DNA from: an uncultured Pelagibacteraceae bacterium
GTDB lineage: Bacteria > Pseudomonadota > Alphaproteobacteria > Pelagibacterales > Pelagibacteraceae
Direction of reading: 5' to 3'
NCBI GenBank assembly: GCA_902566315.1
Contig: CACFIL010000002.1
Coordinates: forward strand, 1-64,000
DNA length: 64,000 bases
The translations under genes and the position numbers were made by a program. The notes under the pieces were generated by a model, which saw only the letters and a list, made by a program, of their open reading frames with translations, was not told the DNA's origin and did no database searches. Positions within the stretch are counted from its first letter, which is position 1; every line of letters begins with the position of its first letter. Below are positions 1 through 64,000 of the stretch, in pieces.

Positions 1-1158
1 TTTGTATCCCTTGGCAGCCACTACTACATAGGAAAACTTAATTTCAATTCCTAAATTTTTGGCTTCGCTAATAATGTCTGAAGATGGTTCTTTTCTTGTG
101 TCTAAAATTAATGGGTTTACGCCATTTTTTTTGAATTCTATAGCTGTTTCATATCCACTGTCATTATTTGTAAATATTAAAGGTTTTTTTCCAACTAAAA
201 CTCCATAAACCTTCATATATTCTTTAGCAGCTGAAGATAACATTACACCTGGGGTATCATTGTTACCAAATACTAACGGTCTTTCTATTGAACCTGATGA
301 AATCAGAACTTCTTTTGCTCTTATGTACCACAAACGTTGTTTAGGTAAGTATTTTTGAGTCTTAGGTAAATGATCGCTTATTCGTTCCGACATTACCAAC
401 ATGTTATGATCATAATAACCAAATACCTGTGATCTATTTTTTACAATTACATTAGACATTGACTTTAATTCTGTAATTATTTTCTCTGACCATTCAATAC
501 CAGTTTGATTTCCAATATTTACATCACTAGTTAACAGGCTTCCCCCGTATCTTGGTTTATCTTCAGCTAAAATTACACGCGCACCATTTTTTGCTGCTGC
601 GTATGCACTTGCTAAACCTGAAGGTCCTGATCCAGTAATCAATAAATCACAATATTCATATTTGTGTTCATATCTTTCTTTATCATGCTTGATTGATGCT
701 TCTCCAAAACCTGCTGCCATTCTAATAAAAGGTTCATAAATTTTATACCAAAAGCTTGGTGGCCACATAAAAGTTTTATAATAAAACCCAGCTGGAAAAA
801 ACATTTTTAAGAAATTATTAATTGCACCAATATCAAAGTTTACACTAGGCCAACAGTTTACACTTTTAACTTCTAAACCTTCAAAAATCTCCTGTTCTGT
901 AGCTCTAATATTAGGATCTCTTTCATTATTTCTCTCTAGCTGTAAAATTGCATAAGGTTCATCAACACCAACTCCAAAAAAACCTCTGGGTCTATGATAT
1001 TTAAAACTTCTCCCAACAAGGTGCACTCCATTTGCTATTAACGCAGAAGCAATAGTATCTCCTTCATAACCAAAATATTTTTTACCATTGAATGTAAAAG
1101 AAATTTTTTTATTTCTATTTACCATTCCAATTTTATCTAATCTAAAATCTTGGGACAT
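1..1158 (-). CDS. soxA: Sarcosine oxidase alpha subunit, N-terminal 386 codons (partial)
   Basis: Large subunit of heterotetrameric sarcosine oxidase, which oxidises N-methylglycine and hands the methyl group to tetrahydrofolate as 5,10-methylene-THF. Reading minus from the ATG at 1158, the protein begins MSQDFRLDKIG and carries the family stretch GRSFKYHRPRG near residue 50. A dinucleotide-binding motif (TGSGPSGLASAYAA) follows near residue 180. The frame is still open at base 1, so the C-terminal GcvT-like folate domain (full length is usually about 1000 residues) lies outside the window. Its ATG shares one base with the soxD stop (TAATG), which implies translational coupling. The related N-methylglutamate dehydrogenase MgdC has the same architecture and cannot be excluded by sequence alone. 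Confidence 0.9.
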   Translation of the reverse strand, partial: MSQDFRLDKIGMVNRNKKISFTFNGKKYFGYEGDTIASALIANGVHLVGRSFKYHRPRGFFGVGVDEPYAILQLERNNERDPNIRATEQEIFEGLEVKSVNCWPSVNFDIGAINNFLKMFFPAGFYYKTFMWPPSFWYKIYEPFIRMAAGFGEASIKHDKERYEHKYEYCDLLITGSGPSGLASAYAAAKNGARVILAEDKPRYGGSLLTSDVNIGNQTGIEWSEKIITELKSMSNVIVKNRSQVFGYYDHNMLVMSERISDHLPKTQKYLPKQRLWYIRAKEVLISSGSIERPLVFGNNDTPGVMLSSAAKEYMKVYGVLVGKKPLIFTNNDSGYETAIEFKKNGVNPLILDTRKEPSSDIISEAKNLGIEIKFSYVVVAAKGYK

Positions 1159-1427
1159 TATTCAGTTAGTTCATCTGCTTTATAAGTTTTAAAAATTTCA
1201 TGAGTTGATGTATCTCTTTCAACTTTAATCCATTGTCTGCAGCCAGATATATGGTGCCATAACTCTAGGTGTTTTCCTCTAGGACTTTTTCTTAAATAAA
1301 CAAAATTATTCCACTCTTGGTCACTAATTTCCTTGTTAAGCTCTGGTCGTTTTACTGTTGCATCTCCGCCATAAGCAAACTCATTCTGTGATCTTAATCC
1401 ACAATGTGGACAGAATATATAGAGCAT
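1158..1427 (-). CDS. soxD: Sarcosine oxidase delta subunit
   Basis: Small zinc-binding subunit of heterotetrameric sarcosine oxidase. The 89-residue protein starts MLYIFCPHCG, giving the N-terminal CxxC pair (C6, C9). The downstream HHISGCRQW segment near residue 60 supplies the His/Cys that complete the zinc site in the family. Length is normal for SoxD (about 85-100). It starts directly after the soxB stop and ends one base into the soxA start, so B-D-A is a single transcription unit. No role beyond structural/zinc binding can be read from the sequence. Confidence 0.92.
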   Translation of the reverse strand: MLYIFCPHCGLRSQNEFAYGGDATVKRPELNKEISDQEWNNFVYLRKSPRGKHLELWHHISGCRQWIKVERDTSTHEIFKTYKADELTE

Positions 1428-2684
1428 TTAAGATATCCAAGTTTTGGTACCAAGACCCTTTTCATCAATTAAATCACCAGTATTAAATCTATTTAAACTG
1501 TAACCTGAGTTTAATTCATGAACTCTATCCTGTGCAATTGTATGTGCAAAAGTCCAACCTGAAGCAGGAGTAGCTTTAAATCCACCATAACACCAGCCAC
1601 AATTTAAGTATAAGCCATCAATATGTGTTTTATCAATAATTGGTGAACCGTCCATTGACATATCCATAATTCCTCCCCAAGTTCTAAGCATTTTCAATTT
1701 GCTTAGAAATGGAAACATTGCAATACCTTCAGTCAATACGTGTTGGAGTGTTGGTAAATTTCCTCTTTGAGAGTAACTATTGTATCCGTCCAAGTCTCCA
1801 CCCATAACCATCTCTCCTTTATCTGATTGGCTACAATAAAAGTGACCTGCACCAAATGTAACAACATGGTCAAGTAAAGGTTTAACAGGTTCTGATACAC
1901 ATGCTTGAAGAAGATGAGTTTCAATTGGTAATGTCATATTTAACATTTCTGCTAAAATATTTGTGCTACCTGCAACACACAAACCAACTTTTTTCGCTTT
2001 GATATCTCCTCTAGAAGTTCTTACACCAATTATTTTACCATTAGTAACATCAAATCCTGTAACTTCACAATTTTGAATTATGTCAACACCCATCGAGTCT
2101 GCTTGCCTTGCATATCCCCAAGCAACAGCATCGTGTCTAGCAGTCCCAGCACTTGGTTGCATCAAACCTCCAAAAATTGGAAATCGTACATTGTCAGAAA
2201 AATCTGCCATTGGAATTCTTTTTTGAACCTCTTCCCTATTTAATAAAACTGCATCAATTCCATTTAATCGCATTGAATTTCCTCTTCTTGAGTACGCATT
2301 CATTTGGGCATCTGAATGAGCAAGATTAATTATTCCTCTTGGAGAAAACATAACATTGTAATTCAATTCCTGACTCATCTTTCTCCATAGATCCATGCCA
2401 AACTCACTGAACAAAGCATTATCATCATGCATATAGTTTGATCTAATTATTGTAGTGTTTCTTCCAACATTACCTCCACCTATCCATCCTTTTTCAATGA
2501 TAGCTACATTTGTAATATTGTGCTCTTTAGCTAAGTAGTATGCAGTTGCTAAACCGTGACCTCCACCACCTATAATGATTACATCATATTCCTTTTTAGG
2601 AGTTGGGTCTTTCCAAGCTACTTCCCAGTTCTGATGATCTGAGAATGCATTTTTAATTAGACTAAAAACTGAGTATTTTTGCAT
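1428..2684 (-). CDS. soxB: Sarcosine oxidase beta subunit (FAD/FMN flavoprotein)
   Basis: Catalytic flavoprotein subunit of heterotetrameric sarcosine oxidase (DAO superfamily). At residues 35-50 there is an FAD-binding Rossmann motif, VIIIGGGGHGLATAYY. The TARHDAVAW segment places a histidine at residue 184, in the context where the family attaches FMN covalently. The 418 residues match the usual 405-420. It is first gene of the B-D-A operon and diverges from fhs across 128 bases. Pairing with a folate ligase fits the one-carbon product. A paralogous role as N-methylglutamate dehydrogenase subunit (MgdA) is possible, because this island also makes N-methylglutamate. Confidence 0.92.
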   Translation of the reverse strand: MQKYSVFSLIKNAFSDHQNWEVAWKDPTPKKEYDVIIIGGGGHGLATAYYLAKEHNITNVAIIEKGWIGGGNVGRNTTIIRSNYMHDDNALFSEFGMDLWRKMSQELNYNVMFSPRGIINLAHSDAQMNAYSRRGNSMRLNGIDAVLLNREEVQKRIPMADFSDNVRFPIFGGLMQPSAGTARHDAVAWGYARQADSMGVDIIQNCEVTGFDVTNGKIIGVRTSRGDIKAKKVGLCVAGSTNILAEMLNMTLPIETHLLQACVSEPVKPLLDHVVTFGAGHFYCSQSDKGEMVMGGDLDGYNSYSQRGNLPTLQHVLTEGIAMFPFLSKLKMLRTWGGIMDMSMDGSPIIDKTHIDGLYLNCGWCYGGFKATPASGWTFAHTIAQDRVHELNSGYSLNRFNTGDLIDEKGLGTKTWIS

Positions 2685-2812
2685 TTCTTAATTTTATCCA
2701 ATTAACCGTAAATTTTTTCTTATTTTTTATATATATATTTTTTAGATGTTTAAAATCTAATCAAAAAAGTATAGACATTTTGCACATTAAACAATTATAA
2801 ATTTTAAACTAA
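2685..2812. promoter_or_regulatory. Divergent promoter region, soxBDA / fhs
   Basis: A 128-base intergenic region between two outward-facing one-carbon genes. It is almost entirely A and T, with an alternating run TTTTTATATATATATTTTTT near 2725-2745, and has no visible Shine-Dalgarno in front of fhs. I looked for glycine or folate riboswitch-like paired, GC-containing elements and saw none. It must hold at least two promoters by position, but I cannot assign boxes with confidence. Confidence 0.5.
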
Positions 2813-4489
2813 ATGTCAAAATCAGATATCCAAATAGCTCGTGAAGCAAAAATGAAACCTATCCAAGAGATTTTGGATGGCGTGGGGGTACCTGATAAAG
2901 CTGAGGCATATAGTCCAATAAGTAGGTATATAGCTAAAATCAAACTTGAATACCTTGAAAAATTTAAAGACAAAAAAGATGGAAAATTAATATTAGTAAC
3001 TGCAATTACGCCCACACCTGCAGGAGAAGGAAAGACAACAACCTCTGTAGGATTGTCAGATGGACTAAATAAAATAGGTAAAAAATCTATTGTTTGTTTA
3101 AGAGAACCAAGTCTTGGTCCTTCTTTTGGGATGAAAGGTGGAGCTGCTGGTGGTGGTTATGCTCAAGTAGTTCCTATGGAGCAAATAAATCTTCATTTCA
3201 CTGGAGACTTTCATGCAATTACATCTGCACATAATCTTTTATCTGCATTAATAGATAACCACATATATTGGGGAAATAAACTAAATATAGATGTCAGAAG
3301 AATAGTTTGGAAAAGAGTTCTCGACATGAATGATAGAGCTTTAAGATCTATAAATATTAATCTTGGTGGTGTTGCGAATGGATTTCCAAGAGAAGATGGT
3401 TTTGATATTACTGTTGCGTCAGAAATAATGGCAATCTTTTGTTTATCAAATGATTTGCACGATCTTGAAAATAGAATTGGTAATATTACTGTTGCTTATA
3501 CCAGAGATAAAAAACCAATATATGCAAAAGATTTAAACGCGCAGGGTCCAATGACTGTATTGTTAAAAGATGCTATTAGACCAAATGTTACTCAAACCTT
3601 GGAAAACAATCCTGCTATAATTCATGGTGGACCATTTGCAAATATTGCTCATGGATGTAATTCTGTTTTAGCAACTAAGACAGCATTAAAACTCTCAGAT
3701 TATGTCGTAACAGAAGCAGGGTTTGGAGCTGACCTAGGAGCAGAAAAATTCTTAGATATTAAATGTAGAAAATCAGGATTAAAACCAAGTTGTGTTGTGA
3801 TTGTTGCAACTATTAGAGCTTTGAAAATGCATGGAGGAGTTAAAAAAGATGAATTAAAATATGAAAATGTAGATGCAGTTAAAAAAGGATTGGTTAACTT
3901 AGAAAGACATATAGAAAATATTCAAAAATTTGGTTTACCTGTAACAGTAGCTATAAACCATTTTGTTTTAGATACTGATAAAGAAATTGATGAAGTTACC
4001 CAGTTTTGTGTACAAAAGGATATTAAAGCCTCTATATCAAAGCATTGGGAGAAAGGTGGAGAAGGTGCAACTAATTTAGCAAATGATGTGGTTGTACTAT
4101 GTGAAAAAGATAGTGATTTTAAATTTTTATATGATGATAAAACTTCATTATTTAAAAAAATAGAAACAATTGCCAAGGAACTTTATAGAGCAAGCGAAGT
4201 AGTTGCAGATACTAAAATAAGAGACCAATTAAAAGCTTTTGAAGAAAGAGGTTACCAATCATTACCAATTTGTATTGCAAAAACTCAATATAGTTTTTCC
4301 ACTGACCCAAATCTAAAGGGAGCACCTTCAGGTCATGTATTACCAATAAGAGAAGTAAGACTATCATCAGGAGCAGAATTTATCGTTGTTGTATGCGGTG
4401 CAATAATGACAATGCCTGGATTACCAAAAGTGCCAGCTGCGGATTCAATTCGTATTAATAAAAAAGGTGAAACAGAGGGTCTATTTTAA
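2813..4489 (+). CDS. fhs: Formate-tetrahydrofolate ligase
   Basis: Cytoplasmic ATP-dependent ligase that joins formate to tetrahydrofolate, giving 10-formyl-THF; the reverse reaction can yield ATP during C1 oxidation. The 558 residues match the family (about 555-560). The P-loop-like [12 protein letters not shown] near residues 64-75 and the conserved [19 protein letters not shown] stretch near residue 105 are diagnostic. The start is ATG at 2813 without an SD. It faces away from sarcosine oxidase, which makes methylene-THF, so the pair forms a C1 module. Its stop codon lies inside the convergent glutamine amidotransferase gene (9-base overlap). Confidence 0.97.
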
Positions 4490-5269
4490 AAGATAATTAA
4501 GCCAGTTTTCAAGTTCACGCATTCTAAGATCTTTATTTGTAATCTTATTTTCTTCCGCAATCATTCTTACATGATTATTTATCTCTTGCTCATCAACAAA
4601 AGCATTATTGTTTAAAAGACGTTCTTTTCTAAAATGTATAAGGCTTATCATTTTATCGTAAGTTATTTCAGGATGATATTGAATACCCCATATATCACTT
4701 ACTGCAGACTGAAAATTTACTCCCATAACTTTATTTATAGGATTTGAGGCTAGCAATTTTGAATTTTTTGGCAATTTTGTAACTTCATCAAAATTAAAAG
4801 CGGGTGTATTAAAAATTTTACCTTTATTTTTATATATTGGATGTTGCAATCCATCATTATTTATTTCAATATTAAGCGCTATGCCTCTGTGAGATCCGTT
4901 TGTGCATCTTTTTACTTGCCCTCCTGCTACTGTAACTGCAACTTGGAGTCCCCAGCAAATAGCTAATATTTTTTTAATTTTTTTTTGACACTCTCTCATA
5001 AATTCGATCTGTCTTCTTATTTCAATGGTGTCATTATAAATATTTAGACTACTTCCTCCCCATATAAGTCCATGATATTTATCGAGATCTGTTACTTTGT
5101 CAGATATATTTTTATCGGATGAGGGATTTACAACATCTATTTCAATTTTATCAGTAAAATAGGCAATGCTATCTTTTAGACTTTCTGTATGTGTTTTAAT
5201 CCCACCATCAGTAAAACTCTGATTCTCTTCTCTTAAATTTCCCTCAACTATTAATATTTTTTTCATCAA
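4481..5269 (-). CDS. Class I glutamine amidotransferase-like hydrolase
   Basis: Stand-alone class I (triad) glutamine amidotransferase domain, 262 residues, of the type annotated as GMP synthase-like amidotransferase. The triad is visible: Cys105 in AICWGLQ, and His199/Glu201 in QYHPE. An oxyanion-type GG at residues 71-72 precedes it. No synthetase domain follows, so it is not GuaA. Such proteins act as free amidases, for example on gamma-glutamyl compounds, or serve an unlinked partner. It is the last gene of the minus-strand sugar/alcohol block: its start overlaps the alcohol dehydrogenase stop by 4 bases (ATGA). The true substrate is unknown. Confidence 0.8.
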
Positions 5270-6423
5270 AATAATTTACCTGAAATACTATGCTCATACA
5301 TAACTTTCATATCATTTTTAGTCAATTTTTTTGGATTTGAAGATGTTGATGGATCATCAAGAGCCATCTTCGACAAATCATCTAAGTTCATTTTATTTGT
5401 TTCTATTACATCTGACAGTTTATGTGGAATATTTAATTCTTTTCGTAACTCTAGTATCCATTCAAGAAAAGCATCAAAACTTTTACTTAAGTTAAGGTAA
5501 TCACAAATAGAAATAATTCTTTCCTCAATATCTTCTTTATTAAAACTTAAAACATATGGCATAAATATTGCATTAGACAACCCGTGATGAAGATTAAATT
5601 GTGCATTAAGTGGATGACTTAGTGAATGAATAGCACCTAAGCCTTTTTGAAATGCAGTAGATCCCATACTTGCTGCAGCTAACAAATCAGATCTGGCATC
5701 TAAATCACTTCCATTCTTTACAGCTTTTAAAAGAGATTTTTTTATCAACCTCATACCCTCAATCGCTATTCCATCAGCCATTGGGTGGAAACCAGGAGCA
5801 CAAAATGCCTCTAAATTGTGTGCTAATGCGTCCATTCCTGTAGCTCCTGTTAAACGGGGAGAAAGTTCTTTAGTAAGAACTGGGTCTAATATGACAATAG
5901 ATGGTAAAAATTTTGGGTGGAAAATTATTTTTTTTATTCCAGTTTTGGAATTTATTATTGCTGATGCTCTGCCAGTTTCTGAACCAGTTCCAGCAGTTGT
6001 TGGAATTGCAATTATTTGACAGATATTTTTTTCATCCGCCCTTTTCCAATAATCACCAATATCCTCAAAATCCCAAATTGGTCTTGATTGTCCAGACATA
6101 AAAGCTATGGCTTTGCCGACGTCTAATGCACTTCCGCCTCCAATAGCTACTACACTATCGCAACTATTTTGTTTGAAAACATCAACACCTTCATCGACAT
6201 TCTCTCCTGTTGGGTTTCCTGAGAAATTAGAAAAAGTAGATAATTTAAATTTCTTTTCTAAATCATTTACTAAATCTTTTATAAATTCTAAATTGATTAA
6301 GTCTTTATCTGTTACTAATAATGGTTTTAAGGTTTTAATTTCAACACAAGCCTTTTCTAGATCCTTAGCTCTATCTTTGCCTACCCAAACGGTTGTGGGG
6401 TAATTCCAATTGTAATTAGTCAT
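5266..6423 (-). CDS. Iron-containing alcohol dehydrogenase
   Basis: Group III metal-dependent, NAD(P)-linked alcohol dehydrogenase (385 residues, family about 380-390). It has the nucleotide-binding GGGSALDVGKAIA near residues 95-107 and TTAGTGSET near 142-150. The four metal ligands expected from the family are seen as Asp198, His202, His266 and His280. It overlaps the upstream glycoside hydrolase by 8 bases and the downstream amidotransferase by 4, so the three are co-translated. Substrates of this family include glycerol, 1,3-propanediol, lactaldehyde and 4-hydroxybutyrate. Context (hydrolase of a glycosyl-glycerol or glycerate type) makes a small polyol or its aldehyde plausible, but this is inference. 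Confidence 0.88.
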   Translation of the reverse strand: MTNYNWNYPTTVWVGKDRAKDLEKACVEIKTLKPLLVTDKDLINLEFIKDLVNDLEKKFKLSTFSNFSGNPTGENVDEGVDVFKQNSCDSVVAIGGGSALDVGKAIAFMSGQSRPIWDFEDIGDYWKRADEKNICQIIAIPTTAGTGSETGRASAIINSKTGIKKIIFHPKFLPSIVILDPVLTKELSPRLTGATGMDALAHNLEAFCAPGFHPMADGIAIEGMRLIKKSLLKAVKNGSDLDARSDLLAAASMGSTAFQKGLGAIHSLSHPLNAQFNLHHGLSNAIFMPYVLSFNKEDIEERIISICDYLNLSKSFDAFLEWILELRKELNIPHKLSDVIETNKMNLDDLSKMALDDPSTSSNPKKLTKNDMKVMYEHSISGKLF

Positions 6424-7684
6424 TTTTATTTTCTAGTATTAAGTCTAAAAATAATGCGGCAGTCCAAGAAAAATTTGTAGCACCAAAACCTTTACCGGTT
6501 TTGCAACTAAAGTATTCATTAAACCCTTTTTGCTTTACTAAATTAATAGTTTTTCTTTTTATTTGTTTAGCAAATTTAATATTCTTATTTTTTAAGCCTT
6601 GATATATTATCCAATTACAATTAATCCAGACTGGACCTCTCCAATATCTTTTCTCTTCAAATTTTTGGTGATTTGATTTTACACTTGATAATAAATATTT
6701 TTCTTTAGAACTGTGTTTTTTTAAGTTTTTAATAATTTTGTTATTTAATACTTTATCTTTTAAATCTGCAAATAAAATAAAATAATGAGTTATTGATGGA
6801 ATGTTTATTTTTTTTTTATTTTTTAAATCGACGTTGAAAAATGTATTTTTTTTCTGATTATATAATTTTACAATTTTATTTTCAGATTTTAATATATAAG
6901 ATTCTAATTCAGTACTTTGTAAATTGAATATATTTAATAATTTAAGCAGATCTTTATTTGCTCGTAAAAATATAGAGTTAAAACCAACATCAACTACATT
7001 GAATAACGACGCTTTATAAAGCTTTTTTGGATTATAATTATTTTTTCTCAAATGATTTTTGATAGTTACGTATCTATCATAATCAATATCTAATGGCCTA
7101 TATTCAGGATTAATAACTTTGTTATCTCCCCTTTTGTATTTTAAGTTTTTTGGGACTTTTACTTTACTCATAGGTTTATCCCACAATGGTGAATTATCGT
7201 AGCCACTTTCCCAAGGGTGCAAAATTGACACCAATCCTGTATTATTTGGGTCTCTAAATTTAATTAACCATTTGTGGTATTTTAATATTCCCTTAGCTAT
7301 TTTTTTAAATTCAGCTTTGTCTTTATTATTAATTTTTTTTTTATCCAAAATTAGTTTTAAAATTATTGCAAGAATTGGTGGTTGGGTAATGCCAGATGAG
7401 TGTATTTTATTTCCACAAGCCCATACAGAATGGTTTGGATAATAGTTGGTATTTAAATCGTGAAACAAAATATGAGGTATCATTCCATCTTTCCATTGAC
7501 CTCTTATTAATGTCTTTATTTCATCCAGAGCATATTTGATTTTAAAATGCGAATATCCTAGAGCAATGAAACCTGAATCCCAATTCCATTGAGCTGGGTA
7601 CAATTTGTTATTGGTTGGTAATGTATAGCCTTTTTTTTTATTGCCTAATAAAACTTTCTTGGCTGATTTAACAAAGTCTTCCAT
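6416..7684 (-). CDS. GH63-type glycoside hydrolase, glucosylglycerate/mannosylglycerate hydrolase-like
   Basis: Predicted cytoplasmic (alpha/alpha)6-barrel hydrolase of 422 residues with no signal peptide. QWNWDSGF at residues 32-39, GMIPHILFH at 67-75 and ESGYDNSP at 159-166 match the GH63 branch that includes bacterial mannosylglycerate and glucosylglycerate hydrolases (about 425-445 residues). Asp163 in the DNSP motif fits the general acid, and Glu390 in NEYF is a plausible base. It starts one base into the MalG-like permease stop (TAATG), so it very likely acts on what that transporter imports. Candidates are glucosylglycerate or glucosylglycerol, compatible solutes of marine picocyanobacteria; trehalose-like sugars are alternatives. 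Substrate assignment is inference. Confidence 0.75.
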   Translation of the reverse strand: MEDFVKSAKKVLLGNKKKGYTLPTNNKLYPAQWNWDSGFIALGYSHFKIKYALDEIKTLIRGQWKDGMIPHILFHDLNTNYYPNHSVWACGNKIHSSGITQPPILAIILKLILDKKKINNKDKAEFKKIAKGILKYHKWLIKFRDPNNTGLVSILHPWESGYDNSPLWDKPMSKVKVPKNLKYKRGDNKVINPEYRPLDIDYDRYVTIKNHLRKNNYNPKKLYKASLFNVVDVGFNSIFLRANKDLLKLLNIFNLQSTELESYILKSENKIVKLYNQKKNTFFNVDLKNKKKINIPSITHYFILFADLKDKVLNNKIIKNLKKHSSKEKYLLSSVKSNHQKFEEKRYWRGPVWINCNWIIYQGLKNKNIKFAKQIKRKTINLVKQKGFNEYFSCKTGKGFGATNFSWTAALFLDLILENKND

Positions 7685-8877
7685 TAACCCTTTACACTTC
7701 CTGCAGTAAGACCGCTAACTAAATATTTTTCAAAGTATACAAAAATTAATAATACTGGTATTGTTACAACTACCGATCCAGCCATTAGATATTGTCTTGG
7801 TGTTTCGGCATCACCACTAAGATATTGTATTGCCCTTGATAAGGTAAATGAATTTGGATTATCCAAGAACATCAAAGAAAATAAAAACTCATTCCATGCG
7901 ATCATAAAGACGTATAAAGCAACTGAAGAGATCGCCGGTATGCTTAATGGTAAAATTATTTTTATAATTATGCCAAACCAATTTAATTTGTCCATGATTG
8001 CTGCTTCCTCTAGTTCTTTAGGAATACTTCTAAAATAACCTTGTAACATGTAAATTGCAACTGGCAAAGTAGTTGCTGTATAAACAATTAATAAACCACC
8101 TACCGAGTTTCTTAAACCTAGTTGACTAAAAACAGTGTACAAAGGAATAACTAATACAATAGCAGGAAACATATAAATAATTAAAATTGAAGTCGACAAA
8201 AAGTTTTTTCCAAAAAAGTTTAACCTTGCTACAGCATAAGCAGCTGGTATTGCAAATAGTAAAGTAACTATCACTGTCCCAACTGAAACAAATGTACTTA
8301 TTAGTATGTATCTGCCAAATTTATAAGTATCAAATATCACAAAGTATGACTTAAATAATTCCTTAAAGTCTTGCTTAAAATTAATACTAAAATCTAAAGG
8401 ATTAATTAGTAAAGCAGCTTGAGTTTTAAAGCTTGTTATCAACATCATATAAAATGGAAATAAAATGACAAATGAGAATAAAACAATTCCAAAAAGAGTT
8501 AAAAAATCGAAAACTACTATTTGTGATGAATGCTCAGAAGCTAAAAATTTTTGACTGTATTTATTAGTTTTTAATGAGAACAATATCAATATTGCAAATA
8601 TTCCAATATTATACCAAATGGGCATTATCTGAACTAAATATCCATCTACAAAGGTAAATATAAAGGCAAAAAGAGTTGATTTTATTAAATAATTTAACTT
8701 TTCACCTACAATTAAATTTAAAAGACTAATAGCGATACCTAAAGTAATAATTATTACAAAATTAAAATTTTTTAACTCAACTCCTTGCAAAGTTACTAAA
8801 ATTTTCCAAATAGAGACCAACGAAAACAAAAACATAGAGGATATTAATGCGTAGTATATTAAACTTTTAGCTTTCAT
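7684..8877 (-). CDS. MalG-like sugar ABC transporter permease with N-terminal membrane extension
   Basis: Inner-membrane permease of a carbohydrate (CUT1-type) ABC importer. The C-terminal ~275 residues form a normal MalG-like domain with the ATPase-contact EAA loop (EELEEAAIMDKLNWFGIIIK). At 397 residues it is over 100 longer than typical MalG proteins. The extra N terminus (about residues 1-125) is hydrophobic and looks like three or four added membrane segments. The start overlaps the MalF-like gene by 11 bases, and the end shares one base with the hydrolase start. No ATPase gene lies in this operon. Confidence 0.88.
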   Translation of the reverse strand: MKAKSLIYYALISSMFLFSLVSIWKILVTLQGVELKNFNFVIIITLGIAISLLNLIVGEKLNYLIKSTLFAFIFTFVDGYLVQIMPIWYNIGIFAILILFSLKTNKYSQKFLASEHSSQIVVFDFLTLFGIVLFSFVILFPFYMMLITSFKTQAALLINPLDFSINFKQDFKELFKSYFVIFDTYKFGRYILISTFVSVGTVIVTLLFAIPAAYAVARLNFFGKNFLSTSILIIYMFPAIVLVIPLYTVFSQLGLRNSVGGLLIVYTATTLPVAIYMLQGYFRSIPKELEEAAIMDKLNWFGIIIKIILPLSIPAISSVALYVFMIAWNEFLFSLMFLDNPNSFTLSRAIQYLSGDAETPRQYLMAGSVVVTIPVLLIFVYFEKYLVSGLTAGSVKG

Positions 8878-10126
8878 CGACCCTCTTACCTATTAATTTA
8901 AAGTAAACGAACATAAATAATAGCAGTAAAGCAACTATTACAATTGATACAGCTGACCCCATACCAATATCGGAAATAGTAAATCCTTGCTCATAGACAT
9001 TTATTGGCAAGGTTCTAGTTCCAGAGGCACCTCCTGTTAATAAAAAAATATCCTCAAATTTATTAAAGTTCCAAATAAACCTAATCATAAAAAGAATGGA
9101 TATGACAGCTGTTATTTGTGGAAGAGTGATACTAATAAATTTTTGTAAAGGACCAGCGCCGTCCACTTCAGCTGCTTCATATAATTCTTTGGGTACTGCC
9201 TGAAGTCGAGCTAATATAAATAAAAAAGCTAATGGAAAGTATCTCCAAATTTCAAAAATAATTACAGTTGTTAATGCTAATCGTAATTTAAGATCAAAAC
9301 CAAAAAAATTTATTTTTAAATATTTTTGACCTAATAAATTTAAGGGCTCTTGTATGACTTGAAAATTCATCAATAGATTATTTAAAGTTCCACTGTAAGG
9401 GTCTAATAATAACTCCCAAGTATAAGCTAGAGCAACAACTGGGCCCACGTATGGAAAAAGTAAAACACTTCTCATAAATGTTCTTCCAAAAAACTTCTGG
9501 TTCACAAGTTGAGCGGTGAGTATTCCAAATACAATCGAACCGATTGTGCCAAAAAAAGTATAGTAAAAAGTAGTTGATAATAAATCAAAAAATTCATTTT
9601 GAAAAAATACCTTTTTAAAATTCTTAAATGTAAAATTAGTATTTAATAAAATATTATCTGATTTACCTGTTAATTTTGGTTTAATAGTTTTTAATTCTTT
9701 TTTGTTTATTTGTTTGCCATCAGAACTCTTTAATAATATTTGAAAATTTTCCTTGTATTTAGCCTCCCAATTTCCAAAATCACAATAAATTTTATTTGAT
9801 TTAACCCTGCATCTTTCATCTAAATTTATTGGCTTAATATTCTTAGGTAATTTATCTTGAAATTTAACGTCCCTTATTTCTAAAATTAATGAACTATTTC
9901 TAAGTTTATAAATAACCTTTAATTGATCTGGATTATCTTTGATGGATTTAACAATTTTTTTTGCTCTAGGTTCAGGGATCCTTATATCTTTTAATCCAAC
10001 CTCTTTAAAACTTATCCATACATTTGCAAATATTGGAAATAAGATAATTGAAAAAACAAGGAAAACTGCAGGTAATATTAATATATATGCAGTTTTTTTT
10101 TCTATTTTTGAAAGTGTATCACTCAT
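8867..10126 (-). CDS. MalF-like sugar ABC transporter permease with large periplasmic insert
   Basis: First permease of the carbohydrate ABC importer, 419 residues. One membrane segment (about residues 12-34) is followed by roughly 130 charged, Lys-rich residues before the remaining membrane helices. This recalls the periplasmic P2 loop of E. coli MalF rather than the compact (~290-residue) UgpA type. The EAA motif appears as ELYEAAEVDGAGPLQKF. It is separated from the binding-protein gene by 54 bases that hold a strong hairpin. The inserted loop probably contacts the binding protein. Confidence 0.88.
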   Translation of the reverse strand: MSDTLSKIEKKTAYILILPAVFLVFSIILFPIFANVWISFKEVGLKDIRIPEPRAKKIVKSIKDNPDQLKVIYKLRNSSLILEIRDVKFQDKLPKNIKPINLDERCRVKSNKIYCDFGNWEAKYKENFQILLKSSDGKQINKKELKTIKPKLTGKSDNILLNTNFTFKNFKKVFFQNEFFDLLSTTFYYTFFGTIGSIVFGILTAQLVNQKFFGRTFMRSVLLFPYVGPVVALAYTWELLLDPYSGTLNNLLMNFQVIQEPLNLLGQKYLKINFFGFDLKLRLALTTVIIFEIWRYFPLAFLFILARLQAVPKELYEAAEVDGAGPLQKFISITLPQITAVISILFMIRFIWNFNKFEDIFLLTGGASGTRTLPINVYEQGFTISDIGMGSAVSIVIVALLLLFMFVYFKLIGKRVDES

Positions 10127-10128
10127 AA

Positions 10129-10160
10129 TAAAAGCGGATAATACATATTATCCGCTTTTA
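10129..10160 (-). terminator. Perfect hairpin between binding-protein and permease genes
   Basis: Inverted repeat with 13-base perfect arms (TAAAAGCGGATAA at 10129-10141 and its complement at 10148-10160) around a 6-base loop. It sits downstream of the solute-binding-protein stop on the minus strand and 3 bases before the MalF-like start. No T-tract follows the stem on the minus strand, so an mRNA 3'-end stabiliser or attenuator is more likely than a full terminator. It would allow more binding-protein than permease message. Confidence 0.75.
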
Positions 10161-10180
10161 TTTAAATTTAAATTATTAGA

Positions 10181-11509
10181 TTAAAATTGAGAGAGTTTTT
10201 GATTGATCATATCTACTGCTTGATCAATATCAATCTGTCCATCAACATAAAGTCTAGTTATTCTATTAATAAACTTGTTATTAATAATTTTAGAAGCTCT
10301 AGAAAGTTCACCTTCTTTTACACCCCATCTTTGAGCTTTATCTAATCCAGCAACAATATTATTTATAACATCCTCTGAATATAAGTCTGATAAAGGTGCT
10401 TTTCTATCAACTCCAACAGGTAATTTACTCCATGCTTTTGTAAACGCCTCAGGATCGCTCGAGTTTCCTCTTCTAACAGGAAATTTACCTTCTGGTGCGA
10501 TTGAAAGTGTCTTGGTGTAACCTTCATCCATTGAGTATTTGATAAATGCACTTGCTTCTTCTGTATCAGCATCTGCTGTTATTCCAAAGTATCTTACATC
10601 AGCCCATGCAGCCCCTTTTTTATTATTAGGACCACTTAAGTTTGTAATGAAACCAGTTTTTGAAGCTAACTCCCCAGATGTTGGATCACTATTTATTGTT
10701 GGCGGAGCTGAATCTCTTAAACCAGCTAGTTCATCCATAATAAATGGAGACCAAATTATCATTGGTGTTTTTCCTGCAAAATACAATTCTCTTGATTGCT
10801 TCCAGTATAATTCTCCTGGAGGACTTGCATTTGCAATAACTTTATAAAACTCTAAAGAAGCTTTTAACTTTTTACCTTGTTTTCTTATTGCACCTTTTTT
10901 AACAACATTTACTCCATTTGCTAAAAGAACATGCTCTAAAACTTGACTCATAAAGTTTTCATCAGTTTTCGTTGCAGCAACAAAACCAAACATTCCATCT
11001 CCAGAAAGTGCTTCAACTGCCTTTGTTATATTTTCATAACTTGTTGGTGGCTCAAGTCCTGCTTTTTCAAATAAGTCTTTTCTATAAACGACCATTTGCG
11101 TCCAACCATCAACTGGCACAGCTGCTATTTTTGATCCTTTTTTAGCCATGTTTAAGGCACCTGGTGCAAAAGTTTTTTTACCAAGTTCTTTTACAACTGC
11201 ATTATTTGCATCAACATCTAGTATTCCAGCTTCTGCCCAAGGTAATACATACTGTAAAGTATGATAGATTACATCAGGTAGATCACCCGCTGCTGCTGCT
11301 GCAGTTGCTCTTGTTCCTAAATCTTTTTCTTCTACAGGAATAACTTCAACTTTGATGCCAGTTTTAGCTTCAAAATCTTTAGCCATTGCCTCTTGTTTAG
11401 CCATTCTAGCTGGCTGAACCTCTGTAGTCCAAAAAGTGATGTCTGCGTAACTAATATTTGAAATTAAAAATATAAGCGTGCAAACAGTTATTATTATTTT
11501 TTTAATCAT
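10181..11509 (-). CDS. Sugar ABC transporter substrate-binding protein (family 1)
   Basis: Periplasmic binding protein of the MalE/UgpB (SBP family 1) type, 442 residues. A clear signal peptide (MIKKIIITVCTLIFLISNISYA) precedes the mature start DITFWTTEVQ. The internal pattern LPDVIYHTLQYVLPWAEAGILD is typical of the family's domain I. It is first in the operon with the two permeases, the GH63 hydrolase, alcohol dehydrogenase and amidotransferase. Ligand specificity cannot be read directly. The hydrolase suggests a glycosylated glycerol/glycerate compound. Confidence 0.9.
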   Translation of the reverse strand: MIKKIIITVCTLIFLISNISYADITFWTTEVQPARMAKQEAMAKDFEAKTGIKVEVIPVEEKDLGTRATAAAAAGDLPDVIYHTLQYVLPWAEAGILDVDANNAVVKELGKKTFAPGALNMAKKGSKIAAVPVDGWTQMVVYRKDLFEKAGLEPPTSYENITKAVEALSGDGMFGFVAATKTDENFMSQVLEHVLLANGVNVVKKGAIRKQGKKLKASLEFYKVIANASPPGELYWKQSRELYFAGKTPMIIWSPFIMDELAGLRDSAPPTINSDPTSGELASKTGFITNLSGPNNKKGAAWADVRYFGITADADTEEASAFIKYSMDEGYTKTLSIAPEGKFPVRRGNSSDPEAFTKAWSKLPVGVDRKAPLSDLYSEDVINNIVAGLDKAQRWGVKEGELSRASKIINNKFINRITRLYVDGQIDIDQAVDMINQKLSQF

Positions 11510-11619
11510 TGATTCCCCTCTTTTCGTTGATTAACTAAGCAAATCTATCAGTGAGATAAATGAATGACAATAAATTAAAAAAGTCTACCTTATTCAAAAA
11601 GTCAATAAATATAATATTT

Positions 11620-12576
11620 TTAAATTGAAAATTTTTTATTTTTTAGAATTGCTCTAATCATTCTGAACATTAAGGGAATTTTTTTTGAATTAAATTTTTT
11701 TAAAATAAAAGGCGCGATTTCTCTTACAAGTTGTTCGCCTTCTACAGTATCATTTGCCATAAACTTTTTTTTAGCACTTTTGAAAGTAAAACCTTGTCCC
11801 AAATAGTTTCCCATTTTGCTATTTCTTCCACCCGCAGCACTTACATACAGGTCTCCAACTCCTGCTAGACTTAAAACGGTTTCTTCTTTTCCTTTCAATT
11901 GTCTGGTTAAGTATTTCATTTCTGATAGTGATTTTTGAAATAGACTTGACGATTTATTCAAACTTAAACCAGAACCAATTATCATGGAATAAATATTTTT
12001 TATTGCTGAACATATTTCAATACCAATAATATCTGTAGAATATTCTATCAAATAATATTTGGTTGAAATCATTTTACCTAACAATTTTGCAAATTTAATG
12101 TTTTTGTTAGCTATAATTACACTAGTTTGTCTTTTTCTAACTAATTCCTTAGCTAAACAAGGTCCCTTCAAAACTGATACATTTAATTTTGGATTATTTT
12201 TTAGAAGAGTTTGAGAAATAGTTGTAATTTTTTTATTTTTCTTTTCATATTTGAGACCTTTTGTAAGAACTAAAACTGGAGATTTTACTTTATACTTTTT
12301 AAATTCTTTACCAACAAAATTAATACCTGATAAACTTAATGCAATAACAATAAGATCATATTTTTCAAGAAATAATTTCTTAGAATATTTTTTAAATATT
12401 AGTTTTTTTGAAAGATTAATTTTTAAACCTGAATGAAATTTATTTTTTGATGATAAATTTTTAATAAATCTTTGGTTATATGGTTCTGTAATTAATACTT
12501 TATTATTATTATCTATACATGGAACAGAGAACGCTGATCCCATGGCTCCACCACCAATAATTAGAATTTTTTTCAT
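11620..12576 (-). CDS. gpsA: Glycerol-3-phosphate dehydrogenase [NAD(P)+]-like
   Basis: Soluble NAD(P)-dependent dehydrogenase interconverting glycerol-3-phosphate and dihydroxyacetone phosphate. From the ATG at 12576 it is 318 residues, beginning MKKILIIGGGAMGSAF, a Rossmann GGGAMG. GPCLAKEL and SAIKNIYSMIIG match the conserved lysine regions, and AGVGDLYVSAAGGRNSKMG is the GpsA GD/RN signature. An in-frame upstream start at 12615 would add 13 hydrophobic residues before the nucleotide-binding strand, so the internal ATG is preferred. It is divergent from tmm and lies 110 bases upstream of the sugar operon. It shows many substitutions, so a catabolic G3P dehydrogenase distinct from the biosynthetic one is possible. 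Confidence 0.82.
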   Translation of the reverse strand: MKKILIIGGGAMGSAFSVPCIDNNNKVLITEPYNQRFIKNLSSKNKFHSGLKINLSKKLIFKKYSKKLFLEKYDLIVIALSLSGINFVGKEFKKYKVKSPVLVLTKGLKYEKKNKKITTISQTLLKNNPKLNVSVLKGPCLAKELVRKRQTSVIIANKNIKFAKLLGKMISTKYYLIEYSTDIIGIEICSAIKNIYSMIIGSGLSLNKSSSLFQKSLSEMKYLTRQLKGKEETVLSLAGVGDLYVSAAGGRNSKMGNYLGQGFTFKSAKKKFMANDTVEGEQLVREIAPFILKKFNSKKIPLMFRMIRAILKNKKFSI

Positions 12577-12690
12577 AAATAAATTCACTAAAAATAAACT
12601 ATTCATTAATAACAAGTAAATTTAAAGAAAAAATAGTTTTATTTTTTTGATTTTATTAATAAGATAAATTTTTAAAATTATACAATTTAT

Positions 12691-14019
12691 ATGAATAAAA
12701 TAGCAATAATCGGTGCAGGGCCTTGTGGTTTATCGATGTTAAGAGCCTTCGAGCATGCTGAGCAAAAGGGAGAAGAAGTTCCAGAAATAGTGTGTTTTGA
12801 AAAACAAGATGATTGGGGAGGACTATGGAACTACAGTTGGAGAACCGGTTCAGATCAATATGGTGATCCTATCCCCAATAGTATGTATAGATATTTATGG
12901 TCAAATGGACCAAAAGAATGTTTGGAATTTGCAGATTATTCTTTTGATGAGCATTTTGGAAAACCTATTCCATCTTTTCCACCTAGAGAAGTGTTATTTA
13001 ATTATATAATTGGAAGAGTAAGTAAAGGAAACATTAAAAGCAAAATTAAATTTAGCACAAGTGTAAAGAGTGTAAACTATAATTCAGATAAATTTGAAGT
13101 AAGCTATCAAGATAAAACTAACAATAAAATTTTGTCTGACAAGTTTGATTATGTAGTTGTTTCAACTGGACATTTTTCAGTTCCATTTATTCCTGAATAC
13201 AAGGGTATGAATTCTTTTCCAGGAAGAATAATGCATTCTCATGATTTCAGAGATGCTGAAGAATTTAGAGGTAAAAATGTGATAGTGCTTGGAAGCAGTT
13301 ATTCAGCTGAGGATGTTGCTTTGCAATGTAATAAATATGGAGCTAAAAGTGTAACCATAGGTTATAGACATAATCCAATGGGTTTTAAATGGCCTTCTGG
13401 TATGAAAGAAGTTTACTATCTAGATAGATTAGAGGGTAACAAAGCAATTTTTAAAGATGGTACAGAGCAAGAAGCAGATGTAATTATATTATGCACTGGA
13501 TACCTGCATCATTTTCCATTTTTGAACGAAAAACTAAGTCTTAAAACTCACAACAGATTATATCCACCAAAATTATACAAAGGAGTAGTTTGGCAAGATA
13601 ATCACAAGCTAATGTACCTAGGTATGCAGGATCAATTTCATACTTTTAATATGTTTGATTGCCAAGCATGGTTCGCAAGGGATGTGATAATGAATAAAAT
13701 TAAGATTCCAAATGATAGTGAAATAGAAAAAGATATTTCTAAATGGGTTTCTATGGAAGAAAAATTAGAAAATCCTGATCAAATGATTGATTTTCAAACT
13801 GAGTATACTAAAGAGCTTCATGATATGTCAGATTATCCAAAAATTGATTTTGAATTGATAAGAAAACATTTTAAAGATTGGGAACATCATAAAATGGATG
13901 ATATTTCAACTTACAGAAATAAATCTTTTTCATCACCTGTTACTGGATCCATAGCTCCTATTCACCATACACCTTGGTCATCTGCAATGGATGACTCTAT
14001 GGATACGTTTTTAAAATAA
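12691..14019 (+). CDS. tmm: Trimethylamine monooxygenase (flavin-containing monooxygenase)
   Basis: NADPH- and FAD-dependent monooxygenase that converts trimethylamine to trimethylamine N-oxide. The 442 residues match bacterial Tmm. Motifs in order: FAD GAGPCG (residues 8-13), FMO signature FPGRIMHSHDFRD (about 167-179), NADP site GSSYSAED (about 195-202), and the late CTGYLHHFPFL. The neighbourhood (TMAO transporter and TMAO demethylase within 8 kb) strongly supports TMA as substrate; dimethyl sulfide can also be oxidised by this family. It stands alone on plus, with a 75-base divergent region from gpsA, and runs tail to tail with glpK with only 6 bases between stops. Confidence 0.93.
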   Translation: MNKIAIIGAGPCGLSMLRAFEHAEQKGEEVPEIVCFEKQDDWGGLWNYSWRTGSDQYGDPIPNSMYRYLWSNGPKECLEFADYSFDEHFGKPIPSFPPREVLFNYIIGRVSKGNIKSKIKFSTSVKSVNYNSDKFEVSYQDKTNNKILSDKFDYVVVSTGHFSVPFIPEYKGMNSFPGRIMHSHDFRDAEEFRGKNVIVLGSSYSAEDVALQCNKYGAKSVTIGYRHNPMGFKWPSGMKEVYYLDRLEGNKAIFKDGTEQEADVIILCTGYLHHFPFLNEKLSLKTHNRLYPPKLYKGVVWQDNHKLMYLGMQDQFHTFNMFDCQAWFARDVIMNKIKIPNDSEIEKDISKWVSMEEKLENPDQMIDFQTEYTKELHDMSDYPKIDFELIRKHFKDWEHHKMDDISTYRNKSFSSPVTGSIAPIHHTPWSSAMDDSMDTFLK

Positions 14020-14025
14020 TAAGAT

Positions 14026-15504
14026 TTACAATAAGGTTTTATCAACTGATAATTTCCACCCATTCAATAGTTTTTTTCTAACAGTGTGAGTTAATTTAGG
14101 TCTAAAAGTTTTGTCTTTTTTCCATTTTCTACTTATTTGGTCTAATGATTTAAATACTCCAATTTGGTATCCAGCAAACAAAGCAACTCCAAGTGCTGTA
14201 GTTTCCAAAACTTTAGGTCTTTCTGTTTTAATATCTATAATATTTGCCAAAAACTGAGAAAACCAGTCGTTTTTCACCATTCCTCCGTCAATTTTTACTA
14301 TATTTGGCTTTAATCCATCTTTTCTCATAGCATTAAATAGATCATAACTTTGATATGCCACAGATTCAATAACTGCTCTTACTAAGGTTTTCCAATCACT
14401 ATCTCTAGTTAATCCAGTTATAACTCCTCTTGCTTCAGGTCTCCAGTATGGAGCTCCCAGTCCACTAAAAGCTGGTACAACATATACACCTTCATTATTT
14501 TTTTTTGATTTAGCAATTTGTTCTGTGTCATAAGCATTATTAATTAATTTTAACTTATCTCTTAACCACTGAACACCTGCGCCAGCGATAAAAATTGAAC
14601 CTTCAAGAGCAAAAGTATTTTTTCCATTTAATCTGTAACAAATTGTGGTTAGTAATTTATTTTTTGAAAAAATCTTTTTCGACCCAGTATTCATTATTAC
14701 AAAAGCACCTGTGCCATAAGTACTTTTAATTGAGCCTTTTTTAAAACAAGATTGTCCTACAGCTGCAGCTTGTTGATCACCCAAAACTGCAGATATAGGA
14801 ATTTCATATCCAATAATTTTTTTATTTGTTGATCCAAAATTATCCGCTGAATTTTTTACATCAGGTAAAATACTTTTTGAGATATTGAGCTTTTTTAAAA
14901 TTTCTTTGTCCCAAGTGTTATTATTTATATTAAACAACATTGTTCTACTTGCATTTGTTGCCTCTGTTAAATGATGTTGTCCATTAGTTAGTTTCCAAAT
15001 TAAGAAAGTATCAACAGTGCCAAATAATAAATTATTAGATTTTTGAAGTTTCTTCGAAATTTTTACGTTTTCTAAGATCCATTTAATTTTAGTAGCTGAA
15101 AAATATGGATCAATAAATAAACCAGTTTTTCTTCTAAAAATATTTTCATATTTTTTTTGCTTAAGCTTTTCACAGTAATCATGAGTTCTTCTGTCTTGCC
15201 AAACAATTGCATTGTATACTGGTTTACCCGTTTTCTTGTTCCAAAGAATAGTTGTCTCTCTCTGGTTGGTTATTCCAATACTTAATATTTTTCCTTTTAG
15301 AAGAGATGCTTTTTTAATTACTTTTTTTAAAGCTTTAAGAGTTGTTAACCAAATTTCATTTGGATTATGCTCTACCCATCCATTTTTTGGAAAGTATTGG
15401 TTAAATTCAAACTGAGATGTAAATTTTATATTGCCATCTAAATCAAAGAGAATTGCTCTAGACGATGTTGTACCTTGGTCGATAGCAACAAGAAATTTTT
15501 TCAC
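14026..15504 (-). CDS. glpK: Glycerol kinase
   Basis: FGGY-family ATP-dependent kinase producing sn-glycerol-3-phosphate, 492 residues (typical 495-505). The N-terminal phosphate-binding loop DQGTTSSRAILFD, the INQRETT-type segment TNQRETTILWNK and the late VDGGMVKNDWFSQF and LGVALFAGYQIG stretches are characteristic. It begins 4 bases after the tmoW stop, so it is transcribed with the TMAO transporter. That is an odd partner. Together with the gpsA-like gene 1.4 kb away it gives glycerol to G3P to DHAP. No GlpF is visible in the window. Confidence 0.93.
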   Translation of the reverse strand: MKKFLVAIDQGTTSSRAILFDLDGNIKFTSQFEFNQYFPKNGWVEHNPNEIWLTTLKALKKVIKKASLLKGKILSIGITNQRETTILWNKKTGKPVYNAIVWQDRRTHDYCEKLKQKKYENIFRRKTGLFIDPYFSATKIKWILENVKISKKLQKSNNLLFGTVDTFLIWKLTNGQHHLTEATNASRTMLFNINNNTWDKEILKKLNISKSILPDVKNSADNFGSTNKKIIGYEIPISAVLGDQQAAAVGQSCFKKGSIKSTYGTGAFVIMNTGSKKIFSKNKLLTTICYRLNGKNTFALEGSIFIAGAGVQWLRDKLKLINNAYDTEQIAKSKKNNEGVYVVPAFSGLGAPYWRPEARGVITGLTRDSDWKTLVRAVIESVAYQSYDLFNAMRKDGLKPNIVKIDGGMVKNDWFSQFLANIIDIKTERPKVLETTALGVALFAGYQIGVFKSLDQISRKWKKDKTFRPKLTHTVRKKLLNGWKLSVDKTLL

Positions 15505-15508
15505 AATT

Positions 15509-17662
15509 TTAGTCTATACCTAAATGTTTTTTTCTTTGTCCTACCCAAGTTCTAATTAAATTATCGAAAATTAGTCCAATAAATGCAACACAAATTCCAA
15601 GTGTTAATCCAATACCTGCACCTTTTTTATCTGACAAAGCTTTTAAAATATACTGACCCAAATCCTCTGTTCCAATAAAAGCTCCGATAATCACCATAAA
15701 TAATGCAAAAACTATTGTTTGATTAAGCCCTAACATCATGTGTGGAAATGCTAATGGAAATTCTATTTTAAATAGTCTTTGAAACTTTGTGACACCTGAC
15801 ATCGTTGCAGCATCATGTAGTCCAGCTGGAACACTTCTGAGACCCTCAATTGTGTATCTTGTTGCTGGTATCGTAGCATAAACTATTACAGCAATTAAAA
15901 CTGAAGTATCTGTAATTCCAAAAAGCATCATCACAGGAATTAAATATACAAAAGATGGAAAAGTTTGAAATATATCACAAACATTTAACATAAAGTTTGT
16001 AGAATGTTTATTTTGAAAACATAAAGTTCCAACAGTAAATCCAATTGTGCAAGATACTAGTACACCAAATGTTGCCATGTATGTGGTTACTAAAGCTCTA
16101 TCCCACCATGGGCTTAGAGCTATAAATAAAGTTAAACCACAAACAACTAAAGCAGATCTAACTCCACCAATTAAATATCCAGCTCCAACGACTAGAACTA
16201 ATGTGGCTACGGCTGGCATTCTCAAATATAAAGCTCTCATCGGTTGGAGTACGTCAACAATTAGCCAAGTGTTAAATGCTTTTATATATACAAAGAAAGT
16301 ATCAAATATCCAGTCAACACCTTTATTCCAAAAGTCTGCTGTTGATATTCCTTTATTATGCGGAACTTCAAATAAATAATTATACCCGTCTTTAAAATAA
16401 ATTGATCCAAAGTAAGCTAATAGAATACCTACTATTACTATAACTCCAAAGAATAATGAATTTTTATTTCGTTGAAAAAAATTTAAATTACCAAAATAAT
16501 CAACCTGTTTATTTGCCCAAGCTAAAGACATCTTATCTAATAAAATTGCGATCAAACTAATACAAAGACCTGCCTCTAATGCTAATCCAATATTCAACTG
16601 ATTTAGAGCTAATAATAAATTAAAACCTAAACCTTTTGCTCCTATAAATGCAGAGATAACTGCCATAGAAAAACACACCATTATAACTTGGTTAACTCCT
16701 ATTAAAATATCTCTTCTCGCTGTTGGAATTAATACTTTTGACATTAGTTGCCAGTTACTACATCCACTCATTCTACCAGCTTCAATTACCTCTGGGGGGA
16801 CAGCCCTTAAACCTAATAAAGTTAATAGTATCATTGGGGGCACAGCAACAATCATTGTTATAATTACTGCAGCATGGTCTCCTACCCCAAAAAGAACTAG
16901 TGCAGGAACTAATACCGCATACTGGGGCATCGTCTGCATAACTAAAAGTATTGGATATAAAGCTTTTTCTACTCTTTTGCTTTTGTATGCCGCAACACCC
17001 AAACCTAAACCAAAAATAAATGAAAGAGGTGCTGCAACTAATATAAAAGAAAGTGTTTGCATAGACGGTTTCCATTGTCCAAATATTGAAATGTAAGTCA
17101 TTGATAAAAGTGCATATAAGGCCAATCCTTTACCTCCTAACTTATAAGCAAGTATCGCTGATCCTGCTGCTACAATAGTCCAAGGTAAGCCTGGTAATTC
17201 TGCCCAGGGATTAGCATCAATCCAATCCCAACTAGTAAAAGCAACAATTGTTTCAAGACCGCCTAATAAAATCTCTCTAATTAATTCTATTAGAAAAGTC
17301 ATAAATGCCGTTAGGTTTCTAGTTATTTGTAAAACTAAAGGTCGTGTTTTATATTCCTGCGTATCTTCATTCCAAAATTCCATTGGCATCCAATCATTCA
17401 TTAAAAAAAACAATGAATCATTTATCCAAATTGGAAGCCATCCAAGTAATGGTGGTAATCTCCAGAAAACATCAAAAGCGTAATATCTAACCTCTTTACC
17501 TAGAAATACGAAGGCACTCTGATTAGGATCTTTTACAAATTCTGCTTGTCCTCTAATAAATTTGTAAGTTTCAGGAACATCAATTGCAAAGCATAGTGCA
17601 AAAAATACAGCTAATAAAAATAACCATTGAAACAATTTAGGATATTTTTTAAGTAATTCCAT
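15509..17662 (-). CDS. tmoW: TMAO ABC transporter permease (duplicated, 717 residues)
   Basis: Inner-membrane permease of the glycine-betaine/OpuA class. It contains two homologous BPD-type domains in one chain: the first has the EAA-like loop VPPEVIEAGRMSGCSNWQL (about residue 290), the second VPAGLHDAATMSGVTKFQRL (about residue 620). Between them lie extra membrane helices. Single-domain ProW proteins are about 280-350 residues, so this is an internal duplication-fusion. It follows the ATPase gene by 3 bases. Assignment to TMAO rather than betaine rests on adjacent tmm, tmoX and tdm; the fold alone would only say quaternary-amine transporter. Confidence 0.88.
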   Translation of the reverse strand: MELLKKYPKLFQWLFLLAVFFALCFAIDVPETYKFIRGQAEFVKDPNQSAFVFLGKEVRYYAFDVFWRLPPLLGWLPIWINDSLFFLMNDWMPMEFWNEDTQEYKTRPLVLQITRNLTAFMTFLIELIREILLGGLETIVAFTSWDWIDANPWAELPGLPWTIVAAGSAILAYKLGGKGLALYALLSMTYISIFGQWKPSMQTLSFILVAAPLSFIFGLGLGVAAYKSKRVEKALYPILLVMQTMPQYAVLVPALVLFGVGDHAAVIITMIVAVPPMILLTLLGLRAVPPEVIEAGRMSGCSNWQLMSKVLIPTARRDILIGVNQVIMVCFSMAVISAFIGAKGLGFNLLLALNQLNIGLALEAGLCISLIAILLDKMSLAWANKQVDYFGNLNFFQRNKNSLFFGVIVIVGILLAYFGSIYFKDGYNYLFEVPHNKGISTADFWNKGVDWIFDTFFVYIKAFNTWLIVDVLQPMRALYLRMPAVATLVLVVGAGYLIGGVRSALVVCGLTLFIALSPWWDRALVTTYMATFGVLVSCTIGFTVGTLCFQNKHSTNFMLNVCDIFQTFPSFVYLIPVMMLFGITDTSVLIAVIVYATIPATRYTIEGLRSVPAGLHDAATMSGVTKFQRLFKIEFPLAFPHMMLGLNQTIVFALFMVIIGAFIGTEDLGQYILKALSDKKGAGIGLTLGICVAFIGLIFDNLIRTWVGQRKKHLGID

Positions 17663-17665
17663 AAT

Positions 17666-18697
17666 TTAATGATTATTTTTTCTTCCCCCAAAAACCGTAT
17701 TAATAATTTTTGCAGGATTAATTGAACCTACAATATTATTTTTGCCATCTGTAACAGCTACTGTTTTTTCTTGTGTTAATATTTTTTCAGCAACATTTTC
17801 AATAATCTCGTCTTTTGAAACTTTTATATCACCCATGTCGTCAGAGGTTATTTCATCCATTACATCTTTAATTAATAAAACTTTTTCCCTTGGAACTTCT
17901 TCTGTAAATTTTCTTACATATTCTGTAGCTGGATTTAAAACAATGTTCGCAGGTGTATCTAATTGCTCAATTATTCCATCTTTCATAATTGCAATTCTAT
18001 CAGCTAATTTTAAGGCTTCATCAAAATCATGAGTAATAAACATAATAGTTTTTTGTAATTTTTCTTGAAGTCTTAAAAATTCATCTTGCATTTCTTTCCT
18101 TATAAGAGGATCTAATGCAGAGAAAGGTTCGTCTAAGAACCATATATCTGGCTCAACTGCCAATGATCTTGCAATTCCTACCCTTTGCTGTTGTCCTCCA
18201 GATAACTCTCTTGGAAAATAATTTTCTCTTCCATCGAGACCAACAAGTTTTACCATATCCATTGCTTTATTAATACTATCTTCAGTTTTAATACCCTTAA
18301 TTTGAAGAGGAAAAGCAATATTTTCTAAAACTGTTTTATGTGGAAGTAGCGCAAAACTTTGAAAAACCATTCCCATTTTGTTTCTTCTTAAATCTATAAG
18401 TTCCTTGTTATTTAAATTAAGTAAATCTTGACCTTCAATAAAGATTTTTCCGCCAGTTGCGTCTGTTAATCTAGATATACACCTTAATAATGTTGACTTA
18501 CCTGATCCTGATAAACCCATTACAACTAACATTTCACCTTTAGATACCTCAAAAGAGGCATTGTTAACTCCTACAATACATCCATTTTCTTGAAATGTTT
18601 TTGCATCAACATTACCATTTGCTTCTTTAAGCATTCTCTCAGCGTTTGCTCCAAAGATTTTATAAACAGATTGACATTTAATTACTGGTTCAGACAT
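17666..18697 (-). CDS. tmoV: TMAO ABC transporter ATP-binding protein
   Basis: Cytoplasmic ATPase of the ProV/OpuAA type, 343 residues. Walker A is GLSGSGKSTLLR (about residues 61-72), signature LSGGQQQRVGIA (about 165-176), Walker B IWFLDEPFSALDP (about 185-197), and the switch His lies in FITHDFDEAL. The C-terminal ~80 residues contain a short CBS-like remnant (AVTDGKNNIVGSINPAKI), where ProV proteins carry tandem CBS domains. It sits between the small-gene group and tmoW, with a 3-base gap to tmoW, supporting one transporter complex. Confidence 0.9.
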   Translation of the reverse strand: MSEPVIKCQSVYKIFGANAERMLKEANGNVDAKTFQENGCIVGVNNASFEVSKGEMLVVMGLSGSGKSTLLRCISRLTDATGGKIFIEGQDLLNLNNKELIDLRRNKMGMVFQSFALLPHKTVLENIAFPLQIKGIKTEDSINKAMDMVKLVGLDGRENYFPRELSGGQQQRVGIARSLAVEPDIWFLDEPFSALDPLIRKEMQDEFLRLQEKLQKTIMFITHDFDEALKLADRIAIMKDGIIEQLDTPANIVLNPATEYVRKFTEEVPREKVLLIKDVMDEITSDDMGDIKVSKDEIIENVAEKILTQEKTVAVTDGKNNIVGSINPAKIINTVFGGRKNNH

Positions 18698-18763
18698 AAA
18701 TAATATTCAGGTTATACGAATTTAAGATAAAATAAAATCTCTATAATTTGTTACATTTCCTCC

Positions 18764-19339
18764 TTAAAAATTTTTAATAAAATAAACTCTTGTATCAATA
18801 CCTGTACTTAAAAAACTCAAAGCTTCTCCGCTTACCTTTACAGTTTCATCTACACCAACATTATTTCCACTTACAACGAAACCTGCAAAACATTTATTTT
18901 TTTCATCGTCCCATTTTACAAATGTTTCATCTATTTTATTTCCGTTAATTGTATAAATTTCATGAGCTCTAAAGTTTAGAAAATTCGCACCCATAATTGC
19001 ACGTTGAGGTATAAGTTTAGTTGCCTTGCATACAGCTTCATATAATTCATCAGATAATTTAAAATTATCAGTGCCATCAAACGAAACCAAAACTCCTGAC
19101 GGGAGACTAGAAATTAGCTTATTAAGTTTTCTTTCTTCAGCTATTCTCTCTTCTTCTATTTTCATTTTAGCAACCAGTTCATCACCTTCACCAAAAATAT
19201 TATTTAAAACAAAAAAAGTTAGAAAGATAAGAATAATTATACCAACTAATCCACCAAATTGCTTAACTGGCTCTGACAAAGTTTTAAAACTATTCTTGGA
19301 AACTTCCATTTTTCCAAATACCTGTTTTTTGTTTTCCAT
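18764..19339 (-). CDS. Unknown single-span membrane protein
   Basis: I do not recognise this 191-residue protein. Residues 29-50 form one membrane helix (GLVGIIILIFLTFFVLNNIF). A short charged, coiled-coil-prone stretch follows (MKIEEERIAEERKLNKLI), and then about 125 residues expected in the periplasm with two cysteines. Its start lies 50 bases inside the MORN gene; an internal ATG at residue 11 would reduce this overlap to about 20 bases. It lies between tmoX and tmoV, 66 bases upstream of tmoV, in the same direction. A role linked to TMAO uptake is only positional. Confidence 0.6.
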   Translation of the reverse strand: MENKKQVFGKMEVSKNSFKTLSEPVKQFGGLVGIIILIFLTFFVLNNIFGEGDELVAKMKIEEERIAEERKLNKLISSLPSGVLVSFDGTDNFKLSDELYEAVCKATKLIPQRAIMGANFLNFRAHEIYTINGNKIDETFVKWDDEKNKCFAGFVVSGNNVGVDETVKVSGEALSFLSTGIDTRVYFIKNF

Positions 19340-19667
19340 CTGACCAAGTAAAAGTGCCTTTACCGTTCATAAAACCATTGGCCCATTCACCTTCATATGT
19401 TGAACCATCGGGAAAAAATAAAATTCCTATACCGTTCCACTGACTCTCTTTAAATTCACCTTTGTAAATATATCCATTCGGCCATGTTTCGGTTCCTTGG
19501 CCATGTTTTTTTGTTGCAACCCATTCACCTTCATAGGTAGTTTTATCTGTGTAAATCCACTTGCCATAACCATTTTCACAATTTCCCTCTTTACATCCTG
19601 TGCTTCTTGCTAATGCTATAGAAGTAATTAATGACGAAAAAAGTATAAAAAATATAAGCTTTTTCAT
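19290..19667 (-). CDS. Secreted MORN-repeat protein
   Basis: Small exported protein of 125 residues. A signal peptide (MKKLIFFILFSSLITSIALA) is followed by about four MORN-type repeats: GKWIYTDKTTYEGEW, GQGTETWPNGYIYKGEF, GIGILFFPDGSTYEGEW and GKGTFTWSDG. MORN repeats give a beta-hairpin scaffold that in other organisms contacts membranes or partner proteins. Function here is unknown. It overlaps the next downstream gene by 50 bases and lies in the three-gene insert between tmoX and tmoV. Confidence 0.8.
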   Translation of the reverse strand: MKKLIFFILFSSLITSIALARSTGCKEGNCENGYGKWIYTDKTTYEGEWVATKKHGQGTETWPNGYIYKGEFKESQWNGIGILFFPDGSTYEGEWANGFMNGKGTFTWSDGKQKTGIWKNGSFQE

Positions 19668-19701
19668 GGAAATATATTACACAAAATTTCTTAAAAAAAA
19701 A

Positions 19702-20163
19702 TTAGGCATTTTTTGATTTATTCTTACATATGTAAATTGAAATATCTTTTTCCGAATTTTCTGTATTTATATTTTTTGTAATTTCGTGAATTAATTCACC
19801 TGATTTTATTGTAATTATTGCAGATTCTGAATAAGTTTTTTCATTATTAAAGGCTTTAAACAAAACTACATCCTTATTTACTATTTTTACGTCAAAATTT
19901 GAATTTTGAGAGAAAAATTTTGATAATCCATTTACCATTAATGTGCTAGGTTTATTTGAATAAATTTGAAATGAATCTAAATTTTTAACATTTAAGTCTT
20001 TTGCTAGAAAAGTTTTATAATTATATTCCGAATTCTTAACAATTTTTTTTTCTAACTTACATAAAAACTCTAAATTAAGATTTTCATCAATACTTATGTC
20101 TTTTGCATAAGTAAAATTGAAAACAAAATAGTTTAACAATATTATATAAAATACTTTTACCAT
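19702..20163 (-). CDS. Unknown secreted protein
   Basis: A 153-residue protein I do not recognise. The N terminus (MVKVFYIILLNYFVFNFTYA) looks like a cleavable signal peptide, so it is probably periplasmic. The mature part is Lys/Asn-rich with two cysteines, one early (LEFLCKLEKK) and one near the end (IYICKNKSK), which could form a disulfide. It lies just downstream of the tmoX terminator, 34 bases before the MORN gene. No domain could be assigned. Confidence 0.6.
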   Translation of the reverse strand: MVKVFYIILLNYFVFNFTYAKDISIDENLNLEFLCKLEKKIVKNSEYNYKTFLAKDLNVKNLDSFQIYSNKPSTLMVNGLSKFFSQNSNFDVKIVNKDVVLFKAFNNEKTYSESAIITIKSGELIHEITKNINTENSEKDISIYICKNKSKNA

Positions 20164-20178
20164 TATTTTTTTGAGGTG

Positions 20179-20213
20179 AAAAAAAAATCTCCCCCAATTT
20201 AATTGGGGGAGAT
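20179..20213 (-). terminator. Intrinsic terminator after tmoX
   Basis: On the minus strand a GC-rich stem (GGGGGAGAT paired with ATCTCCCCC, 20187-20195 with 20205-20213, extendable by AATT/AATT) is followed directly by a run of nine T residues (20179-20187 read in reverse). It sits 21 bases after the tmoX stop. This is the best intrinsic terminator in the window. It should make the binding-protein transcript largely independent of the downstream transporter genes. Confidence 0.85.
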
Positions 20214-20234
20214 ATTTAATTTATTTAATTAACC

Positions 20235-21188
20235 TTAATGATCGTGTGTAAATTCTTCCCACACACTCTTATTGTCAGCTAACCATTTTTTTGCTGCATC
20301 TTCGTGAGTCATTTTGTCGACATCAACTAAAGCTGCCATTGCTCCAATTTGACTTGTAGAAAATGACATTTTTCTAAACGTTTTTGCAGCTGCTGGATGA
20401 GTTTTTGGAAAATCTTCATGTGCAGCTTTTTTTAAATAACCATCCGGGGAACCACATTTTCCATCTCCACCATCTTCTGGTCTACAACCAGCTGTGTATG
20501 GAGGAAAGTCGATAAATGTAAAACCAGCACCATCTGTAAAGTTCGGTGTCCAGTTAAATATAATAGTTCCTCTTCCTTCTTTTTTAGCTGCAGCTAACTC
20601 TGCCCAAAGTGCATCTGCACTTCCAGCAAATTTAACCCACCATAGATCTCCTAATCCTAAAGCATCAACTCTTTGAGGTATTAAATCTCCATGCCATGTT
20701 TGTGGTCCTTCTAACATTCTACCTTTTCCATCTGGTGAATCAGGTGTTGTGAAATTTTTCGCACAATCAGGATTTTTTAATGCAGTCCAGTCAGGTAGAC
20801 CTGGGCATAAGCCTTTTTCTACAACCCAGTTTGGATATCCCATATCCTCAAGAGTTCTAGCTTCATGATCACCCATATCTAATAAACCACCTTTATCTAA
20901 AGCAGTTGTGAATGATTTTCCGAATGCAGATTCCCATACTTCATGAGATATAGTTACATCACCAATTCTAATCGACTCATATACTGCTTGAGAGTCAGCA
21001 TTTACATATTTTACATTGTTCCCCATACTTTCAAAAATTCCGCCAATTACGTAAGCCATTACAATTTGGCTTGACCAGTTATGAGTTGGGATAACAATTG
21101 GTTTTTTACTATCTGCTGCGTTTGATATCCCTGCAAAACTTACAAGAGATATCACCATAGCTGATAATAGAGATATTATTTTTTTCAT
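20235..21188 (-). CDS. tmoX: TMAO ABC transporter substrate-binding protein
   Basis: Periplasmic binding protein of the glycine-betaine (OpuAC) class, 317 residues. A signal peptide (MKKIISLLSAMVISLVSFAGISNA) precedes mature ADSKKPIVIPTHNWSSQ. Many tryptophans (THNWSS, EVWESAF, YPNWVV, TWHGDL) are consistent with a cage for a quaternary or N-oxide ligand. Two Cys pairs (CPGLPDWTALKNPDC, CRPEDGGDGKC) may form disulfides in the mature protein. It is divergent from tdm across about 144 bases, and is separated from tmoV/tmoW by a terminator and three small genes. TMAO specificity rests on this context. Confidence 0.87.
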   Translation of the reverse strand: MKKIISLLSAMVISLVSFAGISNAADSKKPIVIPTHNWSSQIVMAYVIGGIFESMGNNVKYVNADSQAVYESIRIGDVTISHEVWESAFGKSFTTALDKGGLLDMGDHEARTLEDMGYPNWVVEKGLCPGLPDWTALKNPDCAKNFTTPDSPDGKGRMLEGPQTWHGDLIPQRVDALGLGDLWWVKFAGSADALWAELAAAKKEGRGTIIFNWTPNFTDGAGFTFIDFPPYTAGCRPEDGGDGKCGSPDGYLKKAAHEDFPKTHPAAAKTFRKMSFSTSQIGAMAALVDVDKMTHEDAAKKWLADNKSVWEEFTHDH

Positions 21189-21332
21189 TATTTCCCTTTC
21201 CTTAATATTAAGTGATTAAAGTATCTCCTCTATTAAAGTTACAGTCAACTAGCAAAATAGATACAAATGTATATATAAAATTTATATATAAATTTATTTA
21301 TACTTTTGTATAATTTTAAATATTTTTTAAAA
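21189..21332. promoter_or_regulatory. Divergent tmoX/tdm control region with AT palindrome
   Basis: The intergenic region between the TMAO binding protein and TMAO demethylase genes. It contains a near-perfect palindrome, TATATATAAA at 21270-21279 facing TTTATATATA at 21281-21290. An outer inverted pair encloses it, ATACAAA at 21261-21267 and TTTGTAT at 21305-21311. The arrangement could be an operator controlling both genes, but the region is so AT-rich that chance symmetry is a real risk. A similar TTTATATATAAA stretch occurs at 24064-24076, upstream of the flavoprotein gene. Confidence 0.35.
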
Positions 21333-23672
21333 ATGCAAACAAGTTTAAGTATTAAAGAACCTGGTTTAAACGTATTACCACCTGGAGTTGAAAGATATGT
21401 GGTCAATGCAGGTGGAATTACTGGAATTCAAATATTCTCAGAAGATGAAATTAAAATTATAAATAATGAGGGAAATCAAATTTGCGAAATAAATATTTTT
21501 GATAAAAATGGAAAATCAGAATTAGGAATTTTAAATTTAAAAGAAAATAAAAAATCATCAGAAATAAAAAAAATACTTTTGAAAAATGAAGAAAGTTCTT
21601 TGCAAGCATTACTTCAATTAAAAAAAAGAAATTTACAAATTGAGAAAGCTGCTTCATCAGTAATTTTTGATAAAAATACTTCTGCAGGAGAAGAAATAAT
21701 TTTAAATTCGAAGGATAACTGTTATTGCATCTTTGCTGCTCCAGGAGCCGATATGCTTGTTCATAATCAAAATCCACCATCAGATCTAACTGTATTAGTT
21801 AAAAGAGCAAAAATTAAAAATTCTGAAAAAGAATTTTCAATAATCCCTGATCCAATTTACGATCCTGACTATGAAGTTAATATAGATAGAAAAACTGCAA
21901 CAGGATATCAAGTTAAAGCTGGAGACTATATTCAAATAATTACACCAACGGGAAGACAATGCTCAGATTTTGTTGCATACGACACTGCTAAACTAGAAAA
22001 AGGTATAGAAAGAGGTCTTGATTGGCAAACTACTAGAACCTTTATGGGACATACTTTCCCTGGTCCTGGTTTATTTTCAAAATTCTATGATACTGATCAT
22101 GAACCATTGGTAGAAGTTGTAAGAGATACAGTGGGTATTCATGATACATTTAATTTAGCTTGTACCTCAAAGTACTACGAAGACTCAGGATATTTTGGTC
22201 ATGCAAATTGCTCTGACAATTTAAATGGCTCAATGAAAAAATATGGCGTAGAAGAAAAAAAAGGTTGGCATGCAATTAATCTTTTCTTTAATACATCTTC
22301 GGGAGGTCAAAATTCTGTTACATCTGATGAATCTTATGCAAGACCTGGTGATTACGTCATTTTTAAAGCTCTGAAAGATTTAACATGTGGAACTACTGCA
22401 TGCCCTAGTGATATTGATAGCTGTAATGGATGGAACCCTACTGATATTTTTGTTAGAACTTATGAAAAAAGCAAAGAATTTACTAAATCATATGGTTTTA
22501 GAATGAAAACAGATTCAGAAAATAAACTTACAAGAAATACGGGTTTCTATGAAAGAACATCAAAATTAACTAGAAATTTTGTCGATGCAAGAGGTTTTTG
22601 GTTACCAAATGATTATACAAAACATGGTGTAATTAATGAATACAATGCATGCAGAGAAGACGCCGTCCTAATTGACTTATCTTCATTAAGGAAATTTGAA
22701 ATTCTTGGTCCAGATGCTGAAGAATTAATGAATTATACATTAACTCGAAATGTAAAAAAACTTTCAGTTGGTCAAATTGTTTATTCAGCAATGTGTTATG
22801 AAAATGGAACTATGTTTGATGATGGAACGTTATTAAAACTTAGTGATCATGGTTTTAGATGGATTTGTGGTGATGAATATGGAGGTGAGTGGCTTAAAGA
22901 ACAAGCTAAGAAAAAAAATTATAAAGTTCATATCAAAAATTCTACAGACCAAATAAATAATTTATCTTTACAAGGTCCCAAAAGTAGAAAAATTTTAGAA
23001 AAAATAATTTTTACTCCCCCTACCCAACCCTCTATATCTGAATTGGAATGGTTTAGATTTACAATTTGTCGATTGGAAGAATTAAACGGAATACCATTGA
23101 TTGTTTCAAGAACAGGTTACACTGGTGAACTTGGTTTTGAAATTTGGTGTCATCCAAGTAATGCTACTACAGTTTGGGATAAGGTAATGGAAGCAGGAAA
23201 AGATGAAGGTTTGATACCAGCTGGTTTTGCTGCTTTAGATCTTTTAAGAATTGAAGCTGGTTTAATTTTATTTGGTAATGAATTTGACGGACAACAAGAT
23301 CCGTTTGAAGCAGGAATTGGGTTTTCAGTTCCTTTAAAATCCAAAATAGAGGATTTTATTGGAAGAGAAAATTTAATTAAGAGAAAAGAAAATCCTCAAA
23401 AAAAACTAGTAGGGCTAGAGTTAATAGGTAAAGAAATAGCAAATCATGGAGATTGCGTTCATATTGGAAGATCTCAGGTTGGAATTATAACTAGTGGATG
23501 TATTTCTCCGACATTAAATAAAAATATTGCATTATGCAGAATAGATGTAGGTCACTCAGAATTAGGTAATGATGTTGAAATTGGAAAGATAGATGGACAT
23601 CAAAAAAGAATACCTGCAAAAATTGTCGGATTTCCTCATTACGATCCAAAGAAAACTAAAGTAAGATCTTAA
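21333..23672 (+). CDS. tdm: Trimethylamine N-oxide demethylase
   Basis: Cleaves TMAO to dimethylamine and formaldehyde. This is a two-domain protein of 779 residues from the ATG at 21333; a TTG nine codons upstream is in frame but adds only low-complexity residues. The N-terminal half is a DUF1989-type metal domain with Cys residues in GRQCSDF, HANCSDN, CGTTACPSDIDSCNGW. The C-terminal half (from about residue 420) is GcvT-like, with RTGYTGELGFEIWC and GLDLLRIEAG-type motifs. Such a fusion matches the described TMAO demethylase. It is divergent from tmoX, and its stop overlaps the next start by one base (TAATG). Confidence 0.92.
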   Translation: MQTSLSIKEPGLNVLPPGVERYVVNAGGITGIQIFSEDEIKIINNEGNQICEINIFDKNGKSELGILNLKENKKSSEIKKILLKNEESSLQALLQLKKRNLQIEKAASSVIFDKNTSAGEEIILNSKDNCYCIFAAPGADMLVHNQNPPSDLTVLVKRAKIKNSEKEFSIIPDPIYDPDYEVNIDRKTATGYQVKAGDYIQIITPTGRQCSDFVAYDTAKLEKGIERGLDWQTTRTFMGHTFPGPGLFSKFYDTDHEPLVEVVRDTVGIHDTFNLACTSKYYEDSGYFGHANCSDNLNGSMKKYGVEEKKGWHAINLFFNTSSGGQNSVTSDESYARPGDYVIFKALKDLTCGTTACPSDIDSCNGWNPTDIFVRTYEKSKEFTKSYGFRMKTDSENKLTRNTGFYERTSKLTRNFVDARGFWLPNDYTKHGVINEYNACREDAVLIDLSSLRKFEILGPDAEELMNYTLTRNVKKLSVGQIVYSAMCYENGTMFDDGTLLKLSDHGFRWICGDEYGGEWLKEQAKKKNYKVHIKNSTDQINNLSLQGPKSRKILEKIIFTPPTQPSISELEWFRFTICRLEELNGIPLIVSRTGYTGELGFEIWCHPSNATTVWDKVMEAGKDEGLIPAGFAALDLLRIEAGLILFGNEFDGQQDPFEAGIGFSVPLKSKIEDFIGRENLIKRKENPQKKLVGLELIGKEIANHGDCVHIGRSQVGIITSGCISPTLNKNIALCRIDVGHSELGNDVEIGKIDGHQKRIPAKIVGFPHYDPKKTKVRS

Positions 23673-24022
23673 TGGCTAAATCAACTAAGGATTTGTTAGA
23701 GTTTTGGGAAGATCAAATGAAACTTTCACACACATCAAGTAACTATTTTTTTAGAAAATCACCTTCTCACTATCATATGATGCTTCTAGTTATGTCAGCA
23801 TTTAAGCAAAAACAGAACTTATCAGTAGAGGAGCTAAAAACTAAACTATTTAAAACATCTAGACCAAAATCTGCATTAATAATTAATGAGGCATGTGAGA
23901 AAGGTTTTTTTTATTTAGAAAAAACCGCTCAAGATCAAAGAAAAAAACATATAAAACCAAGTGCTTCGTTTATCTCGGAATTTAACGATTATTTATCTAC
24001 TCTTAAAAATTTGAGCTTTTAA
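23672..24022 (+). CDS. Small MarR-like winged-helix protein, coupled to tdm
   Basis: A 116-residue protein. Its central part (NLSVEELKTKLFKTSRPKS, then the strand-turn region KGFFYLEKTAQDQRKKHIKPS near residues 75-94) has the helix-turn-helix plus wing pattern of MarR-type regulators, including the DxRKK...PS wing. Start and tdm stop share one base, implying translational coupling. It could sense methylated amines or the C1 product and control tmoX/tdm. The similarity is from pattern only; it is shorter than most MarR proteins (about 140). Confidence 0.65.
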   Translation: MAKSTKDLLEFWEDQMKLSHTSSNYFFRKSPSHYHMMLLVMSAFKQKQNLSVEELKTKLFKTSRPKSALIINEACEKGFFYLEKTAQDQRKKHIKPSASFISEFNDYLSTLKNLSF

Positions 24023-24119
24023 CAATAGGCAAATCCTAAGTTCTATAAGTTTTTATTTCTAAATTTTATATATAAAAAAAATTATATATTTAACTCTTTT
24101 CAAAAAATAATGTTTTATT

Positions 24120-25445
24120 ATGTCATTACCGACAAAGGCTAAAGTAGTAATCGTTGGAGGAGGAATTCACGGTCTTAGTACTGCTTGGAAACTTTCTGAA
24201 ACTTATAAAAATCCAGGCGACATTGTTGTATTAGAAAAAAAAGATACTGCAGCTGGAGCAAGTGGTATTGCGTGTGGAGTTGTAAGAAATAATTATTTTC
24301 AGCCTGCAATGAGAGAATTAATGGCTCATTCAGTTTCAGTTTGGGAGAGCGACCCTAAAGCATTTAAATATAATGCAGTTGGTTATTTACAGATTTCGCC
24401 AGAAGTAATGCATGCAGATGTTGCAACTATATACGAACAACAAAAAGCAATTGGTTACGAATCTGAATTTATAGAAGGTGAGAAAGATTGCATGAAATAT
24501 ATGAAAGGTATGTTTGGAGATTGGCAAGCACAAGGTATAACTTCTGTTCTTCATGAAAAAAAAGGTGGATACGCTTTTAATAAAGATTCAATTAAAGCAC
24601 TCGAACATAAATCAACGTCAAATGGTGTTGAAGTAATGAAAGGTGTTAAAGTTACTGGTTTCAAAAGAGGAAGTAACAGCAAAGCTGTTACAGGAGTTGA
24701 AACAGACAAAGGCACAATAGAATGTGAACAAGTTGTCGTTGGAGCAGGTCCTTGGGCAAGAGATTTTTGGAATATGTTAGAACTTCCTAAAACTGCAAAT
24801 ATTAAGGGTAAGGATGGCAGAATTCACGAAACGGACATGTGGAAATATTGGATGCTTCAAGAGGGTGTACTTGGTGTAGAACCAGATTTTTTAAAAATGG
24901 ACAATGGTGAACAGCCACCTGTAATCCATGTAGACTCAACAGCTCCTTTATATTCAGACAAAACTAAAAAATTAATTACAGATAAAATTTGGGGAATATA
25001 TTACAAACCTGATATTGAAGGACTTGGTGTTCAAGGTGGAACCTCACCTTACATTGTTGATAAACATTTTGATCAAGTAAACGTTGATCCTTATGGAATA
25101 GAGTCCCCTGAATATCAAACAACAGAAGCTTTTAATGATATGTGGTGTTCAGCTTTAGCTCATTGTCAAAAAAGATTTGAGGGAAAATCAGATTTATATA
25201 GAAAAGGACCATCAGGCGGACTTGGATGTATGACACCAGATTCTTTTCCAATTTTCGATAGATTTTTAGAAAACGTTTATATGATAGCAGACTCTAACCA
25301 TGGTTATAAAATGATTGGAGTTGGAGAGCTAGTAGCAAAAGAAATTTTAGGTACAGAGAGCGAATTATTAAAACCGTTTAGATTCAATCGATACGCGAAA
25401 GGTGAATTGCATCCGACATCTAACAGTCCGTTCCCTTGGAGTTAA
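24120..25445 (+). CDS. DAO-family FAD oxidoreductase, candidate N-methylglutamate dehydrogenase
   Basis: FAD-dependent amine oxidase/dehydrogenase of the D-amino-acid-oxidase/SoxB superfamily, 441 residues, without signal peptide. The FAD motif VVIVGGGIHGLSTAW is at residues 10-24, and C-terminal GPSGGLGCMTPDSFPIFDR plus DSNHGYKMIGVG form the second flavin contact. It lacks the ARHD histidine that links FMN in the SoxB at 1428-2684. It lies just upstream of gmaS and mgsABC, whose product N-methylglutamate needs a dehydrogenase. No alpha, gamma or delta partner genes are nearby, so a single-subunit enzyme is inferred. Dimethylglycine/sarcosine dehydrogenase activity is an alternative. Confidence 0.75.
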   Translation: MSLPTKAKVVIVGGGIHGLSTAWKLSETYKNPGDIVVLEKKDTAAGASGIACGVVRNNYFQPAMRELMAHSVSVWESDPKAFKYNAVGYLQISPEVMHADVATIYEQQKAIGYESEFIEGEKDCMKYMKGMFGDWQAQGITSVLHEKKGGYAFNKDSIKALEHKSTSNGVEVMKGVKVTGFKRGSNSKAVTGVETDKGTIECEQVVVGAGPWARDFWNMLELPKTANIKGKDGRIHETDMWKYWMLQEGVLGVEPDFLKMDNGEQPPVIHVDSTAPLYSDKTKKLITDKIWGIYYKPDIEGLGVQGGTSPYIVDKHFDQVNVDPYGIESPEYQTTEAFNDMWCSALAHCQKRFEGKSDLYRKGPSGGLGCMTPDSFPIFDRFLENVYMIADSNHGYKMIGVGELVAKEILGTESELLKPFRFNRYAKGELHPTSNSPFPWS

Positions 25446-25511
25446 TTTATCTAAGTAGACAGATGTTTTTTTTTCAGTTAACTTTTTGTTCTAAAAATTC
25501 TTAGGGGGAAA

Positions 25512-26981
25512 ATGACTGATCTAGAAAAACATGTAAATCAACCAGGCAGAGCAAAGTTAGTTAAAAAAGTAAGAGAAAAAATTAACGAATTAGGAATAAC
25601 ATACATATATTATCAATTCATTTCGGTAACAGGTAGAGTAGTAGGAAAAGGTATTCCTGCAGATCATTGGGAAAGGACTGCTGAAAAAGGTTTTCAATTA
25701 GTATATGGAGCAACAGCAAATTTATTTTTGGATAGGCATAATAACTACATTGGTTATGGACCAGAGGCCATGGAGTTGGTGGGGATACCAGACCCAGAAA
25801 CTTTTGTGCAATTACCATGGGATAAAAGAGTTGGAAGAGTTTTTGTAACGTGTTTTAGAAATAGAGAAGAGAGAAAAAACCCTGGTGGGCACTTAACTTC
25901 TGATTGCAGAGGAAATTTAAGAATTTTTAGTGATGAATTTAAGAAGAAACATGGTCTAGAATTAAGAGTTGGGACTGAACCAGAAATGATGTGGTTAACT
26001 AAAAATGATGATGGAACTCCAACTGGTAAAGGTTTTTCCAAACCTTTTTGTTATCATATTGATCAATTCGAGTCATTAAGACCAGTTTTTATGAAAGTTA
26101 TAGAATATTCAAAAGCGATGGGATTAGATATGATCCAAGGAGATCACGAAGATGCTCCTGGACAGCTAGAACTTAATTGGACTTATGATAATGTTTTAAG
26201 AAATGCTGATAGATTATCAACATATAGGCAAATTTGTGCACAAGTTGCTAGAGAACACAATCTAATAGCTTGCTTTATGACTAAACCATTTATGGGTGTG
26301 TCTGCAAGTGGATGTCACACTAACATGTCTTTATGGAAAGGTGGAAAAGTTTCTGTTAACAAATTAGGAAATAAAAAACTTCCAGGAGTTGAGGAAGTGT
26401 TTAGTTATGTATCTGGCGGAACAAACACTTTTATGCCAGACACAAAGGATATGCAGTTGCCTGGAAAAATTGGACTTCAATCAATTGCTGGTATAATGAA
26501 ACATTTACCAGCTTTAACAGCTCTAGGATCATCTACGGTTAACTCATATCGAAGGTTGTGGGACCAAGGGTTTTGGGCACCAGTATATGCTGACTGGGGA
26601 TATCAAAATAGAACTTGTGGATTAAGAGTTTCAGCACCTGGAAGATTTGAGTATAGATCTGTTGACTCAATGCATAATCCATACTTACTAGGTGCAGCTT
26701 TACTAAAAGCTTGTGATGAAGGAATATCAAAAAAAATGAAACCAGCTAAACCTGAATCTAGAAATATTTATGAGGCTCAAAAAGCTGGTAAAGATGTTAA
26801 AAAATTACCACTAAGTCTTGGTGAAGCATTAAATAGACTTGCTGAGGATGAAGTAATCAAATCAGCAATGCCTGATGAAATGTATAAAGTTTTCCATTGG
26901 TATAAAAATGATGAGTGGGAGAGATTTCTCGGAGCAACAACTCAATGGGATCTTGATACATATTTGGATTGCTTACCATAA
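25512..26981 (+). CDS. gmaS: Gamma-glutamylmethylamide synthetase (glutamine synthetase family)
   Basis: ATP-dependent ligase joining methylamine to glutamate, the first step of the indirect methylamine pathway. The 489-residue protein has glutamine-synthetase architecture: beta-grasp N terminus, GTEPEMMW metal site (about residue 157), GDHEDAPGQLELNW (about 213-226), SGCHTNMSLW (about 262-271) and APGRFEYRSVDSMHNPYLL. An AGGGGG Shine-Dalgarno sits 4 bases before the ATG, much stronger than most genes here. The mgsABC genes directly downstream (22-base gap) fix the assignment over ordinary GlnA, which is usually about 470 residues and forms a separate operon. Confidence 0.92.
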   Translation: MTDLEKHVNQPGRAKLVKKVREKINELGITYIYYQFISVTGRVVGKGIPADHWERTAEKGFQLVYGATANLFLDRHNNYIGYGPEAMELVGIPDPETFVQLPWDKRVGRVFVTCFRNREERKNPGGHLTSDCRGNLRIFSDEFKKKHGLELRVGTEPEMMWLTKNDDGTPTGKGFSKPFCYHIDQFESLRPVFMKVIEYSKAMGLDMIQGDHEDAPGQLELNWTYDNVLRNADRLSTYRQICAQVAREHNLIACFMTKPFMGVSASGCHTNMSLWKGGKVSVNKLGNKKLPGVEEVFSYVSGGTNTFMPDTKDMQLPGKIGLQSIAGIMKHLPALTALGSSTVNSYRRLWDQGFWAPVYADWGYQNRTCGLRVSAPGRFEYRSVDSMHNPYLLGAALLKACDEGISKKMKPAKPESRNIYEAQKAGKDVKKLPLSLGEALNRLAEDEVIKSAMPDEMYKVFHWYKNDEWERFLGATTQWDLDTYLDCLP

Positions 26982-27003
26982 GGTAAATTAGGAAAGGAAA
27001 AAA

Positions 27004-27945
27004 ATGTGTGGAATTGCTGGACTTATCCATAGAGGAAAATCCTCAGATGTCGGGAACGAGTTACAATTAATGCTTCAAGCATTAAAACATAGAGGTCCTG
27101 ACTCAACCGGATACGCTCTCTATGCAGATAATGATGGAGAAAATTTTATAATGAGATTTAAGGTTGGGGAAAATGTTGGAGAAGGAAGCACATCAGTTAA
27201 TGAAGATGATAGTGTTTATGACAAAAGAAAAGAGCTTGTCGACCAGATGCTAAAAAACCTTAATGCTACAGTTGTAAAAGAAGAAAAGTTAACTCCTTAC
27301 TCTTATAGATATGAAATGAAATATGACCAGGATTTAATGGAGTTTTCAAAAAAAATTGAAAGCATAGAAAGTGTGGAGATATTGTCTATTGGGAAATCAT
27401 TAGAATTGATCAAAGACCTAGGAGATGCACAGGCAGTATCTAAAAGATATGATCTAGGTAAAGTTAAAGGAACACACGGTATTGGACATGCTAGAATGGC
27501 AACAGAGTCTGGAGTAGATATTAAATCTGCCCATCCATTTTGGGGTTATCCGTTTAGTGATGTATCAGTTGTACACAACGGTCAACTTACAAATTATTGG
27601 AACAATAGAAGAGTGTTAGAGAATAAAGGGATGAGATTTATGTCTGAATGTGACTCTGAGCTGATAGCTGTTTATTTAGCTGAGAAAATGAGAAATGGAG
27701 CTTCATTAGAAGAAGGGATGAAGGATAGTTTGTCAGGTTTAGATGGAGTGTTTACATATTTTGTTGCAACGAAAGATTCTTTAGGAATGGCTAAAGATAC
27801 AATGGCAGCAAAACCATTAGTCTTATACGAGTCGGATGATTTAGTTGCTATGGGCTCTGAGGAAATAGCAATAAGATCTATCTTGCCGCATGAAATAGAA
27901 ACATATGATCCATTTGATGGGGAGGTAAAAGTATGGCAAATTTAA
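27004..27945 (+). CDS. mgsA: N-methylglutamate synthase subunit A (glutamine amidotransferase-type)
   Basis: Subunit equivalent to the N-terminal glutaminase domain of glutamate synthase, 313 residues. It begins MCGIAGLIHRG, placing the N-terminal nucleophile Cys2 in position after Met removal. GHARMATES and VVHNGQLTNYW near residues 161-198 are the class II amidotransferase signatures. It takes the gamma-glutamyl moiety from gamma-glutamylmethylamide and passes methylamine to the synthase subunit. The end overlaps mgsB by 13 bases. An insert of about 70 residues near positions 45-140 separates its motifs. Confidence 0.9.
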   Translation: MCGIAGLIHRGKSSDVGNELQLMLQALKHRGPDSTGYALYADNDGENFIMRFKVGENVGEGSTSVNEDDSVYDKRKELVDQMLKNLNATVVKEEKLTPYSYRYEMKYDQDLMEFSKKIESIESVEILSIGKSLELIKDLGDAQAVSKRYDLGKVKGTHGIGHARMATESGVDIKSAHPFWGYPFSDVSVVHNGQLTNYWNNRRVLENKGMRFMSECDSELIAVYLAEKMRNGASLEEGMKDSLSGLDGVFTYFVATKDSLGMAKDTMAAKPLVLYESDDLVAMGSEEIAIRSILPHEIETYDPFDGEVKVWQI

Positions 27946-28787
27946 AAACAACAGAAAGAAAGACCAAAGCCCAATCAATGGGACTTCATACTGAAGTTCT
28001 AACAGGTAAAACTCAACAAAAATTTTTTAATCCTGATGAGGCAGAAAACTTTTACTATTGGGGAACTTATGATGTTGATTTTAATAAAAGAATTGACCTT
28101 GATGTAAATGATCTAGACTGCAAAGAGGCAAACAAAAAAATTGATGAGCTAATGAGTCAAGGCTATGGAACAATAGTTATAAAGAACCCACAAGGAAAAC
28201 ACAGTTTAGGTGTTGGGGTGTTAAATAAATTAAATTTAATATTTGAAGGAAGTTTGGGTTATTTTGGTGTTGGTTCTATTGACGGTCCAACGGTAAGAAT
28301 TAATGGTAGAGTTGGATGGTCATGTGCAGAAAATATGATGGCAGGAAAAGTAGTAATAGAAAAAAATGCAGGATCTTGTTTTGGTGCAGCAGTTAGAGGT
28401 GGAGATTTAATATGTAAAGGTAGCGTTGGTGCTAGAACAGGAATTGATCAAAAAGGTGGAACAATTATTGTTGGTGGTGACGCTGGAGCATTCACTGGCT
28501 TTATGATGCAAAGAGGAAGAATAATAATTTTAGGTGATGTTGGTATAAACCTTGGAGACTCAATGTATGATGGAACTATTTATGTCGGTGGAAAAATTGG
28601 TTCTTTTGGGAGTGATGCGATTGAGTCGCCTATGACAAAAAGTGATGTAGATTGGATCAAAAGAAAACTTAAAGTAGCAGAAATTGGCGAAAATTTTGAT
28701 GTTTCAAAAATGACAAAAGTAGTCGCGGGCAAAAAACTTTGGAATTACGACGCTTTAGAACCAACTGAGAAAAAAGGAGCAATTTAA
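27933..28787 (+). CDS. mgsB: N-methylglutamate synthase subunit B (GltB C-terminal GXGXG domain)
   Basis: Corresponds to the right-handed beta-helix domain at the C terminus of glutamate synthase (FwdC/GXGXG fold), 284 residues. Repeated glycine-rich turns such as GSLGYFGVGSIDG, GRVGWSCAEN, GSVGARTG, GGDAGAFTGF and GDVGINLGDS show the helix rungs. A structural role holding the amidotransferase and FMN subunits together is expected. It overlaps mgsA by 13 bases and mgsC by one base (TAATG), giving strict co-translation. Confidence 0.9.
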   Translation: MANLKTTERKTKAQSMGLHTEVLTGKTQQKFFNPDEAENFYYWGTYDVDFNKRIDLDVNDLDCKEANKKIDELMSQGYGTIVIKNPQGKHSLGVGVLNKLNLIFEGSLGYFGVGSIDGPTVRINGRVGWSCAENMMAGKVVIEKNAGSCFGAAVRGGDLICKGSVGARTGIDQKGGTIIVGGDAGAFTGFMMQRGRIIILGDVGINLGDSMYDGTIYVGGKIGSFGSDAIESPMTKSDVDWIKRKLKVAEIGENFDVSKMTKVVAGKKLWNYDALEPTEKKGAI

Positions 28788-30181
28788 TGGCAAAGAAAAA
28801 AAATGGAAAATCAAATGGTCATTCAAATGGGAATGGTGGTAGTGAATTTTCAAAAAGAAATAAAAGTTTACTAGGTTATAACGCTATATTTACACCAGAA
28901 GTAATCGACGACATTCATATTAAAGCTCAGTTAGGAAGATACCGAATGAGAGGTATGGCTCTGATGAAAAAAATTCCTACATTTGACGATTTAGTTTTTT
29001 TACCTGGAACTCTTACAAGATTTGTAATCGAAGGTTACAGAGAAAAATGTGAAACAAAAACTATAATTGGTCCAAGATGTGAAAACCCAGTAGAATTAGA
29101 TATACCGGTTTATATTACAGGTATGAGTTTTGGAGCTTTATCTTATGAAGCTAAAACAGCGCTTGCAAGAGGAGCAACTATGGCCGGTAGCGCAACATGT
29201 TCGGGTGAAGGTGGAATGATACCTGATGAAAGAAGATATTCAGAAAAATGGTACTATCAATGTATTCAATCAAGATATGGATTTAACCCTCACCATGCTC
29301 AACTTGCTGATGGAATTGAAGTGTTTATTGGTCAAGGTCAAAAAGTTGGAATGGGTGGTCATTTGATGGGTCAAAAAGTTACTGACCAAGTAGCAGAGAT
29401 GAGATCATTACCTGCAGGTATTGATCAAAGGTCTCCTGCAAGACATCCTGATTGGTTAGGACCAGATGATTTGGCTTTAAAAGTTCAAGAGCTAAGAGAG
29501 TTAACAAAAAATAAAGTTCCAATACAATTAAAACTTGGAGCAGCAAAAGTTTATGATGATGTTCGTATGGCAGCAAAATGTGATCCCGACTCTATTTATC
29601 TAGATGGTATGGAAGGCTCAACAGGCGCTGGACCACACATCGCAGCAGCAAACACAGGTATACCTGGAATAGCTGCGATCAGAGAAGCAAGAAGAGCAAT
29701 AGATGATGTTGGTAAAACTGGAAAAGTTACTCTTATATATGCTGGCGGAGTTAGAGATGGAGCTGACATGGCAAAAGCACTAGCTCTAGGAGCTGATGCT
29801 ATTGCTATAGGTACTGGAGCTATGATTGCACTAAATTGTAATAAAGAAATACCAGAATCTAATTTTGAAAAAGAAATGGGAGTACCAGCAGGGCATTGTT
29901 ATCACTGTCATACAGGACGTTGCCCAGTCGGTGTTGCTACTCAAGATCCTAAATTGAGAAAAAGACTTAACCCAGATGAGGCAGCTCTAAGAGTGTATAA
30001 TTACTTACATACTATGACACTTGAGGCTCAATTATTAGCTAGAGCATGCGGTAAAACTAATATTCATTCATTAGAGCCAGAGGATATGGCTGCTTTAACA
30101 ATGGAGGCATCAGCTTTAGCAAAAGTACCTCTATCTGGTACAAACCATACAGTTGGAGTAGATGATTTTCATAAAATATAA
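28787..30181 (+). CDS. mgsC: N-methylglutamate synthase subunit C (FMN/iron-sulfur synthase subunit)
   Basis: Glutamate-synthase-like FMN TIM-barrel, 464 residues. It condenses methylamine with 2-oxoglutarate to N-methylglutamate. The barrel shows TGMSFGALSYEAKTALARGA (about 111-130), KLGAAKVYDD, DGMEGSTGAGP and YAGGVRDGADMAKALALGADA (FMN phosphate site, 318-338). Cys371, Cys374 and Cys379 in CYHCHTGRCPVGVATQ form the iron-sulfur motif. The first ~25 residues are a Lys/Asn/Gly-rich tail. With mgsA and mgsB it re-creates a split GltB. Confidence 0.93.
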   Translation: MAKKKNGKSNGHSNGNGGSEFSKRNKSLLGYNAIFTPEVIDDIHIKAQLGRYRMRGMALMKKIPTFDDLVFLPGTLTRFVIEGYREKCETKTIIGPRCENPVELDIPVYITGMSFGALSYEAKTALARGATMAGSATCSGEGGMIPDERRYSEKWYYQCIQSRYGFNPHHAQLADGIEVFIGQGQKVGMGGHLMGQKVTDQVAEMRSLPAGIDQRSPARHPDWLGPDDLALKVQELRELTKNKVPIQLKLGAAKVYDDVRMAAKCDPDSIYLDGMEGSTGAGPHIAAANTGIPGIAAIREARRAIDDVGKTGKVTLIYAGGVRDGADMAKALALGADAIAIGTGAMIALNCNKEIPESNFEKEMGVPAGHCYHCHTGRCPVGVATQDPKLRKRLNPDEAALRVYNYLHTMTLEAQLLARACGKTNIHSLEPEDMAALTMEASALAKVPLSGTNHTVGVDDFHKI

Positions 30182-30183
30182 TC

Positions 30184-30591
30184 ATGCCAAAGAAAAAAAC
30201 AAAAAAATCGAGCAAAAAAACAATTAAAGGACAGCTAGGTAAAAAGAAAGAGAGCGCTCGAGAAAAGATGATAGGTCAAACTATTGGTTATAGATATGAT
30301 GTTAATTTATTGCCAGACTACTCAAGAATAACACCATTCCTAAAAAAATATATTGAAGCAATGGGATGGGACGATTTAAATTGGTTAGAAGATGTTCACA
30401 TGGGATATGAAGAAGATAGACCTGCAGTTTTTGATAGAAATGCAAATGGTTGGGTCACCATTCCAAAAAAAATTAAACTACCTAATAACCAACAAGATAG
30501 GGACATGATTGCACGAGAACTATTGGTAAAATTTCAAATGTCTCCAAACCACCCTTTGGTAGATTTAAAAAAAGCTTATAGAAAATTTTAG
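30184..30591 (+). CDS. Unknown 135-residue protein of the methylamine operon
   Basis: I do not recognise this protein. It has a strongly basic N-terminal tail (about 13 lysines in the first 30 residues), then a compact soluble domain with GYRYDVNLLPDYSRITPFLKK and the acidic GWDDLNWLEDVHMGYEEDRPAVFD. There is no signal peptide, membrane helix or cysteine. It starts 2 bases after the mgsC stop, so it is co-transcribed and probably co-translated. It could be an accessory or assembly factor for the Mgs complex, or a nucleic-acid-binding regulator; neither is supported beyond position and charge. Confidence 0.7.
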   Translation: MPKKKTKKSSKKTIKGQLGKKKESAREKMIGQTIGYRYDVNLLPDYSRITPFLKKYIEAMGWDDLNWLEDVHMGYEEDRPAVFDRNANGWVTIPKKIKLPNNQQDRDMIARELLVKFQMSPNHPLVDLKKAYRKF

Positions 30592-30725
30592 AATCACCAA
30601 CAAATCGTATATACCTGAAGTTGTAATTTGATAAATTCTCTTTGATTTAATTGTTGTTTTTAAGATTGATCTGATAACTCCAAATAATAATATTAAAATA
30701 ATTTGTTTAAACAATTGGAGGTTAA
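30592..30725 (+). promoter_or_regulatory. amtB leader with strong Shine-Dalgarno
   Basis: A 134-base gap in front of amtB. GGAGG at 30717-30721 sits 4 bases before the ATG at 30726. No sigma-54 GG/GC box, terminator hairpin or convincing riboswitch fold was seen. The rest is AT-rich with small self-complementary bits (TTGTTTAAACAA at 30702-30713 is a perfect 12-base palindrome). That palindrome could be a binding site just upstream of the ribosome site, or chance. Confidence 0.45.
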
Positions 30726-32126
30726 ATGACTGACGAACTCGGTGCATTGACAACCATATTTACAGAATTTTATTATTGGATAACAGTAGTACTTATGTTT
30801 CTGATACACGTAGGATTCTGTATGTATGAAGTTGGAGCTTCCCGATACAAACATCATCAACACACATTAATGAAAAATACGATGCTGATTCCTTTGGTAA
30901 CAGTAACTTGGTTTTTATTTGGTTGGTGGATTTATTGGGCATTTCCAACCGGACCAGGTCTTGCACCATCAATAATGAATGAAAGTGCAGCATTAATTAC
31001 AGATGACTCAGCTTTTAGTTCTAAGTGGTATTTGCCAAATAGTGAATTGATGGCAGTAAACTTAGGAGATCATATTAGTGGAGTATTTTGGGCTGCATTT
31101 TTACTATTCTCATGGACAGCTGCATCCATTGTATCTGGTGCTGTAATTGAAAGGATTACTACCTTTGCTTTTGGAATTCTTGCGATTGCAATAGGATCAG
31201 TATTTTGGAGCATAGATGCTGCGTGGGGATGGCACTTTGACGGATGGATGTTGAAGATACTCGGTTACCATGATGCTTATGCCTCAGGTGTAATTCACGC
31301 AGTTGCTGGTGGATTTGCTTTAGGGGTACTTGCAGTTTTAGGACCCAGAATTGGAAAATTTTCATCAAGCGGTGAACCTAGAAACATAGGACCAAGAAAT
31401 CCTTGGTTAGTAACTGTTGGATTATTCTTAATTTATACTGGTTTTTGGGGATTTTATGCTGCTTGTAATATTCCAATTTACGATCTTGGACCTGAGTATG
31501 GCATGGAAGGTGTAACCTACTTTACCGCAACCACAATTTATGTAACACCAACCACACTTAGTGGAATAACAATGAACTTTTTGATGTCTCTCTCAGGAGG
31601 ATTGTTAGCAGGTTATGTTGTTTCCAAAGGTGATCCTTTTTGGACTTACTCAAGTGGTTTAGCTGGAATAATCTGTGCCTCTGCAGGAAATGACTTATAT
31701 CATCCAATACAATCTTTGATAATTGGAATGATTGGTGTCGTTATAGCTTACAAAATGCATTACTGGGTTGAACGTAGGTTTAAAATTGATGATGCAGTTG
31801 GAGCTGTGGCAGTTCATGGTTACGCTGGTTTTGCAGGACTTGTGATATGCGGATTTGTATTAAATGGATACCCTTCTTCAGGATACAGTGTTGGTGCTAT
31901 GTGGGATGGAACTACATACGCTGCAATAAATCCTTTAGGAATGTTCATAGGTGCAATAATCATGTTCTTTGTTCTTGGAATGATCCCAGGCTATATTATA
32001 TCTAGAGTCTTAAATGGTATTGGCAAACTCAGAATCCCAAGAGAAGTTGAGTTAGCTGGTTTAGACTATCAAATAATGGAGGAAGCAAAAGAAGATGAAC
32101 GCACTGTTGCTTCTTCAAGTAGTTAA
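30726..32126 (+). CDS. amtB: Ammonium transporter
   Basis: Inner-membrane Amt/Rh channel for ammonium, 466 residues with about 11 membrane helices and no cleavable signal. The twin-His pore is visible: VIHAVAGG (near residue 178) and AVHGYAGFAGL (near 363). It is preceded by a good SD and follows the methylamine genes. The C terminus ends in a cytoplasmic tail (YQIMEEAKEDERTVASSSS). Position suggests recovery of ammonium released from amines, or uptake of methylammonium itself, which Amt proteins can carry. No glnK/PII gene lies beside it. Confidence 0.95.
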   Translation: MTDELGALTTIFTEFYYWITVVLMFLIHVGFCMYEVGASRYKHHQHTLMKNTMLIPLVTVTWFLFGWWIYWAFPTGPGLAPSIMNESAALITDDSAFSSKWYLPNSELMAVNLGDHISGVFWAAFLLFSWTAASIVSGAVIERITTFAFGILAIAIGSVFWSIDAAWGWHFDGWMLKILGYHDAYASGVIHAVAGGFALGVLAVLGPRIGKFSSSGEPRNIGPRNPWLVTVGLFLIYTGFWGFYAACNIPIYDLGPEYGMEGVTYFTATTIYVTPTTLSGITMNFLMSLSGGLLAGYVVSKGDPFWTYSSGLAGIICASAGNDLYHPIQSLIIGMIGVVIAYKMHYWVERRFKIDDAVGAVAVHGYAGFAGLVICGFVLNGYPSSGYSVGAMWDGTTYAAINPLGMFIGAIIMFFVLGMIPGYIISRVLNGIGKLRIPREVELAGLDYQIMEEAKEDERTVASSSS

Positions 32127-32137
32127 AGGAGGATAAT

Positions 32138-32365
32138 ATGGCTACAGTATCTAATTGGATAGATCACTTAAATAAACCTGCAGAAGATGTCGTAGGTGCT
32201 ATTTATCCTGGAGTAGGATCAGAAGGTATATTGGTCCTTATACTTGCAGTTATTTGGATAGGTTGGACTGTTGTAAGCTCAAAACAAGAAAGTGATAAAC
32301 TTTCTAAGCTTGCAAGAAAAAGACCAAACTCAAATGCATGGAAAAGTAATATAACTGACGGATAA
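32138..32365 (+). CDS. Small single-span membrane protein after amtB
   Basis: A 75-residue protein I do not recognise. One membrane helix spans about residues 28-47 (GILVLILAVIWIGWTVV), followed by a basic cytoplasmic-type tail (SKLARKRPNSNAWKS). The Shine-Dalgarno AAAGGAGG at 32125-32132, 5 bases from the ATG, is among the strongest in the window, so it should be made in quantity. It lies 11 bases after amtB and just before a terminator hairpin, so it is part of the amtB transcript. A small partner of AmtB is a reasonable guess only. Confidence 0.75.
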   Translation: MATVSNWIDHLNKPAEDVVGAIYPGVGSEGILVLILAVIWIGWTVVSSKQESDKLSKLARKRPNSNAWKSNITDG

Positions 32366-32379
32366 ATAAATAGTAATAG

Positions 32380-32403
32380 GGGCGCAAAATTTTAATTGCG
32401 CCC
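32380..32403 (+). terminator. Terminator hairpin after the amtB unit
   Basis: GGGCGCAA (32380-32387) pairs with TTGCGCCC (32396-32403) around an AATTTTAA loop, 15 bases after the stop of the 75-residue gene. Only a short T/A stretch (TTAAATT) follows, so it may be a weak terminator or processing hairpin. The GC content stands out sharply in this AT-rich DNA. Confidence 0.75.
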
Positions 32404-32413
32404 TTAAATTAAA

Positions 32414-32572
32414 ATGGACGAGCAAAATAAAAAAGAGCAATCAAATAAAACTCCAAGCAAAATGGCAAGATTAGCATGGCCAAAGGCAAAATATGGATTG
32501 GTACTAGCTATATTAATTATTATTGTTGTAAATATAATTTACTATAAAGATTTCTTTTTATCATTTTTTTAA
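32414..32572 (+). CDS. Tiny single-span membrane protein (52 residues)
   Basis: Small frame from ATG 32414 to TAA 32572. The protein starts MDEQNKKEQSNKTPSKMARL, a charged cytoplasmic-type stretch. It continues with a membrane helix (YGLVLAILIIIVVNIIYY, about residues 27-44) and a short aromatic end. The clean hydrophilic-then-hydrophobic layout supports a real gene, although there is no SD and I recognise no family. It lies between the amtB terminator and the GlnT-like gene, 21 bases before the latter. Confidence 0.55.
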   Translation: MDEQNKKEQSNKTPSKMARLAWPKAKYGLVLAILIIIVVNIIYYKDFFLSFF

Positions 32573-32593
32573 AAAGTATGATAAGAAGATTGA

Positions 32594-33919
32594 GTGGCAA
32601 AAGACTTATATAAAATTGCAAAATCAAAAAAAATAAAATATTTTTTAATAAGTTTCGTTGATTTGTTTGGTGTATTAAGATCTAAATTAGTACCCGCACA
32701 AGCTATAAAAGAGATGCAAAAAAATGGTGCAGGATTTGCTGGATTTGCAGCTTGGCTTGATATGTCACCAGCAGACTCTGATATGTTTGCTGTACCAGAT
32801 CCAAATAGTTTAATTCAATTACCTTGGAATAAAGAAGTAGGTTGGCTTGCTTCAGACCTGTGGATGAATGGTAAACCTGTTGAGGCATCGCCAAGAGTGA
32901 TGTTAAAAAAGCAAATAAAATTACTATCAAATGAGGGTTACTCCATGAAATCGGGTGTTGAGTGTGAATATTTTCTTATATCACCTGATGGCAGTTCTAT
33001 TGCAGACCCTAGGGATACTCAATCTAAACCTTGTTATGACCAATCAGCTTTAATGAGACAATATGATTTAATAAAGGAAATATGTGATTGTATGATTACA
33101 ATGAGATGGAACCCATATCAAAATGATCATGAAGATGCTAATGGCCAGTTTGAGATGAATTGGGATTATACTGACTGCTTAACTACAGCAGATAGACATA
33201 CATTTTTTAAATTTATGGTTAAGTCCTTAGCAGAAAAGCATGGATTAAGAGCAACATTTATGCCAAAACCATTTGAACAACTGACGGGTAATGGATGTCA
33301 TGCGCATATTTCCCTTTGGGATAAGAAAAAAAATAAATTTTTAGATAAAAATGACAATCTTGGACTAAGTAAATTAGCATACAATTTTTTAGGTGGTGTA
33401 ATTAAAAATGCAGGTTCATTATCAGCATTCTTTAATCCAACTTTAAATAGTTATAGAAGAATAAATGCACCACCAACTAAATCTGGCGCAACATGGTCGC
33501 CGAGTAGTATTTCTTACACAGGAAATAATCGAACACATATGATTAGAGTTCCAGATCCAGGAAGATTTGAGCTAAGATTAATGGATGGATCAGCAAATCC
33601 ATATTTGCTACAAGCAGGAGTTTTAGCAGCAGGTATAAATGGCATTAGAAAAAAAATTAATCCTGGAAAACCATTATTCTGTAATATGTATACCGATCAA
33701 GAAAAATATCCTAACTTACCAAAATTACCAAATACATTAGAAGATTCTTTAGAAATGTTAAATTATAATTCAGTAATGAATAATGCATTTGGTAAAAATG
33801 TTTTAAACAGTTATATCAAATTAAAAAAATCAGAAATTGAAAGTTTTAAATCTAAAGAAAAGTTTGATAAACAAAGACCTATTACAAAATGGGAAAGATC
33901 TAATACCTTAGATTGTTAA
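32594..33919 (+). CDS. GlnT-like (type III-related) glutamine synthetase family ligase
   Basis: ATP-dependent gamma-glutamyl ligase of the glutamine-synthetase superfamily, 441 residues, using a GTG start at 32594. An upstream ATG at 32578 is out of frame. Motifs: GVECEYF (first metal site, about 132), NDHEDANGQFEMNW (about 177-190), NGCHAHISLW (about 233-242) and PDPGRFELRLMDGSANPYLL. It is distinct from gmaS, and pairs with a diaminopropionate ammonia-lyase-like gene 3 bases downstream. Substrate may be ammonia or another amine. Confidence 0.82.
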   Translation: MAKDLYKIAKSKKIKYFLISFVDLFGVLRSKLVPAQAIKEMQKNGAGFAGFAAWLDMSPADSDMFAVPDPNSLIQLPWNKEVGWLASDLWMNGKPVEASPRVMLKKQIKLLSNEGYSMKSGVECEYFLISPDGSSIADPRDTQSKPCYDQSALMRQYDLIKEICDCMITMRWNPYQNDHEDANGQFEMNWDYTDCLTTADRHTFFKFMVKSLAEKHGLRATFMPKPFEQLTGNGCHAHISLWDKKKNKFLDKNDNLGLSKLAYNFLGGVIKNAGSLSAFFNPTLNSYRRINAPPTKSGATWSPSSISYTGNNRTHMIRVPDPGRFELRLMDGSANPYLLQAGVLAAGINGIRKKINPGKPLFCNMYTDQEKYPNLPKLPNTLEDSLEMLNYNSVMNNAFGKNVLNSYIKLKKSEIESFKSKEKFDKQRPITKWERSNTLDC

Positions 33920-33922
33920 AAT

Positions 33923-35068
33923 ATGTCTATTAATTATAGTCATATTAATAAATTTTCATCTTTCATTAAAAATAAAAATTATTCATTCAGTAGAGATAAA
34001 ATATTGAATATATTAAACAAAAAAACTATAGATAAAGCATTTAATACTATCTCTAATTGGGAGACTTATAATCCCACTCCCCTTCTTAATTTAAATAAAC
34101 TTTCAAAAGATCTTGGACTTAGAAATATTTTTTACAAGGATGAGTCAAAAAGATTTGGACTTAAATCTTTTAAGGCTCTTGGTGGTGCTTATGCGGTAGC
34201 AGAGGTTTCGGCTGGAAGGAAGGATGTAGTTGTTGCTACAGCAACAGCAGGAAATCATGGAAAATCTGTTGCCTGGGGAGCAAAAAGACTTGATATTGCA
34301 TGTAAAATTTTCATAAGTGAATTTGTTAGTGAAGCTAGAGCTGGCGAGATGCGAAAACTTGGAGCAGAGGTGACAAGAGTAAAAGGCAATTACGAAAATT
34401 CTTTAAATGAATGTATAAAACAATCTAAGGAAAATGGTTGGGAAATTGTTCAAGATGTTGCCTGGGAAGATTATCAAATAGTTCCAAAACTAACCATGGC
34501 TGGATATTCAGTGATGATAGAAGAAATCTCCAAACAAACTAATCATTATATAACACATATATTTCTACAGGCAGGTGTTGGAGGTATGGCTTCTGGTGTA
34601 ATTGCAGGAGTTGCAAGATATTTTAAAAGAATTCCAAAAATTATTGTTGTTGAACCAAAAAATGCAGACTGTGTCTTAAAAAGCATTGATACAGGTAAAC
34701 TTACTAGAGTTGAAATAGAAAAAGAGAGCATTATGGGAGGAATGTCATGTGGAGATGTATCATTAGTCCCATGGCAAATTCTAAAAAACTCAGTAAATAA
34801 TTGTCTTAGTATTCCAGATGACGACATACCATTATCAGTTGCGATGTTAGCTAAGGGATACTTTGGTGATGATAACATTGTTGCAGGAGAATGTTCAGCA
34901 CCTGCTCTAATAAGTATAAATGTTAGTTGTAATAATAAACAAATTAAAAAGGATCTTGAATTAGATATGAATTCGAACGTTTTATTAATTGGATGTGAAG
35001 GTGATACAGATATAAAACTTTATAAAGAACTTCTGTCTAAAGGATCAGAGCAGTTATCAAATGGCTAA
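33923..35068 (+). CDS. Diaminopropionate ammonia-lyase-like PLP enzyme
   Basis: Fold-type II PLP enzyme of 381 residues, closest in pattern to 2,3-diaminopropionate ammonia-lyase (YgeX/DpaL). The PLP lysine lies in RFGLKSFKALGGAYAV (about residues 73-88), TATAGNHGKSVAWGAKRL (about 109-126) is the Asn loop, and QAGVGGMASGV the phosphate-binding glycine loop. Full-length DpaL is about 400. Products would be pyruvate and ammonium. It lies between a GlnT-like ligase and photolyase, all overlapping or within 3 bases. Threonine/serine dehydratase activity is an alternative. Confidence 0.82.
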   Translation: MSINYSHINKFSSFIKNKNYSFSRDKILNILNKKTIDKAFNTISNWETYNPTPLLNLNKLSKDLGLRNIFYKDESKRFGLKSFKALGGAYAVAEVSAGRKDVVVATATAGNHGKSVAWGAKRLDIACKIFISEFVSEARAGEMRKLGAEVTRVKGNYENSLNECIKQSKENGWEIVQDVAWEDYQIVPKLTMAGYSVMIEEISKQTNHYITHIFLQAGVGGMASGVIAGVARYFKRIPKIIVVEPKNADCVLKSIDTGKLTRVEIEKESIMGGMSCGDVSLVPWQILKNSVNNCLSIPDDDIPLSVAMLAKGYFGDDNIVAGECSAPALISINVSCNNKQIKKDLELDMNSNVLLIGCEGDTDIKLYKELLSKGSEQLSNG

Positions 35069-36485
35069 TACTGCACTCGTTTGGATAAGAGATGATTTTC
35101 GAATACAGAATAATGATGCGCTTACTTATGCTACAAATCAACATGATACTGTTACAGCAGTATTTATTTTTAATTGTAATATTTTCGACCATAAAAGAGA
35201 AGCTCAAAAATGGTGGGTAAGTAAATCCTTAGAAAACTTTAAATCTGATTTAAAAAAATTAAATATCGGGTTGGAAATAATTAAAGATGATGAAATAAAT
35301 TTTTTTTCTAAAATAAAATCTAGTAGTAAAATATCTGTTTATTGGAATAAAGTTTATGAACCTAATGAATTAGAAAAAGATAAAAAAATTGGCACTAATT
35401 TTTCAAAAAAGAATATTGATTTTAAATTTTTTAAAGGAAATGTACTTAATGAATATAATAAAATTACGAAAAATGATGGCACACCTTTTAAAGTCTACAG
35501 TCCTTTTTGGAGAAATGCAGAGCAATTTTATTTAGAAAGACTGCCTGATAAAATAAGCAAAGTTAAGAAATGTAAAAAGATAAACAAATTGTTCAAAAAT
35601 CAAATAAAATCTGAAGATATTTTACCTAAATCTGATTGGTACAAGAAATTTGAAAAATATTGGGAGCCTTCAGAGCAAAAGGCCCATGAAAATTTAGATA
35701 ATTTCGTCAACAAAAGCATACTTAATTATGGTGTTGATCGTGACTTTCCATCAATAAAAGGTACTTCATTACTTTCTCCATATATTAGAAATGGACAAAT
35801 AAATGTTGGAGATATTTGGCGAAAATGCAAAAAACTAAAATCAAATAATGTGAGTGTAAAAAAATATACCAATGAAATTGGTTGGAGAGAGTTTTCACAT
35901 AGTCTTATAAATTACTTTCCACAAATGCTTAAAGGAAACTTAAGAAAAGAATTTGATAATTTTCCATGGGTAAATAATTCTAAATTTTTAAATGCATGGA
36001 AAAAAGGTATGACGGGTTATCCAATTGTAGATGCTGGAATGAGAGAATTGTATGAAACAGGTTGGATGCACAATAGAATTAGAATGGTCGTTGGATCATT
36101 TCTAGTGAAGCATTTAAGAATTAACTGGAAAGAGGGAGAAAAATATTTCAGAAATTGTCTTCTTGATTTCAATGAAGCAAACAATGTTGCACAATGGCAA
36201 TGGGTAGCTGGATGTGGTGCAGATGCAGCACCATATTTTAGAATTTTCAACCCTATTTTACAGGGTGAAAAATTTGATAAAGAGGGAGATTATGTAAAAA
36301 AATGGGTTCCTGAATTATCAAATGTTCCTCCAAAATTTATTCATAAACCATGGGAAATGGATAAGAAATATCAAGAAGTAATCAACACTATCATAGGTGT
36401 TAACTATCCAATGCCAATTGTTATTCATGAGAAAGCCAGGACTGATGCTTTGAGTGCTTTCCAATCAATTAAGAAAAAAAATTAG
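35061..36485 (+). CDS. phrB: Deoxyribodipyrimidine photolyase/cryptochrome family
   Basis: FAD-dependent light-driven DNA repair enzyme, 474 residues. The N-terminal antenna domain begins TALVWIRDDFRIQNNDAL. The C-terminal FAD domain carries WREFSHSLINYFP, GYPIVDAGMRELYETGWMHNR and NNVAQWQWVAGCGADAAPYFRIFNP, with the tryptophan chain and class I photolyase signature. It overlaps the upstream lyase by 8 bases and the convergent yjbQ stop by 4. Consistent with a sunlit surface-ocean cell. A cryptochrome without repair activity cannot be excluded. Confidence 0.93.
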   Translation: MANTALVWIRDDFRIQNNDALTYATNQHDTVTAVFIFNCNIFDHKREAQKWWVSKSLENFKSDLKKLNIGLEIIKDDEINFFSKIKSSSKISVYWNKVYEPNELEKDKKIGTNFSKKNIDFKFFKGNVLNEYNKITKNDGTPFKVYSPFWRNAEQFYLERLPDKISKVKKCKKINKLFKNQIKSEDILPKSDWYKKFEKYWEPSEQKAHENLDNFVNKSILNYGVDRDFPSIKGTSLLSPYIRNGQINVGDIWRKCKKLKSNNVSVKKYTNEIGWREFSHSLINYFPQMLKGNLRKEFDNFPWVNNSKFLNAWKKGMTGYPIVDAGMRELYETGWMHNRIRMVVGSFLVKHLRINWKEGEKYFRNCLLDFNEANNVAQWQWVAGCGADAAPYFRIFNPILQGEKFDKEGDYVKKWVPELSNVPPKFIHKPWEMDKKYQEVINTIIGVNYPMPIVIHEKARTDALSAFQSIKKKN

Positions 36486-36901
36486 TCTCCTATAAAATGA
36501 TGAACTACAGTTCTTGTAGTTGCCTCTAACCTGTGTTCAAACAAATATATACCTTGCCAAGTTCCTAGCAGTAATTCACTATCTTTTATACTAAAGGAGA
36601 TTTGATTATTGGTTAATGCAGATTTGATATGGGCTGGCATATCATCTTTTCCCTCAGTTGTATGGACATACAACTTGTTGTCCATGGGTACTAATTTATC
36701 AAAATAATTAATTAAATCTTTTTGTACATCTGGGTCAGCATTTTCTTGGACAATTAGTGATGCACTAGTGTGTTGGATGCTTAGATTAATAATTCCATTT
36801 TTAAAGTTATTATTATTAATCCACTCTATTGTTTCATAAGTAAACTCATACAGTTTTTGACCATTTGTATTAATTTCTAGATTGTAAAATTCTTGTTTCA
36901 T
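36482..36901 (-). CDS. yjbQ: YjbQ/UPF0047 family protein
   Basis: A 139-residue protein of the YjbQ (secondary thiamine-phosphate synthase-like) family. HTSASLIVQENADPD (about residues 44-58), the EGKDDMPAHIKSAL stretch (about 86-99) and LLGTWQGIYLFEHR (about 110-123) are the family's conserved blocks. Cellular role is poorly defined; weak thiamine-phosphate synthase activity has been reported for the family. It starts 3 bases before zapE in the opposite order of translation (downstream of it), and its stop overlaps photolyase. Confidence 0.9.
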   Translation of the reverse strand: MKQEFYNLEINTNGQKLYEFTYETIEWINNNNFKNGIINLSIQHTSASLIVQENADPDVQKDLINYFDKLVPMDNKLYVHTTEGKDDMPAHIKSALTNNQISFSIKDSELLLGTWQGIYLFEHRLEATTRTVVHHFIGD

Positions 36902-36904
36902 ACA

Positions 36905-37957
36905 TTAGTTAAAGTTTTGTGATGTTAGTTCATACAATCGACTAACTGTTCTTTTGAAAGGTTTTTTCATGCTATTAGTGGACTCGAGTAAATTTAATTC
37001 AACCTCTGATTTGATCATCAATGGTATTTTTTTTTCATAAATAATATCGATAAAATTGATAAACCTTTGTTGCTGGTTAGAATTACTATCGTTAAAGTTA
37101 GGAAGATTTTCAATAAAAATAAATTCACTTTCGTTTGCAATTTTAATGTAGTCCTCTGATCCAAGATTTCTATTGCAAATTTCGTCAAAAGAAACCTTAA
37201 GGACTCCTTCATGAAAGTTTTCAAATACTAATTTACGACCCTTCACAACTAAAGTCTTAGTGGTTTGTTTTTTATTCTTTGTAGCTTTTCTAAAAGATTT
37301 ATTAAACTTAAAATTAGATGAATTGTCTATTGGAGACAAAAATCGACTTAAATTTGTATTTTTTGTAGCTCTATAATCTTCCTCAATACTAAGTTCTAAT
37401 TCAGAGCAATTATTTTTTAAAATATTTAAAAAAGGAATGAATTGGTCTCTTTGTAATCCGTTTTTATATAAATCTTTAATATTTGTATTTGAAGAAAAAA
37501 TAACTTTAATATTTTCATTAAATATTCTTTCAAATAATTTACCTAAGATCATAGCATCAACAATATTTGTTACTTGAAATTCATCAAAATATAATATTTT
37601 TGTTTTGTGACTTAAATTTTTAACAAATTTTTCTAACCCATTTTCATTTCCTTTGTTTTTATTTTCAAATATAAAATCATGAAATTCAATCATAAACTCA
37701 TTAAAGTGTAATCTTGATTTTTTTTCTTTTAAACCTTCAAAAAAAAAATTTAAAATCATAGTTTTACCTACACCTACATCGCCAACTAAATAAAAACCTA
37801 ATTTATTTTTTGTATCTTTGAATAATTTTTTAATAAATGACTGATTGAAATTAAGATTATAATATTCGCTTAATTTTTGGACTATTTTTATTTGATTTTC
37901 ATTTATTTCTAAGTCCTTTTCTTTACAATGTTTAAGATAAGATTTTTTCAAACTCAT
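36905..37957 (-). CDS. zapE: ZapE/AFG1-like ATPase
   Basis: P-loop ATPase of the AFG1 family (350 residues), in bacteria linked to Z-ring constriction. Walker A is GDVGVGKTM (about residues 58-66), Walker B ILYFDEFQVTN (about 126-136), and a sensor region FSSNTNIKDLYKNG follows near 162. The N terminus has the YNLNFNQSFIKKLF pattern. Its start overlaps the cupin-like gene by 4 bases (ATGA). Conserved single-copy housekeeping gene in alphaproteobacteria. Confidence 0.92.
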   Translation of the reverse strand: MSLKKSYLKHCKEKDLEINENQIKIVQKLSEYYNLNFNQSFIKKLFKDTKNKLGFYLVGDVGVGKTMILNFFFEGLKEKKSRLHFNEFMIEFHDFIFENKNKGNENGLEKFVKNLSHKTKILYFDEFQVTNIVDAMILGKLFERIFNENIKVIFSSNTNIKDLYKNGLQRDQFIPFLNILKNNCSELELSIEEDYRATKNTNLSRFLSPIDNSSNFKFNKSFRKATKNKKQTTKTLVVKGRKLVFENFHEGVLKVSFDEICNRNLGSEDYIKIANESEFIFIENLPNFNDSNSNQQQRFINFIDIIYEKKIPLMIKSEVELNLLESTNSMKKPFKRTVSRLYELTSQNFN

Positions 37958-38382
37958 TTTTTTGTTTTAAAATCTATTCCATATTCCGATCTTGGTCCTT
38001 TTCTCAATCCATATGGGCCTGCAAAAAAAATTGTCATTGGTTTAGTTCCTGGCTCTAAGTCTACTCTGTGAAAATTATTAGCAGATCTAAATCCGATATA
38101 TCCTGGTGCTCGCCAAACTTTTCCAGTTTTTAATGTTTCCCAATATCCTCCTCTCAAAATGATTGTGATGTAAGGAAACAAATGATTATGAACACCATCA
38201 CCGTGGTCATCGTCTAACATTTCATGGATCAGTATGTTAAATGGAAACCACTTTGGTCTATGACGGAATAATAGATAATATCTATTCATCCATGGTTTTG
38301 CTTTTTCAAACTCTGGGTGTGATGGACCTCGGTCAAATACTATTTTTTTTCTCCCAAGTTTTTCTAAAATCTTTAAAAACAT
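37954..38382 (-). CDS. Cupin-like protein
   Basis: A 142-residue protein, probably one beta-barrel cupin domain. HEMLDDDHGDGVHNH (about residues 54-68) resembles the metal-binding GxxxxHxH block, and a later histidine lies in ANNFHRVDL. This could support an Fe- or Zn-dependent oxygenase/isomerase or a sensor. Overlaps zapE by 4 bases and bamB by one. No signal peptide. Function unknown; family assignment rests on the histidine spacing and predicted strands. Confidence 0.6.
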   Translation of the reverse strand: MFLKILEKLGRKKIVFDRGPSHPEFEKAKPWMNRYYLLFRHRPKWFPFNILIHEMLDDDHGDGVHNHLFPYITIILRGGYWETLKTGKVWRAPGYIGFRSANNFHRVDLEPGTKPMTIFFAGPYGLRKGPRSEYGIDFKTKK

Positions 38383-39653
38383 TATTTTGTTCTAGCTATA
38401 GCATTGTCCTTTATCAAATACATACTGTTGTTAAATACATATGGTCTTGAGATTTTTGATCCATGTATTTTTGTAATTTTTTCTCGTAAGCCAGTTATTG
38501 AATTAATTGTTAATAAGCGTCCATTATTTAATGAGACATATATCTTGTATTTTCCATGTATAAATCCTGTTGGGTTTATATCCCTCCTATTTTTTAAATT
38601 AGTCAAGATATCTGTAATTCTTAAAATATTACCAGTTCTATCATCTATAACAAAGAGGTATCCTTCGTTAGAAACCGTAAAGATTAAACTTTCAATTATT
38701 GTTGGTCTTAAACTTGAATTTATTGATTGTGTCCATTTGATTATTCCTGTTCTGGCATCAATTGCAAAAAATTCATTTTTATTATTTGAAAAATAAATTG
38801 TATTATTTTCAAAAACTAAATCTGAATTTTCTAAGTTAAAAGCATCCTGATATATTAAACTACTTTGTGTAGGTGTCTGCCAAACTAAACTTCCATTATT
38901 TACATCTAGCGCTGTTACATCTCCTAAATTATTTATAAAAAAAATAATTTCATCCTTTAGAATAATTGAAAGTTTTTTTTGTGATTTGATAAAAGAATTT
39001 TCCGTTTTAAAATTCCATAATTCAGTTCCATCCCCTACAGAAATTGCTCGAATTACGTTATCAAAATCTAAGGTTAAAAATCTATCTTTATAAACTTTGA
39101 TATTAGAATTAAACGATGATGAGCTGTATTTTGACCAAAGAATATCGCCATTACTTAAATCAATTGAATACATTTTTGACAAATTATCATTAACAATCAA
39201 ATTTTTTCCTGCTTGAGCAAAATACAATATGGGATTGAGTTTCTTTTCTTTCCTATTATAATTATTGATCTCCCATATTTTTTTAAAATTTTCATCTAAC
39301 ATGAAGATATTACCTTTTCCATTGAAAAAAATTATTTTATCATTCTCAGTAAAAAACAATTCAGGCTGATTAGAATTAAATTTTTTAATTTTACTAATTT
39401 TATACGTTAAAAATTTATCAAAATTTGTTTCAAAATTAATATTTCCATTATTATTACTATTGTTGTTTAGAAAAGGTTTTGACTTAAAAGTATCTAAAGT
39501 TTTAATTTTTAATAGTTTATTAAACTCTTTTTCAATTGGTTTATTTTTTTTATAAATGTCTATTAATTTACTGTTATCAATTGAATCTTTTTTTGAAGTA
39601 CCACAATTTGTTAAAAAAATTAAAATTATTATTAATTTGATCGCTTTATTCAC
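38382..39653 (-). CDS. bamB: Outer membrane assembly factor BamB (PQQ-repeat lipoprotein)
   Basis: Periplasmic beta-propeller lipoprotein of the BAM complex, 423 residues. An N-terminal lipobox (IILIFLTNC, Cys at about residue 17) marks lipidation. Repeats of the type GDILWSKYS, GTELWNFKT, GSLVWQTPT and TGIIKWTQS are the PQQ-like blades, and ALDVNNGSLVW / AIDARTGIIKW fix the family. It overlaps the upstream YfgM-like gene by 8 bases, an arrangement also found in E. coli (yfgM-bamB). Confidence 0.88.
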   Translation of the reverse strand: MNKAIKLIIILIFLTNCGTSKKDSIDNSKLIDIYKKNKPIEKEFNKLLKIKTLDTFKSKPFLNNNSNNNGNINFETNFDKFLTYKISKIKKFNSNQPELFFTENDKIIFFNGKGNIFMLDENFKKIWEINNYNRKEKKLNPILYFAQAGKNLIVNDNLSKMYSIDLSNGDILWSKYSSSSFNSNIKVYKDRFLTLDFDNVIRAISVGDGTELWNFKTENSFIKSQKKLSIILKDEIIFFINNLGDVTALDVNNGSLVWQTPTQSSLIYQDAFNLENSDLVFENNTIYFSNNKNEFFAIDARTGIIKWTQSINSSLRPTIIESLIFTVSNEGYLFVIDDRTGNILRITDILTNLKNRRDINPTGFIHGKYKIYVSLNNGRLLTINSITGLREKITKIHGSKISRPYVFNNSMYLIKDNAIARTK

Positions 39654-40290
39654 TGAAATTTGATCTTAACCTTCTTTGGACTTCTAATTTTACTTTTGGA
39701 CTTACATTCTCTATTTCTACTATCTGTTTGAAAAATTCTTTAGATTTCTGTGTTTGGTTTTTCGATAAATAAAACTCAGCCATAAGATATAGTGCTTGAG
39801 GTTTCCAGATACTTTCTGATTTAATTACTGGATTTAGTATATTTAACAACTCATTTTCTTGAACAAATTCTGAATTAAATAGACCCTTCTTGTATATAGT
39901 TAAATTTTTAATTTCTTTATCAAGTGATACTTCATTTATGAGAAGGTCAAAGTATGAATTTATTTCATCACTTAAGGTAATTAAATCATTATCAAGTAAA
40001 AAAAAGAAAGCTAAAGGAGAATAGGTTTTATCTTTAGTATTTATGATTTCTATTAATTTATTATTTATATTATCTTTTTTACCCATCTCAAAATTTGTAA
40101 CAATTGAATTGAATTTATTTGCTAACTTTTCTTTACTACTATACTTAAACTCTTGATATCCAAAAAAACTAATCAACGTTAAAACAACTAATATTAACAG
40201 AGTTATTAATTGTTTTTTTTTTGATATTAAAAAGTTTTTTAATTTTTCAATTCTTGTATTTGTATTAATAATTTCTATTTCTTCATCCAT
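39646..40290 (-). CDS. YfgM-like membrane-anchored TPR protein
   Basis: A 214-residue protein with one N-terminal membrane helix (about residues 31-48, LITLLILVVLTLISFFGY). The rest is an alpha-helical periplasmic part containing a TPR-like repeat (WKPQALYLMAEFYLSKNQTQKSKEFFKQI). It matches the YfgM class, which associates with SecYEG and periplasmic chaperones. Position next to bamB is as in gammaproteobacteria. Sequence conservation is low, so the call depends on layout and context. Confidence 0.72.
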   Translation of the reverse strand: MDEEIEIINTNTRIEKLKNFLISKKKQLITLLILVVLTLISFFGYQEFKYSSKEKLANKFNSIVTNFEMGKKDNINNKLIEIINTKDKTYSPLAFFFLLDNDLITLSDEINSYFDLLINEVSLDKEIKNLTIYKKGLFNSEFVQENELLNILNPVIKSESIWKPQALYLMAEFYLSKNQTQKSKEFFKQIVEIENVSPKVKLEVQRRLRSNFSE

Positions 40291-42958
40291 TAATCATATT
40301 CCTTAGAACATATTGTAAAATACCACCGTTCTTATAGTATTCTAATTCATTTTTAGTGTCTATTCTGCACAACATTTTAATTTTTTTAATGTCCCCTGTT
40401 TCATATTTAATTTCAACTTCTAAATGATCACCAGGATTAATTCCTTTTTCAAGATCTACTATTGAAATTAATTCTGACCCTTTTAGGTTTAAATTCTGTC
40501 TATTCATATTTTCTAAAAACTGCAAAGGTAAAACACCCATACCTATAAGATTAGATCTGTGTATTCTTTCAAAGCTTTCTGCAATTACAGCTTTTACACC
40601 TAATAGTTTTGTTCCCTTTGCTGCCCAATCTCTTGAAGAACCAGTTCCATATTCTTTTCCGCCAACTACTACTAAATGAGTTCCTCTTTTTTTGTATTCA
40701 ACAACAGCATCATAAATAGGCATTACTTTTTCTTCAGGATATAATTTAGTGAAACCTCCCTCTGTACCTGGGGCCATTTCATTTTTAATTCTAATATTAG
40801 CAAATGTTCCTCTCATCATAACTTCATGATTTCCTCTTCTTGCACCATAAGAATTATAATCCTTTGGCAAAATCTGATGCTTCATAAAATAATTTCCTGT
40901 TGGGCTTTCTTTTTGAATACTTCCAGCTGGAGATATATGGTCTGTTGTTACCATATCTCCTAAAATTAGTAACGGTCTTGCATCTTTTATTTCTTTAAAT
41001 CCCTCTGGATCATCTGGTAAATTTTCAAAGAATGGTGGTTTTTTTACATAAGTAGAATTTTCTTCCCAATTATAAATGCTACCTTTATCCACTTTAATTT
41101 TTTGCCATTGTTCGGGTCCTTCAGAGACATTCGAATATCTGTTCACAAACATTTCTGGGTTTAAAGATTGTTTGAGTGTATCTTCAATTTCTTTGTTGGT
41201 AGGCCAAATATCTTTTAAGTAAACATCTTGCCCTTTGTTATCTATTCCTAATGAATCTTTATACAAATCCATTCTCATAGACCCTGCAATTGCATAGGCT
41301 ACTACAAGAGGAGGTGAAGCTAAATAGTTTGCTTTTACTAAAGGAGAAATCCTTCCTTCAAAATTTCTATTTCCTGACAAAACTGAGACTGCATATAAAT
41401 TATTTTCTTTAACAGCATCAGTAATATTATCTGGCAAAGGTCCGGAGTTTCCAATACATGTGGTGCAACCATAACCAACTAAATTAAAACCTAAATCATC
41501 CAAATATTTGCTTAAACCAGCTTTATCTAAATAGTCAGTGACAACTTGTGATCCAGGTGCTAATGAAGTTTTAACCCAAGGTTTAACAGTTAAGCCTTTT
41601 TCAATTGCATTTTTGGCTAACAGTCCTGCACCAATTAATACATTTGGATTGGAGGTATTCGTACATGATGTAATAGCTGCTATTAATATATCTCCATCTT
41701 TTATCTCAAAATCTGTGTCTTTAACTTTTGCTACTGTTGGATCAGTTTTTTTACATATATCTTCAAAAACTTTAATAAAATTTTTTGATGCCTCTGTTAA
41801 AAGAACTTTGTCTTGAGGTCTCTTTGGTCCAGAAATTGTTGGAACTACTGTAGACATATCTAGAGATAAAGTATCTGTAAAAACAACGTCATCACTTGTC
41901 CACAAATTTTGTTCTTTTGCATATTTTTCTACGATTTGAATGTTCTCTTTAGATCTTCCTGAAAATTCTAAATATTTTAAAGTTTCATCATCAATTGGAA
42001 AAAATCCACAGGTAGCACCGTACTCGGGTGCCATATTTGCAATAGTTGCTCTATCAGCAAGTGTTAGATTTTTTAGACCCTCTCCATAAAATTCTACAAA
42101 TTTACCAACCACACCTTTATCTCTTAACATTTTAACAACTGTTAAAACTAGGTCTGTAGCAGTTGTGCCCTCTGGAAGTTTATTTTTCATCTCAAACCCA
42201 ATCACTTCTGGTATTAGCATTGATATAGGCTGTCCTAGCATACCTGCTTCTGCTTCAATTCCTCCAACACCCCAACCAAGCACTGACAAACCGTTAACCA
42301 TTGTTGTATGGCTATCAGTTCCGACAAGCGTGTCTGGAAATAAATACTCTTTATCCTCAAATTTTTCATTCCATACTACTTTTGATAAATATTCTAAATT
42401 TACCTGGTGACAGATACCAGTGCCTGGTGGCACAATTCTAAAATTATTAAAGGCTTGTTGTCCCCATTTTAAAAAGGAATATCTCTCAAAGTTTCTATCA
42501 AACTCAATATCAACATTTTCTTTTAATGAATTCTTTGTTGCAAACTTATCAACTTGTACAGAATGATCGATAACAAGATCCACAGAAGAAAGAGGATTGA
42601 TGGTATTAGGATCTTTATTCTTTTCCTTAACTGTATCCCTCATTGCAGCAAGGTCAGCAACAGCAGGTATACCTGTATAATCTTGCAGAAGTACTCTTGC
42701 AGGTCTATATGCGATTTCAGTTTTAGATTTTTTTGAATTTAACCACTCTTTAATCGCTAGAATCTGTTCTTTATTAACAGTAACATTATCTTCATATCTT
42801 AAAAGATTTTCAAGTAAGACTTTTATTGATTTTGGTAATTTATTTATGCCTTCTAAACCATTTATCTCTGCTTCTTTTAGTGAAAAATAAGAATAATTTT
42901 TTCCATTTACTGATAGTTCTTTAAGACAATTAAATGAATTTTGTTTTCCTGGTTTCAT
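40283..42958 (-). CDS. acnA: Aconitate hydratase A
   Basis: TCA-cycle [4Fe-4S] enzyme interconverting citrate and isocitrate, 891 residues (AcnA/IRP1 type about 890). Cluster cysteines lie in AAITSCTNTSNP (about residue 430) and GYGCTTCIGNSGPL (about 498-511). VVGTDSHTTMVNGLSVLGWGVGG (about 206) and the C-terminal swivel domain GKEYGTGSSRDWAAKGT complete the pattern. It overlaps the YfgM-like gene by 8 bases and starts 6 bases downstream of the LysE-family stop. Confidence 0.97.
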   Translation of the reverse strand: MKPGKQNSFNCLKELSVNGKNYSYFSLKEAEINGLEGINKLPKSIKVLLENLLRYEDNVTVNKEQILAIKEWLNSKKSKTEIAYRPARVLLQDYTGIPAVADLAAMRDTVKEKNKDPNTINPLSSVDLVIDHSVQVDKFATKNSLKENVDIEFDRNFERYSFLKWGQQAFNNFRIVPPGTGICHQVNLEYLSKVVWNEKFEDKEYLFPDTLVGTDSHTTMVNGLSVLGWGVGGIEAEAGMLGQPISMLIPEVIGFEMKNKLPEGTTATDLVLTVVKMLRDKGVVGKFVEFYGEGLKNLTLADRATIANMAPEYGATCGFFPIDDETLKYLEFSGRSKENIQIVEKYAKEQNLWTSDDVVFTDTLSLDMSTVVPTISGPKRPQDKVLLTEASKNFIKVFEDICKKTDPTVAKVKDTDFEIKDGDILIAAITSCTNTSNPNVLIGAGLLAKNAIEKGLTVKPWVKTSLAPGSQVVTDYLDKAGLSKYLDDLGFNLVGYGCTTCIGNSGPLPDNITDAVKENNLYAVSVLSGNRNFEGRISPLVKANYLASPPLVVAYAIAGSMRMDLYKDSLGIDNKGQDVYLKDIWPTNKEIEDTLKQSLNPEMFVNRYSNVSEGPEQWQKIKVDKGSIYNWEENSTYVKKPPFFENLPDDPEGFKEIKDARPLLILGDMVTTDHISPAGSIQKESPTGNYFMKHQILPKDYNSYGARRGNHEVMMRGTFANIRIKNEMAPGTEGGFTKLYPEEKVMPIYDAVVEYKKRGTHLVVVGGKEYGTGSSRDWAAKGTKLLGVKAVIAESFERIHRSNLIGMGVLPLQFLENMNRQNLNLKGSELISIVDLEKGINPGDHLEVEIKYETGDIKKIKMLCRIDTKNELEYYKNGGILQYVLRNMING

Positions 42959-42964
42959 AAATTT

Positions 42965-43555
42965 TTAGTAATAAAAAGTTGCTATACAGCTTAATAAGAG
43001 TGCCGACATAACATAATTAAACCATTTAATAAATTTCTCATTTGTCGCGAATTTCCTCATAAATTTTCCAATTATAGTCCAGAAAATAATACTAATAACT
43101 GCAAACAAAAAGGCAATGCTTAATAGCCAAATAGAATATGATATAAAGTTACCACCAGATTCTACATAGGTGGAAACTGCAATTATAGCAACAATTACAC
43201 CTTTAGGATTTAAAAATTGATATAGAAATGTTTCAACAAAATTTACAGGTTTTAAATTATCACTTTCACTTGATGATTTTGAAAATGAAATTTTGTAAGA
43301 CAAATATATTAAAAAAATTGTTCCTGTAAAAATTAAACCTTTTTGGAGTATTGGATAAAGCTTAAATATATTTATTAAACCAAAGTTAATTACTGCTAGC
43401 ATAAATGTAAAACCAAAAATTACTCCTAACATCAAAGGAATAGTTTTTTTAAATCCGTGATTAAATCCGGAGTGAGAGGCAACTATATTATTAGGTCCTG
43501 GAGAACAGCTCGTTACAAACATAAATAAACATAGAGACAGTAATTCGGGGTGCAT
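42965..43555 (-). CDS. LysE/RhtB family amino-acid exporter
   Basis: Inner-membrane exporter of 196 residues with about six membrane helices. The N-terminal motif TSCSPGPNNIVASHSGFNHGF corresponds to the LysE-family SPGPN signature. The family exports basic amino acids, homoserine lactones or threonine; substrate here is unknown. Two bases separate its start from the csaA stop, so both belong to the acnA-directed minus transcript. Confidence 0.87.
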   Translation of the reverse strand: MHPELLSLCLFMFVTSCSPGPNNIVASHSGFNHGFKKTIPLMLGVIFGFTFMLAVINFGLINIFKLYPILQKGLIFTGTIFLIYLSYKISFSKSSSESDNLKPVNFVETFLYQFLNPKGVIVAIIAVSTYVESGGNFISYSIWLLSIAFLFAVISIIFWTIIGKFMRKFATNEKFIKWFNYVMSALLLSCIATFYY

Positions 43556-43557
43556 GT

Positions 43558-43899
43558 TTATGCTACAGGCAAACCATTTTCTACATTTTGGGATGGGTGA
43601 ACAAGAACAACTTTGCCTTCCTCATCTATAGAACCAAGTATTAAAACCTGAGAGACAATTCCTGCAATATTTTTTTCAGGAAAGTTACATATGCCAATGA
43701 CTTGTTTTCCAACTAGATTTTCCTCATTATAATAGTGAGTTATCTGTGCTGATGATTGCTTAATTCCTATATCTTTCCCAAAGTCAACCTCAACAACAAG
43801 AGATGGTTTCCTTGCTTTTTCATTTTTTTTTACCGATATTACTGTTCCTACTCTGATATCTACTTTGTCATAAATGTCGTAGGTTATTTGTTCTTTCAT
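43558..43899 (-). CDS. csaA: CsaA-like tRNA-binding domain protein
   Basis: A stand-alone OB-fold tRNA-binding domain, 113 residues, of the CsaA type (proposed export chaperone). DIRVGTVISVKKNEKARKPS (about residues 15-34), VDFGKDIGIKQSSAQIT and VGKQVIGICNFPEKNIAGI are typical. It forms homodimers in characterised cases. It is head-to-head with argE, with only 25 bases between the two start codons. Confidence 0.9.
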   Translation of the reverse strand: MKEQITYDIYDKVDIRVGTVISVKKNEKARKPSLVVEVDFGKDIGIKQSSAQITHYYNEENLVGKQVIGICNFPEKNIAGIVSQVLILGSIDEEGKVVLVHPSQNVENGLPVA

Positions 43900-43924
43900 A
43901 AATTTAATATATAATTAAAAATAA
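43900..43924 (+). promoter_or_regulatory. Ultra-short divergent promoter csaA/argE
   Basis: Only 25 bases, all A or T, separate the csaA and argE start codons. A perfect TATAAT lies at 43910-43915, ending 9 bases before the argE ATG. This would place the transcription start only a few bases before the ATG, giving a nearly leaderless argE message. The -35 region would then fall in csaA coding sequence. Assignment is by consensus match only. Confidence 0.35.
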
Positions 43925-45112
43925 ATGAGTACAGGAAATAATTTAGAAGAAATATATAGTAATTCTATTAAGATACTAAAAGATTTAATTGCCTTTAAAA
44001 CTGTTTCTGGTGAAAACAATACTCAACTAATTGACTATTGTGATAATATTTTAAATTCATTGGGTGCGGTATCATTTAGAACATATGATGAAGAAGAAAA
44101 AAGAGTAAATCTATTTTCAACTATAAAAGCTAAAAAAAAGAGTAAAAAAAAACCAATAATTTTATCTGGACATACTGATGTGGTTCCAGTTTCTAAAGGA
44201 TGGGCAACAGATCCTTTTGATGCAACAATCAAAGATGACAAATTATTTGGTAGAGGCTCATGTGATATGAAAGGATTTATAGCATGTGCATTAGCATATG
44301 CTCCTATTTTCTCCTCATCAAATTTAGACAGAGATATTCATTTTTCATTTACGTTTGACGAGGAAACTGCTTGCATAGGTGCCCCTATTTTAATTAAAGA
44401 ATTAAAAAAAAGAGAAATTCATGATTGTATTTGCATAGTGGGTGAACCAACTAATATGAAAATAATAGATGCACACAAAGGATGTTATGAATATACAACA
44501 TATTTTGAAGGTCTTGCAGGACATAGTTCACAACCAGAAAAAGGTGTGAGTGCAGTTGAATTTGCTGCAAGATATGTAAATAAACTATTAGAATTAAAAG
44601 AAAATCTTAAATCTAGACAGCTTAAAGATTCTATCTTTGATCCTCCCTACTCAACTTTACAAATTGGTGGAATTTTTGGTGGTATAGCACACAACGTCAT
44701 TGCTGATAAATGCCATATAAACTGGGAGACAAGACCTGTAGTTAAAGAAGATGGAATTTTCTTAAATAACGAAATAGATAAATTTACAAATGAAATTCTT
44801 TTACCAGAAATGCAAAAAATTTATCCAAAATCTTCCATAAAAAAAACTATAATTGGTGAAATTACTGGTTTCGATAGAGTCCCTAACTCAGAAGCATGCG
44901 AATTTGTTTCGAGTATAACTGGAGATAATTCTAGAGATGTAGTTTCTTTCGGAACAGAAGCAGGACTATTTCAGGAGATTGGAATTAGTACAGTTGTATG
45001 TGGACCAGGATCTATAAAGCAAGCTCATAAGATTGATGAATTTATAAAACTATCTGAAATTAAAAAATGTATTAGTTTTTTAGATGGTATAAAAAATAAA
45101 TCTTTGAACTAA
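43925..45112 (+). CDS. argE: Acetylornithine deacetylase (M20 family)
   Basis: Zinc-dependent amidohydrolase releasing ornithine from N-acetylornithine in arginine biosynthesis, 395 residues. LSGHTDVVPVSKGW (about residues 79-92) gives the first metal His and Asp, GRGSCDMKGF (about 108-117) the bridging Asp, TFDEETACIGA (about 141-151) the catalytic Glu pair, and GEPTNMK (about 172) follows. Near the end GPGSIKQAHKIDE provides the last His. It overlaps the convergent aldehyde dehydrogenase stop by 4 bases. Related M20 deacylases (DapE, succinyl-type) are possible but the length fits ArgE. Confidence 0.88.
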   Translation: MSTGNNLEEIYSNSIKILKDLIAFKTVSGENNTQLIDYCDNILNSLGAVSFRTYDEEEKRVNLFSTIKAKKKSKKKPIILSGHTDVVPVSKGWATDPFDATIKDDKLFGRGSCDMKGFIACALAYAPIFSSSNLDRDIHFSFTFDEETACIGAPILIKELKKREIHDCICIVGEPTNMKIIDAHKGCYEYTTYFEGLAGHSSQPEKGVSAVEFAARYVNKLLELKENLKSRQLKDSIFDPPYSTLQIGGIFGGIAHNVIADKCHINWETRPVVKEDGIFLNNEIDKFTNEILLPEMQKIYPKSSIKKTIIGEITGFDRVPNSEACEFVSSITGDNSRDVVSFGTEAGLFQEIGISTVVCGPGSIKQAHKIDEFIKLSEIKKCISFLDGIKNKSLN

Positions 45113-46542
45113 TTCCAACCACCAATAGATTTTACTTCTAAAAATTCTAATAAACCTTCTTTTCCACCTTCTCTTCCTATTCCAGAGTGTTTAAATCCTC
45201 CAAATGGAGCGTCTACAGCAAGTGAAGCCGTGTTTGCAACTATCATCCCAGATCTAAGTTTTCTTGCAACTCTTTTAACTTTTTCTTGATCTTCAGTTTG
45301 AATATAGTTTGTCAAACCATATGGAGTATCATTTGCAATTTCTATTGCTTCTTGCTCTGTTTCAAACGGAATTACAGATAATACTGGACCAAAAATCTCA
45401 GTTCTAGCAATTTCCATATTATTATTTACATCAGCAAATACAGTTGGCTTTACGTAATAACCATCTTCTAAACCATCAGGTTTTCCAGGTCCTCCTGCTA
45501 TTAAATTAGCACCTTCGTCTATACCTTTTTTAATTAAACCTTGAATTTTATTGTATTGTGTTTCTGATATTACTGGACCAATGTGATCTCCTTCTTTTTG
45601 GGGAATATCAACTTTATATTCATTAGCAAATTTTTTTAATCTATTAACTGCATCGTCATAAATTGATTTTTCTACCAGCATTCTTGTAGGTGCATTACAT
45701 GATTGACCTGAATTTCTAAAACATCTTGCAGCTCCTCTTTCAATTGCTTCAGAATCTGCATCTTTAAAAATAATATTTGCTCCCTTTCCACCTAATTCAA
45801 GACTTACCCTCTTAAAGTCTTTTGCTGCATTTTGTGAAATCAGAGCTCCTGCTCTTGTTGAGCCTGTAAAAGATATCATATTCACATCTTTGTGACTGGT
45901 TAGTGCATTACCAGTAGTTTCTCCATCTCCATTAACTAAATTGAACACACCTTTTGGAAAACCTGCCTCATCAATAAGTTCTGCAAGTATTATTGATGAT
46001 AAAGGTGCTAACTCAGAAGGTTTTAAAATCATAGTACACCCTGCTGCTAAAGCTGGGATTACTTTTAAACAAACTTGATTCATTGGCCAATTCCAGGGTG
46101 TTATTAACACACAAACTCCTTTGGGTTCATAAATAATTCTCTGATCTTGTGCATGATCTCCTAAAGGTTTTTCAAAATCAAAAGCTTTAAGATACTTTAT
46201 AAATGATTTCGTATGACTGGCTCCTGTACCAGTTTGTAGTTTTGATGCAAAATCTTTTGGAGCACCCATTTCCATCATTATTGCCTCCGTAGTGTCATTC
46301 CATCTTTTTTTATATAACTCATAAAACTTTTCTAATAGTTTAATTCTCTCTTCTTTTTTTGTGAAACCCCAAGTTTGAAAAGCAGTTTTTGCAGCTGATA
46401 CTGCATCATCAACATCTTCTTTTCCACCCAGTGAAATAACCGCACAACTTTTTTCTGTAGCAGGATTTATTACTTGAATGTCTTTAGAATTTTTTGGTTT
46501 TACCCATTTACCGTTTATATAAAAATTTCTTTTTTCTAACAT
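45109..46542 (-). CDS. NAD(P)-dependent aldehyde dehydrogenase
   Basis: ALDH-superfamily enzyme, 477 residues. ITPWNWPMNQ (about 149), the Glu site VSLELGGKGANIIF (about 249-262), and the catalytic Cys in RNSGQSCNAPTRM (about 279-291) are complete. EIFGPVLSV near residue 383 closes the active site. The gene lies 19 bases after agmatinase in the same direction, which suggests oxidation of an aldehyde from a guanidino- or amino-compound (for example 4-aminobutanal or 4-guanidinobutanal). The specific substrate cannot be read. Confidence 0.9.
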   Translation of the reverse strand: MLEKRNFYINGKWVKPKNSKDIQVINPATEKSCAVISLGGKEDVDDAVSAAKTAFQTWGFTKKEERIKLLEKFYELYKKRWNDTTEAIMMEMGAPKDFASKLQTGTGASHTKSFIKYLKAFDFEKPLGDHAQDQRIIYEPKGVCVLITPWNWPMNQVCLKVIPALAAGCTMILKPSELAPLSSIILAELIDEAGFPKGVFNLVNGDGETTGNALTSHKDVNMISFTGSTRAGALISQNAAKDFKRVSLELGGKGANIIFKDADSEAIERGAARCFRNSGQSCNAPTRMLVEKSIYDDAVNRLKKFANEYKVDIPQKEGDHIGPVISETQYNKIQGLIKKGIDEGANLIAGGPGKPDGLEDGYYVKPTVFADVNNNMEIARTEIFGPVLSVIPFETEQEAIEIANDTPYGLTNYIQTEDQEKVKRVARKLRSGMIVANTASLAVDAPFGGFKHSGIGREGGKEGLLEFLEVKSIGGWN

Positions 46543-46561
46543 ATATTAAGCTATCTGTTCT

Positions 46562-47518
46562 TTAGGCTTTTGCAAACAAATTTGTTAATTCATAAACAAT
46601 TGTTGCAGCTGCCAAAGAAGTTACTTCCGCATGATCATATGCTGGTGCTACCTCAACTACATCTGCTGAAACTAAGTTTAGCCCTGACAATCCTCTTATA
46701 ACATTTACAATTTCTCTCGTAGTCATACCTGCTATCTCAGGCGTACCAGTTCCAGGAGCAAAAGCTGGATCTAAGACATCAATGTCTATCGACAGATATA
46801 AAGCATTGTCTCCTACTCTGTTTCTAATTCTCTCAACTATTTTGTCTATACCTTCTGTTTGAAATTCATCGCAATGAATTATTTTAAAACCAAAACTTTC
46901 ATCATTCTTGATATCTTCTCTACTATAGAGTGGACCTCTTATTCCAACGTGCATTGATGCGTCATCTAAAAATAAGTTTTCCTCTCTAGCTCTCCTAAAT
47001 GGTGTACCGTGTGTGTAAGGTGCTCCAAAATAAGTATCCCAAGTATCTAAGTGAGCATCAAAATGGACTAATGAAACTGGACCTTTATTCTTTTTATTAA
47101 TTGCTCTAAGCAATGGAACAGCTATTGTATGATCGCCACCAAGACTAATAATCGCTCCTACTTTATTTAAAAGATCTGTAGCACCAACTTCTATTTGTTT
47201 TATAGCTTCATCAATATTAAATGGATTACAGGCAATATCTCCTGCATCAGCAACTTGTTGCACTTTAAACGGTTCAACATCGTAACTCGGGTGATAATTT
47301 GTTCTCAAATGCCTTGATGCTTGCCTTATACTTTGAGGTCCAAATCGTGCTCCAGGTCTGTAACTAGTTCCAGAGTCAAAAGGAACTCCTACAATTGCTA
47401 CATCGCAACTTTCAACATCTCTTAATTCAGGCAATCTAGCGAAAGTTGATGGTCCCGCATATCTTGGTACTTTTGTTCCACTTACTGGTTGGATTGGTTT
47501 TTTATTTTTATCTTTCAA
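46562..47518 (-). CDS. speB: Agmatinase/ureohydrolase family
   Basis: Manganese-dependent ureohydrolase splitting urea from a guanidino compound, 318 residues. All metal ligands are seen: His in LGGDHTIAVP (about 130), HFDAHLDTWD (about 150-159) and SIDIDVLDPAFAPGTGTPE (about 231-249). It overlaps a small membrane protein gene upstream by 4 bases and is followed by aldehyde dehydrogenase. Agmatinase, guanidinobutyrase and guanidinopropionase share these motifs; the pairing with an ALDH would fit a guanidinobutyrate route as well as agmatine. No urease is in the window. Confidence 0.85.
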   Translation of the reverse strand: MKDKNKKPIQPVSGTKVPRYAGPSTFARLPELRDVESCDVAIVGVPFDSGTSYRPGARFGPQSIRQASRHLRTNYHPSYDVEPFKVQQVADAGDIACNPFNIDEAIKQIEVGATDLLNKVGAIISLGGDHTIAVPLLRAINKKNKGPVSLVHFDAHLDTWDTYFGAPYTHGTPFRRAREENLFLDDASMHVGIRGPLYSREDIKNDESFGFKIIHCDEFQTEGIDKIVERIRNRVGDNALYLSIDIDVLDPAFAPGTGTPEIAGMTTREIVNVIRGLSGLNLVSADVVEVAPAYDHAEVTSLAAATIVYELTNLFAKA

Positions 47519-47736
47519 TTTTTAGAGCTATTTTTATGAATAAATTCAGCTGCTTTTTTAAAATCATTGATATTTTTTTGATACATAGAAAGCTCTTTAT
47601 TCGAATTTGAAGAAACTAGAATTATTATTAAAGCAATTATAATAGCTGCAGCATAATAAAATGGCATTTTTTTCTTCCAAGAGATTAGAATTTTTGTTGC
47701 GTTGTCTACTTGTTTTTTTGTTGGTCTATTTGCCAT
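47515..47736 (-). CDS. Small single-span membrane protein before agmatinase
   Basis: A 73-residue protein not recognised. A basic N terminus (about residues 1-24) leads into one membrane helix (FYYAAAIIIALIIILVSS, about 26-43), then a Lys/Asn-rich tail. The 4-base ATGA overlap with agmatinase and the 4-base gap to the FadN-like gene indicate it is co-transcribed and probably real. Function unknown. Confidence 0.65.
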   Translation of the reverse strand: MANRPTKKQVDNATKILISWKKKMPFYYAAAIIIALIIILVSSNSNKELSMYQKNINDFKKAAEFIHKNSSKN

Positions 47737-47740
47737 GATG

Positions 47741-49963
47741 TTAGTTTACCAGAGGTTTACCAGTTTTCAATGTATGTTTAATTCTTTCTTGAGTTTTTTC
47801 TGTCTCAATTAGCTTCATAAATGCATCTAACTCTAATTTATACAAATCATCCTCTGATAAAGTTTTTTCTAAAGTAGTATCTCCACCACTTAAAACTTTT
47901 GCTAGCTCTTTTCCAACTTCCATACCATGATCAAGAATAATTTTTTCATTGTATAATTTTTCTAACATTTTTACCATTTTGTCATAAACACTTTTTCCAG
48001 AAAGTTTAAATGTACATTCATCTGGAGGAGAAAAATCTTTATTATTTTGAATTATCTCTTTAGAAACCTGTAATAGACTATTTCTACTCATTATTTTTTT
48101 ATCCTCTGGTCTTAAATATTTTAATGGTTCAGCTTCAATTGGTGATGTTGCAGTTTTAGCATATCCAATAATATCAAAAACTTTTAAAGGAGCATAATCA
48201 GGATCATTTTTAGCTTCTTCAGTTTGAGACCATCTCCAAAGCATTTCTTTACATCCTCCGCCTGCTGGAATTAATCCAACCATAGTCTCAACTAAGCCAA
48301 CTACAATATTGGTATGGGATGCAACGAAATTACTTTGACATAAAACCTCAAAACCACCACCCAATGCCAATCCTGATGGCGCTGATACAACTGGATATTT
48401 AGAATATTTTAAATGTTTACAGGTCTCTTGAAAATATTTAACAAACTCTTCAATAGATTTAAAATCTCCTTTGTCTGCAAAATTCATTGTGTAAGACAAA
48501 TTTACGCCTGCTGAAAATTGCATTGCCTCATTTATTATTATTAAAGGTTTGTCTGTTGCATTTTTTAAGCTATCCATTGAGTCATAATCTAAAGCATTAG
48601 CCTTAGTTGTGAATTCAACAATATTAAAATCATCAAATCTATAGGTTTCTGCAGAGTTATTTTTGTCTAATTTAGTTGCTCTAGGTTTTATTTTTCCTAA
48701 AGTTTCTAAATCTGTGTATTGTTGTCTTTCACCATAAAAGTTTTCGTCTTTGCTTTGTGATAAGTTTTCAAGAAACTTATTATTTTCAAATGTATCTATT
48801 CTTTCAAAAAAATCCTTAACACCAATTTCTTTTAACATTTCAAAAGGTCCCTTAGACCAGTTAAACCCTAGTCTCATTGCTTCATCGATGTCATTAAATT
48901 TATCTGTAATACCTGGAACTAAAGATGAAGCATATTTTATAATTTTTGAAATTACAGACCAAGCGTATTCACCATATTTATCTTTTCTGTTTATAAGACC
49001 AACAATATCCATTTTTTCTGATCCTAAATTGAACTTTTTAGATAGTGAATATTCACCTGTTTCTAAGTTTATACCCTCTAGAATTTTTTTGTTATCAGAC
49101 TTATTCATTCTATAGAAACCACCTTTTCCTTTTCTACCAGTGTACCCAGTTTCTATAAGTTTTTTAACTAATGGTATTTCTTTTGCTACAATTTGAAAGT
49201 CGTCAGTCTCTGGAAGTTCTTTTATAAAACTTTTTAAAACATCGGCCATCAAGTCAATTCCAATTAAATCATAGAGTCCAAATACACCTGTTTTAGGTAT
49301 TCCCATTGGTCTCCCAAAAACGGCGTCAGCTTCTTCAATTGTTAATTTCATTTTAAAAGCTTCAGTCATAGCCACCTGCATAGCATAGACACCAATTCTA
49401 TTTCCTAAAAATCCTGGGGTATCATTACAAATTAATGCTCCTTTTCCTAAATCTTTTTCACAAAAACTTTTAAGTGAATTTATTTGATCTAAATCATTAT
49501 TCTCATTTTTTACAATTTCTAACAAATCCATATATCTGACTGGATTAAAGAAGTGAGTTATACAAAAATCTTTTTTTTCTTCATCTGAAAGTTTTTCTGA
49601 AAGAACTTTAATTGGAATAGAGGATGTATTTGAAGAAACTATTGATCCTTTTTTTCTTTCTTTAAAAATTTTTTCATAAATATTATGTTTAATATCAATT
49701 CTCTCAACGACAGCTTCAACTATCCAGTCTGCTTCACCGACTTCATTAAAATTATCATTTATATTTCCAATATTAATATTATTTATTTTTGACTTATCTA
49801 TTAATAAAGGAGGTCTAGACTTTAAAATTCTTTCTCTAGCTTTTTCAGAAATTTCAGTGGTTAAGTCTAACAATGTTACTGGAACATTTGCATTACATAA
49901 TTGAGCAGCTATTCCACTACCCATTGTACCTGACCCTATAACTACTACTTTATTAATTTTCAT
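47741..49963 (-). CDS. 3-hydroxyacyl-CoA dehydrogenase/enoyl-CoA hydratase fusion, FadN-type order
   Basis: Bifunctional beta-oxidation protein, 740 residues. The N terminus is the dehydrogenase (VVVIGSGTMGSGIAAQLC, residues 6-23; FNPVRYMDLLEIV near 140; GFLGNRIGVYAMQ near 185). The crotonase domain is at the C terminus (NEAMQFSAGVNLSYTMNFAD near 493, APSGLALGGGFEVLCQSNFVASHTN near 535). In FadB/FadJ the hydratase comes first, so this resembles Bacillus FadN. The FadA-type thiolase at 62.6 kb is not adjacent. Confidence 0.88.
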   Translation of the reverse strand: MKINKVVVIGSGTMGSGIAAQLCNANVPVTLLDLTTEISEKARERILKSRPPLLIDKSKINNINIGNINDNFNEVGEADWIVEAVVERIDIKHNIYEKIFKERKKGSIVSSNTSSIPIKVLSEKLSDEEKKDFCITHFFNPVRYMDLLEIVKNENNDLDQINSLKSFCEKDLGKGALICNDTPGFLGNRIGVYAMQVAMTEAFKMKLTIEEADAVFGRPMGIPKTGVFGLYDLIGIDLMADVLKSFIKELPETDDFQIVAKEIPLVKKLIETGYTGRKGKGGFYRMNKSDNKKILEGINLETGEYSLSKKFNLGSEKMDIVGLINRKDKYGEYAWSVISKIIKYASSLVPGITDKFNDIDEAMRLGFNWSKGPFEMLKEIGVKDFFERIDTFENNKFLENLSQSKDENFYGERQQYTDLETLGKIKPRATKLDKNNSAETYRFDDFNIVEFTTKANALDYDSMDSLKNATDKPLIIINEAMQFSAGVNLSYTMNFADKGDFKSIEEFVKYFQETCKHLKYSKYPVVSAPSGLALGGGFEVLCQSNFVASHTNIVVGLVETMVGLIPAGGGCKEMLWRWSQTEEAKNDPDYAPLKVFDIIGYAKTATSPIEAEPLKYLRPEDKKIMSRNSLLQVSKEIIQNNKDFSPPDECTFKLSGKSVYDKMVKMLEKLYNEKIILDHGMEVGKELAKVLSGGDTTLEKTLSEDDLYKLELDAFMKLIETEKTQERIKHTLKTGKPLVN

Positions 49964-50034
49964 AATGAGAATTAAAACTTATAATGAATATCTTATTCAA
50001 GAGCAACTTAAAGCCATTATATATTTTAAAATTA

Positions 50035-50598
50035 TTATTTAATTATTTTTGTAATTGATGGAATTATTGCCACTGCTAGAGCAATTTTGAATAATTCACT
50101 TGGTAAAAAAGGATATAGACCGCCAGCTAAAGCCTTTTCATAACCGATAACTGAGCCCAAATAACCCACCCCAAAAATAAAAATAATAGAAGTTGCTATC
50201 AAAAGAGAAAATAAACTTTTAATATAAGAGTCGTTAAAATCTCTTTCTGCGAAATAGCCTACAACACCTGCTGCAATAGTCATTCCATAAAGATAGCCAG
50301 CTGTTGGGCCTGTTAAATAAAGTAATCCACCGCCTTTTGCAAAAACTGGAAGTCCAATAGCTCCTTCGAAGAGATATAATATGAGTGTAAAAAACGCTAA
50401 CTTTGAACCGAATGTCATTCCGATGATAAAAACTGCAAAAGTTTGCATTGTCATTGGAACTGGCCAAAATGGAACTTGAACTTTTGACGAAAAAGTCAGG
50501 ATAAGTGTGCCTACTATCATCAAAGAAATATTCTGAAAATAAGTATTTATTCTAAAATCTGATAGTAAATTTTTAATCAAAGTCGAATTATTTTTCAT
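50035..50598 (-). CDS. bioY: Biotin transporter BioY
   Basis: Substrate-binding membrane component of biotin uptake, 187 residues with about six membrane helices. VPFWPVPMTMQTFAVFIIGMTFGSK (about residues 43-66) and GGLLYLTGPTAGYLYGM (about 90-106) are the diagnostic blocks. No BioM/BioN or EcfA/T genes are visible, so it may act alone or with a shared energising module. It lies 56 bases after the peptide ABC block start codon region and 71 bases before the FadN-like gene, same strand. Biotin auxotrophy is a reasonable inference only. Confidence 0.92.
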   Translation of the reverse strand: MKNNSTLIKNLLSDFRINTYFQNISLMIVGTLILTFSSKVQVPFWPVPMTMQTFAVFIIGMTFGSKLAFFTLILYLFEGAIGLPVFAKGGGLLYLTGPTAGYLYGMTIAAGVVGYFAERDFNDSYIKSLFSLLIATSIIFIFGVGYLGSVIGYEKALAGGLYPFLPSELFKIALAVAIIPSITKIIK

Positions 50599-50654
50599 CT
50601 TAAAAACTATTTAAACATACTTGAATGCAAAGTTAAAATAATAAATATAAAATT

Positions 50655-52682
50655 TTAATTAATCTGGTCTTTTTGTAATTCTTTTAATGGTATGTGGCAT
50701 CTGATAGAGTTTCCACTGTTAGTTATTTGCCATGGTGGTATCTCATTTTTACAAATATCACCTAATATTCTTGAACATCTCCCCTGAAAACTACACCCTT
50801 TTTGAGGTGGCTTTTCTTCTACGATATCTTCAGCAACTAATTTTGGTTTAATATCTGGATCTGGTTCTAACACCGCTCCTAATAAAACCTCTGTGTAAGG
50901 GTGTGATGGAAATTGATAAACATCATTTGATGGTCCCACTTCACACAATCTTCCTTGATAAAGAACAGCAACTCTATCACTTATAGCTCTTACGACAGCT
51001 AAATCATGTGAAACAAATATATATGTAGTCCCAAAATCTTCTTTAAGTTGTTGTAACAAATTTAATACGGCCGCCTGAACTGATACGTCTAACGCGGATG
51101 TTACTTCATCACATAATATTATATCTGGTTTAGCTGCAAAAGCTCTTGCAACCGCAACTCTCTGTTTTTCACCTCCAGATAATTGTCTAGGGTACCTAGA
51201 CATATAAAATTCACCCAGTCTTACTTTTTGCAATAGCTCTTTAATATTTGTTTTTAATTCTTCACCCTTTAAACCAAAATATAACTTTAATGGTTGTGCT
51301 ATTATTTCCTCAACAGTATGGTTTGGGTTTAAAGACTCATCTGGGTTTTGAAAAATTAATTGAATAATTCTTAAATCATTAGGATCTCTCTCTTTGAGGT
51401 CAGAAGATAAGTTTCTTTTTTGATCAAATTTTATTACTCCATCTTTGGTTCTGAGTAACCCAGCAATAGATTTGAGAATTGTTGATTTTCCACTACCTGA
51501 CTCTCCAACTAGAGCTATAGTTTCACCCTTCTTAATATTAATATTAATATCTTTAACGGTTGGGTTATCATCAGAAATTCTATTTAACACTTGATCTAAA
51601 AGATTTTGCTTAGCGTAACTTATTGAAACTTCTGAAATGTTTAATATTTCTTTATCCTGCAAACTCTTCTTAATTTTATTAACAGTTTGATTAACCTGAC
51701 TGTCATTCATTAAACTCTTATGATTAAAACATCTAACACTAGTGTTTAATTCTTCTAAGTACTCAAGTTGAGGAGAGTTACTTTTACATTTTTCTTCTGA
51801 AAAATCACACCTATCAAAGAAACTACAGCCTCTATGCATTGTTCCAGGTTGAGGTTGGCTACCAGGCATTGATTGTGGAAGTCCTGCAAGTGATAATTTT
51901 GGTATAGATTTAAGCAAACCATAGGTATACGGATGAATTGGTTTTTTAAGAATATCTCGAGAGGGCCCCTCTAAAACTATTTCACCAGAGTACATTACAA
52001 TAATACGATCACTTACTTGAGCTATTGCTCCTAAGTCATGACTTACATAAACCATTGATGTTCCTGTGTCTTTCGCAATGAAGTTAAGAAGTTCTAAAAC
52101 GTGAGCTTGTGTTGTTACGTCTAAGCCGGTTGTTGGCTCATCCAATAGTAGAAGGTCAGGGGTTCCCGCTAATGCCATAGCAACAGCAACTCTCTGTTGT
52201 TGTCCTCCTGAAAGTTCATGAGGATATCTTAGAGCAATTGTTTCAGGTGAGGGAAGTCTCACTTTATTTAACAATTCTGAAATTTTTTGTTCTCTTTCTT
52301 CCTCCTTTAAATCAGAATGCAGCTGTAATGCTTCATCAATTTGATAACCTATTTTTAAATTTGGTGTTAAAGCCTGTCCAGCATTTTGTGGTATCATTGC
52401 AATTTTTCTACCTCTGATTTTTTCCAAATCTCTATTTTTCATTTTTAAAAGATTTGAGGAATTAAATTCACATTCTCCACCAATAGTATAGAGACCATGT
52501 TTAACATACCCCATCATTGCTAGTGCGAGAGTACTTTTTCCAGATCCAGATTCTCCAACAATACCAACGGTTTCACCTTTTTTAATGTTTGTACTTATGT
52601 TTCTAAGTATTAAAATCTCTTCACCTTTTTTACTCTTAAATCCAATGGATAAATTTTTTACTTTTTGAATTATTTCAGTCAT
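50655..52682 (-). CDS. Fused peptide-type ABC transporter ATPase (DppD-DppF)
   Basis: Both ATPases of an oligopeptide/nickel-class importer in one 675-residue chain. First copy: Walker A GESGSGKSTLALA (about 43), signature LSGGQQQRVAVA, Walker B LLLLDEPTTGLD, then an oligo-HPY tail with Cys (GCSFFDRCDFSEEKC). Second copy: GESGSGKSTILKS (about 392), LSGGEKQRVAVA, IILCDEVTSALD, tail GCSFQGRCSRILGDIC. The Cys tails match those in Dpp/Opp ATPases that can carry a cluster. It follows the permease genes by 2 bases. Confidence 0.93.
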   Translation of the reverse strand: MTEIIQKVKNLSIGFKSKKGEEILILRNISTNIKKGETVGIVGESGSGKSTLALAMMGYVKHGLYTIGGECEFNSSNLLKMKNRDLEKIRGRKIAMIPQNAGQALTPNLKIGYQIDEALQLHSDLKEEEREQKISELLNKVRLPSPETIALRYPHELSGGQQQRVAVAMALAGTPDLLLLDEPTTGLDVTTQAHVLELLNFIAKDTGTSMVYVSHDLGAIAQVSDRIIVMYSGEIVLEGPSRDILKKPIHPYTYGLLKSIPKLSLAGLPQSMPGSQPQPGTMHRGCSFFDRCDFSEEKCKSNSPQLEYLEELNTSVRCFNHKSLMNDSQVNQTVNKIKKSLQDKEILNISEVSISYAKQNLLDQVLNRISDDNPTVKDININIKKGETIALVGESGSGKSTILKSIAGLLRTKDGVIKFDQKRNLSSDLKERDPNDLRIIQLIFQNPDESLNPNHTVEEIIAQPLKLYFGLKGEELKTNIKELLQKVRLGEFYMSRYPRQLSGGEKQRVAVARAFAAKPDIILCDEVTSALDVSVQAAVLNLLQQLKEDFGTTYIFVSHDLAVVRAISDRVAVLYQGRLCEVGPSNDVYQFPSHPYTEVLLGAVLEPDPDIKPKLVAEDIVEEKPPQKGCSFQGRCSRILGDICKNEIPPWQITNSGNSIRCHIPLKELQKDQIN

Positions 52683-52684
52683 TT

Positions 52685-53578
52685 TTAAACTGGAGCTTTT
52701 GTTGATCTATCTATACCTAAAGCTTTAGCAAAAGCATCAGCTGTCAAATTGATGCCAATTATTAAACTGCTCAAACCAACTATTGGAGCTATCACCGACC
52801 AATAAGCAAAAGACATTAAACCTCTGGCGTTTGATATCATCAGTCCCCAATCTGGAGTTGGAGGACTAACACCAAAACCTAGGAATGACAAAGAACTAAA
52901 GCCAAGTAGCATCCATGACCATCTCATTGCACCTTCCACTAAAATTGCATCTCTTACATTTGGAATTATCTCATTCCATATTATTGAAAAATTGCTGTGC
53001 CCTCTTGCTCTAGCAGATACAATAAAGTCTTTTGCAATAACATCGTGGGTTGCAGCTCTTGCTACTCTTACAATTCCCTTACCATAAAAGAAACCCAAGG
53101 CAGGTATTAATACTTCGGTTGATGTACCTAACAGAGATACAATTAACAACATTGCCAATATCCACGGAATAGATAAAAATGCATCAACTATTCTCATCAC
53201 TATATCGTCAGTTTTCCCACCAACTAGTCCACAAAAAATTCCTAATAGACCACCCCAAAGTAGTGCTATCAAAGATCCAAAGAAAGTAATTGTTAAAGCT
53301 GTTCTTCCACCTAAAATTGTTCTTGTAAAAACGTCCCTTCCAAGATCATCAGTTCCAAACCAATATTCAGCAGAAGGAGCCTGTAGCATTAAAGTTGGGT
53401 TTATCGCTTTAAAGTCATATGGCGCAATGTAAGGGCTAATAAATGCAAGAATTACGTGGAAAATCAATATACTTAAACCAATAAATCCTGACGGTCTTGA
53501 GGCCATTGTAATTATTATCTCAGAGACTTTTGCGAAATTACTTTTTTTTTCTTCCTGATAAATATTATCCAATTTCAT
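52685..53578 (-). CDS. Peptide-type ABC permease, DppC family
   Basis: Inner-membrane permease of 297 residues with about six helices. Its N-terminal PYIAPYDFKAINP and EYWFGTDDLGRDVFTRTILGGR (about residues 73-94) are the OppC/DppC hallmarks. The coupling loop is ISARARGHSNFSIIWNEIIPN-like (about 195-212). It is 1 base from DppB and 2 from the fused ATPase. It pairs with DppB to form the channel; substrate is set by the binding protein at 54.6-56.1 kb. Confidence 0.93.
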   Translation of the reverse strand: MKLDNIYQEEKKSNFAKVSEIIITMASRPSGFIGLSILIFHVILAFISPYIAPYDFKAINPTLMLQAPSAEYWFGTDDLGRDVFTRTILGGRTALTITFFGSLIALLWGGLLGIFCGLVGGKTDDIVMRIVDAFLSIPWILAMLLIVSLLGTSTEVLIPALGFFYGKGIVRVARAATHDVIAKDFIVSARARGHSNFSIIWNEIIPNVRDAILVEGAMRWSWMLLGFSSLSFLGFGVSPPTPDWGLMISNARGLMSFAYWSVIAPIVGLSSLIIGINLTADAFAKALGIDRSTKAPV

Positions 53579-53579
53579 A

Positions 53580-54536
53580 TTATTTTCTAATCTGTAACGT
53601 CTTTAATCTTGGATTAAGCATCAGTGTCATCAGATCTGCTAATAGATTTATACTAACATATATAGATGCAAGAATTATTGCTAAAGCTTGAACAGTAGGC
53701 AAATCTCTATTCGAAATAGACTCGATAACTAACCTTCCAAGACCAGGGTAATTGAATACAACCTCAGTTACAACCACGCCACCTAATAACCATGCAATTG
53801 TTAAAGCTACAACATTAATAGCCGGTAACAACGCATTTGGTAAAACATGTTTAAAAACCATTTTCCAATATGGAACGCCTTTTAAAATTGCCATTTGAAC
53901 ATATTCACTTGCCATAACTTGAATTACACTTGATCTTACCATCCTTGCCATGTGAGCTGTCATAATCATTGCAATAGCGATTACTGGTAAAATAATATTT
54001 GGTAATAGTTCAAAGAATGAAACATCAGTTGGAACAATAACAATCCCTGGTAACCACTCTAACCATATTGCAATTATTAAAATTAATAAAGTAGCACTAA
54101 TAAACTCTGGAATAGTCATAGCAAAAATAGTTACTGTTGAAATTGCAACGTCAGGTAATTTGTCTCTCCAAAGAGCAGTAACAATTCCTAATATCAAAGC
54201 AATCGGTATACCAATAAAAATGGCAGCTGATGCTAGAACTAATGAATTTTTAATTCGTGGTCCTAGAACCTCTTTAATTGGCATTTCTCCGCTTAAAGAA
54301 TAACCAAAGTCTCCTTGAATAGCATTTACGGCCCAAGATACATATCTCTCATATGCAGGAACGTTCAAACCTAATCTTCTATAACAAGCTTCTAATTGCT
54401 CCCCGAATGCTTGTCTCTCAAGATATGTTGTACACGCGTCACCAGGTAAAATCTCAGTTCCAACAAAAGTGATTAAAGATACTATAAATAAAGTTATTAA
54501 GCCTAATAGGATTCTTTTTATAATTAAAAAAAGCAT
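53580..54536 (-). CDS. Peptide-type ABC permease, DppB family
   Basis: Partner permease of 318 residues with about six membrane helices. It starts directly in a first helix (MLFLIIKRILLGLITLFIVSLITF). GDFGYSLSGEMPIKEVLGPRI (about 75-95) and YVQMAILKGVPYWKMVFKHVLPNA (about 208-231) match DppB/OppB. The late FNYPGLGRLVIESISNRDLP is typical. It is separated from the binding-protein gene by 83 bases with a strong hairpin. Confidence 0.93.
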   Translation of the reverse strand: MLFLIIKRILLGLITLFIVSLITFVGTEILPGDACTTYLERQAFGEQLEACYRRLGLNVPAYERYVSWAVNAIQGDFGYSLSGEMPIKEVLGPRIKNSLVLASAAIFIGIPIALILGIVTALWRDKLPDVAISTVTIFAMTIPEFISATLLILIIAIWLEWLPGIVIVPTDVSFFELLPNIILPVIAIAMIMTAHMARMVRSSVIQVMASEYVQMAILKGVPYWKMVFKHVLPNALLPAINVVALTIAWLLGGVVVTEVVFNYPGLGRLVIESISNRDLPTVQALAIILASIYVSINLLADLMTLMLNPRLKTLQIRK

Positions 54537-54579
54537 AAGAATACTTAAATTTTAAATTATTTATTTAGAAATTAAAGAG

Positions 54580-54611
54580 GTTTTACAGGCCTACTTAAAG
54601 GCCTGTAAAAC
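54580..54611 (-). terminator. 12-base-pair hairpin after peptide-type binding-protein gene
   Basis: Perfect arms GTTTTACAGGCC (54580-54591) and its complement (54600-54611) around an 8-base loop. It sits 8 bases downstream of the binding-protein stop on the minus strand. After the stem on the minus strand come CTCTTTAATTT, a weak T-rich run, so partial termination or 3'-end protection is likely. It would give excess binding protein over DppB/DppC/ATPase. Confidence 0.78.
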
Positions 54612-54619
54612 AAAAATTA

Positions 54620-56107
54620 TTAGTCAACACTTACTGTGTGCCATCTTATCGAAAAATACTCGACTTCGTCGAGATTTTTCACTTTAGAAGATGTGACAAC
54701 CAATCTAGATACATGGTAAGGAATCATAGTTCCAGACTCTTCCCATAGTGTTTTTTGAGCATTGATATATGCTGCTTTTCTTTTACTGAAATTTAACTCA
54801 CCTCTAGCATCAGCTAAATTCTTGTCAAAAGAAGCACTTTTGTAGAAAGACTCATTCCATTTTGCTTCACTATGATAAGCTTCGTGCAAGATACTGTCTG
54901 CAGGTCTCTCATTCCAACGTGTCATTGCTACTGGCTTTTTCATCCAAGTTTCATTCCAATAACTTTTTGAAGGTGTCATTTGAATATCCGCTCTTATGTT
55001 AGCTTTAGCAAATTGTTGTTGTAATACTTCAGCAATAGTTGGCCATGTTGGTTCTTTTGTAGATACGTGAATTGTGAACTCAATACCATCTGGATAACCT
55101 GCCTCTGCAAGTAATTTTTTAGCAGTAGCATGTTGTGGCGGGCACTTCTTTTTCATTCTGTATTGATCCGAAGGTGCAACTGGAGTATCACAAGATACTG
55201 TTGCTGCTCCTGCCATAACAAGATCAACTAATTCTTGCCTATCTACAGCTATTCTAACAGCCTTTCTTACTCTTGGATCATCAAATGGTGCAACATCCGT
55301 TCTCATTACCATACCTCTCCAATTTCCTGTAGGTATCACTGATACATTGAACTTTGAATTACCATCAAATATTTTTTTCTGATTGAATGGAACATATCTA
55401 TTCATATCAATCTGTCCAGTAAGTAGAGCTTGAATTCTAGCTTGACCATCTGGAATAGCTATTACGTGAACTTCAGAAAGTTTAGGTGCTCCTTCCCAAT
55501 AATCTGGGTTTGCTTTTAGAATTGTTGTTCCTTCAGCATCAAACTTTTCTACTATAAAAGGTCCAGTTCCAATACCTGTTTTTCCAATAGTATCACCTGA
55601 TCCATTAGGTATCATTCTTAGTCTATAATCAGTTAGTAAAAGTGGAAAATCTGCAAAAGATGTATTCAACTTCATTTTAACTGTGTGTGAGTCTACAATC
55701 TCTATATCTGTTACTGCACTCATACTTTTCTTTGCAGGCGAACCAATTTCAGGATCTTTAACTCTCATCAAAGAATATTTTACATCTTCTGCGTCAAAAT
55801 CAGATCCGTCATGGAATTTAACACCTTTTCTTAAGTTAAAAGTCCATTCCGTAGCATCTGCATTTCCTGACCAGTCAGTTGCAAGCTCAGGAGATGTTAC
55901 CCCTTTAAGATCTTTTCTTACAAGACGGTTCTGTGTCATTATTACTACCTGAAACAGTCGTCCCTTAGTAATTGCGTCTAAATTTGTATCTTTTCCAAAA
56001 CCAACATCATGAGATAATTTAAAAACACCGCTTGATGCATTGGCAAAAGAAAATGTTACTAACAGTGATACCAATGAAACTGATATCAATTTAAAAATGT
56101 TTTTCAT
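54620..56107 (-). CDS. ABC transporter substrate-binding protein, family 5
   Basis: Periplasmic peptide/nickel/opine-type binding protein, 495 residues. A signal peptide (MKNIFKLISVSLVSLLVTFSFANA) precedes the mature part. LATDWSGNADATEWTFNLRKGVKFHDG (about 72-98) is the family-5 signature, and DDPRVRKAVRIAVDRQELVDLVM (about 277) a second conserved block. It heads the importer operon on minus and is divergent from the seven-gene catabolic operon. Ligand class is broad (dipeptides, glutathione, opines, other), and cannot be read. Confidence 0.92.
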   Translation of the reverse strand: MKNIFKLISVSLVSLLVTFSFANASSGVFKLSHDVGFGKDTNLDAITKGRLFQVVIMTQNRLVRKDLKGVTSPELATDWSGNADATEWTFNLRKGVKFHDGSDFDAEDVKYSLMRVKDPEIGSPAKKSMSAVTDIEIVDSHTVKMKLNTSFADFPLLLTDYRLRMIPNGSGDTIGKTGIGTGPFIVEKFDAEGTTILKANPDYWEGAPKLSEVHVIAIPDGQARIQALLTGQIDMNRYVPFNQKKIFDGNSKFNVSVIPTGNWRGMVMRTDVAPFDDPRVRKAVRIAVDRQELVDLVMAGAATVSCDTPVAPSDQYRMKKKCPPQHATAKKLLAEAGYPDGIEFTIHVSTKEPTWPTIAEVLQQQFAKANIRADIQMTPSKSYWNETWMKKPVAMTRWNERPADSILHEAYHSEAKWNESFYKSASFDKNLADARGELNFSKRKAAYINAQKTLWEESGTMIPYHVSRLVVTSSKVKNLDEVEYFSIRWHTVSVD

Positions 56108-56223
56108 AATTTCCTCTCTTTAAAAAAATAAAAGGTAACAATTAGCATCTTATATAGCAACAGTGAAAATGGTTCTTTTTTAATTGTTTTATTGATGTAT
56201 TTTGATTATTTAGAAAAAAAATA
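56108..56223. promoter_or_regulatory. Divergent control region, peptide-type importer / seven-gene operon
   Basis: A 116-base region between outward-facing starts of the binding protein and the GcvT-like gene. It is AT-rich, with ATTTCCTCTCTTT (an SD-like GAGAGGAAAT on minus before the binding-protein start). I looked for a glycine or other riboswitch before the GcvT-like gene and saw no paired conserved core. The shared region suggests that importer and operon respond to the same signal, which is inference from position. Confidence 0.45.
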
Positions 56224-57453
56224 ATGAAAGATTTAATCAATAAATACAGGTTTACTGTAAAGCCTGTTAACCTTGAAAATTCAAACTCTTTGGAGCTTGC
56301 AAGATCAATTCAAGTTCATCCATTAACTTACCAGGAGCTACCCTATGACCCAGAGTATTCTAATTATGCTGGAAGATTAACACTAGAGAAATTATCTAAT
56401 GTAAGTCCTGAGGAAATGTATTGGAAAGGGAGGCGGGAGATAATATTTAGACATACTGGTGAACATCCATTTGAAATATCTGGCCCAGACTCACTTAAGT
56501 TATTACAAAAAATATTCCCAAGAGATGTATCAAAAATATCGAAAGGAAGATGCTCTTACCAATTCGCTTGCTATCACGATGGAGGAATGATTACTGACGG
56601 AGTTCTATTAAAACTTGAAGAAGATAAATATTGGTTTGCACAAGCAGATGGGGATCTTTTTTCTTGGTATAAAGCTCACTCTAAAAATATGAATGTTGAA
56701 ATAAAAGATCCTGAAGTATGGGTAAGTCAAATTCAAGGCCCATTTTCAATGAAACTACTTGAAAATATAGCTGAGGATTTTTCAGAGAATGATTGGAAGT
56801 ACTTTGATTGGAAAGAATTACAAATCTTAGATCAAAAAGTAATTGTAAGCCGAAGTGGTTTTACAAATGAGTTAGGTTGGGAAATTTATTTCAGACCCGA
56901 AAATGAAACTGAAAAAATTGGAGATTACATTCTTGAGGAAGGAAAAAAATTAGGTATGATTTTAGTTGCCACACCAGGTTTTAGATGTAGAAGAATTGAG
57001 GCTGGTTTGCTTTCTGCAGGACAAGATTTTACAAAAAAAACAAATCCATTTTCAGTCGGTCTAGGGCGTTTTATAAATTTTGATAAAGAAGATTTTATTG
57101 GAAAAGAAGCTCTCATGAAATCAGATAAAAAATGTAAGACTTGGGGAATTAGAGTTGCAGAGGGAACTGCTATTAAAGGTGAAGGTATTAAAATAAATGA
57201 AAAAAATATTGGTAAAATAACTTCTAGTACTTGGTCGCCATATCAAATTTGTGGAGTTGGTATTGTGCACCTCTATAATAATGAGAATGGACCAGGAGAT
57301 GTTGTTGATGTTAAATGCACTGATGGAAAAGTACATAAAGGAGAAATCTGTAAATTGCCAATGTATGATGCAAAAGGAGAAATAGTTAGAGGTCTAAATA
57401 GAAATATTCCTGATGCGCCAAATCCTTGGCCTGGTATTAAAACCACAAATTAA
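56224..57453 (+). CDS. GcvT-fold aminomethyltransferase/demethylase-like protein
   Basis: Tetrahydrofolate-dependent demethylase-type protein, 409 residues. The GcvT pattern is clear: FRHTGEHPFEISGPDSLKLLQKIFPRDVSKISKGRCSYQFAC (begins near 76), VSRSGFTNELGWEIYF (about 219-234), RCRRIEAGLLSAGQDF (about 257-272) and DFIGKEAL. These place the conserved folate region and Glu/Asp sites, but it is not an ordinary glycine-cleavage T protein: no GcvH/GcvP is near. It is first of the seven-gene operon. The substrate could be a methylated amino or sulfonium compound. Confidence 0.8.
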   Translation: MKDLINKYRFTVKPVNLENSNSLELARSIQVHPLTYQELPYDPEYSNYAGRLTLEKLSNVSPEEMYWKGRREIIFRHTGEHPFEISGPDSLKLLQKIFPRDVSKISKGRCSYQFACYHDGGMITDGVLLKLEEDKYWFAQADGDLFSWYKAHSKNMNVEIKDPEVWVSQIQGPFSMKLLENIAEDFSENDWKYFDWKELQILDQKVIVSRSGFTNELGWEIYFRPENETEKIGDYILEEGKKLGMILVATPGFRCRRIEAGLLSAGQDFTKKTNPFSVGLGRFINFDKEDFIGKEALMKSDKKCKTWGIRVAEGTAIKGEGIKINEKNIGKITSSTWSPYQICGVGIVHLYNNENGPGDVVDVKCTDGKVHKGEICKLPMYDAKGEIVRGLNRNIPDAPNPWPGIKTTN

Positions 57454-57466
57454 AAAAATTTATTCA

Positions 57467-58159
57467 GTGAAGGCTAAAAAACAAATAATAGCAGTTGGAG
57501 GTGGTGGTTTCACTCATAATGAGGATGGTGATTTAGATCAATTTTTTTTAGATCAAATAGGAAAAAAAAACTGCTCTATAGGATTTTTGCCAACTGCTAG
57601 TAATGATGACGAAAAAAAAACTGAGCTATTCTATAAAAGATTTAAAAATACTAACTTTAAAGTTTCTCACTTCAACCTTGTCTCCAGTGTTAAGGGTTTT
57701 GAAAACTGGATTTCAAATTTAGATGCTATTTATATTGGTGGAGGAAATACTAAATTCATGCTCGACTTATGGAAAAGAAATAATTTAATTAATATTATTA
57801 AAGAAGTTTATAACTCAGGAATAATTGTTTCTGGTGTAAGTGCTGGAGCTGCATGTTGGTTTGATTATTTTCTCACAGACTCAGATGGACCTGGCTTTAA
57901 ACCGTTAAGTGGTGTTGGACTTATATCTGGAAGTTTTACTCCACATTATTCAGATGTAAAAAGAGCTTATAAATTCAGAGAAAATATAAATAATAAAATT
58001 TTACCAAGTGGTATAGCTGTGGATGATGGAGTTGCAGTACTTTTTATTGACGGAAAACCAACAGAGGTTTATTCTTCCAGAGAAAGTCATAATGCTTATT
58101 TTGTTGATCAAAATCAACAAATTAATTTAAAAGAATATATTAAAGTTAATAATGAGTGA
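57467..58159 (+). CDS. pepE: Peptidase E-like (S51) protein
   Basis: Serine peptidase of the alpha-aspartyl dipeptidase/cyanophycinase class. From the GTG at 57467 it is 230 residues, the normal PepE length; the longer frame from ATG 57413 would overlap the previous gene by 41 bases with unrelated residues. The nucleophile lies in VSGVSAGAACWF (Ser about 124), GGGNTKFM is the oxyanion-side glycine loop, and PHYSD carries the likely His. It may cut an N-terminal Asp or other acyl peptide brought in by the adjacent importer. The other genes are not peptidases. Confidence 0.85.
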   Translation: MKAKKQIIAVGGGGFTHNEDGDLDQFFLDQIGKKNCSIGFLPTASNDDEKKTELFYKRFKNTNFKVSHFNLVSSVKGFENWISNLDAIYIGGGNTKFMLDLWKRNNLINIIKEVYNSGIIVSGVSAGAACWFDYFLTDSDGPGFKPLSGVGLISGSFTPHYSDVKRAYKFRENINNKILPSGIAVDDGVAVLFIDGKPTEVYSSRESHNAYFVDQNQQINLKEYIKVNNE

Positions 58160-59315
58160 TAATATTTTACCAAGTCAAAAAATTTTTAGTATTAAAGACG
58201 CAAGGGAACTGTCACGTAAACGTCTACCTAAATTAGTTTTTGATTTTATTGATGGTGCATCTGGAGACGAAAAATTAGCAGAAATAAATAGCAGAGCTTT
58301 AGATCAAATTAGACTTGAACCTAAAGTTTTAAGAAATGTTGAGAAAAGATCTCTTAAGAAAAAAGTATTAGGTTATGAATTTGATTTTCCATTTGGTTTT
58401 GCTCCGATGGGTATGACTAATTTATCATGGCCTGGGGCAGACTCTATGTTAGCAGCAGAAAGTGCAAGAAATAATATACCTACATGTGTTTCTATGGCGT
58501 CTACAACAACTTTAGAAAAAATGTATGAACTATCAGAAGGTCATTCATGGATGCAACTATATATATTTCAGGATGAAAGTTTTGTCATGGAACTTTTAGA
58601 TAGAGCTAAGAATACAGGTTACGAAGTTGCAATATTAACTGTGGATGTTCCTGTGCTATCCAGGAGAACTAGAGATGATAAAAATGGTTTCTCCTACCCT
58701 TTCAAGATCGGTCCAAAACAATTTTTTGATTTTGCAACTCACCCTACTTGGTCTCTTTCTACCTTGCTGAGCGGCATTCCTAAACCAATGAACTATGTAA
58801 CATCAAAAAGCGGAGATGGTATTTTTAAAAGAAAAGAAAGTAGAGGCTCTACAGATTGGAATACTCTTAAAAGAGTGAGAGATAAATGGAAAGGTAAACT
58901 TATAATTAAAGGAGTAATGTCTCCTGACGATGCAGTAAAAATTAAGGAAGCTGGTGCTGATGCAATACAAGTTTCAAATCATGGAGGCAGACAATTAGAT
59001 AGCGCTACGGCAGCAATAAATATACTTCCAGTAATCAGAAAATCAGTAGGAAATGATTTTCCTTTAATCTTTGATAGTGGAATAAGAAGTGGAAGTGATA
59101 TCGTGAGAGCGCTTGCATTTGGCGCGGATTATGCAATGATTGGTAGACCAGTAATGTACGCAATGGGAGCTGATGGAAGAAAAGGATTAAGGAGAATTGT
59201 GGAAATAATTAAAGAAGAGGCCAGCACGACACTCGGGTTAGTAGGATTAAATGATATTAATGATGTAACTTCTAATATAGTAATAGATAGTACTGTAAAT
59301 AAGGTAGATTACTAA
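58152..59315 (+). CDS. FMN-dependent 2-hydroxy-acid oxidase/dehydrogenase (LldD/GOX family)
   Basis: TIM-barrel flavoenzyme oxidising an L-2-hydroxy acid (lactate, glycolate, mandelate class) to a 2-oxo acid, 387 residues. FDFIDGASGDEKL (about 30), FGFAPMGMTN, LTVDVPVLSRRTRDDKNGF (about 169), KGVMSPDDAVKIKEAGADAIQVSNHGGRQLD (about 253-283) with the catalytic His in SNHGGRQLD, and FDSGIRSGSDIVRALAFGAD are the family blocks. It overlaps peptidase E by 8 bases and abuts the TPP enzyme. Membrane association, as in LldD, is not evident. Confidence 0.9.
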   Translation: MSDNILPSQKIFSIKDARELSRKRLPKLVFDFIDGASGDEKLAEINSRALDQIRLEPKVLRNVEKRSLKKKVLGYEFDFPFGFAPMGMTNLSWPGADSMLAAESARNNIPTCVSMASTTTLEKMYELSEGHSWMQLYIFQDESFVMELLDRAKNTGYEVAILTVDVPVLSRRTRDDKNGFSYPFKIGPKQFFDFATHPTWSLSTLLSGIPKPMNYVTSKSGDGIFKRKESRGSTDWNTLKRVRDKWKGKLIIKGVMSPDDAVKIKEAGADAIQVSNHGGRQLDSATAAINILPVIRKSVGNDFPLIFDSGIRSGSDIVRALAFGADYAMIGRPVMYAMGADGRKGLRRIVEIIKEEASTTLGLVGLNDINDVTSNIVIDSTVNKVDY

Positions 59316-61058
59316 ATGAGCGAAAATAAAATTAGAGGTGGAGCATTACTTGCAAGGGCTCTAAAAGACAAAGGAATTGGCAAAGTTTTCACTCTTTCGG
59401 GGGGTTTTTGTAATCCAGCAATTGAAGGTTTTGCTGAATGCCAAATTGAAGTAATAAACACTCCTCATGAGCAGATTGCAGGTCATTTAGCAGACGGCAA
59501 TACAAGAATTACTCGTAAACCATCAGTATGTTTAGTTGGACCCGAAGGATTTACAAATGCAGTCCCTTCTATGATGGAAGCTTGGGGTGAGAGAAGTCCA
59601 ATTATTTACATTACAGGATCTAGCAGTCTTAAAAGACAAGGCTCAGGTGGTTTTAAAGAAATTGACGATGTTTCAATTGCAGCCCCCTTAACTAAATATA
59701 GCGCAAGTATTACAGATGGAACTCGAATAAGAGAATTTGTAGACAAAGCATATCATATTGCAACTAACGGATACCCAGGTGCTGTACATCTTAGTCTCCC
59801 TGTTGATATTATGTTTTCATCTTTTGCAGAGGAAGTTGGTTTAAGGGAAAGACCGTATTCTCAAAAAGCAAAACCTATATCTAAAGCGTGGCCAGATCCA
59901 AATTCACTCTCAGAAGTCTTAGAACTTGCTTGTAATTCAAAAAAACCAGTTATTATTGGTGGACACGGTGTTTGGTGGTCACATTCGGAAAAAAATCTTG
60001 AAGCAGCTGGTAATAATTTAAATATTCCGATTTTTAATGTTCCGTATCATCAAAAATTATTAGGAGAAGAGGCTAACGCTTACATGGGGTTAGCTGATAT
60101 ACATCAATACCCTCCTTCAGAATTTGCATTACACAATTCAGATCTGGTTCTTGTCGTTGGAGCACGATTAGATAATCAATTAAATTTTGGAAATCCACCT
60201 TTTATACCAGAGTCAACAAAATTAGTTTGTGTAAATGGTTCACATGAAGAATTAGAACTTAATAGAGCTGCAGATTTAAGTTTGCTAAGTGATCCTGGTG
60301 TTTTTTTAGATACATTATCCAACTTAAAAAAAAATAATAAATGGTCTTTAGATACAAAGTGGTTTCAAGAGAATAAAAAAAAGAAGAAAGAGTGGGTAGA
60401 TAAATCTTTGAAAGAATTAGAAATTGAAGCTGAAGCATCTAAAAAAAATGGAGGAAAAATTCACCCTCTACAACTTTCATTGGATGTTCAAGATGCAATG
60501 AGTGAAAATGATTGGCTTGTTATCGATGGAGGAAATACTCATTTTTGGTCAGAAATTGCAATCAACATCGCAGGTGCCAAAGGGAAAAAATTAAAAGGAA
60601 TATTGCATCCTGGAACTTTTAGTATGTTAGGTGTTGGAGTTTCATTTGCTCTATCTGCTAAAAATCATAATCCAGATTCAAATGTAGTTCTGATAAGTGG
60701 TGATGGTGCCTTTTTATCAGGAGGTATGTCTATTGAAAGTGTATTTTATGAGAAAAAACCTATTACTGTTGTAATTGATAATAACGGGGGTCTTGCTTCA
60801 ATTGGTCAGCAACAAGAGAGGTTATTTAAAAGTGGAAAAAGTGTGGGAACTGACTTCCGCGATATACCATTTCACAAGATATTTGAGGGTTTTGGAGGAC
60901 ATGGAGAATTAGTTAATAAAAGAGAAGAGCTAGGTCCAGCACTTAAAAGAGCTATGGATAGTGGAAAACCTGCGTGCGTGAACGTTAAAGCAAAACCTGT
61001 ATTAAGCCCAATAGTCTCTGCAGTTGCAAGTAAAAGAGAGAAATCATCAATAGAATAA
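59316..61058 (+). CDS. TPP-dependent enzyme, acetolactate-synthase-like
   Basis: Three-domain thiamine diphosphate enzyme of 580 residues. The cofactor-activating Glu52 is in NTPHEQIAGHLADG, and the C-terminal diphosphate motif runs GDGAFLSGGMSIES...VVIDNNGG (about 460-490). It acts on 2-oxo acids (decarboxylation or carboligation). It starts directly at the end of the hydroxy-acid oxidase gene, so it probably uses that enzyme's 2-oxo product. It is not obviously IlvB: no IlvN follows, and the N-terminal GGFCNPAIEG and LPVDIMF stretches are unusual. Glyoxylate carboligase and oxalyl-CoA-type activities remain possible. Confidence 0.82.
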   Translation: MSENKIRGGALLARALKDKGIGKVFTLSGGFCNPAIEGFAECQIEVINTPHEQIAGHLADGNTRITRKPSVCLVGPEGFTNAVPSMMEAWGERSPIIYITGSSSLKRQGSGGFKEIDDVSIAAPLTKYSASITDGTRIREFVDKAYHIATNGYPGAVHLSLPVDIMFSSFAEEVGLRERPYSQKAKPISKAWPDPNSLSEVLELACNSKKPVIIGGHGVWWSHSEKNLEAAGNNLNIPIFNVPYHQKLLGEEANAYMGLADIHQYPPSEFALHNSDLVLVVGARLDNQLNFGNPPFIPESTKLVCVNGSHEELELNRAADLSLLSDPGVFLDTLSNLKKNNKWSLDTKWFQENKKKKKEWVDKSLKELEIEAEASKKNGGKIHPLQLSLDVQDAMSENDWLVIDGGNTHFWSEIAINIAGAKGKKLKGILHPGTFSMLGVGVSFALSAKNHNPDSNVVLISGDGAFLSGGMSIESVFYEKKPITVVIDNNGGLASIGQQQERLFKSGKSVGTDFRDIPFHKIFEGFGGHGELVNKREELGPALKRAMDSGKPACVNVKAKPVLSPIVSAVASKREKSSIE

Positions 61059-61060
61059 TT

Positions 61061-61396
61061 GTGGCAACTTTCTCTTCTCACTTATTGGATGCAACAAATG
61101 GCTCGCACGCTGCAAATGTTGATGTAATTATTTATCAAATTAATGAAAATGGAGAAAAGAAAGTTTTCTGCGAAACTAAATCTGATGAAGGAGGACGAAT
61201 ACTGCAAGAATTTGAATTAAGTAAAGACGACTGCAATTGTGAGTATGAAATGGTTTGTAAAACTGGCAATTATTTTTCAGAAAAAAAAATAGTTTCAGAA
61301 ATTAATATTAAATTTCAAATGGAAGATCAAAATAAAAAATATCATATTCCAATTATAATCTCTAAAAATAGCTACACAGTTTGGTGGTCTAAATAA
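61061..61396 (+). CDS. Transthyretin-like / 5-hydroxyisourate hydrolase-like protein with altered C terminus
   Basis: A 111-residue transthyretin-fold protein, starting GTG at 61061, 2 bases after the TPP gene. The N-terminal SSHLLDATNG gives His7, SDEGGRI gives Arg46, and KYHIPIIIS gives His95. These are the three positions expected for 5-hydroxyisourate hydrolase. The C-terminal family ending YSTYRGS is replaced by YTVWWSK. Full urate-pathway partners are absent. It may hydrolyse another cyclic amide or lactam-like compound made in this pathway, or be a non-enzymatic binding protein. Confidence 0.72.
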   Translation: MATFSSHLLDATNGSHAANVDVIIYQINENGEKKVFCETKSDEGGRILQEFELSKDDCNCEYEMVCKTGNYFSEKKIVSEINIKFQMEDQNKKYHIPIIISKNSYTVWWSK

Positions 61397-61397
61397 A

Positions 61398-62564
61398 ATG
61401 AGTAAAGAAAATTTAATTCCACAAAAAAATATAAAATTAAATATGTCTAGACGTATAAGACGAACTCCATTTACTAATAAAGTAGAGGAATGTGGAGTGT
61501 CTGATTTTACTGTTGTTAATCACATGCTACTACCAAAAGGTTTTAAAAATACTGTAGAAGAAGACTACTGGCATTTAAGAGAGCAGGTTCAAGTGTGGGA
61601 TGTGTCTTGCCAGAGACAAGTACAAATTAAAGGACCTGATGCTGAAAAATTAGTGCAAAAAATGACACCAAGATCCATAAAAAAAATGGAGACCGGTAAA
61701 TGTTTTTATATTCCAATAATTGACGACACAGCTGGTATGATTAATGATCCAGTTTTATTAAAACTAGACGATGATATGTTTTGGATTTCTATTGCAGATT
61801 CTGATATTTTACTTTGGGCAAAAGGAATTGCTTTAGGATCAAAATTAAATGTAGAAATTATTGAACCAGATGTATATCCACTAGCTGTTCAAGGTCCGAA
61901 ATCTGAGGATCTACTAATTTCAATTTTTGGAGAGGATATTAAAAAGTTAAGATTTTTTAATTTTAAAGTGTTTGATTTTTTAGGAACTAAACAAATTATT
62001 GCACGATCTGGATACAGTAAACAAGATGGTTTTGAAATATACTTTAAAGGATTTGAAACACATTTTAATGAGATAGAACTTGGAGAAAAACTTTGGGATA
62101 CTATATGGGAGAGCGGACAAAAATTTAATATTTCTCCAGGATGTCCAAATTTAATTGATAGAATTGAGGCTGGATTAATGTCTTATGGAAATGACTTTAC
62201 AAGAGAAAATAATCCTTTGGAGTGTAATCTTGAAAAATACTGTAAACAAGAGGATGATCATGACTTTATAGGTAAAGAGGCTTTAAGAAAGATACAATCT
62301 GATGGAATTGTACAAAGAATGAGAGGAATTTTGTTTGATGGAGATCCGTGTAAACCAACCGGTGTGCCTTTGCCAGTATACTCAAAAGATAATACAAAAA
62401 TTGGGCAAATTGCATCTGGAATATATTCTCCAGGATTTAGAAAGAATATAGGGCTTTCTATGATTTTAAAAGATTATTGGGAAATTGGAAATGAGGTTTT
62501 TGTCAATACTTTCAATGGAAAAAATAGAAAAGGCATTATAACTTCTTTACCATTCCCAGATTAA
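61398..62564 (+). CDS. dmdA: DMSP demethylase (DmdA)-like protein
   Basis: Tetrahydrofolate-dependent demethylase, 388 residues. SRRIRRTPFTNKVEECGV (about 17-34), VQVWDVSCQRQVQIKGP, GKCFYIPIIDDTAGMINDPVLLKLDDDMFWISIADSD and ISPGCPNLIDRIEAGLMSYGNDF match the dimethylsulfoniopropionate demethylase DmdA closely in layout, rather than GcvT. DmdA from SAR11 is about 370 residues. It moves one methyl from DMSP to THF, leaving methylmercaptopropionate. Its place inside this operon, rather than with dmdBC, allows that it is a divergent paralog with another methylated substrate. Confidence 0.8.
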   Translation: MSKENLIPQKNIKLNMSRRIRRTPFTNKVEECGVSDFTVVNHMLLPKGFKNTVEEDYWHLREQVQVWDVSCQRQVQIKGPDAEKLVQKMTPRSIKKMETGKCFYIPIIDDTAGMINDPVLLKLDDDMFWISIADSDILLWAKGIALGSKLNVEIIEPDVYPLAVQGPKSEDLLISIFGEDIKKLRFFNFKVFDFLGTKQIIARSGYSKQDGFEIYFKGFETHFNEIELGEKLWDTIWESGQKFNISPGCPNLIDRIEAGLMSYGNDFTRENNPLECNLEKYCKQEDDHDFIGKEALRKIQSDGIVQRMRGILFDGDPCKPTGVPLPVYSKDNTKIGQIASGIYSPGFRKNIGLSMILKDYWEIGNEVFVNTFNGKNRKGIITSLPFPD

Positions 62565-62580
62565 CCTTATATTGATTGAT

Positions 62581-63705
62581 ATGTTCAAACCTGTAATCGC
62601 TGGCTTCTCAAGATCGCCTTTCACAATGGCGAGAAAAGGTGCGCTCGTAGATACAAAGCCAGTAAATTTACTAGCGGAAGTGATTAAAAATTTAGTTGCG
62701 AAATCCAATGTTAAAAAAGAGGATATTGAGGATATTGTTGTTGGTTGTGCATTTCAAACTGGAGAGCAGTCATTTAATATTGGAAAGTTAACAACATTTT
62801 TAACTAATATGGATGTTAAAACTTCTGGAATGACAGTTGATAGATGGTGTGGTTCCTCCATGGAAGCTATTCATATTGCTGCAGGTAAAATTTCGTTAGG
62901 AGCAGGAAAAGTATTTATATGTGGAGGAGTTGAAAGTATGACCAGAGTTAATACAGGTTTTGATCCAATACCTTATCCTGAAAATAAGAATGATAATCCT
63001 CATGTTTATTTTTCAATGGGCACTACTGCAGAAAATGTTGCCAAAAAATATAATATTTCAAGAAATGAACAACAGGAATTTGCAATCTCAAGTCATCAAA
63101 AAGCACATGAAGCACAAACAAAAGGTAATTTTAAAAACGAAATTGTATCTATCGGAGATTGTGATACCGATGGAAATATTAGACCAGGCAGCACAATGGA
63201 AAAGTTGGATGGATTAAAACTCGCTTTCGATGAAAATGGTACTGTTACAGCAGCCACTTCATCACCTTTAACCGATGGTGCAGCTGCAACATTAATTTGT
63301 GAAGAAAGTTATGCAAAAGAAAATAATTTAAATATTTTGGGAAGAATTGTATCTACTGCAGTGCAAGGTTGTGACCCTGACTATATGGGATTAGGTCCAA
63401 TAGGAGCATCAAAAAAAGCTTTGGAAAGAGCTAAATTGACAGCAGATAAAATTGATATTGTTGAATTGAATGAGGCTTTTGCGTCGCAATCCTTAGCATG
63501 TATTAAAGATTTAGGTATTGATAAAGATAAAGTTAATTTAGATGGTGGAGCACTAGCCCTTGGACATCCTCTTGGAGCAACAGGCGCAAGAATTACAGGC
63601 AAAGCTGCTGAATTACTTAAGAGAGAAAATAAAAAATATGCACTTTCAACTCAGTGTATTGGTTTGGGTATGGGAATTGCTACAGTGATTGAATCTGTAA
63701 ACTAA
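62581..63705 (+). CDS. Thiolase (acetyl-CoA acyltransferase)
   Basis: Condensing/cleaving thiolase, 374 residues from the ATG at 62581. A TTG three codons earlier is possible but less likely. The catalytic Cys90 is in VDRWCGSSMEAIHIA, the His motif in GHPLGATGARI (about 325) and the second Cys in STQCIGLGMGIA (about 362). Length is slightly short of the usual 390. It ends the seven-gene plus-strand operon, 16 bases after the DmdA-like stop. It could provide acetyl-CoA from 3-oxoacyl-CoA products of this route, or serve general beta-oxidation with the FadN-type protein. Confidence 0.9.
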   Translation: MFKPVIAGFSRSPFTMARKGALVDTKPVNLLAEVIKNLVAKSNVKKEDIEDIVVGCAFQTGEQSFNIGKLTTFLTNMDVKTSGMTVDRWCGSSMEAIHIAAGKISLGAGKVFICGGVESMTRVNTGFDPIPYPENKNDNPHVYFSMGTTAENVAKKYNISRNEQQEFAISSHQKAHEAQTKGNFKNEIVSIGDCDTDGNIRPGSTMEKLDGLKLAFDENGTVTAATSSPLTDGAAATLICEESYAKENNLNILGRIVSTAVQGCDPDYMGLGPIGASKKALERAKLTADKIDIVELNEAFASQSLACIKDLGIDKDKVNLDGGALALGHPLGATGARITGKAAELLKRENKKYALSTQCIGLGMGIATVIESVN

Positions 63706-63706
63706 T

Positions 63707-64000
63707 TTATCTATTTATTCCTCTTAATCTCTCAGATCTTCTTCTTAAAAGCTCTGCTGTGACTAAAATTAATACTGATAAAACTATTAAGCAAGTTGCT
63801 ACAGCTAAAATTGTAGGACTAAGCTGCTCTCTAAGACCTGTCCACATTTGAATTGGAATTGTTGTATTATCTAAGCCAGCTAAGAATAATACTACAACAA
63901 CTTCATCAAATGATGTCACAAAAGCAAATAAACCACCTGAAATTACTCCTGGTAATATTAATGGTAAGGTAATTTTCATAAATGTATTATAAGGACTGCT
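63707..64000 (-). CDS. PotC-like polyamine ABC permease, C-terminal part (partial)
   Basis: C-terminal 97 codons of a spermidine/putrescine-type permease. Reading minus from the window edge, the frame runs SSPYNTFMKITLPLILPGV, which is the end of the EAA coupling loop. It then continues through FAFVTSFDEVVVVLFLAG and IQMWTGLREQLSPTILAVAT, typical of PotC, to a basic tail (RRRSERLRGINR). The gene continues beyond base 64000, so the internal ATG at 63979 is not the start. Its stop is 1 base from the thiolase stop. Confidence 0.9.
   Translation of the reverse strand, partial: SSPYNTFMKITLPLILPGVISGGLFAFVTSFDEVVVVLFLAGLDNTTIPIQMWTGLREQLSPTILAVATCLIVLSVLILVTAELLRRRSERLRGINR

Follow-up and report, generated by a model that had tools for sequence, protein, structure and literature searches.

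Gene Content and Extent of the Locus

The window examined here, meaning the entire analyzed stretch of 64,000 nucleotides from an uncultured Pelagibacteraceae bacterium, carries seven plus-strand open reading frames at 56224–63705 that a preliminary description had read as one functional unit lying opposite a complete family-5 ABC importer. The gene order named there is correct, with overlaps or gaps of no more than 16 bases between neighbors, and Pfam matches run in the order GCV_T, Peptidase_S51, FMN_dh, TPP enzyme, Transthyretin, GCV_T, and Thiolase. An overlap of 41 bases between the GcvT-like and S51 frames depends on the start chosen, and use of the GTG at 57467 instead leaves a gap of 13 bases. 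The importer is likewise complete, comprising SBP_bac_5, two BPD_transp_1 permeases, and a double ABC ATPase with oligo_HPY, which is the composition of a family-5 peptide-type system. The features are as follows.

47741..49963, minus strand: FadB-like protein, left boundary of the presence/absence locus (found in 49/101 genomes, module present or not)
50655..52682, minus strand: fused double ATPase of the family-5 (oligopeptide-type) ABC importer (PF00005 twice, PF08352 oligo_HPY)
52685..53578, minus strand: importer permease, OppC-like (PF00528, PF12911)
53580..54536, minus strand: importer permease, OppB-like (PF00528, PF19300)
54620..56107, minus strand: family-5 solute-binding protein (PF00496, 286 bits)
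56224..57453, plus strand: GcvT-like folate-binding protein (PF01571/PF08669)
57413..58159, plus strand: S51-family hydrolase, likely start GTG 57467 (PF03575, 130.7 bits)
58152..59315, plus strand: FMN-dependent 2-hydroxy-acid oxidase/dehydrogenase of the LldD/mandelate dehydrogenase type, here LldD (PF01070, 397 bits)
59316..61058, plus strand: ThDP-dependent enzyme, a distinct subfamily of the HACL/oxalyl-CoA decarboxylase/acetolactate synthase superfamily, here TPP (PF02776/00205/02775)
61061..61396, plus strand: transthyretin/HIUase-fold protein, a distinct subfamily and presumed hydrolase, here TTR (PF00576, 72 bits)
61398..62564, plus strand: DmdA-like tetrahydrofolate-dependent methyltransferase (NF009133, 531 bits)
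62572..63705, plus strand: thiolase, a bystander and FadB partner (adjoins FadB in four module-less genomes)

The last gene does not belong with the others. In four congeners that lack the module (G001, G006, G038, and G041), the thiolase lies 96–129 bp from FadB with neither importer nor module between them, whereas in the window the importer and the six enzyme genes from GcvT-like to DmdA-like are inserted between the two. Thus, we regard the thiolase as a bystander, and the seven-gene unit proposed earlier loses this member. When the window's thiolase was used as a query, no match was found within 11 kb of the TPP gene in 38 loci outside SAR11 (14 from “uncultured Alphaproteobacteria” and 24 others), an absence that is weak for the six loci shorter than 8 kb. 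One genome, G443 (locus L124), has a thiolase homologue of 36% identity about 6 kb away.

FadB was also rejected as a pathway member, being present in 49/101 genomes compared to 15/101 for the TPP enzyme. The adjacent aldehyde dehydrogenase and agmatinase were rejected as well, and an arginine-transaminase-like reading resting on these three genes was dropped, because module-less G041 (L201) keeps the identical aldehyde dehydrogenase–agmatinase–FadB row and FadB is far commoner than TPP. The solute-binding protein and the TPP enzyme occur together in 13 of the 101 genomes, including the source genome, and the four genomes with just one of them are cut by contig ends. Plasmid records held no close copy of the TPP enzyme (three records, best 28% identity) or of TTR (seven records, six annotated uraH).

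Conservation of the Core

Relatives of the TPP enzyme, with 60–98% identity, were found in 56 named loci. LldD is adjacent in 55 of these, TTR in 52, and DmdA in 49; loci L083 and L084 end inside the TPP gene, leaving TTR and DmdA assessable in 54. This adjacency exceeds chance, and the core order LldD-TPP-TTR-DmdA is shared by loci from SAR11, SAR116, further Alphaproteobacteria, and Gammaproteobacteria, so the co-conservation check suggested earlier came out for a unit, the thiolase excepted. Among 386 genomes of the class, the TTR subfamily is present only in the six that carry the TPP enzyme. A related family-5 importer accompanies the core in SAR11 and SAR116, where homologues of its ATPase adjoin the module; the best solved relatives of its solute-binding protein are YliB and AgaA.

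The core is not invariant. The DmdA-like gene is absent beside it in 5 of the 54 assessable loci (L068, L072, L078, L080, and L086) and TTR in two (L068 and L072), and thus demethylation is not obligatory with LldD and TPP. The S51 hydrolase is replaced or absent in other lineages. A GcvT-like homologue with 64–66% identity lies upstream of LldD in 13 of the 14 “uncultured Alphaproteobacteria” loci, in each case preceded by a gene of the homocysteine S-methyltransferase family.

Sequence Features of the Encoded Proteins

Among the seven proteins, only the DmdA-like protein and the thiolase pass curated NCBIfam cut-offs. The oxidase falls below those for L-lactate dehydrogenase LldD (279.7 vs. 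376 and 234.5 vs. 550), and the TPP enzyme below those for acetolactate synthase (277.4 vs. 587), 2-hydroxyacyl-CoA lyase (243.8 vs. 600), and oxalyl-CoA decarboxylase (211.8 vs. 557). Scores so far under the named families argue against a generic glycolate oxidase and acetolactate synthase, identities that the preliminary description had held would count against its pathway. The S51 hydrolase is similarly distant from dipeptidase E (PepE; 40.4 vs. 156) and cyanophycinase (36.9 vs. 126.6).

The oxidase retains its catalytic residues Y137, D165, R172, K253, H277, and R280 in all 54 aligned proteins, along with M86 in 53 (one gap), a position occupied by Thr in mandelate dehydrogenase. At the site of the substrate-binding Tyr of mandelate dehydrogenase, Phe occurs in 45 of the aligned proteins, Tyr in four, Ala in three, and Cys in one, with one gap. 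Because Phe commonly replaces this Tyr, a free carboxylate on the oxidase substrate is not certain; Phe as a family rule was rejected, since it occurs in only 45 of the 54. The best solved relative of the oxidase, behind tandem lactate oxidase chains, is (S)-mandelate dehydrogenase. In the mandelate pathway, the FMN-dependent mandelate dehydrogenase MdlB is paired with the ThDP-dependent benzoylformate decarboxylase MdlC, and an FMN 2-hydroxy-acid dehydrogenase adjoins a ThDP enzyme here too. However, the pair at this locus is linked to an importer, a TTR-fold protein, and demethylases, and its ThDP subfamily is different.

The TTR protein shares its fold family and the His/Arg/His catalytic residues (each in 47/47 aligned proteins) with 5-hydroxyisourate hydrolase (HIUase; UraH/PucM). 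In contrast, its C terminus reads W[W]S in place of YRGS, and its score of 72.8 bits is below the curated HIUase cut-off of 87.45. Passages of three reports place an active-site Tyr within the HIUase YRGS motif (PMC8272043, PMC4324301, and PMC3646786). This Tyr is Trp in all 47 aligned proteins, and Trp is also found in the four readable of the six loci left out of that alignment, whereas the 22 readable of 24 lower-scoring TTR homologues in the genome sample all end in YRGS. Based on these features, we classify the protein as a distinct subfamily and presumed hydrolase. An HIUase-family enzyme acting on a methylated substrate has a precedent in TmuH, the hydrolase of caffeine C-8 oxidation, which works with a monooxygenase and an OHCU-decarboxylase; neither partner was recognized at the module.

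The DmdA-like protein exceeds the NCBI DmdA equivalog cut-off (NF009133; 531 bits vs. 410) and so would be scored as a putative DMSP demethylase by the standard model. It belongs to the same family as DmdA of P. ubique (3tfh) and the roseobacter-type dmdA-acuI proteins, and methyl transfer to tetrahydrofolate is expected. However, it is only 47% identical to 3tfh and has a mean identity of 49% with the sampled dmdA-acuI-type group, it sits in a different gene set, and in a weakly supported tree (branch support of only 87/55, no usable outgroup) it falls on one side with both canonical lines opposite. Residues Y29F, Y32V, and E63Q are changed relative to both canonical groups. These three and I336L, four class-specific sites in total, were rejected as functional proof, as the dmdA-acuI-type group has seven such sites and SAR11 DmdA has 10. 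Passages of one report name W171 as a key DMSP residue of DmdA (PMC7487153), which our own mapping places at 3tfh position 197. There, 45 of 49 module proteins have Tyr and four have Phe, with no Trp. Loss of this Trp was rejected as proof against DMSP demethylation, and the position does not discriminate, because dmdA-acuI proteins L127–L129 and L136 also have Tyr.

Neighboring Genes in Other Lineages

Accessory methyl-transfer, Rieske, and amidase genes vary by lineage, and some lie several kilobases from the core. MTTB genes are beside the core in L063, L123, and L124 (SAR116-type) and in L066; at 13 alphaproteobacterial loci, as well as at L080, the neighbor belongs to the homocysteine S-methyltransferase family. 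In a copy-number control covering these two families in three genomes, the homocysteine methyltransferase-family gene was the sole PF02574 match (E ≤ 1e-10) in G244, while MTTB was present in seven copies in G292 and four in G443. A MetF-like gene lies directly 3′ of DmdA in L061, but the match is weak, scoring 25.8 bits where the cut-off is 293.7. Among other enzymes for 2-hydroxy acids, D-2-hydroxyacid dehydrogenase genes adjoin the core in L073, L083, and L084 and Ldh_2 genes do so in L064 and L124, and TRAP genes are found in L062, L078, L083, L086, and L124. The neighbors in L072, L073, and L078 point to purines or ureides, against the explanation that we favor.

Marine glycine betaine demethylation, by MtgBCD (PMC12478193) or by BHMT and DMGDH (PMC3160333), resembles the present system in that MTTB, homocysteine methyltransferase-family, and DMGDH-like genes adjoin the core in some lineages. 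It differs in that the accounts of these pathways that were examined mention neither LldD nor TPP nor TTR. We found no description of this gene set in the openly licensed literature searched.

Possible Function of the Island

We give an even chance to the reading that the four importer genes and six enzyme genes form a single presence/absence catabolic island between fadB and the thiolase gene in SAR11, which would take up and break down a substrate that bears two or more methyl groups on heteroatoms and whose skeleton is or yields a 2-hydroxy acid. The methyl-bearing heteroatoms would most likely be quaternary ammonium or sulfonium, and the acid is probably held in an amide-type conjugate. 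The sequences themselves show the gene content, its co-conservation, the empty sites in the four congeners, and the retained catalytic residues; the substrate, the reactions, and their order we infer as follows. After uptake through the family-5 importer, the S51 hydrolase would free the core of the conjugate, the FMN enzyme would convert the 2-hydroxy acid to a 2-oxo acid, and the ThDP enzyme would catalyze decarboxylation or C–C cleavage. The TTR-fold enzyme may hydrolyze a ring or amide, and the DmdA-like and GcvT-like proteins would pass methyl groups to tetrahydrofolate. The methylated 2-hydroxy acid of the preliminary description fits the conserved core with its importer, the oxidase catalytic residues, the 2-hydroxy-acid dehydrogenase neighbors, and the second methyl-transfer enzymes; this part survives, the thiolase drops out, and the specific candidate 4-dimethylsulfonio-2-hydroxybutyrate (DMSHB) gains no support.

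Somewhat less likely than even is a bolder reading, an as yet undescribed pathway for a methylated metabolite in which the paired Trp residues of a new TTR-fold hydrolase hold a methylated (cationic) substrate and the DmdA lineage is no DMSP demethylase, so that similarity-based dmdA surveys would count two activities. Guanidino, mycosporine, homarine, and opine substrates were also weighed, with no sequence evidence to separate them, and searches of the openly licensed literature gave no paper for mycosporine and no lead for homarine.

It is unlikely that the substrate is instead a methylated ureide or purine, in which case TTR would open an N-methylated ring, LldD would oxidize a (methyl)ureidoglycolate-type acid, the oxalyl-CoA-decarboxylase-like TPP enzyme would decarboxylate the product, and an imide-type N-methyl group would go to tetrahydrofolate. 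The TTR fold with His/Arg/His intact is consistent with this route, as are several neighbors: a RutB/biuret-hydrolase-like isochorismatase with DMFA2_C beside the core in L075 (isochorismatase homologues in L076 and L079), an Ldh_2 relative of ureidoglycolate dehydrogenase beside the core in L064 and in L124, which is nearly identical to it, and a guanine-deaminase-type amidohydrolase in L073. L072 further has genes for adenosine deaminase and methylthioinosine phosphorylase upstream, and in L078 subunits resembling xanthine dehydrogenase are encoded downstream of TPP, at a distance of about 5.7 kb and more. However, the HIUase-motif Tyr is missing from TTR, five module-bearing genomes have a second, lower-scoring TTR homologue elsewhere, and no purine-ring oxidase was recognized among the annotated neighbors of the SAR11 and SAR116 modules, judging by annotations. 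The MTTB, GbcA-like Rieske, and homocysteine methyltransferase neighbors also suit onium compounds better.

Also improbable in our estimation is the DMSHB route put forward earlier, by which imported DMSHB is oxidized by LldD and decarboxylated by TPP toward DMSP, with an aldehyde dehydrogenase completing the conversion and a true DmdA then demethylating the product. The equivalog score and the Tyr shared with dmdA-acuI proteins of other Alphaproteobacteria are compatible with it, and passages of one report describe the DMSHB decarboxylation step as still largely unassigned and DMSHB as possibly prominent in the sea (PMC11306096). However, this route leaves no job for TTR, which is present in 52 of the 54 assessable loci, for the S51 hydrolase, or for a peptide-type importer. 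The separate, weakly supported placement of the DmdA-like protein and its three changed residues also count against it, as does the canonical SAR11-type DmdA (~49% identity) already encoded elsewhere in module-bearing genomes, for example G004, G005, G047, and G054.

Although SAR11 genomes are compact and the thiolase illustrates how adjacency alone can mislead, it is very unlikely that the locus holds no single pathway and that streamlining merely brought salvage demethylases together with an oxidase of generic 2-hydroxy-acid type and an enzyme resembling acetolactate synthase, a view already disfavored by co-conservation given the identical gene order in other classes and larger genomes, the one-to-one occurrence of TPP and TTR, and the scarcity of curated family matches among the seven proteins.

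Implications

A large share of the turnover of methylated organic matter in the ocean is attributed to SAR11, SAR116, and marine Gammaproteobacteria. For these groups, the island is a testable handle on the use of methylated compounds, offering a solute-binding protein for ligand screening and four core enzymes to assay. The TTR-fold member would add a further activity to the transthyretin family, whose known roles are chiefly in breaking down urate and transporting hormones. If the DmdA-like protein is inactive on DMSP, then homology-based dmdA counts take in an unrelated pathway; if it is active, then the island represents a DMSP-linked route not yet described.

Extent of the catabolic island

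The window carries a real importer-linked catabolic island, whose plus strand is one gene smaller than the preliminary description proposed. All seven plus-strand ORFs of that description are present with the spacing it gave, as is the family-5 ABC importer on the other strand.

50035-50598, BioY-family gene between FadB and the importer
56224-63705, plus strand, genes for a GcvT-like protein, S51 hydrolase, LldD-type (FMN) oxidase, TPP enzyme, transthyretin-fold protein (TTR), DmdA-like protein and thiolase

Pfam assigns the seven ORFs, in order, to GCV_T, Peptidase_S51, FMN_dh, TPP enzyme, Transthyretin, GCV_T and Thiolase. Of these, just the DmdA-like protein (531 versus 410 bits) and the thiolase clear a curated NCBIfam cut-off, the latter that of a general subfamily; the other five fall short of the thresholds set for the named families to which they are similar. 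Among the 18 named SAR11 loci listed, 5 likewise have a BioY gene between FadB and the importer.

The proposal that all seven genes form one unit did not survive comparison of the window's genome with 100 relatives. Among these 101 genomes, 15 have the TPP enzyme and 15 the solute-binding protein (13 have both), whereas 19 have the thiolase and 49 FadB. The TPP gene sits at a contig end in genomes G005 and G017, and contig ends cut through the module in G009 and G031. Fourteen of the 19 thiolase genomes carry the TPP enzyme and another is G009, with its cut module. In the remaining four (G001, G006, G038 and G041), the thiolase gene adjoins FadB divergently across a 96-129 bp gap and is followed by ABC-transporter genes whose sizes and sequence starts match those past the thiolase of the window contig. 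In the window, the same FadB and thiolase genes flank about 12.6 kb of DNA that encodes the importer, the other six proteins and BioY. Because the thiolase pairs with FadB where the module is absent, we regard it as a bystander.

Past the thiolase, on the minus strand of locus L016 (564-6148; window contig 64564-70148), lies an ABC importer row (ATPase with TOBE_2) that also holds an M24 creatinase-type peptidase and an Amdase-family protein. This row is probably a separate unit, since genes matching it in size and sequence start come after the thiolase in module-less SAR11.

All 15 TPP-positive genomes fall within the window's genus (15 of the 61 sampled there, and none of the 40 from the other family). 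Counting the window genome, the enzyme occurs in 6 of 386 evenly drawn genomes of the class and 2 of 397 of the phylum. A TTR profile (A2) run on the same number of class genomes found TTR-family proteins in 109, with six places at 115.9-170.5 bits and the other places listed at or below 82.5. These six high-scoring places correspond exactly to the six TPP-positive genomes, five of which (not the window's) have one or more further TTR homologues of lower score at other sites.

A conserved core in other lineages

Named genomes scanned once with the TPP alignment yielded at least 56 loci, grouped by record title: 18 from SAR11 ("Pelagibacteraceae"), 14 from "uncultured Alphaproteobacteria" single-cell records and 24 others. 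Those others include SAR116, Planktomarina, Rhodobacteraceae, Gammaproteobacteria, Thioglobus, Acidiferrobacteraceae, Granulosicoccaceae, one deltaproteobacterium and two Chloroflexi bins. The expected co-conservation of the genes in relatives holds for the core LldD-TPP-TTR-DmdA. By translated search, LldD adjoins TPP in 55 of the 56 listed loci (exception L061), TTR in 52 and the DmdA-like gene in 49, the last two being assessable in 54 because L083 and L084 end inside TPP. TTR is missing from L068 and L072, and the DmdA-like gene from these and L078, L080 and L086. Gene order is kept wherever the genes are present, apart from L080, whose LldD gene runs on the other strand. In L018 (G054) alone, LldD is split into two ORFs, suggesting a frameshift or assembly error.

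The solute-binding proteins of the window and SAR116 loci are 55-58% identical. A more distant family-5 importer (binding protein about 28-33%) lies near the core in Planktomarina and the 14-record group (13 with enough flank). The GcvT-like gene is common to SAR11 and 13 of these 14 records, and the S51 hydrolase occurs in 17 SAR11 and 4 SAR116 loci among those listed. An additional minus-strand ORF (184-242 aa) lies between the GcvT-like and S51 genes in L043, L044, L045 and L081, the L045 copy resembling amino-acid solute-binding proteins.

Other neighbours are lineage-specific and only suggestive. Genes for D-2-hydroxyacid dehydrogenase (L073, L083, L084), Ldh_2 (L064 and its near-identical kin L124), TRAP components (L062, L078, L083, L086, L124) and LysR regulators (9 of the 24 other loci listed) point to an acid that may be under specific control. 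Genes of the methyl-transfer family MTTB lie between S51 and LldD in L063, L123 and L124 and about 7 kb upstream in L066; as a control, G292 holds seven MTTB copies in about 2.75 Mb and G443 four in about 2.59 Mb. A homocysteine S-methyltransferase-family gene accompanies 13 of the 14-record group and L080, and the one PF02574 match in G244 is the copy adjoining the module. We also found GbcA-like Rieske proteins (L066, L080; far below the family cut-off), a DMGDH-type protein (L070) and an OYE-type flavoprotein (L067). Amide-type hydrolases vary by locus: S51, CN_hydrolase with a gamma-glutamyltransferase-like protein (L080), or isochorismatase with DMFA2_C (L075).

Candidate substrates

The island substrate is probably multiply methylated and of the 2-hydroxy-acid type. 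All 54 sequences of the FMN enzyme retain six catalytic positions; 53 have Met at the Thr position of mandelate dehydrogenase (one gap), and Phe usually replaces the substrate Tyr. Its best solved match, tandem lactate oxidase chains aside, is (S)-mandelate dehydrogenase. The nearest structures to the TPP enzyme are of the 2-hydroxyacyl-CoA lyase/oxalyl-CoA decarboxylase type, and its motifs FTL[SA]GGFCNP and PHEQxAGHLAD occur in 54 and 45 ORFs, respectively (56 loci listed). The mandelate pathway places a 2-hydroxy-acid oxidase next to a ThDP enzyme, and the window module makes the same pairing.

One of several candidates, of low probability, is 4-dimethylsulfonio-2-hydroxybutyrate (DMSHB), proposed in the preliminary description to be converted to DMSP for DmdA. 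It stays worth testing because, according to the accessible text of one report (PMC11306096), the decarboxylation of DMSHB is still a gap in knowledge. DMSP itself is only a candidate substrate of the module DmdA-like protein, which is 47% identical to Pelagibacter ubique DmdA. Many other SAR11 genomes encode a DmdA about 49% identical to the module protein, as do several module-bearing genomes at a second site (e.g., G004, G005, G047, G054). In the available portion of PMC7487153, W171 is a key DMSP residue; by our own mapping it corresponds to W197 of the P. ubique DmdA structure 3tfh, a position occupied by Tyr or Phe in 49 of 49 module proteins examined. We dropped this Trp loss as evidence against DMSP because the proteins of L127, L128, L129 and L136 also carry Tyr there. 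Downstream of each comes a gene for acrylyl-CoA reductase, which is the dmdA-acuI arrangement already known (PMC5395565, in the part available), so the position does not discriminate. A 73-row tree without a reliable outgroup separates all module proteins from both canonical DmdA lines, at weak support (87/55). Y29F, Y32V and E63Q set the module apart from both canonical groups, and similar numbers of sites part those groups from each other. DMSP is therefore a possible substrate of the module protein.

Purine-type genes near the core at L072, L073 and L078 speak against an onium-only reading. Among them, adenosine deaminase and methylthioinosine phosphorylase are encoded upstream of LldD-TPP in one Chloroflexi bin (L072 4756-7981), and a Rhodobacteraceae bin has xanthine-dehydrogenase-like genes on the downstream side (L078 17404-21064). 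A methylated ureide, another of the several candidates, is an unlikely substrate, its weight raised slightly by the neighbours at L073 and L078.

The module TTR retains the active-site His, Arg and His of 5-hydroxyisourate hydrolase (HIUase) in 47 of 47 aligned proteins. In its C-terminal YRGS, Tyr is replaced by Trp in all 47 and Arg by Trp in 45; the G292 protein ends in WLSS. Six loci fall outside this alignment; the same Trp is present in the four that are legible, which excludes L070 and L073. The lower-scoring homologues end in YRGS in 22 of 22 legible cases (24 fetched). As described in the accessible part of PMC8272043, the tetrapeptide and its Tyr lie in the HIUase active site and, in docking, form hydrogen bonds with the ring nitrogens of the substrate. 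Rapid hydrolysis did not occur in H6A, H95A and Y108F variants in the section available of PMC4324301, whose Y108 we read as the Tyr of YRGS. Because this Tyr is Trp in the module, its TTR should not handle 5-hydroxyisourate in the usual way. A pocket with two tryptophans would favour binding of a group that is methylated or cationic.

Possible consequences for dmdA annotation

In a deltaproteobacterial bin, a DddP-like M24 protein adjoins the module (L070 1275-2522; 410 bits, below the cut-off of 600). A SAR116 survey, in its accessible text, places dmdA in one subclade only (PMC8547437). The NCBIfam DMSP demethylase model accepts not only the window protein (61398-62564) but also L132 1501-2604 (633 versus 410 bits). 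Thus, module proteins may be tallied as DmdA by automated annotation and in surveys of dmdA.
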